From: Euphorbia lathyris
Lineage: Eukaryota > Streptophyta > Magnoliopsida > Malpighiales > Euphorbiaceae
DNA length: 64,000 nt
Assembly: GCF_963576675.1 (NCBI RefSeq)
Contig: NC_088914.1
Span: 79,544,441 to 79,608,440, forward strand
Direction of reading: 5' to 3'
The notes below the pieces were generated by a model. That model saw only the letters and a program-made list of their open reading frames with translations, had not been told where the DNA came from and made no database searches. The position numbers were made by a program, and so were the translations under genes. Position 1 is the stretch's first letter; every line of letters starts with the position of its first letter. Of the stretch, positions 1 through 64,000 are shown in pieces.

Positions 1-1058
1 CTAGTTTAAGTCGTAACCTTATATTCGTGAAAACGATTTTCGATAATTCAGGTGTTACCATAAGACCTCGAGCTTGAGTGACTCAACAACCCAAAGGCCC
101 CCAGTACTGTCGGCTGAATTATAATATTAGGGAGGCAACTATTTTATAACTTGCTTATTAACTTAACTTTTATTAAGTGAGGGATTTTATTTTAAGTCTC
201 ATAATCTAACCTAGTCTTGATTTGCTTCAGCATACATCAGACACTCATACATTCAACATTGACAATTATGGACATATTTCTAAGTTTATTCCGTTGAGAC
301 AGAAACGGAATAAAGGGTCACCCTAGGGAAATACTAACTATTACATATTTCTCTTTGGGTCCTCCGTCTTCTCCTTAGCGCCTTGAATTACAACAATATT
401 CAATTTCTAAGAAACTTCAATTCATTTGAAGGGATTTGGATGAGAAGAGAAATATAATAGAAAGTAAGATATAGCAGGACTCGCATGTCCTATTTTAAAA
501 TACCAAAAGACTAAATAACTATTATAGAGGGTATAATATGTCCATAATGCCAAACATGCAAAGACTCAATTAAATTAAATTTAATTGGTTGATCACATAA
601 ACTATTTATGTAATATTTTGAGTTAATCAAATTAACAACTTAAATTAATTTACATCCAATTTTAATCTTGTCAATTTTGTATCCTTTATATTTAATCTAA
701 TCAAATTGTAGCAAGTACATATTAGATTAATATAACATATACAAAATCAGTATCATGCATATCCTAATTAATTCGTATAATTCATTTAACGCTTTGAATT
801 ACTTATACCAACTATTTAGGTAAAACAAACTTTTAAATAAATTGATTTTGATAATCAAAACAAAGTTATTATATTCTGAAACATATATATATATTTAAAA
901 CGGGCATGTTTAAAACATCTTTTTAAAACGGTACCATTGATTGGGCCGGGTCGATTTAGTTGGCCCGTCCCTATCGTAACAGTTGCTGCCGTAGGGCAGC
1001 AGCATCACGCTGCAGCTGGTTGTTGCCGCATGACAGCAACCAGAGGCAGCAGCGGGTC

Positions 1059-1086
1059 GGGGTTGCTGCCTCGCGGCAGCGACCCC
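1059..1086. repeat. GC-rich hairpin in copia leader
   Basis: Arms GGGGTTGCTGCC (1059-1070) and GGCAGCGACCCC (1075-1086) pair around a 4-base loop with one non-Watson-Crick position. It lies in a GC-rich patch of about 150 bp (940-1090) rich in GCAGC/GCTGC words. At the matching place the related copia leader (44322-44375) has an (AT)n microsatellite instead. Confidence 0.7.
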
Positions 1087-1427
1087 GAAACGCTACTGTT
1101 TTTTTTAAATACATATATACATATAATTGTTTTAAAACGGTTTCAAAACAATTTTCAAAATATCCGTAATCAGTTTTTATCTTTTAGATTTAATAAAACA
1201 AAACGTTTTAATTATCTAACTATAAAACCTTTAATCTTTTGTTTAAACGATTATCAACCGAAATAATCAGGAACTATGCATATTCAGTTTTAATTATCAA
1301 GTAATCAAAACTTATTTATCTTTAGATTAATTAAACTAACCAATTAATTAATTAACCTAACAATAAATCTATTCAATCTGATTGAAAAACCCTTTTATTT
1401 ACATATATGAAATAACAAATTAACATA

Positions 1428-1440
1428 GGCTCTGATACCA
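1428..1440 (-). other. Primer-binding site, tRNA-iMet type
   Basis: The minus strand reads TGGTATCAGAGCC, the complement of the 3' end of plant initiator methionine tRNA, next to the LTR end TTCA. It marks the 5' LTR/leader border of the minus-strand copia fragment. Confidence 0.9.
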
Positions 1441-1501
1441 ATGAAGGAAAATAGACAAGCATAGGCGCAGCGGAATAATAAAATTTTATCTATTTTATTG
1501 T

Positions 1502-3038
1502 TGAGCGATTTCCGCAAGTGCACCGTATACGCTTGTAGTAAAAAAAGATATCGAACCCACAGGGAACGCTTTTTAACGAAAACTTATTTTAAATCGGTTT
1601 GATTTACTTTCAAGGTTTATAATATGGAAAATCGTTTAATTGGATTTGGTTTTGAAATTGCTAGAATAAGAATTAGACTAGAGTATGTAGAATGTTAGAA
1701 ATCACTTCTGATTTAAGGATGAATTTACAAAACAGAAACGTTTAGTGCTTTAGAAAAGTGAATAAATGTATTCGTTTGCATTAAGCAAAGAAAACAACTT
1801 TAAACTTTGTATACAAATTATATAAATGTAATAACGTGAACTCATTCAATTAAAAGGCTTTAAACGCAACAATCCCCTAACTGGTTAGATTGCTTCCTTA
1901 ACTGAATTGATACTTTTATCCAAGATACCAATTTGTTTAAGTGTTCAACAAAGTTTCCTTGTAAAGATTTTGAATTCAACTACGTATTAATGAAAACACC
2001 AGAACTCACTTTCGATCATTTACCATAAGTGCTACATAAAAATCTATCGAATAGAATAAACTTTATTAGATGAAGTATGAATTTGATACAAGTTTACAGA
2101 GAACAAGAAGCATGGAAGCTTTCGACGACTTTCAAGCGAACGGTTTGTCAATCCTTTCCTTGAACCTCGTTTAGAGTTTGTCAGGCTCCTGGGGTGAATC
2201 CTCTACTAAATCTTCTCGCTGAATCTTCGGAATAGAGATTGGTCTATCTACTACCAAAATGTAAACTAATATGAACAAATCTTAATCTAAATCTAAATCC
2301 TACTATGTATGTAATTATTGATAAACAACTTGTGTACGGCAAGATGCCTTTTACAAAAATGAAATCTAATCTCTGATTCATTTCTGAGTCTGAGTTTCTG
2401 CATAAACTCTACACTAATCTTACAAATCTAACTCTATCCTTCAACTCTGAATCAACTCTTTATTTATAGATGTTGAAGAGTCATGTTTGAAATGTCGTGT
2501 CCGCTGTGAAGGGTCGTATCTGCTGCGAAGAGACGTTTCTATCCACCCGAACGAACGTGTTTCTTGGAATTTAAACATGTGAATTTAGTGCTACAAAGGC
2601 TGCTGATCTTACCGAGAATGGAAATTCTCAGCTGAGAATGAGGGAGCAGTTTTTGGTCTTCGAAGCGAAGGAGAGAGGCGCTAGACTTTAGCGTGTCGCG
2701 ACCGAGAATTTGGGATTCTCGGTCACGACCCATAATTCTCTATCGAGAATTTTGGATTCTCTACCGAGAATATGAATTATTCTCCCGTTTCTGACTTCGT
2801 TCTCATCTTCTTCGTATCGGTGTGCTGATTTCTTCGTCTTTTGGCTCCTAACTTAGGGTATTTCCTTTGTTTTTTACCTCTTTTCATTCCTATTTGGATT
2901 TTACCAAATATTTAGGTACCTTGCATGAAAGAAACATATTCGGACGTAAAAGTACTCTAAATAGATATAAACAGCACGATTTTATAGCAAAACTGATGTA
3001 AATATTAATGATATTTTAGGTATATTTTGGGCTTAACA
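1502..3038 (-). repeat. LARD 3' LTR (complete)
   Basis: On the plus strand it begins TGAGCGATTTCCGC and ends GGGCTTAACA, i.e. TG...CA ends. The first 905 bp repeat at 8549-9416. It has a 37-bp segment near 1868-1905 that is missing in the right copy. Positions 2640-2790 contain several short inverted repeats built on the word CGAGAAT. Confidence 0.88.
2693..2729. repeat. Inverted repeat, CGAGAAT family, LTR copy
   Basis: Left arm GTGTCGCGACCGAGAAT (2693-2709) and right arm ATTCTCGGTCACGAC (2715-2729) form a hairpin with one mismatch. It is one of three long copies in this element; the others are at 5551-5588 and 7127-7162. Confidence 0.85.
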
Positions 3039-3062
3039 AATCTCCACACTTAATCTTTTGCT
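3039..3062 (-). other. LARD polypurine tract
   Basis: The minus strand reads AAGATTAAGTGTGGAGATT directly before the LTR start TGTTAAGCCC. Purine-rich and LTR-adjacent, as needed for plus-strand priming. Confidence 0.75.
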
Positions 3063-4189
3063 AGTCCCGAGCAAAATTTCACTGAATTTATTCTTTAACT
3101 AATCTCTTTATGAAAATAAAACATATATCTTTGTATTCCTTTTTAAATTAGTTAAGCCGAAAAGATTAACTTCGCATGACAAATTTATACGCAAAATATC
3201 AAACTAACTAGTATAAATATGATATATCATTCGTCTTGTATTTCAATTTTAAAATTGAAGTATTCGGGACAGTATAAGCACGCATGTTATTGAGTCTTTC
3301 GTCTCAAGGCATTTCAAAGCACAAAATTTCCTTTCCCAAAACTAAACTATTATATGAATTAAATCTTAGGTTAATTTATTTGCTTAGTTACGCCCGAGAT
3401 AAGGGTGGTCTCGATCGTAACTTTATATGCATTTATTTGTGTTCGCTTAAGAGGTACAGACCATGCCATGGGTGGACGCAATCGTTACTTTAAACTTAAA
3501 CACGCTTAATTTTTGCTTATAACTTTAACGTTCCTTCCATACCTCGATTGTGATAAGGGTGGTCTCAATCGTGGCCAAAAGTAAACGATACTTAATTTTC
3601 TTCCCTTTCATACCTCGATTGTGATAAGGTTGGTCTCAATCGTGGCCAAAAGTTAAGAATTCAACTAATTGATTAATTAATATGAGATATAAAATTAAAA
3701 TTGTAAATTGGGAAAAAGAAAGATAGCACATTCATCCTATATTGATTTAAAATTCAACATGTATTATGGCTAAAGTTTCCTTAAAAACTTCAATTGGTGT
3801 TAATGTAAGACGAAATCAAACCGTGCTAAAAATTGTTAGTTTAATTTAATACCTATAAACCTAATTGAAAATTTAAAATAAGATTTATTGTATCATGAAT
3901 TGCATGATATAAAACAGAGATTGAAAATAAAGAATTTATTTACTTATATACATTCACTCGAGATGTTTTTTTACTTAAAATCGTTTCGGAGACTTATGAA
4001 TAATATGAAAAATATTGCCCCTATAGAAATATCATTTCTAACGATAATGATAACCTAAAAATAATCATAAGTTAAATGTTTTAAACATATGAAAATGTAT
4101 GTTATGAAAGTGTTGTATTTATAAATGTTGCTTAAAAATTATTCGTTGCATTTATTCGTAAAAAAAATAAAAAAATAAAATGATATATG

Positions 4190-4216
4190 CAATATCTCCT
4201 CCCACACTTAATTTGG
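4190..4216 (-). other. Second, internal polypurine-like tract
   Basis: The minus strand reads TTAAGTGTGGGAGGAGAT, very like the LTR-adjacent tract at 3039-3062 but 1.15 kb inside the element. It could be a central PPT or the relic of an older PPT/LTR border. Confidence 0.5.
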
Positions 4217-5550
4217 ACCATGTCCTCATTGGTGCAAAAATTGATAAAACACGAAAAAATTGTACGAAATAAATCATACGAGTTAAGAAGGAAAAATTAT
4301 GAAATTAAAGCATCCATCATAAGAATAAAATTGTACCAAACATAATTAAAAACAACATAAGAGATAAATGAGTTGAGAAAAGTTAAGATAAAACCTATTC
4401 ATGTGAAAGTGAACCCGGTGGAGACGGTGTGGACACTACGCCTGGACGACGGAAAAAAATGATAATAACTGGCATCTTGTTGACGTGTGCTTGCTCCTCA
4501 AAGTATGGATATTGGCATCCACCACGTAAATTCTTGAACTCATTTCTTGAATGCTTTCAACAATATCATCGAATCGCGAATTCATGTGACGGTTGTGTGC
4601 ATCCATTTGGTTCAAAATTCTTGGCAAATTAACTTGATCATTAACATTGTTCTTAGCACCAACATGGCCTTGTGCTTGTGTTTAGGCATCAACATGCTCC
4701 TCTTCACACCCTCTTCATCTTTTGTATCTTCATGCATATCGTCATCCTCACCAAAATGTGTCTCCGCATGACCATCCTCTTGAATACCATTATAATGTGA
4801 ACTTGGGACACCAACATTGAACTTGCAAAACTAGCCAACATTGGCTAACCATTAAATGAATGTGTAAAATTGCGGTATAATCCAAGATCGGAAAATAAGT
4901 AGGAGTAAGTGATTGAAAATACTCGTAGCATCCAAAACAATCCCCGTAATCAAATGACCAAAGGAATGTGCTCAGTGGTTGAAATCGAAACATGGACTGA
5001 ATTGGCAAAAAGCATTCCAATGTTAATCTACCATGAAACCCTTGAAGATGTAATCCAAAATTAACAAACAAAGTCTAACTTCGAATCCTGATCTTTTAAC
5101 ATGCCCAAAGAGAAAATAGGATAAAAATTTTTATTAAAATAGAAATGACTATTATCCTTAATGAGTTTGCTAGAAGCGTGTTTGGAATTAAATTCATCCA
5201 ATCCAACTTCATAAAATTAACCGAAATCCCTAAATGTAATCCTCTCATTCTCCGGAGCATAGGAAAGAGTAACCTTCTTATATTTAGGCATGGAAATTTT
5301 AAACTTTTAGAGAGAAATAAAATAGAAAATTGGTGTAAAAGATAGAGAAAATAAAGGGTTAGGTTATGGATGTTGTGTTTGGGAAAGTAAAGGTGATATG
5401 GGTGAATTTATGTGTTTGAAATAGAGTTTGGGTAATGTTTGTATAAGTGATAGGTTGATATAGGGTTATATATGTGTTAGGAAGTAGTGTAGGAATAGGA
5501 AAAGCTGAATTTTTGACAAAAATCGGAAGCCAACCCTTGCTACAGGTCGT

Positions 5551-5588
5551 GTGTCGCGACCGAGAATCCAGATTCTCGGTCGCGACAC
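5551..5588. repeat. Perfect 18-bp palindrome, CGAGAAT family
   Basis: GTGTCGCGACCGAGAATC at 5551-5568 and its exact reverse complement at 5571-5588 are separated by 2 bp. A shorter related pair follows at about 5642-5672. It is symmetric, so it has no strand. Confidence 0.95.
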
Positions 5589-6610
5589 TTCATTTTCAGA
5601 GAGAAAATCTCACTGAAAATTACATGTTTTCGCTGAAGTTACCGAGAATTATTAATTCTCGGCCGAGAATCTGCACCTGGCAACGACAAAATGTGCGTGA
5701 AAACTCATAAATGAAAACATGTATACCTGAAACTTAAAAACAAAAATTAAAACATTAAATAAAAGGAAAACCAAAGGTTTATCCTTATTAATTTTGAGTA
5801 ATGAAACAATTAAAGCCTTAAACAGAGTGAATTGTAGAATCAATGTTCATTAAGTCACATAAGTTAAATGAATCTTCTAAAAGATAATAAATGTAAGTGC
5901 ATGTATGTATTTATTCATGCTTAAAACTTAAACATGATCCTTATTCAAATTAAATAAGCATTCAAATAATGAAACATTTAACCTTAAACATTAACCTTAT
6001 TCTAATTGATACAGATTCATATGAAAAATTGTATGTTTTATTTTAGTAAGTTCATACTGATATATGTAATAGTAGCATTAAAGTGATTCATACAGACTCA
6101 GGTGCTAATAGTGTATAAATCTGAACAGACATAAATCAGAATGAAAAATTAAAAGTATGAAATGAAATGAAGGTTTATTGCATAACACATGTGTACATAA
6201 ATGAACAAGAACATATGTACTAGAAAAATTAAAAACGAACCTATATACAAAAACAAACAAATGAAAATTAAACAAATCAAATTATTAATCACTTATTCAC
6301 ATGAAATCTGAAGCATTGAAACTTGTTGCAGATTAATGAAAGGATATACAGATTCATTTTAACATCATATACACATTCATGTTTGAAAGTTATACTGTTT
6401 CATTTTAATATTATATACAGATGCATTCTAATAACATGCATGGTTAACATATATTAATCAAAAATAAACAAAGAATCAAACTTGATTTTTTTATTAAAAA
6501 TGAAAAACATATATACATAATAACACAAAGAACAGACATATATAAAAATGAAAACAAACCTATATACAAACTTTATATACACAAATTAAAATCAAATAGA
6601 ACAAAACAAA

Positions 6611-6865
6611 TTAAACTAAATTCTCATCCCGTTGAATTGGGATTCGCATAGCACGGTAACGATCAATCTTCACCTGCACGAAGATCTGTCTTTCTTCCGC
6701 AGAAAGAACTTGTGGGCCAACCCTAAAAATACGCTTCACAAGGCCTTCATCTTGGTTGCAAATGGAAAATGGTGCGTCGTAGCGTTCTGACATATCAGGA
6801 CGCATACAGTGTGCAACCGCATTCTTCTTGGAAGATTTATGCTTGGCAGTCATGTTTATGTTCAA
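6611..6865 (-). CDS. Small hypothetical ORF in LARD interior (84 aa)
   Basis: An ATG-started frame of 84 codons on the coding strand of the element, about 1.7 kb after the PBS, where gag would sit in a complete element. It is basic at the N-terminus (HKSSKKN) with no zinc knuckle, signal peptide or membrane segment, and I recognise no domain. It may be chance or a gag remnant; nothing supports expression. Confidence 0.2.
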   Translation of the reverse strand: MNINMTAKHKSSKKNAVAHCMRPDMSERYDAPFSICNQDEGLVKRIFRVGPQVLSAEERQIFVQVKIDRYRAMRIPIQRDENLV

Positions 6866-7126
6866 AGGAAAAAGTCTCTGGAACTTTTTGAAAGGTTTAA
6901 ATAGTTGGAGAAAAATATCAGATTTTGTCTGAAAGAGATGAAAAGTATTGAAATCTGATCATCTCTAATTATTTATAATGATGTTAGGATGAATTAATGT
7001 GTTTGTTGGTGGCGAAAAGGTTCAAATTCACGCCATTTGAACATGAAGAAGCTTAATTTTTCAAAATATTCAGCAATGGTGCATGAACTGAAGAAGAAAG
7101 AAGGATACAGGTCTGATACACGCCCA

Positions 7127-7162
7127 TGTCGCGACCGAGAATGGCAATTCTCGGTCGCGACA
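7127..7162. repeat. Perfect 16-bp palindrome, CGAGAAT family
   Basis: TGTCGCGACCGAGAAT (7127-7142) is repeated inverted at 7147-7162 with a 4-bp spacer. Shorter CGAGAAT/ATTCTCG pairs follow near 7218-7238 and 7290-7325. Confidence 0.95.
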
Positions 7163-8521
7163 CGCTGATTTCCACCAGGAAATCACGCGTCGAAATCCCT
7201 AAAATGTTGATCTTGGCCGAGAATATCAATTCTCGGTAAGTTCAGAGAAATTTTTTTTCTTTCTTCCTTTCCCTTGAAAGTTTGGAATCCTGAATTCTCA
7301 ACTGAGATTTCACATTCTCGGTAAGTTCAGAATTTTTCAAAACATCAAACAAAAAGTCATTGTAGAGATTTTAATAATCTCTAGACAAACATAAACTTAA
7401 ATTTTGTGTAACTTTTAATTCAATTGAGATTTTTTTTTTAAATCTAAAGACACTTTCCTCATAAATTACAAATATTTAAGATTCATAGCATATTTTCAAT
7501 ATCGTTCAAAGAAATTTTTATTTCTAAACTAATTATTACTTCTAAACTAAAGACTAATGTATAAACTAAACTAAAATAAAATGTAAGAATTTAAAATATG
7601 AAAAAAACTAAAAACTAAAAAATGTGATAATCCTTAAGAATTCTCAAGGAGAATCAAAATCATGGACAGAATTAATTACTTAGACCGGTTTTAAATAATG
7701 GTTCTGTCCATTTAACTTACCTGGGAATAATTTCAAGCAGGAATAAAAGAAAGTAGAACTGTACCCCCAACTTTGAAATTATGATTATATATATTTTTTT
7801 TTCTTTTTTTTTAGCATTTTTTGTTTTAGCGCTTTCTTTTTTTAGCGTTTTCTCAATTTAAGGATCTAATGATTTCGGTTAAATGCCTGAACTTCTAGTT
7901 CTGGCCACGAACAAAAACTACGCACATGAACCGAAATTTTCAAAACTATATTAAAAGTATACAATTCCTTCCCAGCGGATAAGATAATTTCATCCTACTT
8001 GCTCATCTGTCTGAGAAGAGTTGATCGGCTGTTTCTTAGAGAGATATATGTAGGTGTTTAAGGAAATGATAGGATAAAAGAAGAAATTATTTGGGTGTAA
8101 TGTAGGAATTGAATAAATTTTTTACAAAGAGATATGATGTTTTAGTGAAGGATTAAGTGTATAGAAAAGAGGTAAAATGTGTTTGGGAAGAGGTAAATTT
8201 TCTGGAAAAATCATCTGTCACGTCTGACATCCTGTTTCATAAAATTTTCTTTCCTTCTGATGTATCTGCATGCTTAATTTCTTTTCTGTAGACTCCTTCT
8301 GTGAATTTCATTGATAATCAAATCTCCAGGTTATCTTTGAAAAAACTTGAATTTTTTTTATCTGCAAACATCTAATTGCAAACATTAAATAACAACGAGG
8401 ATTTAGTCCTAGTGACCATCCTCAATAAATAAAATAAAACTAGAAAATAAATAAATATATTATAAACCAAGGTTCGAAATAAAACACGAAAAATATAAAT
8501 TTTTGTTAAAAATTTTGGCGT

Positions 8522-8539
8522 TCCCCGGCAACGGCGCCA
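8522..8539 (-). other. Primer-binding site, tRNA-Asp type
   Basis: The minus strand reads TGGCGCCGTTGCCGGGGA, the complement of the 3' end of plant tRNA-Asp and the usual PBS of Athila-lineage elements. It lies 9 bp inside the 5' LTR border and fixes the element's orientation. Confidence 0.9.
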
Positions 8540-8548
8540 AAAACTTAT

Positions 8549-9416
8549 TGAGCGATTTCCGCAAGTGCACGGTATACGCTTGTAGTAATAAAAGATATCG
8601 AACCCACAGGGAACGCTTTTTAATGAAAACTTATTTTAAATCGGTTTGATTTACTTTCAAGGTTTATAATATGGAAAATCGTTTAATTGGATTTGGTTTT
8701 GAAATTGCTAGAATAAGAATTAGACTAGAGTATGTAGAATGTTAGAAATCACTTCTGATTTAAGGATGAATTTACAAAATAGAAACGTTTAGTGCTTTAG
8801 AAAAGTGAATAAATGTATTCGTTTGCATTAAGCAAAGAAAACAACTTTAAACTTTGTATACAAATTATATAAATGTAATAACGTGAACTCATTCAATTTA
8901 AAGGCTTTGAACGCAATTGATACTTTTATCCAAGATACCAATTTGTTTAAGTGTTCAACAAAGTTTCCTTGTAAAGATTTTGAATTCAACTACGTATTAA
9001 TGAAAACACCAGAACTCACTTTCGATCATTTACCATAAGTGCTACATAAAAATCTATCGAATAGAATAAACTTTATTAGATGAAGTATGAATTTGATACA
9101 AGTTTACAGAGAACAAGAAGCATGGAAGCTTTCGACGACTTTCAAGCGAACGGTTTGTCAATCCTTTCCTTGAACCTCGTTTAGAGTTTGTCAGGCTCCT
9201 GGGGTGAATCCTCTACTAAATCTTCTCGCTGAATCTTCGGAATAGAGATTGGTCTATCTACTACCAAAATGTAAACTAATATGAACAAATCTTAATCTAA
9301 ATCTAAATCCTACTGTGTATGTAATTATTGATAAACAACTTGTGTACGGCAAGATGCCTTTTACAAAAATGAAATCTAATCTCTGACTCATTTCTGAGTC
9401 TGAGTTTCTGCATAAA
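8549..9416 (-). repeat. LARD 5' LTR, truncated
   Basis: Repeats the first part of 1502-3038 up to the word TTTCTGCATAAA and then stops abruptly at the Athila LTR start. The missing ~630 bp (equivalent to 2407-3038) are not found beyond the Athila element or elsewhere in the window. Confidence 0.88.
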
Positions 9417-10679
9417 TGTTAGGCATGAAATTGACTACATTTAAAGGTGTTAATTATAATGAATTAAGGGAGTTTGTAGTGTTTTATTACATGAAAGAAG
9501 GTCTTATATATGTTTTTATGCAGATAAGGAAAGACTTAGCCGAATAGACTGGAAGCAGCCTGTTCGCACAACCAAGAGGAGATTATGCCATTCTTTGATC
9601 CAGCGGTCAAACACCGGAACCCCTGGTGATGGATAGCGACTAGACGGGAAGAAGGTACGACAGTAGCTGCTGGCAGAGAGGCGGATAAGTGCAGGCGTAA
9701 AGTAACATGATGAAAAGAAAGCTCAACCCTTGAGTGTTCAAGGGTCAAAATGATCTTCACCACTTTTAGCAATTTTTAGATTTCTGAACATTTGACTTTG
9801 TTTTGTAATATATTTTGTGCGGATACTCTTCTAGTACCGTTTTAGACCGTGACCTTTCCTTTAAATAGAGGTAGTAAGGAAGGAAAGGGAGAGCACTTTT
9901 TGGGAGAACAAAAAGATAGACTTTGTAAAAGGGAGAGAGCTCCATCGATGGAGTTTCAGAGCTTCGAACTATCAGATTGCTCACTCGCCTGTATGAGTGA
10001 GTAATCCTTTTGAATGGGCTCGGCCAGTCGGGGCCGGTAATGTAAGTTTTTCCAAGTCTAGCAATGAATGAATGATGTTAATGCATGAAGTGTTTGTTGA
10101 GGCTTTATATTTAAATGCTTGAGCATGTATGTTTGTGTTAGATGAATGACAGGAAACTGCTTTCATCTTCACCGAACTCTCTATCAAACATCCAACCCCG
10201 AAGCAGAAATGTTAGGTGGTTTTATCAAGGGTTTTCTCATAAGAAATGTTGTTTCAATCTTAATGCAAGAAAGAACAAACCTTTAGGACGCTACGGGTTT
10301 TAGTAAATTTTAGAATCTTAAGAACACACGAGAGTTGACTTAAGTGAGAGTTAACATAGAAACCTTGGCTTCAGTTGCATCATTGATGATTTGTTAGGTT
10401 GTTTTGAAGCTTACAGTAACCTATTCCGGTGTGCTTAGCCTGTTCTCCTTATTATCATTATCAAGCAATCATTTTTCACACGTAAAGCAACTTGTTTAGT
10501 CATTAGTCTTCACAACCACCAACATCTATCATCATAAAAGAATCACACACAGCGAACACCCTATTCTGCAAAGTATTCCTTGTAAACTTTGGTCCTCAAT
10601 CCCTGTGGATACGATACTCGACTTATCACTTTATTACTTGTATCTAGTGCACTTGCTAGAGTCTGTTCGGAAGACAACA
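9417..10679 (+). repeat. Athila-like 5' LTR
   Basis: Begins TGTTAGGCATG and ends AAGACAACA; related to 57703-58956 along its length, most strongly over the last 250 bp, with many substitutions and indels in the first part. The sequence right after it (AGGCAATAAAG) is not a PBS, showing that the internal 5' end was lost. ORFs read on the minus strand here are not genes. Confidence 0.85.
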
Positions 10680-10689
10680 AGGCAATAAA

Positions 10690-11999
10690 GACGATGTAGA
10701 GCCAGACATGAAGACGATGATGATGCAGTTCATGAAGCAGACACAAGCGTCAATTAAAAATCTGGAAACACAAGTCCATCAATTAGCTGCATCTACGTCA
10801 AAAGGAAAGGGAATAATGCCAAGCAACACGAAGCCAAACCCAAAGGGCGATGTCATGGCCATCACTCTGAGATCTGGTAAGCAAACTCAACCAACTGTAT
10901 CTACTGATGAAAATGCTGAGTGTGCAGGAACATCCGAAGAAACTGAAGGATAGCAGCAAAAAATTGTTCCTAGTCAAGAAGAAACCGTCGAAAAAAAATC
11001 CACTAGTGAGCAAGATCAGGGGGAACGCGGAAAGATGTACAAGCCACCTCCGCCGTATGTTCCACCTGTGCCATATCCAATGCGGTTAATCAACAAAAAG
11101 CTGGAAGAACAGAATTCTAAGGTGCTAGACACTTTGAGGAAGTTGCATATCAACATTCCCTTCGTGGAAGCACTTGCCTAGATGCCGACATACGCGAAAT
11201 TCCTAAAAGACATCTTGTCAAACAAGTAAAAGCTGGAAAACATATCAATGATCCAACTCAACAGGGATTGTTCTTCAATACTCCAGAACAAGCATCAGCT
11301 TCCGAAAAAGCTAAAAGATCCAGGGAGTTTTTCTATTCCTTGTTCAATTGGAAGGTTAAATATTGAAAATGAACTATGTGACCTAGGAGCTAGCATAAAC
11401 CTAATGTCGTATTCTGTATATGCTAAACTAGGATTAGGAGAACCACAACCAACCAGAATGTCAATTTAGTTGGCCGATCGATCAGTATGTTATCCTAGGG
11501 GAGTCGTGGAAGATGTGTTGGTCAAAGTAGGAAAATTCATATTGCCTGTTGATTTTATCATAATGGACATAGACGAGGACCTGCATGTTCCTATTATCCT
11601 AGGGAGACCGTTTTTAGCAACGGGTAAAGCATTGATAGATGTGGGAGAGGGACAACTATTTTTAAGAATTAATGGGGAGGAGATCATTTTTAAAATGAAT
11701 GAGGCAATGAGACGAGCTAACACTAGTGATGACACATGTTGTTTCTTAGATGATTTCCAAAGTCTTTCCCCTTTGCAGGAACAGGACACTCTGGAAACTC
11801 TATTGGGAGAAGAGGTGAACTTATGTGAAGGAACAGGCTGTTCCATTGAATCCAACTTACCTACACCTCCTTTAGATCCTACTGTCCCCACTCATCAAGA
11901 ACCACCAGAGATACCAACTGTACCATTATCTAAACCTGAACTGAAACCGTTACCTTCACATCTCGAGTATGCCTTCCTAGAACCACCTAGCGGGAGGCC
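10690..11999 (+). pseudogene. Athila-like Gag C-terminus and protease, broken
   Basis: In one frame the translation contains the Athila Gag tail (NLETQVHQLA, then PSNTKPNPKGD and AITLRSGK), a proline-rich link, then an aspartic protease region with CDLGASINLM, where the usual D-S-G type triad reads D-L-G-A, and the second motif ILGRPFLATGKALIDV at about 11590-11640. Nonsense codons occur at 10951, 11179, 11227 and 11467 without loss of frame. The Gag capsid half is absent because the region between LTR and here is deleted. The protein would normally process the polyprotein in virus-like particles; this copy cannot. Confidence 0.8.
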
Positions 12000-13559
12000 A
12001 GTTATTATATCTTCAAAGTTAACTCTTGATCAGAAAGCTCAACTCATGGAGGTACTGCGAAGGAACAAGGATGCAATCGCATGGAAAATTGATGATATCA
12101 AAGGTATCAGTCCGACAGTTTGTGTCCACAAAATTTTGATGGAGAAGGATCACAAGCCATCTGTCCAGCCACAGCGCAGATTGAACCCCCACATGTGGAC
12201 AAGCCCTGTTCATGTTGTACCAAAGAAGGGAGGAACGACCGTGGTACTCAACGAGAAAGACGAGTTGGTCCCCACGAGAACCATAATAGGATGGCGAGTT
12301 TGTGTGGATTACCAAAAGCTCAACGAAGCCACAAGGAATGATCATTTTCCTTTGCCCTTCATCGACCAGATGTTAGAACGGTTAGCGGGATATGCATTCT
12401 ATTGTTTCCTTGACGATTACTCGGGGTACAATCAGATTGCAATTCACAGTGAAGATCAGGAGAAGACAACGTTCACATGTCCATATGGAACCTATGCCTA
12501 CAGACGGATGCCGTTTGGACTGTGCAACGCTCCAGCCACATTTCAAAGATGCATGATGTTTATATTTCATGATATGGTGGAGCGGACTGTAGAAATTTTC
12601 ATGGACGATTTCTCTGTTTATAGGGACTCTTTTGGAAATTGTCTAAATAACCTCGAAGCTGTGCTTGTGCGATGCAAGGAGACCCATTTAGTTTTAAATT
12701 GGGAGAAATGCCACTTCATGGTTACTGGTGGAATTGTTCTCGGGCATAAGATTTCGGAAAAGGGGATGGAAGTGGCTAAGGCTAAAGTGGAAGTGATAGA
12801 GAAGCTGGCTGTTCCAACTAATGTAAAGGATGTGAGAAGTTTTCTGGGACACGCAGGGTTCTACCACAGATTTATCAAAGACTTTTCAAAGATTGTGCTG
12901 CCTTTGTCAGCACTGCTTCATAAGGATGTGGAATTTTCATTTGATACGAACTGTCTAAAAGCTTTTGAACTATTGAAAGACAAGCTGGTCAACTCGCCCA
13001 TACTGGCAGGACCCGAAATTGGGAACAGACTTTTGAGATGATGTGTGACGCAAGCGATACATGTGTGGGAGCTGTTATTGGGCAGAGGGTTGAGAAGAAG
13101 TTCAGACCTATCTATTATGCAAGCAAAACATTAACCGAGACCCAACAGAATTACGCCACGACCGAGAAGGAGCTCCTCGCAGTTGTGTATGATTTTGACA
13201 AATTTCGCCCCTACTTGGTGCTGTCAAAAGTCATTGTTCACACAGACCATGTTGCACTATGCTACTTGTTCGCAAAAAAGGATGCAAAGCCGAGGCTGAT
13301 ACGGTGGTTACTCTTACTTCAAGAGTTCGATCTCGAAATTAAGGATAAGAAGGGAACGGAAAATGTGGCTGCTGATCATTTGTCAAGAATTCCTCACCAA
13401 AGCAGCCAGGAACAACCAGATATTTTGGAAGACTTTCCAGATGAAAGTCTCTATACTGCACAGCCTGCTCCATGGTTTGCCGACATTGCCAATTATCTAG
13501 CCAGTTCACTTAAACCTCACAACCTGTCCACTAATCAAAGGAGGAAGTTCTATGCATAA
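12000..13559 (+). pseudogene. Athila-like reverse transcriptase and RNase H, broken
   Basis: The frame from 11470 continues through RT: CVDYQKLNEATRNDHFPLPF, the catalytic region CFLDDYSGYNQI, MPFGLCNAPATFQ and the active-site box FMDD (normally YxDD or FxDD). A single-base frameshift lies at about 13020-13037; RNase H continues in the next frame from [16 protein letters not shown] to HLSRIPH. A stop at 13557 (TAA) ends that ORF, with integrase continuing in the same frame. RT would copy element RNA into cDNA and RNase H would degrade the template. Only the frameshift and stops block it; the motif residues are mostly present. Confidence 0.9.
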
Positions 13560-14661
13560 ATCAAATATTATTTTTGGGAAGAACCCTATCTTTTTAGGTT
13601 ATGCACCGACCAAATTATTCGAAGATGTATATCTCAAGAGGAGGGACGGGCTGTTCTAAGCCATTGTCATGACAGAGAAGCTGAAGGACATCATAGCGCT
13701 AGCAGAACTGCAGCCAAAGTACTTCAATCAGGTTTTTTCTGGCCAACACTTTTTAAAGATGCAAATTTGTTTGTTCGCACTTGCAATGAGTGCCAACGAA
13801 CAGGCAATATTTCAGCTAGAAATGCCATGCCCCTCAATAACATAGTCGTTTGTGAAATTTTTGATATTTGGGGAATAGATTTTATGGGACCATTCCCTAC
13901 ATCTTTTGGGCATAAATATATCTTAGTGGTTGTTAATTATGTGAGCAAGTGGGTTGAAGCAATGGCCAGTCCCACCAATGACGCCCGTGTGGTTGTTAAA
14001 TTCTTGAAAAGGTTGTTTGCCCGATTCGGGGTCCCACGAGCGATCATTAGTGATCAGGGAACCCATTTTTGCAACACCAAATTTGAGAAGCTGATGGGCA
14101 AGCTTGGGGTCTCTCACAGAATTGCCACACCTTACCATCCACAAACTAGTGGAAAGGTTGAGATTTCTAATCGAGAGATTAAAAGAATTTTAGAGAAAAC
14201 CGTTGCCAATTCCAGGAGAGACTGGGCAAACAAGCTTGACGATGCTCTTTGGGCATATCGGATGGCCTATAAAACACCAATCGGAATGTCTCCGTTTAGA
14301 TTATTGTACGACAAGTCTTGTCACTTACCGGTTGAAATGGAACACAGGGCCTTTTGGGCATTAACCTTCTTAAATTTTGAGCAATAGGTTGTGGGAGACC
14401 AGAGAAGACTTCAACTTTGTGACATGGAAGAGTTCATGCTGTTTTCGTATGAAAACGCTGTAAATTACAAGGACAAGACCAAGATGTGGCACGATAGAAA
14501 AATCCAGACGAAGACATTTCACGAAGGATAGAGAGTTCTCTTGTACAATTCGAGACTCATGTTGTTTCCTGGAAAGTTGAAATCAAGATGGTCGGGACCT
14601 TATCTGGTACACAAGGTGTTTGGTCATGGAGCAGTTGAAATTGGCACAGAAGGGCAGCATC
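13560..14661 (+). pseudogene. Athila-like integrase, broken and cut by insertion
   Basis: The frame has the HHCC zinc region ([16 protein letters not shown], then CNECQ), the lineage-typical [11 protein letters not shown], and a DDE core: [17 protein letters not shown] and a glutamate in [10 protein letters not shown]. Stops at 14385 and 14529 interrupt the C-terminal part. Coding sequence runs to 14661, where the SIRE-like LTR starts, and resumes at 54994 in frame. The enzyme would join cDNA ends to host DNA. Confidence 0.9.
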
Positions 14662-16135
14662 TGTTGGTCCCGTGTGATTAGTTCCAAAGGGGGGGGGGGG
14701 TTAGGAACTAATGTAACTTTTTCGTTTTTAATTAAGCTGATTTAATATATTTTCTTAAGTTTGTCAACTCAGCTTTAGTCCTCACGGCCGATTGTAGCGT
14801 AAGATAGCTTTAGCCAGATATTGACTAGAGCTATTTTACATGTGAGTTGGGAATTGACACTTTTGTGGTCAGCTTCCAACTCAGCACTCTTATTTACTCA
14901 ATTTCAATTTAGACAATTTGTACGCTGAGTAAATATAACAAGCAACATATACAAATATATATATTGAGAGAGTTAGAGATTACTCAGCACGACTTATCCT
15001 GGTTCGGCCTCTCCGCCTACGTCCAGTCCCCAGAGTCCCTCCGGGCTTTTGAAATCCAATACTGAGCTCTTTAAAGGTAGAGCACAAACCATTTACAAGG
15101 CAGTTGAATATGCAAGAGTACCTTCCTCTATTCGTCTACTCCACTCCTACTAAGTGCTATAACCGAACACTTAGGTTTCTCTACCACTGAGTATTTACAA
15201 CCAAACACTCAGCACAACACTCTCAATTTACAATTGATACAAATTGTTCTTGTCGAATGAAGAACACTTTAGATGATTACAAGATCACTCTAGCTTTTAC
15301 ACAGAATAGAAAGGTTGGTGTAAGATCTCTTTTGTTTTGATGTGCTTTTTACTTGTATTTTTCTCACTTGTATTTTCTGTAAATCGACAATGATCCAAGA
15401 TGTTTACTTGTCTCTTTATAGTTGCAATCTGAAGATCAAATCATTTGAATTTTGATTTGCCCGTTGAATCCAAAACGGCTCTTTTGGGAGACAAGGCTCT
15501 GATCAGCTTCAGGTTTGCAGGCCAATCCTGTCGTCTGATTTCCTCAGGTGCCAGGCTTGTCCTTTTCTTGCAGTTTTGTCTTCTTGTACAGGTTTCGTCT
15601 TTTAGCTAACGGACGTTTGACCCATGCATCTCGAAATCATATTTGTGCGTAATTCCGAGGTTCCTATTATTGGTTCAGACAGTCGTCGGACTTGTCTTTT
15701 AGCTAACGGATGTTTGGTGCTGTCCTGAAGATCACTCGACATGACTTTGTTATTCGTTGTCTTCTGATTGTTGTTAATCCAGATACTGAGTTCTCTTTTA
15801 CTCAGCTTCCATGGTCAGCTTCGTTCTGCAAGACTTAGTTCGAAGACTCTTCTATTCTTGATACTGAGTTTCGCTCCACTCAGCTTTTTGATCTCTAAGC
15901 TTCTGTTCCGAAGATGACTTATCTTCTGTTATGTTGAGTTCCACTCTACTCAGATTGTGTTGTAATATTATGCTGGCTTTGTCCTGTTTTACTATTTATA
16001 TTTATATTTATACTCAACATTGAACAAACGTATTAGTACAATTAAATCAAAGCACTTAAATTTAATTGTCCCTTAATCATGGATTAACTTAAATGATTTT
16101 GTCAAATCAAAATCGTGTGGAAAGGTGTTTCAACA
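14662..16135 (-). repeat. SIRE-like 3' LTR
   Basis: Nearly the same as 53519-54993; plus-strand ends TGTTGGTCCC and TTTCAACA. A run of 12 G at 14689-14700 is 7 G in the other copy. The phrase ACTGAGT and its relatives recurs many times, a feature of this family's LTR and interior. Confidence 0.95.
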
Positions 16136-16668
16136 AACTCCCCCATTTTGATGTTGGCAAAATATTTAATTGATGGAACTCAGCATTGAGATTCCCCATG
16201 ATTGAAATTCTTTTTATTACTTCTGAAATTACTCCCCCGTAAGGGTTGCATCTATTGACTTAACTTAACTCTAAACCTTCTAAGATTCATTTGAGTAAAA
16301 TTAAGGCATGCTTATACTGACTTAGTTCAATTCTAGACCTTCCAAGATCTAATTCAGATGAGTCTAGGTCAGCTTTTCAGAAGAGGTCAATGTGTTCTAA
16401 CTCAGTTTTGATACATGGTTAGTTTTATAGGAAAACCTTTTTTTTAGAACAAATGTATCACGTCTAATGTGGATTGAGTTTATTGCTTTTTCTTTTGTTT
16501 GTTTGTTCAATTAAGATTAGTTAAGACAGATCAGCATAAAGCACAAAATGTAAGCGAGCATCGCATACAATTAATCAGCTTGGAATAAAAAGATGCATAG
16601 TATATAGTTAGTCAACAAGGCAAAATTCACAATACAAGTCAAGAATAAAAGTTAGCAACCTAGCTAAA
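16136..16668 (-). other. SIRE-like PPT and post-ORF3 spacer
   Basis: The minus strand reads AAAATGGGGGAGTT immediately before the 3' LTR (16136-16150), a clear polypurine tract. The remaining ~0.5 kb is AT-rich untranslated sequence after the third ORF; no gene seen. Confidence 0.85.
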
Positions 16669-19645
16669 CTACTTCTTCCTATTGACTTGGACATAGGCAG
16701 TATTGATTTTGCCTTTTCCTTTTTGTTGCTGACTACCGGACGCTTCCCCTGCATGCTGAGTTCTATCTGCTTGTTCTTTCTCCCCCGTTTTGCCACCATC
16801 TGGCGGAGGAGGAACAAAAGTGTCATTGAGAGCAGCACGAGTTAATCTGACTGAATAAGCCTTAAGCCTCTTCGTGCTTTCCCTTAACCTATCAAAAACA
16901 GGTATACCATCGTCTAAGGTATCGCGAGGAATGCGGATGGAGGCACTGAACATACTGAGTATATACTCCTGGGATTTTCCAAGCCATGTGATTGTGTCAG
17001 TCAGCTGGGCATAGGCTTGATAGTACATTTTAAGCAGACCCGAATCATAAAACTAACGTTGAGCGTTTGTGTGACGCACATGTTTGTAAGTTTCCCGAGA
17101 GTATTGCAACAGTTCATTGGTCTTGAGTTGATCAGTTTCCATTTCCTTTTTACTCAAGTTGAGTAGACGAACAGCTTCGCTTATTTGTTCGACCGAACAT
17201 TGAGAAGTTGAGGAGATTAGCTCGCGACTACCGGTCAGCTCAGAATTCAACTTGGTAAAATGTTGATTCAACTCAGTAGAGGTAGCATAGCCCGTGTTGA
17301 CCGCAGAAAGAGTATTAATTTGGCCTTGAAGGGAATTCAAGTGATTCACCATCATTAACTGCAGTTCGGCCAGCTTGACAATGGATTCTTGCTTGGGTTG
17401 CTGTGTTTGGACCGATGTCATTACACTTACCAAATCTTTGAGACCCTTGATCTCATTGAGGAGCTGAGTGATAGATGAGATTTGGGGTGACTCAATATTA
17501 GTAGACCCAGCAGCATCGGCATGAGAAGTATTCAAATCCTGAAGAATGGTTTGAGCGGAGTCAATAATGCAACGTCCGGATTCAGTGGCATGAAGATAGG
17601 CATATGTTGTTTCAGGAATTGACTCAGTTGCCGAAAATCGGGTGGAAGCAGAGGGGCCAGCTTGGGTAACAACTGGACTTTGATTAGCAGCAGGAACTGA
17701 CTGCTCAACATTTTGCGATATTGGATGGGAAGGAGGTGGATCATCACAGATGTTGACCTGCTCAGTGTTGGTTTGAGTTGGGGAAGGAGGAGTTAACTCA
17801 GGCTGAGCAGGGTTTTCCTTAGCATGCTTTTTACTTGGAGCAGCTTGGACTTCGAGCTCTTGCTCGGCAGGAATTGGATTTTCTGGAGACTTGGCTTGTT
17901 CCTCGGGATGAGTAACAGAGGCTTGATTTTTCTGAAGTTTCGTTGGAGAAGGCTCAGTGGGATTCAAGAAGAACTGGAACTGCATATCCGATAGGTCAGT
18001 AATGGGATCCCGCAGAGGAGAATCACCCAAAAGATCAATGATTGGCGACTTCTGAGCCTTTTTCTTAAGCCTTCTCAATTTCTTAACCTTATGAGGAGAG
18101 GGGTCAACTTGAATAGAATCAAGAGAGTCAAAAAGTGAATGGACCCCTAGGTCAGCATGTTCCTTTGCTGTGAGCTCAGCTTGTTCGGCAACCAGCTCAG
18201 TATTGATTATTTGTTCATGCTCGGCACTTATTGTTGGCTCATCATCCACTTCCTCATGTTGCTCAACATTCGCTGTCTTAGTTTGCTCAACATGTTCTTG
18301 CTCCTCAGCATCAACATTTTCTTGCTCCTCAGCATCAACCTGTCCCCTGAGATTTTCAAATTCTTCTTCCTCTTGGTTAGTGGGTGGTTTTTCGAGATCA
18401 ATGCCTTGACTTCTCACAAAATGGGAGTCAGGAGTTACTATCAGGTTAAGAGGAGCAGCTTCAATAGGTTGCAAACTAGAGTTCTTCTTTTTCTTTAGCA
18501 GAGGTTGATCTGGAGTCTCTTCACTTTCTTCTTCAGGCTCATCTTGCCTTTTTCTTTTCTCAGCTGACTTAGATTCTTCCTGACCTTGCTCAGCTCTAAC
18601 CTTCTTTCCCCTTGACACAATTTTCAGCTTCTTTGGAGCTGTGTTAATGTCTTTAGCTGCCTGGTCAGCTTTCCTCTTTTTATCCTGCCGAGGGCGGTTA
18701 GCAGGTTTCTTTTCTTTTTGCGGATCTTGACCTTCAATTGTGGCTCCTTTTCCTTTCTTAGGCCCTATTGGTTGATCGAAGGCAAGACCAAACAATACAG
18801 CAGCTGTGATCTCTGTGCCCCAGACGTTAATTTCCTCTACTAAGCTTACTTGGTGGTCTTTGAGGATCCTAGTGATTAGAGAGCCTAATCTAAGGGTACC
18901 CGTACTTCGCTGGAAGCCACCGATGAGGAAGATCGGCATGTTGATCGGATGATAGGTCAGCATGTGCCATATAAAGCATTGCTCGAAGTTGGATGCTGAG
19001 GACACAGCATTGATTTTTGGGAAGAGGAAGTTGGTCAGTATATAGTGGGCCATCTTCTGATTCTGACCCATGGATGTGCTAGAGATTTCCCCGATATGAC
19101 CGGCAGGTTTGCAAAAACTAGCGGGATAATCAATTTTGTCCTGGTCACCTGATTTTCTAAGTTTAGCTCCTTCATTTTTTTAATTTTAGCAGTGAGGCAA
19201 TGTAAGAAGGGATGATGAAGATATCTTTTCCTTGAACTTTGGTGACCATCTAGTCCCGGTTGTCGTCAGCGGCTCTTAGGTTAGTGTAGAACTCCTTTAC
19301 TAACTCAGGGTAGGTGGCTTCTTGAATCGAGAACAGCTCGGTCCAGCCGTTCTTTGAGATCCATTCACAGAAGGGTTGCTCGGCTTCAACAAATCCCTTC
19401 GAGAACCAGCGGGAGTGGTCAACTTTGTATCCCCTTACACTACTGTATACCAGGGAGTAGGTACGTTCCAATGGTTTATTTCCCTTATCCTGCTTTTGTT
19501 TCCTTTTCGATGAGGCAGCCAAGTCAGCATGAGAGTTTTTGTTCGGAGTTTGGTCATGCTGACCAGGTTCTTGAGATTTAGGATTTTCATCGGAGTGGTT
19601 TTTATCGGAACCAGCACCGGAGAGGTTTTGTGAGTTCTTAGGCAT
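16669..19645 (-). pseudogene. SIRE-like ORF3: plant-transposon-type domain plus long polar tail
   Basis: The reading starts at an ATG at 19645. Residues 60-131 (SVRGYKVDHSRWFSKGF, then YPELVKEFYTNLRAA) and the continuation to about 18750 (GGFQRSTGTLRLGSLITRIL) match what I know as the 'putative plant transposon protein' domain found in plant retroelement ORFs. A very polar, E/K/P/Q-rich stretch follows (about 18750-17600), then a predicted coiled coil (17500-17060) and a short basic end. Breaks: stop at 19250, a one-base frameshift in an A-run near 19170-19180, and an in-frame stop at 17053. No signal peptide or membrane segment is visible, so an envelope role is not supported. Its function in the element is unknown. 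Confidence 0.7.
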
Positions 19646-20122
19646 GATTCTTAGAAATCTTTGAGAGGTTTGGGATTTTGAGAGAGAAAGAGATTGATTT
19701 CTAGAAATTTCAAGCGTAGAGAGAGATAAGTGGGAATTCTTCCACTATTTATAGAAGTTCGAATTGATCCTATTCGTTGAACTAGTCGTTTTACCTCGAG
19801 ATGATCAATCGACAAAGATGCTGGAATTTATGACACATTCGATGCATGTGTTTTCTCATTATTTCTTACGTCATCCTAGGTGGCTATTTAATTCGCGTGC
19901 TAGCATTTAATGTTGCAAGTGGGCTTTACTCAGTTTGTTAGAATACTAAACGTTTGTGGTACTGAGTGCATAGTTTTATGTAGAGGGCTTTCCTGCTATT
20001 TTAGTAACTCAGCCTAAGATAATCACTTTAGCATGTATGTCTTACTCAGCATAGGGTGACTTTCTATAACACATCTTAAGCTCAGCATGGTAATCACTCA
20101 ACATTCAATTAAGCACATAGTT

Positions 20123-21829
20123 CTATTGAAGAGGATTAGACATACCGATAGCTTCCCTTAGTATGTTGAATTGCTCACGAGCCAAAGGCTTGGTGAAGAT
20201 ATCTGCAAGCTGTTCATCTGTTGGAACGTAGGTCAGCTTGATCTCACCCTTGAGTACGTGATCTCTAATAAAGTGATGCCTTATGCTGACATGCTTCATT
20301 CTGCTGTGCTGGATTGGGTTTTTAGATAGGTCAATGGCGCTTTTGTTGTCGCATTTGACTTCAATTGTTTCTATTTTAACTCCATAATCCTCAAGCTGTT
20401 GCTTAATCCATAGAACTTATGCAACACAGCTTCCAGCAGCTACGTACTCAGCTTCAGTTGTAGACAGGGCAACTGATGACTGCTTCTTACTGAACCAAGA
20501 TACCACACAGCTTCCAAGGAAGTGACATCCTCCCGAAGTACTTTTACGTTCAAGCTTATCTCGTCCATAGTCAGCATCAGTGTATCCAATGAGTGTGAAG
20601 TCATTTGAGGTTGGATACCATAAACCTGCATTAACTGAGCTCTGCAAATATCTAAAGATTCTTTTTACAGCTACAAGGTCAGATTCCCTGGGGTCAGCTT
20701 GATATCTTGCACAATAATATATTGAGTACGGAATGTCAGGTCTACTAGCGGTAAGGTAAAGTAGAGAGCCAATCATACCTCGATACAGCTTGCTATCTAC
20801 AGATTTACCTTTCTCATCTTTGCATAGGACAGTATCAGTACCCATTGGGGTTGATATGGGTTTACAATCTTCCATATCGAATTTCTTTAGCATTTCTTTG
20901 GCGTACTTGGACTGACTAATGAAAATGATGTTCTTACCTTGCTTGATTTGAAGTCTAAGGAAGAAGTTGAGTTCACCCATCTTGGACATCTCGAACTCAG
21001 TTTGCATCTGTTTACTAAACTCTTTGCACAAAGATTCATCAGTAGCACCAAAGATTATATCGTCTACATAGATTTGTGCCAGCAGGGTATGTTTACCCTT
21101 TTTCTTAATGAACAAGGTTGTGTCAGCTTTGCCTCTGACATAATTCCTGGTCAGCAGGAAGTTGGTCAACCTCTCATACCAAGCACGTGGTGCTTGCTTT
21201 AGGCCATATAAGGCCTTTTTGAGTTTATAAACGTGGTTTGGAAATTTTGGATCTTCAAACCCTGGAGGCTGACTAACATATACCTCTTCGTTTATAAGGC
21301 CATTAAGAAAAGCACTTTTAACATCCATTTGATATAACTTAAAATTCATATAGCTAGCATATGCACACAGTATACGTATAGCCTCTAACCTAGTAACGGG
21401 TGCAAAAGTTTATTCGTAGTCTATGCCCTCTTGCTGACTATAGCCTTGGGCTACAAGTCGGGCTTTATTTCTAACTACGTTGCCTTGCTCATCTAGTTTA
21501 TTTCTAAAGACCCACTTAGTTCCTATGGTCTTTTGATTCCTAGGTTTTGGTACCAAATCCCATACCTCATTTCTTGTGAATTGATCAAGCTCTTCTTGCA
21601 TAGCATTGATCCAATATTCATCGTGCTCAGCATCGGCAAAGTTCTTTGGCTCATGTACTGAGACAAATGCGACATTGCTGAGATATTTTTTGAGCTGATC
21701 TCTCGTCATCAGCTTGTTGTCAGCAGCATCAAGAATGGACTTCTCCGAATGTCCTCTTGGGATTTTTATTTCTTTGGGTAATGTTGAGTTGTCTGGAATA
21801 GGTGTTTCTACAACATCTGCATGAATAGA
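20123..21829 (-). pseudogene. SIRE-like reverse transcriptase and RNase H, broken
   Basis: RT opens with EVWDLVPKPRNQKTIGTKWV and KARLVAQGYSQQEGIDYE, then has [23 protein letters not shown] and the YVDD active site (residues 94-97 of the 310-codon frame at 20417-21349). RNase H follows with GYTDADYG and STTEAEYVA, ending at a TAG at 20123. Nonsense codons at 21410 (after DYE) and 20417 (after GSCVA) each look like a single base change because the frame continues unchanged. It would make cDNA inside the particle; this copy is inactive. Confidence 0.92.
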
Positions 21830-23257
21830 TTAGTCAGCAAAGGTGATTTCGTGTTCGTGTTTACCTTTGGTCAGCCCTTGTACTGATGACTCAGTAGCTC
21901 CTGTTTGGTCAGCGGAAGCTGAGCTTGGTTCATCTTCGGCAGACTGAGTTGTCTTTCCTGCAGGGTCAATTTCATCGAACTCTATATGGATAGACTCTTC
22001 AACAATTTGAGTTCGTTTATTATATACTCTATATGCTTTACTGTTAGTTGAGTACCCTAAAAAGATCGCTTCGTCAGCTTTAGCATCAAATTTTGCAAGG
22101 TTATCTTTTGTATTGAGTATAAAACATTTACACCCAAAGGCACGAAAATAGCCAATGTTGGGCTTTCGTCCTTTCCAAAGTTCGTATGGGATTTTCTTAA
22201 AAATAGGTCTAACTAAAGCCCTATTGAGTATGTAGCATGCTGTGTGGACAGCTTCACCCCAGAAATAATTTGGAAGCCTATTTTCACTCAGCATAGTCCT
22301 AGCAATTTCGACAATTGTTCTGTTCTTCCTTTCAACGACCCCATTTTGTTGAGGCGTTCTAGGAGCAGAGAAATTGTGGTCAATACCACCAGCTTCATAA
22401 AATTCGTCAAACGGTTGGTTTTTGAATTCTCCACCATTGTCTCTTCTAATATGAGCTACTTTTAGGTCTTTATCATTTTCAAGCTTTTTAATCAATGTGG
22501 TGAACATCTCAAATGTTTCATCCTTGCTACTCAGCAAGATGATCCAAGTATACCGAGAGAAATCATCTACAATGACTAAGGAGAATTTCTTACCGCCCAA
22601 GCTGAGTGGCTGGACAGGTCCGAAAAGGTCCAAGTGTAGTAATTCCAATGGTCTCTTGGTTGAGACAATGTTTTTACTTTGAAAAGACTTTTTCGTTTGT
22701 TTCCCTTGCTGACAAGCATTACATAATTGATCTTTTTCAAATTTCAATTTGGGCAATCCCTCAACTAATTGCTTTCTAGCTAATTTGGCTAAGAGATCCA
22801 TGCTTACATGACCAAGTCTCCTATGCCATAGCCAGGAGTTATCCTCTTTAGACATTAAGCATATATTTTTGGAAAACTGTTTTTCTAAACTCAACATATA
22901 GACATTGTCAACACGAGGGGCAGTTAAAATAAATTTGTTTGTTTTTCCCTCGAGTATCCGACACTGAGTAGCATCAAATATAACCTGTCTACCGCTATCA
23001 CAAAGCTGAGCTACGCTCAATAGGTTATATTTGAGACCCTTAACTAAGGAGACTGACTCAATAGTGGGGTTACCTCCGATAGTACCTGATCCTACTATCT
23101 TACCCTTCTTATTGTCTCCAAAGCTTACGTTTCCACCTCGTTTAAGCTCAAGTGTGATGAACTGAGTTTCATCACCAGTCATATGCCTCGAGTATGCGCT
23201 GTCAATATACCACAGTTTTGACTTCTCCACGCACCTCAGGCTCACCTGCATTTTGAA
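21830..23257 (-). pseudogene. SIRE-like protease and integrase, broken
   Basis: Begins after the TGA at 23258. Protease: LWYIDSAYSRHMTGD, where the usual D-S-G is D-S-A, a likely damaging change. The pre-integrase zinc motif has H-x4-H (HRRLGHVSM) and CNACQQGK; the integrase core has DLFGPV, RRDNGGEF and GVVERKNRTI for the DDE triad. A TAA at 21830 separates it from RT in the same frame. Copia order (integrase before RT) is explicit here. Confidence 0.92.
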
Positions 23258-24134
23258 TCATTCATCTTTAGGTACCCAATTCTTTTTGGGTCCTCGTTTG
23301 TTAGCATAAACAGGTGCAAAGTCATGTTTTAACTTGTGACGGCAAACTTTTATTGTGTGGCCAGCTTTACCATAGAAGTCACAGAATGTTACCCTCTTGG
23401 GGTGACTTTGTTTTTGGTCAGCACCATTGTGCTGAGCATGCCAACATACCTTAGTGGTATGTCCTTTCTTTCTGCAGAAGTCACATTGGACAGTCCACTT
23501 GTTATACCAACACACATCTCTTGTATGACCCTTTTTCCCACAACAGTCACATTGTGTGAACTGTCTATGCTGACTAGTACCTGGGTACTCAGCATGGGAT
23601 TTATTTGAACCTTTCATTTGGTTATGAAGGTTTGTGACATCCTTTCTCAGTTTCTTTGAATCTGATTGGACCTCCGAGATAAACTTGTGCATAATTTTCA
23701 TGTTGCTATGCAAAGTTGAGTTGTCTTGGAGAAGATATCGGAGGTCACTAAGTTTGACCTCTTCAATCTCGTCACACCGCCTGCTGAGTGCCTTTATTTT
23801 CTTATTACACTTTTTAGTTAGTGTATATAAATCACTCAGGGCGTTAATGATTTCTTTTCTAAGCAAGTGTAAGGATGTTACCTCATTTGAGTACTCCTCC
23901 TGTTCAGATTCTTCAGAGAGGTCAGCATGCTCAGATTGAGTATGGTCAGCAGCGTCATCGGCCATAAAGCATATGTTTGCCGACTCAGTGGCTTCAGCTT
24001 CTGACGATGTTGAGTCATCGTTGTCACTCCATGTGGCCACTATTGCCTTTTTGCTTCCCTTTTTGTCTTTCTTTAGATTAGGGCAGCTTGACTTAATATG
24101 CCCAGTTTGATGGCACTCAAAGCACGTGACAGGC
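23258..24134 (-). pseudogene. SIRE-like Gag C-terminus with several zinc knuckles
   Basis: Right after the copia insertion point the frame reads a CCHC knuckle, CFECHQTGHIKSSC, at 24126-24085. A Ser/Asp/Glu-rich part and a coiled coil (about 23900-23640) follow, then three more knuckles: CDCCGKKGHTRDVC, CDFCRKKGHTTKVC and CDFYGKAGHTIKVC (second Cys now Tyr). Four knuckles is more than the one or two usual for copia Gag. The knuckles would bind element RNA for packaging. It ends at a TGA at 23258, in frame with protease downstream, so the stop is a point change or a natural gag/pol border. Confidence 0.88.
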
Positions 24135-25805
24135 TGTTGGGGTTTAGTGTCCTATAGACAATTGTTCTAGGATACAAACTTAATGTAAATGAATTGTTCT
24201 TTATATCATTTGTTTAATGAGATATATGTTTTATAACTATATAAAGGCAATCCCTTTTAAGCACTAAATAAAGTCTAATAAAAGGAAATCCGTAAGTTTA
24301 TTTAAAGTGATTATAAAGTGTTCATACAAGCATGAAGTGAGACAAAACTTTATAGTAAACTGATAAACTTAAAACCACCCCAAGTCAAGTGATATGTTTA
24401 GGATTGACATATCACTGTTGAGACTTGTATGTAACAATGTCTTCTGTCCGACAGAAAGCTGATCTCACAAGCTTCATATATACAGATATCTGGACAGTTA
24501 TATAGATCCGATGAAACGTTGTTCATTAGGATTGGGGATCCGATTTGAGATAACAGGATGGGTAGATTCATCCTTGTCACATGTTCATCTCATTGGTATT
24601 AATAGGTATAACTAATCCTCAGACTCAAAGGAATATTAATTGGTATTCTGGATTACGGAATGTGATGCTTTGACTCTAGTGTAACACGATCCTTAACAGA
24701 GATGACTCTGGGTGTGAACAGTAGACGTTGGGTATCACAGGAAGTAATTGCGGAGTCGTTATATATTGGATTGAGCATTTATCACTCCCGATAAATGGGA
24801 GATACATCCATGGATCGCTTGTGGAAGACTCGACTCTAAATCCTCGCAAGGTGATAGCTTAAGAGTAAGAAATACAGATTTCACTTAACCTATCTTTTTG
24901 AGTTGACTCGGCCTGTACAAGTAAAACGAACGTCTCGCTATATGTGACTTGACATCACCCATAGTCATAAGATTCAGTTCAAGGATGTAGTTGATAAAGG
25001 ATCGAATTATACTGTAACTAATACGGAAAGGTTAACGACAGAATCAACCTGTCTTCTTATAGCTCTGGGGGAATGATTACGGACTTGCTAATCACATACT
25101 CTGTACATCATTCCGTTATGCAAAGATTAAATATAATTCTTTGAAAATTAATTTAATAACGTTGCATACGGCTAGAAGCAATAAGAACCTAATGGATCAC
25201 ACATAAGACTTGGAACCTAAAAGAGAGATAGATGTTAATTAATTGATAGAAGCCCAATTGAGCCCAATAAGGCCCATGGACATAAGGGGGTCGAAATTCA
25301 TGTAGTGATATATATGAATAATTAATTTGATTTTGTTAATCCTAATTAGATTAGGAATATGAATTAAATTAATTAAGAGATAATTAAGTTAGGAGTTTTA
25401 ATTAGATTAATATACTCCTATTATTATCCAATAAGGTTATTATTATTATCCTTAATATATTAGATATATAGTGAGATAATAATTAGGAATTCTATTCCGA
25501 ATGGAATTCCTATTCAGTAACCTAATTCTATCTAACTAGGGATTAGATACAAGAGATTATAAATACCCCTTCCCTTGAGATTTTCGAAATCCAAGCAAGC
25601 CATACCCTACTTGTGATTTTCGAAATTCACCTAGTCCAAGAGAGAGAAAATTCGACACCCCTAGTTCGAGGACGAGATTTCTCTACGGCTTCGTTTGATC
25701 AATTGATTTTCATCTATTTCTTTTATCCTTGATCTTGTGTTGATTAGTTAGAGGCAATCTACTTTGGTTGCTATTCAACGGTTGATACTAAATTAATCTT
25801 CCCGT
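24135..25805 (+). repeat. Copia 5' LTR, left part (cut by the Tat element)
   Basis: Begins TGTTGGGGTTTAGTGTCC and matches 49573-51244 almost base for base. A TATA box (TATAAATA) lies at 25558-25565, so the Tat insertion at 25806 falls about 240 bp downstream of the LTR promoter, in R/U5. Confidence 0.95.
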
Positions 25806-26238
25806 TGTAGACACCGAGTCGGAGGACCTGTGACGAAAACCTGAAAACAAGACGGTTGAAGCGATTGATTCCGGAAGTTTTGAAAAATATATAAAGAATA
25901 ATAAGCGAAGGAAAATTAGCGGCACGACGCGGGTGCTTAGCGGCATCCGGCACGCGGACGACAATGGTCGAACGCCCGCTCGGCGGCGCGGGACGTGCGC
26001 TCGGCGTCCGTCGGACGCACCGCAAGTGGCACGCTCTCGACGTCCGAGCAGTGCCCGGGTCCGGTGGCACGGGGCGTGCTCTCGTGGGCCGCTGAGCGCA
26101 CGTGCCCGGTAGCGCGAAGCGCGCGTTCGGCGGCCGCGACGTGTGAGCGTCCGGCGGCGCTAGACGCGCGCTCGGCGACCGCAGGGTGCGCACGCCCGAT
26201 GGCTCGAGGCACGCCCCGTCGAGCGAACGCCCGACGGA

Positions 26239-26434
26239 GGTTGGGCGCGGGCGCCCAACCTAGCGTTGGGCGCTCGCCCAACGCCGTTGGGCGATCGCCC
26301 AACGATTGTTGGGCGATCGCCCAACAAATGTTGGGCGGCCGCCCAACAAGGTTGGGCGGTAGCCCAACACTAGGTTGGGCGGCCGCCCAACCCCAATGGG
26401 CGACGCCCAATTTCTTTTGGGCGTCGCCCATTGG
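26239..26434. repeat. Array of nine GC-rich palindromes in U3
   Basis: Units built on GTTGGGCG-NN-CGCCCAAC occur at 26239-26260, 26265-26282, 26286-26303, 26308-26325, 26330-26347, 26351-26368 (imperfect) and 26373-26392. A final pair, 26393-26410 and 26417-26434, forms an exact 18-bp inverted repeat. Each unit has CpG-containing arms. The array ends 19 bp before the TATA box, where promoter-proximal control elements would lie. Confidence 0.95.
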
Positions 26435-26452
26435 TCTGGGGACCCGTTTGCC

Positions 26453-26460
26453 TATAAAAA
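26453..26460 (+). promoter_or_regulatory. TATA box of the Tat LTR
   Basis: TATAAAAA inside GCCTATAAAAAGGCACGG, about 650 bp into the LTR, directly downstream of the palindrome array. Start of element RNA would be expected near 26485; not tested. Confidence 0.7.
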
Positions 26461-28818
26461 GGCACGGATCCCCATGCAAAAAAGGAGAAAAAAAGAGGAG
26501 AAAGGGAGGAGGAATCCTTAGAGAGCTTGTCACACTAGATATTTTTCTAGAGAGAGGAAGTTGATTTTTTTAGGAAAAAACATTTTTTTTCCTAAAACTT
26601 GAAAATCTCTAAATTTCCTAAGTTCAATTTTTACTAAATTTTTTATAAAAAACGGGAGCTCGTGGTTCGTGGAATCAATCGGCTTCAACTGTCAGATACC
26701 GAATTCAAGGTATTATCCGAGGACTAGACTCTTTATTTTATTTAATTTATTCTCTTCTTCTATTTTTATGCTATAGTTTTTATTCATTTAGTCATTTATT
26801 TATTTTGTCACATTTTATTTAATTAGCGTATTTATTTAATTTTCGTTTCGTGTTAAATAAAATTCGGTTTTGTTTTAAAATAAAAAACCTCGTTTTGATG
26901 TCCCAATACGAACCGTGATCCGATAAAAGGTAGTTCGGGTATCGAAAATGTTGTAATTACAAGTTTTTAATTTAAAAGGAATTTCCAAATAATGTTTTGA
27001 AATAAAAAACGTCGTTTAGGAATTTCCGTTTTCGACTATGATCCATCTTTGGTAGTTCGGAAACCCAAAACGATTGAATTAGATTTAATTTAAAGCTTTT
27101 GAATAAATCTGGAAACATTTAGGAGTACTGCTGTAATTTACCTATTCTGTCACTAAATGCTGTTTACCGACGGACTTTCCGTCTGTAAATCTGCCAAAAA
27201 TGTAAAAAATGCCATTTCAGTCCCTTTTTCTTAACTTTTAAACTTTTAATCCCTAGTACATATATATAAATATGTAATATATGTTTTTCAAATTATTTTA
27301 GAACTCTAGCATATATAATCATTCTAGAATATTTGTATATTATTATTTATTCCATTTTACAATATAAGTATAAGTATATATATGTATTCCTTTTTATTAA
27401 TTTGGGTTATGTTTTAAATGTTAGTTATTTGGTATTTTGAGAAATAATTAATATATATCAGCATATGGTATTTTTGGTATTTAAAACTATAGTAGTTATG
27501 TATATGTATAGTTTTTGGAACATTTGGGTTGTTTTAGTGATTATTGAATAAAATTATTTTTGGATAAGAATTATTTTCTTAGTTATAGGATTTACTTATT
27601 ATTTTCACATTTTCAAAGTATAGATATATTGTACCTATTATTTTTATATATACATATAGCTTCTTTTGTATTAACTCTTATTTTATATTCTATTTTTGAT
27701 TTAAATGTATATACGCATGTACAAATTATTTTCTTTACCCTTTGAGCCCATTCTTGGGTCCATATTTCAAATGGGCTTTATTTAAGTGTAAATATTAGTT
27801 AAAATAAGTTTATTATTGTAATTATAACAATTAGAGAGTCCATTAAATAAGTGGGGGAAATAAATCACAAAAAAATAGTTTTCAATTTAATTATTTAAAC
27901 TAAAAGGTTTTTTTTAGAGATTCTTAATGTAAATAAATAGTGCTTTCTTGACATTTCAAATCGTTTCTTAAAACACCACGTTTTAAAACCTTAATCCGTT
28001 CCAAAGGCGGATTAAAGGATCATTGTAATTAAAATCGTTTTCTTTGCAAATAATAGTTTTTTTGGAATCATTTTCTTAAAGGATTTGTACAAAATGAAAT
28101 TGACTTGTATGTTTAACCACGTTTTCTTATTAAAAGGTTCTTTATCTCAAACGTTTTCAAATACTCGAGTCGTTCCAACGGCGATTCGGGTAAGCTTCAT
28201 CAAACGAGGTTTTAAAATGCTCCTAAATCGTTCCAACGGCAATCAAGGTGCGAACCATGTAAATAAAACTCGTTTTGGGGAAATAAGTTAGTGTAGAATA
28301 AACACACAACATAACATTTAAATACGGTTGTAAATAAATCATTTCTTTCTTCCCTCTCTATGTATGTATAAACATAAATGGGTGATTCTTTACTGAGGTG
28401 GCTTTTCAATATCATATGCTCAAAATGGTTTCTAAAAAGAGAAAGAAAAGGGTTTCAAATGAATTTTAAACTTAAAGAAGTATACGATTAGTCCGTTATC
28501 GCCTAACATGCTGAGTAGGAGGCCGGTGGTTCATAACCGGGCGATGTCCGGGTGCCTAGTAGCCTTTCTCCGAAAAGGAGCTAGCCTTCTCGGCTCGTAC
28601 CTAAGTTTCCCGAACCCACACCGGTCTCCCGCAAGGGATCGGTGTTCATTTTCCCATTCGTGGGTGGCGACTCTTTCATATCTCCGAGCTCCGGTCCTGC
28701 CGAGCAGCTTGATTCCACGATTGGTTGCTTTCGGCGCCAATCACCGCTTACGTCGCCATGAGGTTGTCCACCCCCCGGTCCGCCCGGGAGATTAGGCCGT
28801 GGCACCTCGTCTAACAAG

Positions 28819-28836
28819 TGGCGACTCTGCTGGGGA
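28819..28836 (+). other. Primer-binding site, tRNA-Arg type
   Basis: TGGCGACTCTGCTGGGGA starts 2 bp after the 5' LTR and resembles the complement of plant tRNA-Arg 3' ends, as in Ogre/Tat elements. The same site occurs inverted at 61155-61172. Confidence 0.85.
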
Positions 28837-30871
28837 AGCGAGAAATTTGATTCCGAAAGGCGTGTATTAAGCCCTTAACGGGGACGGATCGTTTTACTTC
28901 TTTTCGTATGCATTCATATGCATTATTGCAAACCCTTTGGGTAGTTTCCGCGAAACCTCTAGCGAGAGTCCATTCGTCGCTCGAAAGAGGCTAGCGTAAG
29001 TTCCCCCTTACAGTAAGGCGCCAGAGGGTCCCCATCCATTCGTTAGGGGCGAATCTGTGCGGTCCTGTGAGGTCCCGCGGTCAGTCGTGTCAGCATATAG
29101 TAGCCTTAGAAGTTTCCATAGGATTACCCGTTACTATTTTTGATGTGATAAATGAATCAGTTCGTGTTTTCAAACCGCCATGATACGTATCTAATCCTAA
29201 AGTATGTAAAGAAAATGGGACGATGTGTTAATATATACTTATGAATCGACATACTAATTACCCTAAAAAACATCGAAACGATTTGAACTAAAAATGACTT
29301 AGTCATCTCATGTGAATGAACATGTGCGACCCGCCTTGTCCCTTTCGGTGTCCCGATGAAGGCACGTGTTCAGGAAATGTGTTATGACGTAAGCACATAT
29401 TAGTATGAATCGGTTTGGTATTAAGGATAATTACATCTCGATACAAAAGACTATATTAACAGTAGCCGTTATTCACATTCTTTAAATAAATTGGGATAAA
29501 ACGAGATCAAGACGAAACGAAAACGAAGAACATTTCTGTCCTGAACGACCCTGTCATAACGTGAAAAGTTTCGCACAAGTAGCCCGTCCCTTCCAAATGA
29601 AAGACGAGCTTTTACGTTATGCCTCGTGTCGTTCTTAAGAGAAATGGATGTGTCCGTACAGATGACTAAGAAAATAAAGAAGAGAAAAATGAACTAAATG
29701 ACCAAAATCATTCCGAATCTACGATATATATCAATACCGAGAGTAGTTAAAGAAAATAAACCAATGTCGTTGAGTACGTGCCTCGAACGAGTGTATACCC
29801 CGTTTAAAATCACAAAGCCGAATCAAGCCAAACCATATAATTGCGCCATATGGACGAGACTGCGGGTTTTGACTAACGACTCGATCATTTCGACCGTTAC
29901 CAAAACTGCAAGAAATATGGCCCGATGTACGTGTTTGCTTAATTCGTGCCTAAAGGAAAGAGAACGGTGATGTCCTCGCTTTGAATAAACATGCGATTCA
30001 ACGAAACGTTGATTTTCTATAACCACACTAAGATGATATATCCCGTAGGATTGGGAAGAACAACGAACTGTTGCTAGCCGAAAGGTTACCGTGCGCTCAA
30101 AATAAGACTCGCCGTCTTTTCATGTAGCTAAAATGAGCAAACGGATCCTCGATGCTAAGAACAAACGCGTTACGCGATGAGTCCGTTCCCTAAAATAAAA
30201 TCCAAAAGTGATTCCATCACTAAATGAACACATGGTTATGTCTCTCGATAGATCCAAAAGATCCCGTTGTAATCCAAAAATCGAGACACAAACCCGCGCG
30301 AACAAAAGGGAACGAGTCATTGACGATAACGAACGATCGGACTAGAAGAATAACTCGTACCCCGTCTAAAAACTGAGATGCGCTCAAAGGGAGTCAAAAC
30401 CCGAACTAATGCGTCTCACGAAAGGACGAAAGACGAGTTATTCTGAAAGGACAATCCAACTTAGTCGATTTCTTAGTCACTGAACATTGATACGTCAAAA
30501 CGAACTGTATTGTCTGATGGATGATTTACTTTCCCGCAATAATCGACGGCATCACGCGTCCCCCGGACCGCAATGTGAGCCCCAAACCAAAATCCTAGGA
30601 AAGAGACCTGGACCAACGAGTGTGTGGAGGAATAAGGGTGGAAGAGAGATGTTGTGATACGTGTAAATAGAACTAACGTTTGTTCTTCTTATCTTATAAT
30701 TATAAATAAATAAACGCACACACCACGAATCATGCATATAAAAATCATGCATACATACTAATGGATATCGTTCGCACAGACGTCATCATTAAGCGGTTGT
30801 AGTTTCGCGAGAGTGATCGGCTTGTCAGATAGTTTGATCAACTACGAGTAGACAGTTCAGAATCAGTAGTT
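28837..30871 (+). other. Tat element leader, no gene seen
   Basis: Two kilobases between PBS and gag without a long open frame of typical coding character. Short ORFs at 29698-29970, 30120-30320 and 30552-30752 show no domain. Long leaders are usual in the Tat lineage. An in-frame stop at 30830 bounds the gag frame on the left. Confidence 0.8.
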
Positions 30872-32341
30872 GTGGCTTCTGAATCATCTTCGTCTGGGTA
30901 TACTCAGTCCTCCGTCAGTATGTCTGCGACCGACGAGAAAGTGGCTGAATTAGAAAACTCTGTGAACAATATCAATGGTCAGCTGGCCGCAATCTTGGCC
31001 CAGCTAGCTGAGTTAGCACTGAAGGACAACAAGAGTGGTAGTAAGCGTGCTGAGAATGAGGTGAACGATGGCCCTCGCTTTGGGAATGAGGAGGATTATC
31101 AGGATTATATCCGAAAACAGCTGGAAAAGGAGAAAGCTAAGGAAGAGGAGTGGAAGCAACACATCACACAGGAAGTGCAGGACTTGCGTGGAGGAAGTTC
31201 CGAAAATCAGGACTTCTATAACTTGAAGAATTGTTTGTCGGCAACAGCTTTGCCTCTGAAATTTCGTCTCCCCGACATGAAAAAGTTCGATGGAACTGGA
31301 GATCCCACCGCTCACATGAATCAGTATGTTACTGTGATGAAGCACACGATCCTGACTGAGGATCAAGTCCTGGGGCTGTTTAACACCTATCTAGAGGGGG
31401 CTGCCCTCACATGGTTTCATGCATTGCCGATGGTAACAAAGAGGGATTGGAAGGAATTAGCAAAGTCGTTCATCGCTCAGTATAGCTTTAACACCATGCT
31501 GGAGGTCACTTTAAAAGAATTAGAGAGCACTAAGCAGCAGGCTGGGGAATCCTTTTCCGATTTTGTGAAAAGATGGAGGGCTAAGGCCGCAGTGATGAAA
31601 CAAAAGCCGCTCGAGCAGGATCAGATCCGAATGGTGGTTGGCAACACGTTGCCGTATATCAAGAATGAGTTGCGGTATATGCCATTTACTGATTTCAATC
31701 AGATGTATAGTTGTGCCTTGACTGTTGAAAGGGATGGGGAGCCAAAGAAAGCTTATACCAAGTGGACGAAGTCTGGGTATAGTGCCGGAGGGCCTAGTGC
31801 GAGTATGGAATCCGCAGCAGTGAAAGTGGTTGATCTTAATGCTATTGAAAAGAGGCGGTTCGCCAAGTTCGATCAGACCTACGCAAAAGTTTTTGAGCAT
31901 CTGCAGAAAAAGGGATTGTTGAAAGCCCTTACCCCGTATAACAAAGCTCAACCTACTCCGCAGATACAGGCTAGAGGGTATTGTGAATTCCATAGCAGTT
32001 ATGGGCATACAATTGAGAATTGCGAGAGGTTGAAACACGAAATCCAAGATTTAATCAAAGAGAAGAAGATAGCTGATCCTTCGTCAGCGAACCCTTCCAT
32101 TAGGCGTAATCCATTGCCTAATCATAGGGTGAGTACGATCGGAGTTGGTTTGACAGAAACTGTAGTGATGGAATCCTTCGAGGAAAATGTAGAGGAGTTG
32201 TTGGACTCCGATGAAAAGAGCAATGTAGGAAATGGTCTGTATGTGTCCTTCCTTGGTGAAGAACAAGAGGATGAACCGATGGGGGAAGGCTCGGATGGTG
32301 GGGCTCCGTATGATGAGGATAGTGCTGAAGAGACCGGATAA
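30872..32341 (+). CDS. Tat element Gag, first ORF
   Basis: Frame open from 30833; the first ATG is at 30920 (residue 17 when counted from the GTG at 30872), which I take as the likely start. An N-terminal heptad-like segment (VAELENSVNNINGQLAAILAQ) and a charged helix come first. A capsid-type Gag domain covers residues 138-285 (counted from 30872): N-terminal module FDGTGDPTAHM to FIAQY, then a C-terminal module with ESFSDFVKRWRAK. A CHHC motif, CEFHSSYGHTIENC, is at 371-384. The C-terminus is acidic. It ends at a TAA at 32339; the next ORF continues in the same frame 18 bases later, so this is either a decayed stop or a natural Gag/Pol border. Gag would build the particle and package RNA. 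Confidence 0.85.
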   Translation: MASESSSSGYTQSSVSMSATDEKVAELENSVNNINGQLAAILAQLAELALKDNKSGSKRAENEVNDGPRFGNEEDYQDYIRKQLEKEKAKEEEWKQHITQEVQDLRGGSSENQDFYNLKNCLSATALPLKFRLPDMKKFDGTGDPTAHMNQYVTVMKHTILTEDQVLGLFNTYLEGAALTWFHALPMVTKRDWKELAKSFIAQYSFNTMLEVTLKELESTKQQAGESFSDFVKRWRAKAAVMKQKPLEQDQIRMVVGNTLPYIKNELRYMPFTDFNQMYSCALTVERDGEPKKAYTKWTKSGYSAGGPSASMESAAVKVVDLNAIEKRRFAKFDQTYAKVFEHLQKKGLLKALTPYNKAQPTPQIQARGYCEFHSSYGHTIENCERLKHEIQDLIKEKKIADPSSANPSIRRNPLPNHRVSTIGVGLTETVVMESFEENVEELLDSDEKSNVGNGLYVSFLGEEQEDEPMGEGSDGGAPYDEDSAEETG

Positions 32342-35300
32342 GGGTCGTCTCGGACTATTGTGCCAGATTTGAGTTTGTTTAGTGGAGGAAGAGATCCCGA
32401 GGTGCACTTGCGTGAATATATGCACAACATGTTTATTGAATCCTTCGGAGTAGATGAGATTGCTCAGCGGTTTCATCATTCGCTGGTAGGCGAGCCTTTG
32501 GAATGGTTCCACTCATTACCCGACTCTTGCAAGCATGATTGGGATCAATTATCAGATTTATTCTTAGAAAAGTACCAAAGAGCCGAGGACAGGGCCGCAG
32601 AGCGCTTCGCAATGCAGATTGGACCTATCAAGCGTCCGCTACGGAGGGTTAGCAAGTATAATGGCAATAAGGATCCTATGGAACACCTTCATTTTTACTT
32701 GTCGGCTATGGCACCCTTGGGTTTTAAAGAAGAAGAGATCACTAGCTTGTTTTGTAATTCGTTGATGGGTGAACCGTTAATGTGGTACATGTCGTTGTCG
32801 ATGTATGTTAAGACCGATTGGGCGGCAATGACGAAAAGATTTATCAAGGAGTATACAGTATGGATGCTGGCAGAGCAAACCCCTGACTCCCCGTCTTACC
32901 AAACACCTGATGCGGTGTTAGCAATGCCTAGGTATGGTGGATACCAGGATCCTGTGGAGCATGCGAGGATATTTCGTAATCATATGTATGACGCCGGATT
33001 TCCGCAGTGTGAGTTGCATGAACACTTTCCGGAAACCTTGATGGGTGAAGCCTTATTGTGGCATCAGGGTCTATCAGAGGAGGAGATGGGTCATTGGATA
33101 CCGCTCCGAAGTGCCTTTATGGCGAGATATGAAATGTACATTCCATGGACGGGATCCCTGGATGATCTGGACAGGATTAGGCAATTCCCCGAGGAACATT
33201 TTGTGGATTATGCTAGAAGGTGGAGGCACCGTTATGAGCAGTGTAATGAGACAATGAGCGATAAGGTGCAGCTTATGTGCATACAACGAGGTGCTATTCC
33301 GTTGGCTGCAAGGAGGATGAGCCGGGTGTCCCTCCGTGACTATGATGAGTTGATAGGTTGGGCTTTGTACGGATCGGCGGATCCCTTTTTCCTGAATTCG
33401 AGTGTTCCTCACGTCATGGATTTAATGGTCGTGGAAATTTGGGAGAGTTCCTCGGACGAGGAGGATGCCAATCGAAGGGTTCCTATTAACATTTGGGACG
33501 AATCGGATGATGAGCCGGAAATTGCGGTAATGACGAGATCAGGTCGTGTGGCCGAGGGAAAGGCACCAATGGTAGAGACTGAGATTGGAGAAGGGTCGGC
33601 TCCTAAGCCTGATGACCAAGTTCTTGAGCAGTTGAAGAAGACGCAAGCTAAGTCTACGGTCTGGGAAGTTTTATGCCATTCCAAGTACCATCGTGAGAAC
33701 CTGATGAAGGAGTTGCAGAATTTGGTTATTTCCACCGATACTGAGCCAGCAGCGCTAGTAGGGGCAATTATGGCTCGAAAGAAGACTGAGATCACATTTA
33801 CCGATGAGGATCTCCCAGAAGAGGGGAAGGCTCATAATAAGCCATTGTATATCCGAGCGGAAATTAACGGGAAGAAGACTAGCTGTGTGATGGTCGATGA
33901 TGGATCGGCCATTAATGTTTGTCCGTTGAAACTCTTGTCGAAGTTGGGAGTGGAAAGAGGAGACTTGACGGCCTCTGAAATAGTGATTAGAGCATATGAC
34001 GACAGCCGTAGGCACATTGAAGGAGTCTTCAAGGCCAAGTTGAAAGTGGGGCCGCACGAGGAAGAAACTGAGTTCACGGTGTTGGATATCCCGGTAACTT
34101 TTGCTGTGCTGTTGGGACGCCCTTGGTTCCATAAGTTAGGAGGTGTGCCCTCCACGCTCCACCAAATGATTAAGTTCCCCTTCAGGGAGGAGATAGTAAC
34201 AATTAGAGCTGAGAAATTGAGCTCGGTGGCAGCACTGGGAATTGAGCCTCAACTTTTCTCCGGATTCCAAGTCTCCGGGATTTATGAGTCGAGCATGACC
34301 ACCGATGTGGTGAAAATGATGAAGGGAGGTTTCATCCCGGGAATGGGTTTAGGAGCATACCATCAGGGGCTGCCAGAGTTTCCGGACTTTAAGAGTCAGA
34401 AAACCCGGAGGGGTTTGGGATATGAGCGGGGGAGTCCGTCCAATGCGAGTGCTGAAGGAAAAGTAGGCTTGAGGAAGTATTTTGTGAGCGAGGGGCATGG
34501 GAAGGCATATTCAGGAACCCCCGAGGCATGGACTAGCACGGAAGGGAAGATTCTGCCAGGGTTCGAAATCTTCAATGATGTTGCCGACTGGGGCAAAGGA
34601 AAGGCGAGCTGCTTTGTCGAGGAGATCATGATGCTGGATTTAAATGCCGAGGAGCAGGTCATCACCATCGAAGCGACTATGGGAGCGGGAGATGAGCCTA
34701 GTACCTCCAAAATTCACGAAAAACCCGAGAACCCTGATGATGAAAATTGTATTACTGCTTTGTTTGAATCAGATGATGTAATCACCCATGCTATCAATGA
34801 AATGAATTCTGATTTTGCTTACTTGCTTGATGTTGATCATGATCATTCCAAGCATTCTCATTCATATAACATGCCTACATTTGAAATCAATACGATAGAA
34901 ATGTCAACTTTCAATCTTGGTACGGATGAAAATCCTAAACTTATACAAATTGCTCAAGCATTAACTATTGAAGAGAGAAAAGAATTTGAGAGAATAATTA
35001 AAAAATACGAAATTGTATTCGCTTGGACATACGAAGACATGCCTGGAATTGATCAATCTATCGTAACTCACCGCATTCCAACTTATCCCGAAGTAAAGCC
35101 CGTAAAGCAGAAGCTCCGGCGTATGAGACCCGAATGGGCAGATAAGATCAGGGAGGAGGTGAAGAAGCAGTTAGAAGCAGGATTCATCGAAGTGATCGAC
35201 TATCCCCTTTGGGTCGCAAATGTGGTACCAATTGCGAAGAAGGACGGCAAAGTGAGGATGTGCGTCGATTACAGAGATCTTAACAAGGCATGCCCCAAGG

Positions 35301-35554
35301 ATGAGTTCGCATTACCTCATATCGACGTATTGATCGACAGTGCAGCGTCAAGTGTATTACACACGAATGTGGATGGTTTTATGGGCTACATGCAAGTTCA
35401 GATGGCCGAAAAGCACAAAGCAAAAACCTCGTTCACAACTGAGTGGGGGACATACTGTTACAGAGTAATGCCGTTTGGGTTGAAAAATGTCGGGGCAACT
35501 TATCAGAGAATGGCCACAGCACTGTTCCATGATATGATACACAAGGAGGTATAA
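32342..35554 (+). CDS. Tat polyprotein: three Gag-like modules, protease, G-patch-like motif, RT (N-terminal half)
   Basis: A 1064-codon frame continues the gag frame. Residues counted from 32360: three Gag N-terminal-type modules at 6-72, 99-165 and 191-257, each with G-x-x-D-P near the start and W-x3-L/F near the end; only the third is followed by a C-terminal-type module (to about 336). Aspartic protease at 505-606 (VDDGSAINVCP, later LLGRPWFHKLG). A glycine-rich G-patch-like motif at 655-690 (GGFIPGMGLGAYHQGL). RT from about 905 (CVDYRDLNKACPKDEFALP, MPFGLKNVGATYQ). The stop at 35552 falls just before the VYVDD box and the frame goes on unbroken, so it looks like one substitution. Several conserved RT positions near 1005-1012 also look altered. 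Confidence 0.85.
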   Translation, partial: GSSRTIVPDLSLFSGGRDPEVHLREYMHNMFIESFGVDEIAQRFHHSLVGEPLEWFHSLPDSCKHDWDQLSDLFLEKYQRAEDRAAERFAMQIGPIKRPLRRVSKYNGNKDPMEHLHFYLSAMAPLGFKEEEITSLFCNSLMGEPLMWYMSLSMYVKTDWAAMTKRFIKEYTVWMLAEQTPDSPSYQTPDAVLAMPRYGGYQDPVEHARIFRNHMYDAGFPQCELHEHFPETLMGEALLWHQGLSEEEMGHWIPLRSAFMARYEMYIPWTGSLDDLDRIRQFPEEHFVDYARRWRHRYEQCNETMSDKVQLMCIQRGAIPLAARRMSRVSLRDYDELIGWALYGSADPFFLNSSVPHVMDLMVVEIWESSSDEEDANRRVPINIWDESDDEPEIAVMTRSGRVAEGKAPMVETEIGEGSAPKPDDQVLEQLKKTQAKSTVWEVLCHSKYHRENLMKELQNLVISTDTEPAALVGAIMARKKTEITFTDEDLPEEGKAHNKPLYIRAEINGKKTSCVMVDDGSAINVCPLKLLSKLGVERGDLTASEIVIRAYDDSRRHIEGVFKAKLKVGPHEEETEFTVLDIPVTFAVLLGRPWFHKLGGVPSTLHQMIKFPFREEIVTIRAEKLSSVAALGIEPQLFSGFQVSGIYESSMTTDVVKMMKGGFIPGMGLGAYHQGLPEFPDFKSQKTRRGLGYERGSPSNASAEGKVGLRKYFVSEGHGKAYSGTPEAWTSTEGKILPGFEIFNDVADWGKGKASCFVEEIMMLDLNAEEQVITIEATMGAGDEPSTSKIHEKPENPDDENCITALFESDDVITHAINEMNSDFAYLLDVDHDHSKHSHSYNMPTFEINTIEMSTFNLGTDENPKLIQIAQALTIEERKEFERIIKKYEIVFAWTYEDMPGIDQSIVTHRIPTYPEVKPVKQKLRRMRPEWADKIREEVKKQLEAGFIEVIDYPLWVANVVPIAKKDGKVRMCVDYRDLNKACPKDEFALPHIDVLIDSAASSVLHTNVDGFMGYMQVQMAEKHKAKTSFTTEWGTYCYRVMPFGLKNVGATYQRMATALFHDMIHKEV

Positions 35555-38155
35555 GTCTATGTGGACGATATAATGGTCAAATCAGAGACAAGAGAAGGGC
35601 ATTTTGCCGCGCTCGAGAAGTTTTTGGCCCGAATTGCAGAATTCAAGCTAAGGTTAAACCCGAAGAAGTGCTTTTTCGGCGTTTCGTCGGGGAAAATCTT
35701 AGGCTATGTAATCGGAAATAAGGGAATCGAGGTGGATCCTGATAAAGTGAAGGCTATACAGGAGATGCCGGTGCCGAAAAATGAGAAAGAAGTGAGAGGG
35801 TTTCTGGGGCAGGTTCAATATATCAGTCGGTTCATAGCGAGACTCACCGCAATCTGCGAGCCAATCTTTAAGTTGTTAAGGAAAGACCAACCCACCATCT
35901 GGAATGATAAGTGTCAACAAGCTTTGGAGAGCGTCCGGAACTATTTGTCTAATCCGCCAGTGCTGAGACCGCCTAAACTAGGGAAGTCGCTTCTCCTCTA
36001 TGTAGCGATCGAGGAGCGATCTATTGGGGCAATGTTGGCTCAAGAGGGAGACACCGGTGTGGAGCACGCGGTGTATTATTTGAGTAAGAAGTTCCTGGAG
36101 TACGAGCTCAAGTACAACATGATCGAAAAGACATGTGTGGCAGTGGTATGGTTGACAAAGAAACTGCGGCACTATTTCCAATCGTATAAAGTGATCATTA
36201 TTTCTCGGATGGACCCCGTGAAGTATCTATACCGAACTCCATCCTTGACGGGGAAGTTAGCCAGATGGTTGTTACTTTTGTCCGAGTTTGACATTGAATA
36301 TGTGACGAAGAAGGTTATCAAAGGGAGGGCCGTGGCAGAATTTCTGGCCAACCAGCCCCTGAACGCAGAGGAAGAAGAGATAAGTTATGATTTCCCCGAT
36401 GAGCACTTGAACGCAATCGAAGTTATACCGTGGAAAATGTTCTTCGACGGAGCAGTTAATTCGAATGGAGCCGGAGTAGGAGTACTACTTACCTCACCGG
36501 AAGGAGAAAGGATCCCGATGGCCAAGAAGTTATCCTTCCCTCTCACCAATAATATGGCTGAGTATGAAGTGTGCATTTATGGCTTAGAGTCATTAGCGGC
36601 ACTGGGAGCGTCATATGTCGAAATCTGGGGGGACTCAAAGTTGATCATTGAACAGGCACAAGGAAACTGGGAGGTAAGAGAAGAAAGACTACGTCCATAT
36701 CTAGATCAGCTAGAAGGGTTGGCACAAAGATTCAAGGAATGTCGTTTCTATCATATTCCTCGAGCACAGAACCAGGCGGCGGATGCCTTGGCTACTTTGG
36801 TGTCAGTTTGGGACAACCCCCGGAACCTTGCTTCGAAGCCGTTGGTATTGAGAAGATCTCACAAACCATGTTACGAGGATGTAATGCTGTTAGGGACAGA
36901 TGAAAAACCATGGTATTTCGATATCATGAACTTCATGAAAGATGGGACATATCCGGCAGAGTCAGAACCTAGGGATCAAGCTGTGATTAGAAGGCTACCT
37001 CGTCAGTTCGTCATCCACAACGACTTGCTTTACAAAAGGCACGTTGATGGATTACAACTCAGATGCTTGGATGCGGGAGAAGCCCGCGAGGCAATGGAAT
37101 CAGTACATTCGGAAATTTGTGGAGCCCATATGGGAGGAGCAGTACTAGCTAAGAAAATTATCAGACAAGGCTTCTATTGGCTCACCATGGAAAGAGATTG
37201 TAACGTGTATGCAAAGAAATGTCACGATTTTCAAATCCACGGCGATTGCAGTCATCTTCCGGCCATGGAACTACATGTGCTAGCACCTATTTGGCCATTC
37301 GCTGCCTGGGGCATTGACATCATCGGCGAAGTAAGGCCTAATGCTTCAAATGGACATAAGTTTATTGCAGTCGCCATCGATTATTTCACCAAATGGGTAG
37401 AAGCAGAGTCGTTTAGCAAACTGGGATCCAAGCAGATGAGAAAGTTCATTGAAAAACACTTGATCACCAGGTTCGGAGTGCCTCATCACATGATCACGGA
37501 TAACGGAGTCCAGTTTCAGGGGGAAGTAAGGAATCTTTTCCGAGAATATGGCATTGAACATCACAGGTCTTCTCTGTACCGTCCACAGGCTAATGGGGCA
37601 GTAGAAGCAGCTAATAAGAACCTTAAAAGGATTCTCGTAAAGACGGTGGAATCACATCGGAACTGGCATGAGCACCTCCCACTCGCGTTGTGGGCTTATC
37701 GCACGACAATCAGAACCTCGACTGGGGCAACGCCATTCTCCTTGGTATACGGAACAGAAGCAGTCCTGCCGATTGAGATCGAAAAGCGATCGTTGAGAAT
37801 CGCAGTGGAAGCAGAAATTCCCGAAACGGAATGGGTGAAGAGGCGATATGAGCAGTTGGCTTTAGTTGATGAGAAAAGGATGGAAGCCCTTTACCATGTA
37901 CAGTTATATCAAAGAAGGATGGCTCGGGCTTTCAATAAAAAAGTCAAGACCAGCCCTATCAAAGAAGGAGATTTGGTGCTGAAACAGATCCGTGTGACGC
38001 ACACCGACCCGAGGGGGAAGTTCAGGCCTAACTGGGAAGGACCATTCGTCGTGAAGAAGATACTAAGCAAAGGAGCGGTGAAGTTAACCACAATGGACGG
38101 CATGGAATTCTCCGAACCTACCAACCTGGATAGGCTTAAGAAATACTTTTCGTAA
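35555..38155 (+). CDS. Tat polyprotein: RT C-terminus, two RNases H, integrase
   Basis: Same frame, after the TAA at 35552. Residues counted from 35561: RT active site VDD at the very start; degenerate gypsy RNase H at about 140-265 that has lost its usual first acidic motif. Archaeal-type RNase H at 290-415 with all four acids visible: D296 (FFDGAVN), E335 (MAEYEV), D358 (WGDSKL), D408 (AADALA). Integrase zinc region at 516-557, in which the last Cys is Phe (KKCHDFQ); DDE core D585 (WGIDIIG), D647 (ITDNG), E682 (AVEAANK); C-terminal domain to residue 864. The archaeal-type RNase H is the hallmark of Tat elements. Product would replicate and integrate the element; broken in this copy by the upstream stop. 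Confidence 0.88.
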   Translation, partial: VYVDDIMVKSETREGHFAALEKFLARIAEFKLRLNPKKCFFGVSSGKILGYVIGNKGIEVDPDKVKAIQEMPVPKNEKEVRGFLGQVQYISRFIARLTAICEPIFKLLRKDQPTIWNDKCQQALESVRNYLSNPPVLRPPKLGKSLLLYVAIEERSIGAMLAQEGDTGVEHAVYYLSKKFLEYELKYNMIEKTCVAVVWLTKKLRHYFQSYKVIIISRMDPVKYLYRTPSLTGKLARWLLLLSEFDIEYVTKKVIKGRAVAEFLANQPLNAEEEEISYDFPDEHLNAIEVIPWKMFFDGAVNSNGAGVGVLLTSPEGERIPMAKKLSFPLTNNMAEYEVCIYGLESLAALGASYVEIWGDSKLIIEQAQGNWEVREERLRPYLDQLEGLAQRFKECRFYHIPRAQNQAADALATLVSVWDNPRNLASKPLVLRRSHKPCYEDVMLLGTDEKPWYFDIMNFMKDGTYPAESEPRDQAVIRRLPRQFVIHNDLLYKRHVDGLQLRCLDAGEAREAMESVHSEICGAHMGGAVLAKKIIRQGFYWLTMERDCNVYAKKCHDFQIHGDCSHLPAMELHVLAPIWPFAAWGIDIIGEVRPNASNGHKFIAVAIDYFTKWVEAESFSKLGSKQMRKFIEKHLITRFGVPHHMITDNGVQFQGEVRNLFREYGIEHHRSSLYRPQANGAVEAANKNLKRILVKTVESHRNWHEHLPLALWAYRTTIRTSTGATPFSLVYGTEAVLPIEIEKRSLRIAVEAEIPETEWVKRRYEQLALVDEKRMEALYHVQLYQRRMARAFNKKVKTSPIKEGDLVLKQIRVTHTDPRGKFRPNWEGPFVVKKILSKGAVKLTTMDGMEFSEPTNLDRLKKYFS

Positions 38156-38647
38156 AAAAAAAGAAAAATAAAGAAAAGCTCCCGATAGGTTGAAAACCCG
38201 CAAAGGGCGACCTATGCAACAATAAGGGAAATCCCAATGGGTGAAAACCCGAAAGGGCACTCATTTAAAAATTCCGGGATAGTAAAAGGAGAGGAGAAAA
38301 ATCGCCGGGATCCAAAAACCGAAAGGCGGGTCCTGGTAACAATAGTTATGACTTGAGCAATTACAAAAACAATGTATAAGAGACTAAGTATTTCTATTGT
38401 TTGTAAATAAATAGAGGCATGAATATATTTGACGAGAATGATTGGAATCATTATAATCTACCGAATGCATGGTAATATGAATCACGGGTTATACATTTCT
38501 TGTCCTACTTTTCACAAAAAGCCTACCTACTATCCACCCCACTCCCTATACATCAGCTATACATCGGAGAAACCCTAATAAAAGCTACAAAGCAACAATG
38601 AAAGCTACAAAGCAATAATGAAAGCTACAAAGCAATACATAATGAGC
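38156..38647 (+). other. Tat post-pol spacer with degenerate short repeats
   Basis: Three diverged units of about 50 bp at 38180-38340 share the core TGAAAACCCG(C)AAAGGGC and can form short stems. A 20-bp unit (AAAGCTACAAAGCAA) repeats three times at 38580-38636. The stretch is also the likely 3' UTR of the antisense gene. No sense ORF. Confidence 0.75.
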
Positions 38648-41600
38648 CTAATACGGAGGAAAGTCCCAATAGTTCTCAAAATCTCTCAGGTGTGATGCCC
38701 GCTCCGCAGATAGTGCCTCCTCGGCAGCACGCGCTCTCTCATCAGAAACTCGCGCTCTCTCATCAGAAACTCGTGCTCTCTCATCAGCAGCTCGTGCTCT
38801 CTCCTCTGCAGCAGGGCGTCTGATCGACTCATCACGCGCCCTCTCCTCGACGGCAAGGCGACCCTCAGTCTCCCGTCGCATCATCCCCGACCAGTGGTCG
38901 TTCCTCTCTTGATACACATGACCAACTCGGGCATCAGCTTCCCGCACTAGCTCGCTCTGTCTCCGCTCGTGGGCATGCAGATCACTCTACAGAAAAAGAA
39001 AAAAAGAACAGATAAAAGGCAGCATAGGTAAAAACATAAATCATACATACATGCATACATTTCACTACACTAAAGTACAGTAATGATACATACCAGGTGA
39101 TCGGTGCAGCGCAAGCTGAGGCGGTCTCGGAGATAACCAGACAGCCCCACGTAATCCGTACAAGTCTCTCTCGTGGTCAGAGAAGCGTCCGAGGGATCAA
39201 ACGGGACCCTCGAGGAGAAGATAGGAGGGGCCGCCTCAAATCCCGCGTAAGGTGCCCCGAACTCGTCATAGCAGGTCGTAGCATAATCTTTCCCATAGTC
39301 TGGTATAGGCACGCCTAGGGAAGACCTCTCCGGTCGGGCAGCGCTGGAGGACTCGCCAATATAGTAGGGCTGCTCGCACACTGGCGTCTGAGCCCGAGTG
39401 CCGTCGAAGAAATCAGATAAGTGGGCACTCCTCCAGGATCCCTCCTGCAAACAAAACACACCATAAAACCTCTGAACATCTCATGAATAAAAGGGGTAAA
39501 ATAAAAAGGGAATGGAATCACTTACCGGGACCTCCTCCTGACCAAAGACTGCCGCGACAGCCTCCCTCGAAAATACATCCGCCACCGGATCCACCTCCAT
39601 CGCCGCCGCCGGGGCATCCCTCGCGCTCAGCAAAGTAGACAAGTAAGGCTCACGGCCCCCGGCGTGAATCCACACTGCTCTACCAACATACCAACGGGTC
39701 AGGTCCCGATGAATGACCGATAGTGGCAGGGTCCGCACCACGAACATAGAGACGGGGATCTCGCCCGGCGTCCAGTGAGCGTCCCTAACTCCGGTGATGC
39801 CTCGATCCCCTAAATACCACGCCCGCACGCAGGGGCCGGTGAGCACACACTGCTGCTCCTGGATCATCGATACATATGTATAACCAGGGCCGAAGTCGAG
39901 GTCGTCCCATCGGAACTTAATCTAAAAAATGCACAAAGAGAAAGTCAGAAAGATTCAAACAAAAAACCAAGCATGATTAGGCAAAATCTACCTGTGTGAG
40001 GGTCAGCGAGTCGATCCGATCCAGAAGCCGCGACACTGTCCGACTCCTCTCGGCGCTCAAGTCAAAATCCCTCCACTGAGTCATGAAAGGCGGCCTCAGT
40101 ACTCTCGGTCGAGATCGAGACCGGTTGGGAAGGATGTGTCTCTCATACGCCCACACCTGCGGTAAAAACGAGGACTAGGAATGTGAAAAATGCGAAGAAG
40201 ATAGGACGGATAAGTCAAGAAGACGTCACGTACCAGCAAAGCAAAGATATAACCACCGAAGTCCTTGCGCTTCCGGCAAGTCAGATCCAAAAACTTGTAA
40301 AGAAAGGCTAAGCCTGCCCCCGCCCAATCGTAGGAAGCCGATGCATCCAAATCGCTGAGCGCCTGAATGAGGCCCGCATGTACCTTCCCGCCATTCGTGT
40401 GGAAAATCGTCTCACTCAGAGCATATACCAAGAAGCTACGAACCACCAAGTCGGTATCGTCAGTCTCGCAAAAATCTCGTCTACTCAAGAGGCTCGCGGT
40501 GGAAACAAACTTCGCCAGAGTAGACTTGGCGCATAGGCGAACTCCCGGTCCAATCAAGGCAGCGAGCCTAGCAGGGTCGACCCGCGGTCGCATCATACCA
40601 AAATGAAAAGGGACGGGAGCGTTGCTCCCTCGCAATCCGGTCAATAGCGAAAAATCTCGAGGCGAGATAGTCATCTCCCCAAAGGAAAGGTGGAAGGTGT
40701 GGGTCGAATCAACCCACCGCTCACACAAGGCCCGTAGGCCAAAAGGATCGCATACCCCGTTGGTGCGGGGCAGCGCTGCAATAAAGGGCTCGAAGCCCAA
40801 CTCACGCACGCGGGCTCTCGCCGCGGCTCCTAGCCTATCATACCACGAATGAACCTCGGCGGTGGTCCCCGAAATCTCAATGAACTAAAAAGGAACAAGA
40901 TAAGAAAATTTAAATACAGCTCCTAAAGCATACAATTGATAAGAACGCGTTAAGACTAGGTATTCTTTCATTTTCTAACCTAGAGACATCCGGTCAGTTA
41001 GGACCAATTTTCTGTAAAAATCTCTCCGGTAGGGTCATTCACGTAAGGTTTAGTCAATTCTTTGATCCACCCTCGTCTGCGGTGACGAGGAGCATAGATT
41101 AGACTTTACTATTCACGTGCATTAGCTAAGTCTTTACTATTCACGTTTTTACTATTCACGTGCATTAGCTAAGTTTTTACTATTCACGTTTTTACTATTC
41201 ACGTGCACTATTCACGTTTTTACTATCCACGTGCACTATTCACGTGCACTATTCACGTTTCTTACTATTCACGTGCATTAGCTAAGTCTTTACTATTCAC
41301 GTTTTTACTACTCATTTGCACTATTCACGTTTTCACTATTCATGTGCACTATTCACGTCGTTTTTACTGTTAGCATGCATAAATTCGTAGTGTCACTATT
41401 CACATGCATATAGCGCGCATTCTTACAAAAATAAACAGGTGTTACTTGTAAATAAAGGAATTCACGTTTTCTAGCTAAAGTCCTCTAAGGCAGTCTAAGG
41501 GTTAGCATGCAAATCATGTTCGTGTAGGAATGCTAAAGCCTAGAGTTCGAATCGAATAAAAGTGAGAAATTACTTACCTCGTTGCAGCGTGTCCTGCTCA

Positions 41601-41694
41601 AATGCGTCGTAGGGTCGTGAAAGGTATCCACTCTATCCACGTTTACGTAAACCTCGTCCATGCCTCTAGTGCCATCCCATTCATCTAAATCCAT
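38648..41694 (-). CDS. Plant mobile domain (MAIN/MAIL-like) protein, antisense to the Tat element, six exons
   Basis: Exons on the minus strand: 41694-41578, 40884-40234, 40156-39992, 39921-39526, 39444-39094 and 38986-38648; stop TAG at 38648. Every intron is GT-AG with a good donor (GTAAGT or GTATGT type in most) and lies in phase 0; the joined frame is 672 codons without a stop. Exon 2 carries the PMD signature: VRELGFEPFIA, LCERWVDSTHTFHLSFGEMT, LLTGLRG. Exon 3 continues it with VWAYERHILPNR. Exon 4 has DDLDFGPGYTYVSM and a basic WYVGRAVWIH segment; exon 5 is not recognised; exon 6 is a charged helix with a repeated ERARVSD/ERARAAD unit. PMD proteins (MAIN, MAIL1) act in the nucleus in gene expression and transposon silencing; related PMDs are carried by some plant transposons. 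What this one does is unknown. A TATA box lies 80 bp upstream of the ATG. Splice sites are read by eye, without transcripts. Confidence 0.88.
40885..41577 (-). promoter_or_regulatory. Intron 1 of the antisense PMD gene with a G-box-rich repeat
   Basis: Donor GTAAGT at 41577, acceptor TTTTTAG at 40885. Between about 41105 and 41400 the words TACTATTCACGT, CACGTGCA and CATTAGCTAAG repeat irregularly; at least six copies of CACGTG (for example 41114-41119 and 41157-41162) give a dense set of G-box cores. CACGTG is a known bHLH/bZIP binding core in plants; a role here is inference. Confidence 0.75.
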
Positions 41695-41772
41695 CCCGGG
41701 AATAATCCAAAATCAAAGTCTAGAGAGAGAAAGAAGAAAGAAAAGGTGTGGGGTTGAAATGAAACCCCACCA

Positions 41773-41783
41773 CCTTATATAGG
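41773..41783 (-). promoter_or_regulatory. TATA box and pyrimidine-rich leader of the antisense gene
   Basis: The minus strand reads CCTATATAAGG, about 80 bp before the ATG at 41694. The predicted leader (about 41750-41695) has a run of C and T (CTTTTCTTTCTTCTTTCTCT), the Y-patch style of plant core promoters. Confidence 0.75.
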
Positions 41784-42132
41784 AAAAGGGAATGGCATTC
41801 CCGTAAATAGTGAAAAAACGTACGATTTGACATAAAGGTAAAAAGTAAATAATTAATTACTAGGTGCACAGACCTCCGATTTGCAGTCCGTTTCAGCCTG
41901 CATTTCTCTCAGACAGCAACCAATACTGTCAAGATATGAACTCTAGACAACAGCCAATTTTTACAGAACAGTGACACCAGTCAAAGTACAGACGACAGTC
42001 AACAGAAAAACAATCGTTAGTCGATATCATTCCAGACCAAAACACGTTCCCATTAAACCTCCGAGACACTAGCTCCAGACAATGGTGTTTTAAAAGAATC
42101 CAGAATCGTTAGAAAGAACTTTTCTGCTCTTT
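41784..42132. other. Spacer upstream of the antisense gene, nothing recognised
   Basis: Between the antisense TATA box and the minisatellite. It contains short CAGACAGCAACCA-like words but no ORF and no clear repeat. It may hold upstream elements of the antisense promoter. Confidence 0.6.
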
Positions 42133-42580
42133 AGCCATCTTACCTACGGTTCACGACCGAGGTAGATTTTTAGCCATCTTACCTACGGTTCACGACCGAG
42201 GTAGCTTTTTAGCCATCTTACCTACGGTTCACGACCGAGGTAGCTTTTTAGCCATCTTACCTACGGTTCACGACCGAGGTAGCTTTTTAGCCATCTTACC
42301 TACGGTTCACGACCGAAGTAGCTTTTTAGCCATCTTACCTACGGTTCACGACCGAGGTAGCTTTTTAGCCATCTTACCTACGGTTCACGACCGAGGTAGC
42401 TTTTTAGCCATCTTACCTACGGTTCACGACCGAGGTAGCTTTTTAGCCATCTTACCTACGGTTCACGACCGAGGTAGCTTTTTAGCCATCTTACCTACGG
42501 TTCACGACCGAGGTAGCTTTTTAGCCATCTTACCTACGGTTCACGACCGAGGTAGATTTTTAGCCATCTTACCTACGGTT
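42133..42580. repeat. 39-bp minisatellite, 11.5 copies
   Basis: Unit AGCCATCTTACCTACGGTTC... of exactly 39 bp, starts at 42133, 42172 and so on to 42562. Copies are nearly identical; variants are GGTAGATTTT in the first and eleventh units and GAAGTAGC in one middle unit. Tandem repeats between pol and 3' LTR are common in the Tat lineage. The last copy breaks into a T-run next to the truncated LTR. Confidence 0.97.
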
Positions 42581-42585
42581 TTTTT

Positions 42586-43574
42586 TCATTAGAGAGTCCA
42601 TTAAATAAGTGGGGGAAATAAATCATAAAAAAATAGTTTTCAATTTAATTATTTAAACTAAAAGGTTTTTTTTAGAGATTCTTAATGTAAATAAATAGTG
42701 TTTTCTTGACATTTCAAATCGTTTCTTAAAACACCACGTTTTAAAACCTTAATCCGTTCCAAAGGCGGATTAAAGGATCATTGTAATTAAAATCGTTTTC
42801 TTTGCAAATAATAGTTTTTTTGGAATCATTTTCTTAAAGGATTTGTACAAAATGAAATTGACTTGTATGTTTAACCACGTTTTCTTATTAAAAGGTTCTT
42901 TATCTCAAACGTTTTCAAATACTCGAGTCGTTCCAACGGCGATTCGGGTAAGCTTCATCAAACGAGGTTTTAAAACGCTCCTAAATCGTTCCAACGGCAA
43001 TCAAGGTGCGAACCATGTAAATAAAACTCGTTTTGGGGAAATAAGTTAGTGTAGAATAAACACACAACATAACATTTAAATACGGTTGTAAATAAATCAT
43101 TTCTTTCTTCCCTCTCTGTGTATGTATAAACATAAATGGGTGATTTTTTACTGAGGTGGCTTTTCAATATCATATGCTCAAAATGGTTTCTAAAAAGAGA
43201 AAGAAAAGGGTTTCAAATGAATTTTAAACTTAAAGAAGTATACGATTAGTCCGTTATCGCCTAACATGCTGAGTAGGAGGCCGGTGGTTCATAACCGGGC
43301 GATGTCCGGGTGCCTAGTAGCCTTTCTCCGAAAAGGAGCTAGCCTTCTCGGCTCGTACCTAAGTTTCCCGAACCCACACCGGTCTCCCGCAAGGGATCAG
43401 TGTTCATTTTCCCATTCGTGGGTGGCGACTCTTCCATATCTTCGAGCTCCGGTCCTGCCGAGCAGCTTGATTCCACGATTGGTTGCTTTCGGCGCCAATC
43501 ACCGCTTACGTCGCCATGAGGTTGTCCACCCCCCGGTCCGCCCGGGAGATTAGGCCGCGGTACCTCGTCTAACA
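42586..43574 (+). repeat. Tat element 3' LTR, lacking its first 2 kb
   Basis: Matches 27828-28816 with about ten differences and ends CTCGTCTAACA, but begins at TTAGAGAGTCC with no TG start. The equivalents of 25806-27827 (U3, palindrome array, TATA) and the polypurine tract are missing. The tandem array abuts it. Confidence 0.93.
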
Positions 43575-43579
43575 CCCAT

Positions 43580-43992
43580 GTTTTATTTCGTGTTTGGGAA
43601 CTCGAAGAAGAAAAACCAACAAAAGGGGAGAAATTCGTTTTACTACTCCTACATCAGGTCAGTTCACGATTTTGCGGATTCCCGGAGATTGAACCGTCGG
43701 ATCGTCGCGATTGTTGGACAGGAGCTTCTAGACATATTCTTCCATGTTTCCACCGAAGGGATTGTCATTCGGAGGTCTGGAATGTCTGTTTCGGATAGGG
43801 GCAGATTGGTAGACAGTTTCTATCTCTTTTGAAGTTGTGGGCACTTCGTTTGCAACGGTAGATAGAACTTCTAAAAGCTATTTCTTCTTATCCTTCTTTA
43901 TATGAAATAACGGTTAACGGATCTTGTGGTTAAATGGAAATAGGTTAAAAAATTTATATTTCCGCTGTTATACCTTAGCCTAATTTCCAACA
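43580..43992 (+). repeat. Copia 5' LTR, right part
   Basis: Continues the copia LTR after the Tat insertion (equivalent to 51245-51657) and ends TTTCCAACA, 1 bp before the PBS. An open frame of 84 codons (43578-43832, also 51243-51497) is shared with the other LTR and is not evidence of a gene. Confidence 0.93.
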
Positions 43993-43993
43993 G

Positions 43994-44006
43994 TGGTATC
44001 AGAGCC
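43994..44006 (+). other. Primer-binding site, tRNA-iMet type
   Basis: TGGTATCAGAGCC directly after the copia 5' LTR. Confidence 0.93.
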
Positions 44007-44318
44007 ATCGTTAAATCCGTTATTTCATATATGAAAATTTAGAAGTTTTTCAATAGGATTGAATAAATATTTATAGTTAGGATTAATTAACAAATTGTTT
44101 TGATTAATTAATTCTAAAGATAAATAAATTTTAATTAATTGTTAATTAAAACAGATTATGTGTATGTTCCTAATTATTTTGGTTGATAATCATTATAACA
44201 AAATCTATTAGTTTTATAGTTAGATTGATAAAATCAGTTTTATTAATTCTAAAGATAAAACAGAAATCTATAGTAGTTTTTCCTATTTTCTGAAAATCGT
44301 TTTAAAACCGTTTTAGAA

Positions 44319-44378
<60 letters not shown>

Positions 44379-45640
44379 AAATCGTTTTTATATTTAAATA
44401 TATATGTTTCAGAAATAGATAGTTTTCTGTTTTGATTATCGAATGAAGATTTGTTTAAAAGTTTGTTTTACCAATTTGTAAATCAAAATGTTAAATGAAT
44501 TAAAATCAAAATAATTGAGACGTGCATAATTAAAGTTTTGTATAGTTATATTAATCTAAAAGATACGAAACTATTAGAAGTAAAATTGGATAAAAGTTAA
44601 TTTGATATGTTAATGTGATTAACATAAATATTACATAAGATAGTTATGTAATCAACCAATTAAATTTATTTAATTGAGTCTATGCATGTTTGGAGTTATG
44701 GACATATTTGGACCCTCTTTAGTCTTTGGTATTTTTGAAATAGGGCCTGCGAGTCCTGCTTTTCTACTGTCTATTGTAATTTCTCCTCTCATCTGATTCC
44801 CTTCAATTCAATTGAAGTTTTCTTTAGTAGTATAGAAATTAATATGTAATTTCAAGGCGTCATGGAGAAGATGGAGGACCTAAAAAGAAATATGTAATAG
44901 TTAGTATTTCCTTAGGTTTGCCCTTTTATTCCGTCTCTAGCTCGACGGAATAATTTAGATGATATGTCCATAATGCCAATGAATGTGAATGTATGTGTCT
45001 GATGTATGCTAAAGCAAATCAAGACTAAGTTAGATTATGAGACCTAAAATAAAATCCCTCATTAAAAAGTTAAGTAAATAAACAAGTTATTAAAATCGGT
45101 TGCCCCTCCCTAATATTGTAATCAGCCGGCAGTGCTGAGGGCTTTTGGGTTGTTGAGTAAACTCAAGCTCAGGGTCCTTTCGGTAACACCTGAATTATCG
45201 AAAATCATTTTTCATGAATATGGGGTAATACTTAAATTAGATTATGATAATTGGATGAGTAAACTCATGTTATCATAAACTAATGGGCAAGACGGTTGGG
45301 ATTAATATGAATAGCATATTAGTTACTAATGTGGTTAGTAACCCAATAACCTAGGAATCACATTAAAGATGTGATTGATTACATGAATCTACCTAATGAA
45401 TGAGACTAGCTTGTTGAGTAAACTCAAGGCGAAATCTCAGGAGTTAGGATCCTAGCTCACTAAAGGATTTGTGAAATTCTTCGAATTAATATGGAGGGCT
45501 ATTAATTTGGCAAAATAGTGGGAGCTATCTAAAATAAACTAAAAGGCCTATAATTTTAGATTGATATAATTTAAGCAAATGAATGACATACGTTTACTCT
45601 TTCTCACTCTCAGGTTTAAATTAAACCCACTCTTATAATC
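44007..45640 (+). other. Copia leader with (AT)n microsatellite
   Basis: Untranslated leader of 1.6 kb before gag; (AT)27 at 44322-44375. Homologous to the minus-strand fragment at 1-1441. No gene seen. Confidence 0.85.
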
Positions 45641-47260
45641 ATGACTAACACCGATCTGCGAAACATTATTACCGATAACAAATTGAATGGTTCAAACTTC
45701 ACCGACTGGTATCGCAACCTCAAAATTGTTTTGAAGTTCGAGAGGAAATGGTATGTACTTGATACACCGATACCCCCTTACCCAACGAATGATGCTCCCT
45801 ACCAAGAATTTTATGCTTACTTGAAGCATAAATCTGATGATGATCAAACTGGAGACATCATACTTGCATCCCTGACACCGGAAGTTAAAAGGCAACTACA
45901 TTCAGATATGGATGCCTATTCCATGGTCAAGCACCTAAAAGAGTTATTTGTGAATGAAACTCGGTGCGAGCACTTCGAAATAACCAAGGAGTTATATAAA
46001 AGCAAGATGCAGGTGGGCACATCTGTAATGGCACATTGTGCAAAGATGATCAGCCTTATCACCAAGTTTTCTAGTATTGGAGATGCGATGGACCGTGAAC
46101 TAAGTGAAAACTTACTTCTTCAGTCCCTCCTCGAGAGTTACTCACAGTCCATCATGAACTACCAAATGAGTGGCTTGCAAACCTCTCTTGTAGAGCTTGC
46201 GCATATGCTCGAGTCAGTCGAGCCCATTATAAAAGAAAACGAGGAGATACTGGCCCTTGCTATTGAAGGATCGAGAAAAAGGAAAGGGATCTCTCCCAAT
46301 CCAAACCATCTTGATAAAGGCAAGGGGGCTGAGCTCACCGAAACGAAGGGAAAGGAATTAAAGAGGCCCAAAGTAAAGTGCTACTATTATGGTGACTTGG
46401 GGCATTGGAAGAGGAACTGCAAGGAGTACCTAGCCTCCCTCAAGAAGGGAAATGGCGGTGCTTCAACATCTGGTATGTTTTATATTAAAATAAATACAGT
46501 TTCACTGTCTGAATCTTGGGTATTAGATACCGGATGTGGATCTCATATTTGTACAAATATGCAGGAGCTAAATCAGACTAGAGAACTAAAGAAAGAAAGC
46601 ATAAGCTTGCGAGTAGGAAATGGAGCAAGAGTTGCCGCCCTCGCAATTGGAGATTATGTTTTAAATTTGCCCTCTAGTCTTGTAATAGAATTAAGGAATT
46701 GTTTATACGTTCCTCAAATGTCTCGCAACATTATTTCTATTAGCCGTCTTGTTGACGACAGTTTTCATATTTCAATAAAAGACAAGAGTTGCAATTTTTA
46801 TAAAGATTCGATCTTTTATTTTTTAGGAATTTCACAAAATGGGATTTATGTGTTAGATAACAAAATTTCTGCTTTTGCAATTGATACCAAAAGACATAAG
46901 CTAGATAATTCAACTTACTTGTGGCATTGTCGTTTAGGCCACATAAACAAGAGACGCATGCTAAAGCTACGTTCAGATGGGCTTATAGATCCAATCGATC
47001 CCGAATCATTGGAAACATGCGAATCATGTTTAAAAGGTAAAATGACAAAGACACCCTTTAGCAATAAAGGTGAGCGTGTATCAGACACTCTAGGACTCAT
47101 TCATTCAGATGTATGTGGTCCTATGTCAGTCCAAGCAAGAGGAGGATTCAGATTCTTCATAAGCTTCATAGATGACCATACCCGATATGGTTACATCTAC
47201 TTGATGAAGCACAAGTCAGAAGCTTTTGAGAAATTCAAATGCTTCAAGAATGAAGTATAA
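45641..47260 (+). pseudogene. Copia Gag, protease and first part of integrase
   Basis: ATG at 45641. Gag has LNGSNFTDWYRNLKIVLKF at residues 15-33; the single zinc knuckle (247-260, CYYYGDLGHWKRNC) has Tyr for its second Cys. Protease at about 285-370 with the triad D296-T-G (LDTGCGSH). Pre-integrase zinc region H429, H434, C460, C463; integrase starts with D490 (IHSDVCGP) and IDDHTRYG. A TAA at 47258 falls between D490 and the next catalytic Asp, and the frame continues unchanged, so a single substitution probably killed it. Confidence 0.92.
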
Positions 47261-49498
47261 AATCAATTAGGAAAGAAAATAAAGACACTTCGATCTGATC
47301 GAGGTGGCGAATATCTTTCAGATGATTTTCTGAATTATCTAACTGAATGTGGGATATGCTCACAATGGACACCTCCCTATACACCACAACACAATGGTGT
47401 GTCCGAGAGGAGAAATCGTACCCTATTAGATATGGTACGATCCATGATGAGCATGGCCTTACTTCCAAAGACGTTCTGGGGCTATGCCTTAGAAACTGCC
47501 CTCTTCACCCTAAATCGAGTACCAACTAAATCCGCTAGTTCCACACCATATGAATTGTTCGTTGGTAGGAAACCCGTGTTTTCATTTATGAGAATGTGGG
47601 GTTGTTCAGCTTTTGTCAAACGCATTGCGTCCGACAAACTAGATTCGAAATCTGATAAATGTTTCTTCATTGGATACCCTAAAGAAACTATGGGATATTA
47701 CTTCTATCATCTAGATGATCAGAAAGTAATCGTATCCAAGCACGCAACCTTCTTAGAGAAAGAGTTTCTCAAAGAAACACAAAAGGGAAGCATGATTGAA
47801 CTTGACGAAGTTCAAGAAGAAGAAACACCGACTGAAACAACAGAGGCGGTTGAGGTACCCGAAGGAGTCCCATTAGATGAGACTCCAGTGCCACCTATTC
47901 GTAGATCACAAAGAGTTCATGAACTCCCAGTTAGATATGGTTTTCTAGTGGGAGATGATAATGAGGTTCCCGTGTTAGACGACGAACCCGAAAACTATGA
48001 AGAGGCTCTTACTAGTCCAGATTCTAAAGCATGGCTTGAGGCCATGGATTCTGAAATGGATTCCATGTATACTAACCAAGTGTGGACTTTGGTTGATCCA
48101 CCCGAAGGGATAATACCCATTGGGTGCAGGTGGATCTTCAAAAAGAAGATAGACATGGATGGAAAGGTTAGCACCTACAAAGCTAGGTTAGTAGCGAAAG
48201 GATATCGTCAGAAGCAAGGAATTGATTATGGCGAAACTTTCTCTCCTGTGGCTATGTCCAAATCAATCAGAATCATGCTTGCAATTGCCGCTCATTTCGA
48301 TTATGAGATTTGGCAAATGGATGTGAAAACAGCTTTCCTAAACGGAAACCTGCTTGAGGATGTATATATGATGCAGCCTGAAGGTTTCATATCAAAGGAT
48401 GCAAATAAAGTTTGCAAACTTCAGAGATCCATTTATGGACTCAAGCAAGCATCAAGAAGCTGGAATAAGCGTTTTGACGAAACCATAAAACAATTTGGTT
48501 TCGAACAAAATTGCGAAGAAGCTTGTATTTACAAGAAAGCAAGTGGGAGCTCTATAGAATTTCTCATACTATATGTGGATGATATATTATTAATGGGAAA
48601 TGATGTTGCTCTCTTACAGTCAGTGAAAGTATGGTTATCTGGTAACTTCTCAATGAAAGACCTTGGTGAAGCAGCTTATATACTTGGTATAAAGATCTAT
48701 AGAGATAGATCGAGAAGATTGTTTGGTCTTTCACAGGCTACATACATTGAAAAGGTGCTAAATCGGTTTAGCATGCTTGAATCGAAACGAGGTAACTTAC
48801 CCATGTTACATGGAGTAAAGTTAAACAATCATCAATGTCCTAAAACCGATGATGATAAACGACGCATGGCTGTAGTCCCGTACGCCAGTGCAATCGGTTC
48901 GATTATGTATGCTATGCTATGCACTAGACCTGACGTAGCATTCGCGTTATCTGTAACGAGTCGTTACCAAGGGAATCCGGGAGACGAGCATTGGATTACC
49001 ATCAAGAACATTCTTAAGTACTTGAGAAGAACTAAAGATATGTTCCTAGTGTACGGAGAAGGTGATCTGAAAATAGAAGGATTTTCAGACGCAAGTCATC
49101 TCACAGATGAGAATGATTATAAATCCCAATCAGGATACCTATTTATCTTGAATGGGGGCGCGGTCAGTTGGAAGAGTTCCAAACAGGGAAGCGTAGCTTT
49201 CTCTACGACCGAGTCAGAGTATATCGCAGCTGCGGAAGCAGCAAAGGAAGCGGTTTGGATTAGAAAGTTCATTACAGAACTAGGTGTGGTGCCTGACATT
49301 GTCAATCCCATTACACTGTACTGTGATAACAATGGAGCCATTGCGCAAGAAAAGGAACCACAGTCTCATAATGCATCCAAGCATTACCTTAAGCTATACC
49401 ACATCATTAGAGAGATTGTGGCTAGAGGAGATGTGAGAATAGAAAGAGTACCTACAGAGGACAATGTTGCAGATCCGTTGACAAAGCCTTTAACCTAG
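47261..49498 (+). pseudogene. Copia integrase C-part, RT and RNase H
   Basis: Same frame after the TAA at 47258: LRSDRGGEY and GVSERRNRTL give the rest of the integrase triad. Counted from 47399: RT from about residue 225 (WIFKKKIDMDGKV, QMDVKTAFLNG, LKQASRSWNKRF) with YVDD at 392-395; RNase H at about 545-699 (GFSDASHLTDEN, STTESEYIA, YCDNNGAIAQ), ending DPLTKPLT. No further stop. Without the one stop this would be a full gag-pol frame of 1286 codons from 45641. Confidence 0.93.
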
Positions 49499-49556
49499 AG
49501 AATACATGATCGTCATTTAACTTCTACTGGGATAAGTTTTAGAAACAATTGGCTTT

Positions 49557-49572
49557 AGTCCAAGTGGGAGTA
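49557..49572 (+). other. Copia polypurine tract
   Basis: Purine-rich AAGTGGGAGTA immediately before the 3' LTR start TGTTGGGG. Confidence 0.9.
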
Positions 49573-51657
49573 TGTTGGGGTTTAGTGTCCTATAGACAAT
49601 TGTTTTAGGATACAAACTTAATGTAAATGAATTGTTCTTTATATCATTTGTTTAATGAGATATATGTTTTATAACTATATAAAGGCAATCCCTTTTAAGC
49701 ACTAAATAAAGTCTAATAAAAGGAAATCCGTAAGTTTATTTAAAGTGATTATAAAGTGTTCATACAAGCATGAAGTGAGACAAAACTTTATAGTAAACTG
49801 ATAAACTTAAAACCACCCCAAGTCAAGTGATATGTTTGGGATTGACATATCACTGTTGAGACTTGTATGTAACAATGTCTTCTGTCCGACAGAAAGCTGA
49901 TCTCACAAGCTTCATATATACAGATATCTGGACAGTTACATAGATCCGATGAAACGTTGTTCATTAGGATTGGGGATCTGATTTGAGATAACAGGATGGG
50001 TAGATTCATCCTTGTCACATGTTCATCTCATTGGTATTAATAGGTATAACTAATCCTCATACTCAAAAGAATATTAATTGGTATTCTGGATTACGGAATG
50101 TGATGCTTTGACTCTGGTGTAACACGATCCTTAACAGAGATGACTCTGGGATGTGAACAGTAGACGTTGGGTATCACATGAAGTAATTGCGGAGTCGTTA
50201 TATATTGGATTGAGCATTTATCACTCCCGATAAATGGGAGATACATCCATGGATCGCTTGTGGAAGACTCGACTCTAAATCCTTGCAAGGTGATAGCTTA
50301 AGAGTAAGAAATACAGATTTCACTTAACCTATCTTTTTGAGTTGACTCGGCCTGTACAAGTAAAACGAACGTCTCGCTATATGTGACTTGACATCACCCA
50401 TAGTCATAAGATTCAGTTCAAGGATGTAGTTGATAAAGGATCGAATTATACTGTAACTAATACGGAAAGGTTAACGACAGAATCAACCTGTCTTCTTATA
50501 GCTCTGGGGGAATGATTACGGACTTGCTAATCACATACTCTGTACATCATTCCGTTATGCAAAGATTAAATATAATTCTTTGAAAATTAATTTAATAACG
50601 TTGCATACGGCTAGAAGCAATAAGAACCTAATGGATCACACATAAGACTTGGAACCTAAAAGAGAGATAGATGTTAATTAATTGATAGAAGCCCAATTGA
50701 GCCCAATAAGACCCATGGACATAAGGGGGTCGAAATTCATGTAGTGATATACATGCATAATTAATTTGATTTTGTTAATCCTAATTAGATTAGGAATATG
50801 AATTAAATTAATTAAGAGATAATTAAGTTAGGAGTTTTAATTAGATTAATATACTCCTATTATTATCCAATAAGGTTATTATTATTATCCTTAATATATT
50901 AGATATATAGTGAGATAATAATTAGGAATTCTATTCCGAATGGAATTCCTATTCAGTAACCTAATTCTATCTAACTAGGGATTAGATACAAGAGATTATA
51001 AATACCCCTTCCCTTGAGATTTTTGAAATCCAAGCAAGCCATACCCTACTTGTGATTTTCGAAATTCACCTAGTCCAAGAGAGAGAAAATTCGACACCCC
51101 TAGTTCGAGGACGAGATTTCTCTACGGCTTCGTTTGATCAATTGATTTTCATCTATTTCTTTTATCCTTAATTTTGTGTTGATTAGTTAGAGGCAATCTA
51201 CTTTGGTTGCTATTCAACGATTGATACTAAATTAATCTTCCCGTGGTTTATTTCGTGTTTGGGAACTCGAAGAAGAAAAACAAACAAAAGGGGAGAAATT
51301 CGTTTTACTATTCCTACATCAGGTCAGTTCACGATTTCGCAGATTTCCGGAGATTGAACCGTCGGATCGTTGCGATTTTTGGACAGGAGCTTCTAGACAT
51401 ATTCTTCCACGTTTCCACCGAAGGGATTATCGTTCGGAGTTCTGGAAGGTCTGTTTCGGATAGGGGCAGATTGGTAGACAGTTTCTATCTCTTTTGAAGT
51501 TGTGGGCACTTCGTTTGCAACGGTAGATAGAACTTCTAAAAGGTATTTCTTCTTATCCTTCTTTATATGAAATAACGGTTAACGGATCTTGTGGTTAAAT
51601 GGAAATAGGTTAAAAATTTTATATTTCCGCTGTTATACCTTAGCCTAATTTCCAACA
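49573..51657 (+). repeat. Copia 3' LTR (2085 bp, complete)
   Basis: TGTTGGGG...TTTCCAACA; TATA box TATAAATA at 50997-51004. It also shows the uninterrupted Tat target site at 51240-51244. Confidence 0.95.
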
Positions 51658-52324
51658 TAGGCTTGGAGCTGTCCTTTTTGTACTTGTCACTGGACTCAGC
51701 TTTGTACCTATCACCTCTTCTGAATGGCCTCTTGCTATTCTTTTCATTCTTTTTGAACAACTTCTTCATCTTTCTTGTGAACATGGCCATTTCCTTATCA
51801 TCTGATGAGTCAGCTTCAGTTGAGTCAGCTTTCATGACAAGTGATTTTTGTTTCTTGTCTTCTGACTTTTCTTTTGCTTCAAAATTTTTCATAGAGATCT
51901 CATGAGTCAGCAGAGATCCGATCAGCTCGTCATATTTATATGTGGTCAAGTCTTGAGCCTCTTCTACGGCAGTTTTCTTAGCTTGTCAGCTCTTAGGTAA
52001 GCTTCTCAGAATTTTCTTCACCTGCTCTTCTTCAGTGAAGTTCTTGCCGAGCCTCTTTAGCTCATTTATGATGTTGGTGAATCTGGCGTTCATTCCTGAG
52101 ATATCCTCATCGTCGTTCATCTCGAACAGCTCGTATAACCTCATATGTTAGTTCACCTTTGATTCCTTGACCTTGCTTGTACCTTCGTAGGTTACTTCAA
52201 GCTTCTTCCAAATCTCCTGTGCTGACTCGCAACCTGAAATCTTATTATATTCTGCAGCATCTAACGCACAGTGAAGCATATTAATAGCCGAAGCATTGTT
52301 TTGTAATTTTTTAAGGTTGACTTT
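51658..52324 (-). pseudogene. SIRE-like Gag, middle part
   Basis: Minus-strand translation reads NNASAINMLHCALDAAEYNKI, a Gag domain, to YDELIGSLLTHEI and a Lys/Ser/Glu-rich region ending just before the first zinc knuckle at 51658. Two in-frame stops interrupt it (after KESKVN near 52147 and after SLPKS near 51988). Continues at 24134 across the copia insertion. Confidence 0.88.
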
Positions 52325-53190
52325 AGCGAAAGTGAAAAAGGACTCGGTCTTTCACTTCGTTGGTTTATGAAGAGATCGAAAGACACGAGGGTTACAAACT
52401 ACCCCTAAGTTCGAAGCTAAATAACAATCCAGAGCCAGAGCTTTAAAAGTTATTGATTCTGGAAAAAGCTTCGTAGAAACTCAAAGCGAAAATGAGAGAA
52501 ATGGGAATGAATTGGAAGAGAAAGCTTGAAGATAGCCACACTTCCCACCTCGAGCAGCGCGCAAGGGACACCTGTCATTTCGTGAGTGGCCTCGAACCAA
52601 GTGGCAATTAATACGGTTCATCATGATGGCGCGCAAAGAAGCTCAAAAGCCCTAAAGGACTTTGAAGGAACTTTGGGGGGGCTTCTGATAACAACGCCAT
52701 ATTTCCCTGAGGACCAAAGGAGATATTTACTGAAACGACTACGTAAGGAAGCGACTTAAAGAGGAGGATGGCGTATCACGCACGTCATCCGAAAGCGGAT
52801 CACCGAGACTCCGCCACATAAGATCCGTAGTCAAACCTACATTCGATCCGCTATCACCCTTCGATCCGCCAGCTAAGCAGCTGAGCCGACTCTTCAATAA
52901 AGACAGTAAATAAGCCATTAATGAGCTAATGGCCATACTTAAAGGAAACCTGTAACCGCCATTAATGGGGCATTAATGAAGACTTTCTAGTTACCGAGGG
53001 TTATAACTACGTGACTATAAATAGCTTGCATCTCAAGCTATCAAGGTACACATTCACACAATCCTAGAAACCTTACTTTGTCAATTCAGTTTATTCCTCC
53101 ATTCATTATACTGACTTTGGCATCGGAGCTTCCCCCCGTCGAACCCAACGACGCCCCCACAGGGACGGAAGCTAATCGGAAATTCTCCAC
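52325..53190 (+). mobile_element. Insertion in SIRE-like gag, probable solo LTR (borders approximate)
   Basis: About 860 bp that split the Gag frame between WSEDDL (53197) and AKVNLKKL (about 52320). On the plus strand it has a TATA box CTATAAATAG at 53015-53024, then a leader-like stretch with CTGACTTTGGCATCGGAGC and a GC-rich part, as in the R/U5 of plant LTRs. No gene, no clear terminal inverted repeats; plausible TG...CA ends but I could not fix a target duplication. Confidence 0.55.
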
Positions 53191-53454
53191 CCATCATCAA
53201 AGGTCATCTTCTGACCACTCAGTTTCATTCTTAACAACTTTCTCATTGTTAACAGTTTTATACGGCACATATGGGCCTTGAACTATTGCAAGCCATGCAC
53301 TCATGTTTGTGGCTTGAATAAAGTTCTTCATTCTATTCTTCCAGAATGTATAATTGGATCCAAAGAATAGGGGAGGCCGACTAATTGATAATCCCTCTGG
53401 GAGTATCTGTGTTGTTTGGTTCCCGGGAAGGAAATGAGTGCTGTTCTCGGCCAT
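53191..53454 (-). pseudogene. SIRE-like Gag, N-terminus
   Basis: ATG at 53454, 50 bp after the PBS. Typical copia Gag opening with RPPLFFGSNYTFWKNRMKNF and QGPYVPYKTV, ending where the ~0.86-kb insertion starts. Confidence 0.9.
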
Positions 53455-53504
53455 TTATCGGGATCAGCTCAAGATTGTTAAATCTTTGAATAGTGAGCTA
53501 TTTA

Positions 53505-53516
53505 GCTCTGATACCA
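53505..53516 (-). other. Primer-binding site, tRNA-iMet type
   Basis: Minus strand TGGTATCAGAGC, 2 bp from the LTR end; sets the orientation of the SIRE-like element. Confidence 0.93.
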
Positions 53517-53518
53517 CT

Positions 53519-54993
53519 TGTTGGTCCCGTGTGATTAGTTCCAAAGGGGGGGTTAGGAACTAATGTAACTTTTTCGTTTTTAATTAAGCTGATTTAATAT
53601 ATTTTCTTAAGTTTGTCAACTCAGCTTTAGTCAGCACGGCTGATTGTAGCGTAAGATAGCTTTAGCCAGATATTGACTAGAGCTATTTTACATGTGAGTT
53701 GGGAATTGACACTTTTGTGGTCAGCTTCCAACTCAGCACTCGTATTTACTCAATTTCAATTTAGACAATTTGTACGCTGAGTAAATATAACAAGCAACAC
53801 ATATAGATATATATATATATATTGAGAGAGTTAGAGATTACTCAGCACGACTTATCCTGGTTCGGCCTCTCCGCCTACGTCCAGTCCCCAGAGTCCCTCC
53901 GGGCTTTTGAAATACAATACTGAGCTCTTTAAAGGTAGAGCACAAACCGTTTACAAGGCAGTTGAATATGCAAGAGTACCTTCCTCTATTCGTCTACTCA
54001 ACTCCTACTAAGTGCTATAACCGAACACTTAGGTTTCTCTACCACTGAGTATTTACAACCAAACACTCAGCACAACACTCTCAATTTATAATTGATACAA
54101 ATTGTTCTTTTCGAATGAAGAACACTTTAGATGATTACAAGATCACTCTAGCTTTTACACAGAATAGAAAGGTTGGTGTAAGATCTCTTTTGTTTTGATG
54201 TGCTTTTTGCTTGTATTTTTCTCACTTGTATTTTCTGTAAATCGACAATGATCCAAGAGGTTTACTTGTCTCTTTATAGTTGCAATCTGAAGATCAAATC
54301 ATTTGAATTTTGATTTGCCCGTTGAATCCAAAATGGCTCTTTTGGGAGACAAGGCTCTGGTCAGCTTCAGGTTTGCAGGCCAGTCCTGTCGTCTGATTTC
54401 CTCAAGTGCTAGGCTTGTCCTTTTCTTGCAGTTTTGTCTTCTTGTACAGGTTTCGTCTTTTAGCTAATGGACGTTTGACCCATGCATCTCGAAATCATAT
54501 TTGTGCGTAATTTCGAGGTTCCTATTATTGGTTCAGACAGTTGTCGGACTTGTCTTTTAGCTAACGGATGTTTGGTGCTGTCCTGAAGATCACTCGGCAT
54601 GACTTTGTTATTCATTGTCTTTTGATTGTTGTTAATCCAGATACTGAGTTCTCTTTTACTCAGCTTCCATGGTTAGCTTCGTTCTGCAAGACTTAGTTCG
54701 AAGACTCTTCTATTCTTGATACTGAGTTTCGCTCCACTCAGCTTTTTGATCTCTAAGCTTCTGTTCCGAAGATGACTTATCTTCTGTTATGCTGAGTTCC
54801 ACTCTACTCAGCTTGTGTTGTAATCTTATGCTGGCTTTGTCCTGTTTTACTATTTATATTTATATTTATACTCAACATTGAACAAACATATTAGTACAAT
54901 TAAATCAAAGCACTTAAATTTAATTGTCCCTTAATCATGGATTAACTTAAATGATTTTGTCAAATCAAAATCATGTGGAAAGGTGTTTCAACA
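53519..54993 (-). repeat. SIRE-like 5' LTR
   Basis: 1475 bp, same ends as 14662-16135 and about 98% identical by eye. An (AT)n-rich stretch near 53803-53821 is slightly longer than in the other copy. Confidence 0.95.
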
Positions 54994-55078
54994 GGATCCT
55001 TTCAAAGTAAATAGGCAAAGATTGAAACCCTATCTAGAGAATGATCACACAAGGAAGATCGACACAGTCCACTTCTAA
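54994..55078 (+). pseudogene. Athila-like polyprotein C-terminus after the SIRE-like insertion
   Basis: Reads PFKVNRQRLKPYLE, the usual end of gypsy integrase, in frame with 14661 once one copy of the target duplication is removed, and stops at a TAA at 55076. Confidence 0.88.
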
Positions 55079-55749
55079 GATCCCCCACACCAATAGAAGC
55101 ACAAACAGGGTGTTCGCTACAAACACCAATTGTAGCACAAGTAACATTGCACTTAAATTAGTTTACATTTTTCAGTTTTGTCAAATAATGTTAAGGGTAG
55201 TTAAGATCAATTTTATGTCATGCGATGGTCCGTGAGTTTGTTAAGTTCTGCGTAAGCAAAGATGTAAAACTTATACCCTTCCATATGGGTCAAGTTTTAC
55301 ATTTTTACTTGTTCAAAGTAGGTAGGTGAAATAAACTTCCGTTGAAGAGTTATCCTTGGGAAAAGGGAGGCGAACTGTGAACTGAAAAAGCAAACATCTA
55401 ATCGTCTGTCACGGGTACTTATTACATTTTACTTATTCTCCTTTCTCGGTAAAACCAAATGGAAAGGAGACTAGTAAATTCAAATTTAGAAAAGTGACCG
55501 TTCGCCACCCAGGAGTCTCTTCAACTGAACGCGCCTTTTGCCAACCACTCGTCCAGGTGGCGTTCATTTGAGTGCTCTCATAATGACGGGTTGGCAACAG
55601 GCCGTTTCATTCTTCTCCCTACTTAAGGAGACCGACCAAATTACGGACACTTGTTCGACTTGCTTTCTTTTTCACACATTTTTTTCACTGTTCACCACAT
55701 GTTCTGTGATCTTTATCGTTTGGAAACCCTATTTAGACTTGAGCACAGG
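55079..55749 (+). other. Athila-like post-pol region, no gene seen
   Basis: AT-rich DNA after the pol stop. An envelope-like ORF, present in some Athila elements here, is not detectable. Confidence 0.65.
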
Positions 55750-56124
55750 ATGAGAACTCGAGGATCTGGCAAGCAAGTTAAAATCGAGCACGCCAAAGAT
55801 TTGGGCTTTTACCAGAAGTATGCCAAGCTCACCAACGAAGACATTCTTACCAAGTTCCATGCCCTGTTCGCTCAAAACCAGGCCAACAGAGAAATGATAT
55901 TTGCTCTTAAGGAGAAGTATGCTGCCCAGCAGGAAGAGATTGACATGTTGAAAAATCTTTGTATTGAGGAGCATGGAAAGGAAAGCCCTTCTGGTTTTTC
56001 GATCAAAAGTCCGGTAAGAACTAAACTTGACACACCTGCCAACGCCGCTGCCTCCTCGAAAGGGGATGGCGCTACTACCGCTGCGGATCGAGAGGTTGAG
56101 TCCTCTCGTTCTCCTCTTGTCTAA
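55750..56124 (+). CDS. Small coiled-coil ORF after pol (125 aa)
   Basis: ATG at 55750, 125 codons. Basic N-terminus (RTRGSGKQVKIEH), then a helical stretch with heptad-like spacing (FALKEKYAAQQEEIDMLKNL), then a Ser/Ala/Thr-rich tail. No membrane segment, no known domain. Its place after pol suits an accessory Athila ORF; it may also be chance. Translation upstream of the ATG remains open to 55651 but is hydrophobic and poor. Confidence 0.35.
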   Translation: MRTRGSGKQVKIEHAKDLGFYQKYAKLTNEDILTKFHALFAQNQANREMIFALKEKYAAQQEEIDMLKNLCIEEHGKESPSGFSIKSPVRTKLDTPANAAASSKGDGATTAADREVESSRSPLV

Positions 56125-57702
56125 ACCTTCACACTTGTCGCTATCCAAGCATCTAGTAACACTTATAACCCTTCTTTTCATTTATTGTTACACTCCAATG
56201 CGATCATCTTATGATTTTTGTTTTTCTCCTGTTTTTAGTGTAACATTGGGGACAATGTTGATTTTTATTTGGGGGTGGGATGCATGCGTTTAAACTGCAA
56301 ATTTTTGTGCATAACATGATAAAAGATGAAACATGTTGCTGTATTAGACTGATATGTTTAGCAAATTACCCTCTGATAAATCTCGACGTCCGCTTTAAGC
56401 AATTTGTCTGTTATTTGTTTTCTTGTAACTATCTCATTCTCTTGTCTTATTCCTAGCTGTTTTTGCTTTTGTGATTGCGATTTGAGGTAATAGCTTTGTG
56501 TAATTATTTAAACTCCCAAATCAAGAAGTTCTAAAATTTTTTAAGTTTTAACTCAATCTTCACTTAAAGAATCTCCTGCTCCAATGCAAAAGCCCCAAAA
56601 TGTGAGAACTTGAGCCTATATTAGCATGAAAATGCATTGTTTCTTCATGAGAGGGCTAGTGCATATTGTCCTTAGGTAGATATTGCTTTGGCTGCCTAGT
56701 CAAAATGGTAAAATTGTGGAAGAACATAGGAGGAAAAAGGCATTTAGATCCCAATTTCACTCCACAAAAAGCCTACCCGTGCTTTGCACCCACATTTTTA
56801 GGATATCCAACTTGAGCTTTAGCCTATTCTTTCTTAAACACTACGTAATGAAACCAATTCCCTTCACTGAAATCCCAAAATACCTTGAATTTGTCTCATG
56901 CCTCAGTACAAGCTGCTCTAGTTAAAGAAAAATACAATTTTAAGAAATTCTGAGTGTATAAAAATAAAATTGGGAAATGGTGACATCTGAGGAATGATGA
57001 TCGAGTGAAGTCTTGTTTCATGCTCAGAACGTATGTTCATATCTTGAGCTTGAAATGAAATGTTTGAATTGGTTATCTCTTGTGTGTTTGAAGTTTAGTT
57101 TGGCCAATGTTGTAAAACAAATTGTGCAGAGTAATAAAGTGAAACAAGTTCACTAAGTGTGTAAAATGTAATTAAGTTGAGTCGCTTGGCATGTGGACAT
57201 AATTCTTACACTAAATAGCCATTCTTTTCCATACCTTGGCCTTAGCTTAACATTACAACCTATGTGTAAGACCTTTAGACTATGTTTGGAAAACTTTTGA
57301 TCTATCGAGATAGGGCCGATAAGCAATGTCATAACCTAGCGATGAGTGTACTAAGCTGAGGAGTGATGATCCCTTCCCTTATGGCAACAAAGGCCATTTG
57401 AGAGTGAGTGAATCCTCCTGAACTTAGTGAGGCTTGGAGCAATACAGGTGGTTTAAATGATGATTGAGGTTCAATTTGAAGCTTTGAGGGAAATCATAAG
57501 AAAGGGATACAAATTTTAACTCTAGCGAAAAAAACCTCATTAGCAATCATGATCTGCTCAAAAAGTCTTCTGTCGTAAATTCGTTCTATTTCTGTTCATC
57601 TTTGTGCTGTAAATATTCTTCCATTATTCATACCTAATCCCTTGTTATGTTCTTATCTTTTTGTTTACTTGAGGACCAGTAAGGATTTTATTTAGGGGTA
57701 TT
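56125..57702 (+). other. Athila-like 3' untranslated region and PPT
   Basis: Contains the typical phrase GTAACATTGGGGACAATGTT and TTTGGGGGTGGGATGCAT (about 56240-56285), then 1.4 kb without a gene, and the LTR-adjacent purine tract in TTTAGGGGTATT at 57690-57702. Confidence 0.75.
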
Positions 57703-58956
57703 TGTTAGGCATGAATTGACTACAATTAAATAGCATGTTAATAACAATTTGTGAATGTTTTAGGCGAAATATTCCTAAATAAAGAGAACTTATAAGTGTT
57801 TTATGCAGATTTGTATTGATTAAGTCAAAGGGCTACCACATAGCCTGTTTTGCAACGAACCTTGAGGAGAAGAGCAACTTTTGATCCAGCGGATCTCCGC
57901 TGCGTACTTGATAACGGATAACGACTGGACAAGTGGCAGGAGCGGCGTGGTAGTGGCAGCAGGCGAAAGAAAGGCAAAAAGCAACATGATGAAAAGATGG
58001 ATCACCCCTTTGAGTGTTCAAGGGTCAAACTAGAATTAATCATTTCCTAGTATCTTAGCTATAGAAAACAATCTTTTGTAATGTTTTGGTGGTATGGCTC
58101 GGATTTCTTCCTCTATATAGACGTAGTAGAGGGAAGGAGAGCGGTACACCTTTTGACTTTGGATAATTGTTTAACTAGAGTTTTTGGCTTCTTTGAGAGA
58201 GAGGAAGCTCTCTAAGGAAGATGACTCCATCAATGGAGGTTTGTGGAACTAACTCAGGCTGTTCACTCTATACCATGAGTGAGTAGTCATTTTGAATGGG
58301 TTTGGCCAGTTAGGGGCCGGTTATGTAAGTCTTCTATTATCTTATTTATGAATGAATGGTGATATATTATGTTGTGCTTGATAAATCTTTAACTCCATTG
58401 CTTAAGGCATGTATGTTAGTGTTAGATGCATGATAGGAAACTGCTTTCATCTTCACGGAACTATTTATCAAGCATTCAACCCCGAAACAGAGATGTCAGG
58501 AGGTTGTATCAAGGGTTTTCTTAATAGAAATGATGTTTCGATCGTAATGCAAGAAAGAACCAACTTTAGGGACGCTTAAGGTTGTAGTACGTCTTAGAAT
58601 CTTAAGAACACACGAGAGTTGACTTAAGTGAGCATTAAAGCAGAGACCTTGACTTCACTTTACGTCATTCATGAATAAATAGGGTGTTTAGAGACTGAAA
58701 GTAACCTGTTCCGCTGTGCTTGACCTGTTCTGCCTTTTACCATCATTAAGTACTTCTTTTAATCAACCAAAATCATTGACTCTGTTACTGTTTGAACAAC
58801 ATCTCTCAATTTACAGAATACACACACCACGAACACCCTGTTCTACAAAGTATTTCTCATAAACTTTGGTCCTCAATCCCTGTGGATACAATACTTGACT
58901 TATCACTTTATTACTTGTATCTAGTACACTTGCTAGAGTCCATTCAGGAGACAACA
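57703..58956 (+). repeat. Athila-like 3' LTR
   Basis: Begins TGTTAGGCATG and ends GACAACA. Compared with 9417-10679 it shows many substitutions and indels in the first 700 bp but strong matches in the last 250 bp. Confidence 0.85.
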
Positions 58957-61174
58957 CTGAGAGTAGGAGGTGATTCTCTTCTCATTTTGCCCATGGATAC
59001 CCGATTTTGTATGAACTGTGTGATTGGCTTGATACATGACATCTTCAATCAACATGTTAGAAGAATGCATCCTTCATACTTTGTCTCAGTTCTGTTTGTT
59101 CTGAGCTTTTGGTTAGCTTTCTCTCCGATTATAATTCAATTTGAAAATCTGATTGCAAATTTTGCCCCCTCATACTGGGATACAATGCCCCCCAATGTGT
59201 TCGACAAACTTCAAATTTTTCTTGTGAACAAAGGAATAACTTAAACTGCATTCTTCCATTCACTTTTCACGCATTCTCTAGTTATCTCACTATTTTTCGT
59301 ACCCCAAAGATTATGTTGCTTTTATGCTTTCAAAGCTTGAGAAAAGCGTCTGGTGAATTCTTCCAGCTTCAACTACAGGTTCAATCCAACTGCAGGAATC
59401 ATCTTGAAATTATCTCTTTGGGATCTTTTTTTTGAAAATTAGATCAAAAGTTTGCTAGCGCCAAATGATCAAGAGGCTGTAACACATCATTAAGTGGTTC
59501 TTTGGGCAAGATGGTCCACTCAGATTCTGGCAAGTTGCACTTGTGAAGGGTGACTAGAGACCCAACATAACTGAGTAAGATCAGTTGTTTCTCTCTGACA
59601 ACTTCCACAATTTCGGCTTTTCTGCGTTGTCTTTTAACCCTCTTCCTCATGTCTGAGCATTAGCATCATTTCTCATCTATTTCTGATTCGAATCCCTTTC
59701 CTCTAAAGGTGTGGGATTGAGCATTTGTTGATTTTATGGGATTTACCACTGAAGTTTTCATAGTCAAGGCTTGGGATGACTCTCTTCCTGTCTGTTCGTC
59801 ATTCAACAAATCTACCAACTGAGTAGTCTGTTTATTCAAGCCTTCGAGATCCGTTCTTTGAGTTCTATCTGTCATTCTCGATTTCCCATGCCTGATCATA
59901 TATGGTTTCAGACCTCTCTCGGATTGTCTTTTGAATAAGCCAAATAGATGGACCTTTGTTTGAAAATGCTTTATTATTTTTATCATGTTTTTTATTTTTT
60001 TTATTTTTTCAGAAAGACACAAAAATATGTAAATGTATGAGATGTAAGAAAAAAACATCTTTTTTTTTGTTCCTCAAGGTTTTATTTTCATTAAAACAAA
60101 GAATGAAATATTTTTTGTGAAATGCATGAGTATGCTATATGTAATGTCATGTGTAACACGATGTAGAAATATGAAAGTGGAATGACAATGCATGGAAAGC
60201 ATAAGTGACACGTGGATGTTTATGTGCCTATGGTAATACGCAACATAATATGCGATGTTATGAAATATTGCTATAATGATATGAGAGGTGACACAGAAGG
60301 TTTCTATCTTGAATATTGTGGAATCGTGAGACCTAATAGTGGAGAGTTGAACACAAAGGTTTCTAATTAAAATAGGAAAATGAAAATTTATGAAAAATAT
60401 GTCTAAAGGAACCTAAGAAGAGTGCAACTATACGCAATGTGAATGTATGATATGAAAAATCGTATGAACGAAGAGTCATAATGACATGCGATGATATGAT
60501 ATGAAGATGCATTGAGAGAAAACACGACGAATAATGCGAATTGTAACATGATGATTTATAATATGGATGAATACCTAAACGGAGCTAGGTTACTGAAAAC
60601 ATTTTATGAGATGAAATGTTAATTATGTACCTAAACTAATGAAGCACATGTACATGAATTTTTTGTTTTTTTTTAAAGATAGAATTAAATTCTGAGAGAT
60701 TGTGGAGAATTGTCGTGTTAACAGTGAAAGTATTTGATAAGCACATGATACTCACGTCATATATCAATAATCAGAATAATATGAATGGATGATGCAGCCC
60801 TAAAGGTTAAACCTGTACAAAACGGGATGGTAACTATAGGGTAGCTCTTGGTTCTAATTCTATTGAGTGGTTACCAAATCTTTAACCCTTTAGTGTTGAC
60901 AGGGAAGTCCAATTTCGTTTGAGAACGTTTCAGGACCCGTTCCCGGTTTCCCGAGTGGTATCCGTACTTTGCATCACCTAAACTTAATAAAGGTAAGATC
61001 ATAACATGACCTTTTGAGTGTAAGAGTGATATTGTGGTTTATACAGTATGTAATATTTAAAAACAATAATTGAGTACAACACTTAATCAAAGCAACAACA
61101 AATAGCATATTGAACAATGATTAAACACATTATACCACTTACATAGCTTGGAAATCCCCAGCAGAGTCGCCAGC
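58957..61174 (-). mobile_element. Internal 5' part of a second Tat-like element
   Basis: Lies between the Athila 3' LTR and an inverted Tat-type PBS. On the minus strand the frame at 60058-59666 (RTDLEGLNKQTTQLVDLL) and then 59650-59444 are weakly Gag-like but broken; the rest is leader. A plus-strand open stretch to 59244 (SYWDTMPPNVFDKLQIF) is not recognised. The remainder of the element is not in the window. Confidence 0.5.
61155..61172 (-). other. Primer-binding site, tRNA-Arg type, inverted
   Basis: The minus strand reads TGGCGACTCTGCTGGGGA, identical to 28819-28836 and again 2 bp from an LTR end (TGTCACACCC at 61175 on the plus strand). Confidence 0.85.
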
Positions 61175-61530
61175 TGTCACACCCTGGCTTTCGGTTTTTA
61201 CGCAGGTCGGGGTGCGTGGCCGGCTCAATCCGCCTTTTCGCGTTTTAGGTTTCGAGTCGCCACCAATCATCACTTGGAAATACGTGTGCGGACGTGATTG
61301 GTCGCCCTATCTGTTTGGATTGACTCTGTATGATTCGGTTTTGATAAGGGTGGTCGTCGGAGAGATTCAAAGTTCGTTTTTCCGGTTACGTGTAGGGAAG
61401 AGATGTGATCTCACCTTACCCCGCCCGACGTATCGATACTATCGTGATATCATGTGTTTGCTATTTGTGTTGCTTTGAATTGTCGATATAAACCAGGCAC
61501 TCGTGGATTTTGGGTATTGGGTTTAGTATT

Positions 61531-62215
61531 GAATTCTAATGACGTTTTCACATCGATTAGAATTACTTTGGTTATATATTCGATGACGTTTTCACATCGA
61601 TTCAAATTGATTTGGGTTTATAAATTCGAACGACGTTTTCACATCTATCCGAATTGATTTAGTTATGAATTTGAATGACGTTTTCACATCGATTCGAATT
61701 AATTTAGTTATGAATTCGGATGATCCTTTCACATCAATCCGAATTAGTTTAGTTATGAATTCAAATGACATTTTCACATCGATTCGAATTAATTTGGTTA
61801 TGAATTCGAATCATGTTTTCACATCAATCCGAACTAATTTAGTTATGAATTCAGATGACATTTTCACATCAATCCGAATTCATTTGGTTTACAATTTTCG
61901 AATGACGTTTTCACATCGATCCGAATTAATTTAATTATGAATTTGAATAACGTTTTCACATCGATCCGAATTAATTTGGTTTATGGATTCGAATGACGTT
62001 TTCACATCGATCCGAATTAATTAGGTTTACGAATCCGCACGACGTTTTCACATCGATTCGAATTAACTTGGTTTATGGATTCGAATGACGTTTTCACATC
62101 GATCCGAATTAATTAGGTTTACGAATCCGCACGACGTTTTCACATCGATTCGAATTAACTTGGTTTATGGATTCGAATGACGTTTTCACATCGATTCGAA
62201 TTAATTTGGTTTATT
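61531..62215. repeat. 43-48-bp minisatellite with a 92-bp higher-order dimer
   Basis: About 15 units centred on GACGTTTTCACATCGATCCG. The first units vary; from 61985 two alternating types form a 92-bp dimer with copies beginning at 61985, 62077 and 62169. ORFs reported across it are translations of the repeat. Confidence 0.95.
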
Positions 62216-64000
62216 TTATTGATTCGAGATAACATCTCGAATTGGTGTAATTTAATTTGAAACTACGCATACAACATACGCGTAATTGCATTCGAGGAAT
62301 TAGAATTACTTTTACATATATCACATATATGCTAAAAATATTGTGAATATGTGCATGTAATATTTAGTAAAATAAAACACATAACAAAAATTAAATTAAA
62401 AGTCATAATAAAATAAGTGATGTAGTTAAACGTGGAATTAAACTAACTATAGTGAAGAAAACTATGTTTTATTAATTTCACGAGATTAAACTAACCACTA
62501 AGCTATTGAACCATAGACTAATTAAATAACGGATGTCCCCGTTGGAACGTGCTCGAAACCATAAACTAACCATTAAAACAATTGTGACCAAAATATAAGC
62601 TAAGCATTTAACTAGGGATTAATTGAGTTAATTAAGTTAAACTAATAATGATTTAATTGAGCCATTTAACCAATATCAATTATTTATGGGAAATGAGTGA
62701 AAAAAAGCAAGTGGAGTGATGGCCCTTCCTAATATTTATTCTGGAACCATCTTTAATCATTCAATCAATTCAATATTCAATCAAACGGCTCAAATTCGAT
62801 CTATTATCAAGATCTCCATATACATTCATTTTTTTACTTTCTTAACCTTACCATCTTCATCTTTCCCTTTTATTCTCAAGACCAAAATTCCATTTCCAGA
62901 TGCATGGCCAGACTCTTCGCCAAACAACCCACTTAGTATCGCCGTCTGTCTCTCATACACTGCCGGCAGCCTCCCGTTCAGCGACGGCAACCTCCTACAA
63001 AGGACGGGGAACCCACGGCGACCACCTCCGATGCGTTAGACCGGACGGCCAGAGGCGATGTTGACGATCCAAACAGAAGATTAAATCAAAGTGAGTAGAT
63101 CCGTATCATTTGCTTTTGATTTCTCGAGATCTAACTTTTCTGCTTGTGATTTTTGTAGTGCTTCTTGTGTTTGGGGTATGAAGTTTAAATGATAGTGAAA
63201 GTAGAAATTACATGTGAATGGTGTTTGAAATATTAAGAATCTCAATCTTTGCAGGATACGAACAATGATGCAAATGAAGAAATCACAACAATGGAATAAA
63301 TGACTCAACTGTATAGATGAAGAAAGGAATTTGTATTGATATTTTTGCTGGGTTACATTGGACCTTTCGGTCTGCTCTCTGTATCTACCTCCCGAGCTCT
63401 CCCTTACATTGATTTTGCTCTCTATTACAGTGTTATTTTGCTCTTCTTTTTCCCCCTTTTCCAGTGATGAAGCTCTCCTATAAATAGTAAAAATTTGATG
63501 TGAATTATTGAGTTTCATCATTTTTCCCATTTCCCTACTGTAACCCTATGTCTATTTGCCTATGCATCTCTTCACTGTCGAGAACCCTCTGGCAAATCGG
63601 CTGAATTATTGAGCTTTTTGGCAAAAATTCCATTTGGTCCCCGTAATTGTGATTTTTTCCGGACTCACGCTGCTGGACTGAATTCTGACCCGAATTTAAC
63701 GTGGACCTGGATTGAATTATTTATGACCCGAACTTTGATGTGTACTCGGATTGAATTTGAACTATTTCTGGTTCGAGCAGACTCCGTTGGACTTGTACGG
63801 ACAAAATCCCGAGCTTTGGAATTTATTGGACTTGAACTGATAATTATCCGTGCTTTGGAATTGGACTTGAACTGACAATTACCTTTGCTTTGGATTTTGT
63901 TGGACTCGTACGAATAATTCTTCGAACTTCCGATTTGTTGAGACTTGCACCGCAATGAGATAACTCAGTCACTTGAATAGAATTTCATCAATTTTTAGAA
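62216..64000. other. Right edge of window, no gene supported
   Basis: AT-rich DNA with a TATA-like CTATAAATAG at 63479-63488 and a loose repeat of TTGGACTTGAACTGA-type words at 63780-63910. Short open frames at 62716-63039 and 63081-63530 have no recognisable domain. Probably LTR of the second Tat-like element plus flank. Confidence 0.5.

Follow-up and report, generated by a model that had tools for sequence, protein, structure and literature searches.

The 64,000-nucleotide stretch of Euphorbia lathyris DNA analysed here (the window) almost certainly contains a gene that encodes a plant mobile domain (PMD) protein and lies antisense within a retrotransposon. The gene lies on the minus strand at 41694-38648 and, with predicted splicing, comprises six exons separated by five GT-AG introns. 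It takes up the greater part of the interval from the end of pol to the 3' LTR of its host element and is oriented back towards pol.

All parts of the gene model given in the original prediction (a minus-strand six-exon gene with a TATA box, an ATG, five phase-0 GT-AG introns and 672 codons) were confirmed from the sequence. Exon 1 (41578-41694, 117 nt) carries the ATG, and P0001 and P0004, two relatives described below, match across the junction that follows it. Exon 2 (40234-40884, 651 nt) encodes the PMD core and by itself matches the PMD profile with an E-value of 9e-21 (74.9 bits). Exon 3 (39992-40156, 165 nt) is placed by the gene model, and exons 4 (39526-39921, 396 nt) and 5 (39094-39444, 351 nt) by the gene model together with homologue junctions. 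Exon 6 (38648-38986, 339 nt including the stop) encodes an Arg/Glu/Ala-rich tail. The introns measure 693, 77, 70, 81, and 107 nt, each in phase 0 with every exon length divisible by 3, and the first of them (40885-41577) holds tandem ACTATTCACGT-type repeats. The joined coding sequence of 2019 nt is open throughout, specifying 672 residues followed by a stop; the chance of 672 open codons is about 8e-12, taking the base composition of the coding sequence and treating codons as independent. Reading the sequence upstream reveals an in-frame TGA seven codons 5' of the ATG and a TATA-box-like CTATATAAGG (41773-41782, minus strand), a putative promoter whose TATA (41781) lies 87 nt 5' of the ATG. 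Only one of the six exons, exon 2, falls within a stop-to-stop ORF of at least 250 codons (262 aa), so surveys of long single ORFs may undercount genes of this kind.

The 672-residue product matches the Pfam PMD profile PF10536 over residues 90-315 (E-value 4.7e-27, 95.5 bits; the Pfam gathering cut-off is 34.9 bits). This search of the joined frame bears out both the PMD identity and the core, ALCERWVDSTHTFHLSFGEMT, that had been recognised in exon 2. P0001 also matches PF10536, with 89.0 bits. The match of the window protein is partial, covering profile positions 21-242 of 347. It likewise ends at position 242 in P0001 and P0004, at 239 in P0007, and, for the best stretch, at 247 in the Rhodiola protein P0011, so the final third of the profile appears to be diverged or absent in these proteins as well. 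The core of the window protein, RWVDSTHTFHLSFGEM, conforms to R(W/C)xxxTHTFHLxxGEM, a pattern taken from the present alignment rather than from a published definition; its counterparts are RCRSETHTFHLHHGEM in Rhodiola P0011 and RWRSETHTFHLTVGEM in Paspalum P0013. PMD was the sole domain detected in the joined protein at E-values up to 1, and no Transposase_28 (PF04195) match was present. The C-terminal tail of 112 residues includes 22 Arg, 18 Glu, and 18 Ala. The region is a long helix in a model of P0001 built from 10 sequences, whose low confidence (mean pLDDT 33.9) means that the fold supports no activity. A search of solved structures returned one irrelevant weak match (E-value 4.5), and scanning viral contigs with exon 2 and with the alignment yielded no confirmed relatives.

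The joined frame is backed independently by P0001 (704 aa), an E. lathyris protein with 83% identity over 100% of the query. It crosses all five junctions without a gap, and of the 16 residues flanking each junction 11 to 16 are identical; the alignment contains a 4-residue gap four residues ahead of junction 3. Across 11 homologues, junction 1 is gap-free in 2, junction 2 in 7, junctions 3 and 4 in 10 each, and junction 5 in 6; apart from a few irregular cases, the remaining homologues do not reach the site in question. P0004 has a 15-residue insert precisely at junction 2, P0008 passes from exon 1 straight to exon 3, and junction 3 is irregular in P0002 and P0009. In P0002, exon 3 is followed by VDFA, which corresponds to the first four codons (12 nt) of intron 3 in the window. 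The irregular models P0008, P0004, and P0002 therefore themselves indicate that the same splice boundaries exist in the relatives. The listed names of some relatives bear isoform numbers, and gene models with such numbers usually rest on RNA reads.

The homologue search found 11 E. lathyris proteins, located on at least five contigs, and all close relatives came from this species. They have diverged, with 63-87% identity to the window protein, and the nearest partial relative, P0012, is 92% identical over 302 residues. A gag domain is fused to P0004, P0008, and P0010, and P0009 is joined to pol sequence of the Copia type, which places those copies in transposon-rich surroundings. The proteins thus appear to represent a dispersed multi-copy gene family, as expected if the gene moves with the element. 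Given the full-length P0001 and the spread of relatives over at least five contigs, the PMD gene is likely a mobile multi-copy accessory gene rather than a one-off capture. Beyond Euphorbia, Rhodiola P0011 (28% identity) was the only dicot match among the 7995 candidates scored, those sharing most words with the query. A profile search for distant PMDs (7992 candidates scored) listed 12 proteins, of which only one from Euphorbia and one from Paspalum were new. As both searches scored only the candidates with most words in common, genic PMDs may be missed and absence elsewhere means little.

The host element is bounded by a near-identical LTR pair, both on the plus strand: a common block of 987 nt at 27830-28816 (5' LTR) that is 99.0% identical to 42588-43574 (3' LTR). 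A candidate primer binding site, TGGCGACTCTGCTGGGGA, which may correspond to tRNA-Arg, the primer typical of the Ogre subclade, was identified from the sequence 2 nt past the 5' LTR (28819-28836, plus strand). The gag ORF (30833-32341, plus strand) contains the first capsid-like module (Retrotrans_gag, 7.4e-08) and ends in an in-frame stop at 32339-32341. The same frame continues (32342-35554, plus strand) through three further capsid-like modules, a protease-like stretch, a G-patch, and the start of reverse transcriptase to another in-frame stop at 35552-35554; the aspartyl protease match here is under the cut-off (18.3 versus 24.3 bits). The final ORF (35555-38155, plus strand) encodes the remainder of reverse transcriptase (RVT_1, 1-53), RNase H (RT_RNaseH, 144-245), a second RNase H (RVT_3, 297-414), and integrase (H2C2, 509-561; rve, 581-677). 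The sense gag-pol frame (30833-38155) thus has two premature in-frame stops, at 32339 and 35552, in keeping with the stops originally noticed in pol; the second lies within reverse transcriptase, dividing the RVT_1 match over both ORFs. A tandem array of 11.7 copies of a 39-bp unit (42126-42580) separates the antisense promoter region from the 3' LTR.

The antisense location of the gene inside a Tat/Ogre-like element likewise agrees with the original prediction. The element belongs to the Tat lineage by two features, a second RNase H between RNase H and integrase and a near-identical LTR pair flanking gag-pol. The former is described in the available part of PMC6317226 as a mark of the angiosperm Tat clades Ogre and Retand. 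No Ogre-type intron was found between gag-pro and pol, the gag modules, protease-like stretch, and reverse transcriptase start sharing the single frame 32342-35554, and the element is therefore named Tat/Ogre-type rather than Ogre proper. The LTR block starts with ATTAGAG at its 5' end and finishes with TAACA at its 3' end. Its first bases are not TG, no matching target-site duplication was seen in the flanks inspected, and the 3' LTR adjoins a Copia LTR block at 43575, so the outer limits given for the element are provisional. Among the 120 of 1086 matches listed in a protein search with pol, the highest identity was to Mercurialis annua (61% over 92%), and the named rows included no Euphorbia.

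The PMD gene is likely the element's own accessory gene, with six exons by predicted splicing. We tentatively propose, at somewhat less than an even chance, that its product acts in the nucleus and blunts host silencing of the MAIN/MAIL1 type. The antisense gene would be transcribed from its own TATA-type promoter close to the 3' LTR. The genomic RNA is the opposite strand, in which the introns of the PMD gene read CT-AC; these would not be removed, so the introns of the antisense gene would be retained and the multi-exon gene would pass whole through each cycle of reverse transcription. A sense-oriented multi-intron gene, by comparison, is expected to lose its introns once spliced RNA is copied. 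Keeping the introns may be the reason why such genes are antisense. A more specific version, which we regard as doubtful, is that antisense placement is an intron-keeping device, allowing the element to carry a host-style multi-exon PMD gene, complete with promoter and coding for a nuclear counter-silencing factor, through unlimited rounds of reverse transcription. Once made, the PMD part of the product may compete with or mimic host MAIN/MAIL1, the partners of PP7L in transposon silencing, with the C-terminal Arg/Glu/Ala-rich tail possibly serving for pairing with partners. The available parts of PMC5418596 and PMC7156037 describe MAIN and MAIL1 as acting in transposon silencing and gene expression and as binding PP7L. 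Counter-silencing has been proposed for TE-encoded PMDs in general (PMC8616336, available in part) and is likewise voiced for MULE PMDs in the accessible portion of PMC5418596. For a nuclear product there is a parallel in maize Grande: the excerpts of PMC7264820 describe its antisense gene as driven by a promoter of its own and its product as nuclear.

Several other explanations of the gene were considered. Rather than acting via host MAIN/MAIL1, the PMD protein could be an accessory regulator of the element itself, working in the manner of retroviral Rev or HBZ on the RNA of the element, on its promoter, or on its integration. TE-encoded PMD-A proteins fall into clades separate from MAIN/MAIL1 (PMC5418596, in the part available), which suits such a function, and the accessible text of PMC11963269 is also cited in its favour. 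Set against this, the plant PMD proteins of known effect work in host silencing and gene expression, according to the available sections of PMC7156037, and we consider self-regulation possible though on balance unlikely.

It is less probable still, though conceivable, that the antisense transcript matters as RNA, pairing with the sense genomic RNA and feeding siRNA production, so that the locus would act as a brake on its element or be targeted by host surveillance. The two genes are convergent, with the PMD stop at 38648 facing the gag-pol stop at 38153. Portions of the literature also point in this direction: 175 phased-siRNA loci are reported at PMD genes in tea plant (PMC10673657, as available), and silencing by dsRNA is discussed for antisense ORFs (PMC7264820, in part). 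A brake, however, requires neither a 672-codon frame, nor phase-0 introns, nor a conserved protein, and P0001 retains all of these. Substitutions in the family also tend to be conservative, as set out below.

The question of selection bears on whether the gene could instead be an inert passenger, without a present role and open in this young copy simply because it has not yet decayed. The LTR pair differs at 10 of 987 sites, all of them transitions (K2P 0.0102), and substitution rates of 7e-9 to 1.3e-8 per site per year give an age of roughly 0.4-0.7 million years. From this divergence, the PMD coding sequence would be expected to have acquired only about 0.34-0.39 nonsense mutations since insertion. 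The stop rate of gag-pol (2 in 2440 codons) translates to 0.55 stops in 672 codons, with a probability of 0.58 of seeing none. With so few stops expected since insertion, the openness of the present copy tells little about selection on it, and the earlier contention that selection kept the PMD frame open while pol broke is not sustained for this copy. The present copy may in fact be mute, since gag-pol has two stops and the 10 LTR differences are all transitions, as expected of methylated sequence.

The relatives are more informative. In all 7 of 7 comparisons, the substitutions between the window protein and its homologue are more conservative than random single-nucleotide missense change, the fraction of simulations reaching the observed mean being 0 to 0.045 over 28 runs (7 relatives by 4 mutation models). 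As the window protein enters every comparison, the seven are not independent, and they bear on the family and not on the present copy; they cover 7 of the 11 relatives then known, omitting four fused or distant ones, and are limited to differences that a single nucleotide change can explain (3 to 49 others per relative were excluded). This result weakly suggests constraint at the level of the PMD family. The loss of frame of P0006 in exon 6 and the lack of one or both ends in P0002, P0003, P0004, P0005, and P0007 count against constraint. These truncated and out-of-frame relatives, together with the low number of stops expected, speak for an inert passenger. The full-length, collinear P0001, with every junction kept at 83% identity, argues the other way. 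Its 107 differences from the window protein, at 0.049-0.061 stops per missense change, correspond to about 5 to 6.5 neutral stops over both lineages and none is seen, bearing in mind that annotated proteins are selected as open. We therefore judge an inert passenger to be quite improbable.

Finally, a recent capture of a host MAIN-type gene by the present element, suggested by the host-like multi-exon build and by the name that NCBI gives P0007 by similarity ('protein MAINTENANCE OF MERISTEMS-like'), is highly improbable, since E. lathyris already has several relatives of the gene that have diverged (63-87% identity), PMDs are widespread in Ogre elements (PMC6317226, available part), and the only dicot match outside Euphorbia among the candidates scored is Rhodiola P0011 at 28%. 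The original suggestion that this element had captured a host-type PMD is not supported as an event of the present element, given these several relatives and the widespread Ogre and Gypsy PMDs (PMC6317226 and PMC5418596, both in part). As for the deeper history, the accessible part of PMC5418596 treats element PMDs and host MAIN/MAIL1 as relatives and leaves their order of origin open.

Returning to the proposed counter-silencing role, PMD passenger genes would likely help elements against host silencing, and antisense placement, if the proposal is true, would let a multi-intron gene outlast retrotransposition. A young open copy together with a collinear relative about 17% diverged provides a concrete predicted cDNA and a plant group for studying the expression and splicing of such a gene, the selection on it, and its binding to the host pathway. 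A 2020 review called for the study of antisense and spliced transcripts (PMC7264820, in the portion available). In the literature searched (mostly open-access text, in part), we found no account of an antisense PMD gene whose six exons meet at conserved phase-0 junctions; the searched text of PMC11963269 does not use the terms 'mobile domain', PMD, or intron.

Several features of the window element have counterparts in known systems, which are described here from the available parts of the sources. Neumann et al. 2019 (PMC6317226) report PMD (pfam10536) as an extra gene in 57% of Ogre elements, which resemble the window element in combining a PMD extra gene with the Tat-type order of RNase H, second RNase H, and integrase. 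In that survey, single ORFs of at least 250 codons were counted, whereas the window gene is a six-exon model with one exon in such an ORF, and the window element differs from Ogre in having gag, protease-like stretch, and reverse transcriptase in one frame without the Ogre intron. According to Ikeda et al. 2017 (PMC5418596), the PMD-A1/A2 clades are encoded by Gypsy elements alone, and they share with the window gene a Gypsy-encoded PMD; flanking sequences in that study were also analysed by the spliced-gene finder Fgenesh. In one screen (PMC9289625), furthermore, PMD was found more often than any other atypical domain in plant Gypsy elements. The host PMD-C proteins MAIN and MAIL1 have the PMD domain in common with the window protein, which differs in being element-borne.

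In its arrangement, the window element resembles Retand, Grande, and RIRE2, in which antisense genes 3' of pol are known (PMC11963269, PMC7264820). The antisense gene, gene23 in the case of Grande, lies between pol and the 3' LTR, as in the window. About half of recently active Retand elements have tandem repeats in the same region (PMC11963269, PMC7264820), where the window element has its 39-bp array, and the Grande gene has its own upstream promoter (PMC7264820), for which the TATA-like motif of the window gene is a candidate equivalent. The antisense products of Grande, RIRE2, and Retand, in contrast, are TRP28/Transposase_28 proteins or lack known relatives, whereas the window gene encodes a PMD protein without a Transposase_28 match. 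PMD passenger genes in such elements are already known, and the window gene is a well-preserved further example.

The leader of the plant mobile domain (PMD) gene, the predicted six-exon minus-strand gene lying antisense within the Ogre-type element, contains a pyrimidine-rich stretch with a TAG at its end (41720-41746, minus strand). The two related E. lathyris proteins P0001 and P0004 share the residues LIWIILG ahead of the start methionine, while their sequences upstream of LIWIILG differ. Because differing upstream sequences are thus joined to the same heptapeptide, the sequence suggests that the leader acceptor is usable by transcripts from outside. Within the gene itself, intron 1 carries ACTATTCACGT-type tandem repeats with periods of 13, 28, 43, and 113 (41105-41358), and exon 6, which codes for the Arg/Glu/Ala-rich tail, contains in-frame 21-bp repeats (38717-38812). 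It is at the site of these 21-bp repeats that the length of the PMD tail differs among Euphorbia copies.

The two LTRs of the element (27830-28816 and 42588-43574) differ at 10 positions, all of them transitions, with no transversions, as would be expected of a methylated, silenced element. Directly abutting the end of the 3' LTR is the start of a Copia element (43575-51657, plus strand). A 98.9% copy of its 3' internal part (49573-51247) is found at 24135-25808, and the left edge of the window (1-1495) shows inverted similarity of 75-77% to 43938-45240, in the 5' part of the same element.

The gag frame of the Ogre-type element encodes four tandem capsid-like modules (31253-31732 and 32342-33331, plus strand). 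These are paralogous, with mutual identities of 23-38% and blastp E values of 1e-8 to 1e-16, and none of the six pairwise scores was reached by shuffled sequences (0/500 shuffles). Among six pol relatives scanned at E up to 0.01, one gave a single gag match and the other five gave none. Upstream of the reverse transcriptase lies a G-patch domain (34316-34426, plus strand), scoring 22.5 bits against a cut-off of 22. A G-patch was also matched, at scores under the cut-off, in the pol relatives Coffea P0049 and Vitis P0016, and the domain is reported from plant Gypsy elements in PMC9289625.
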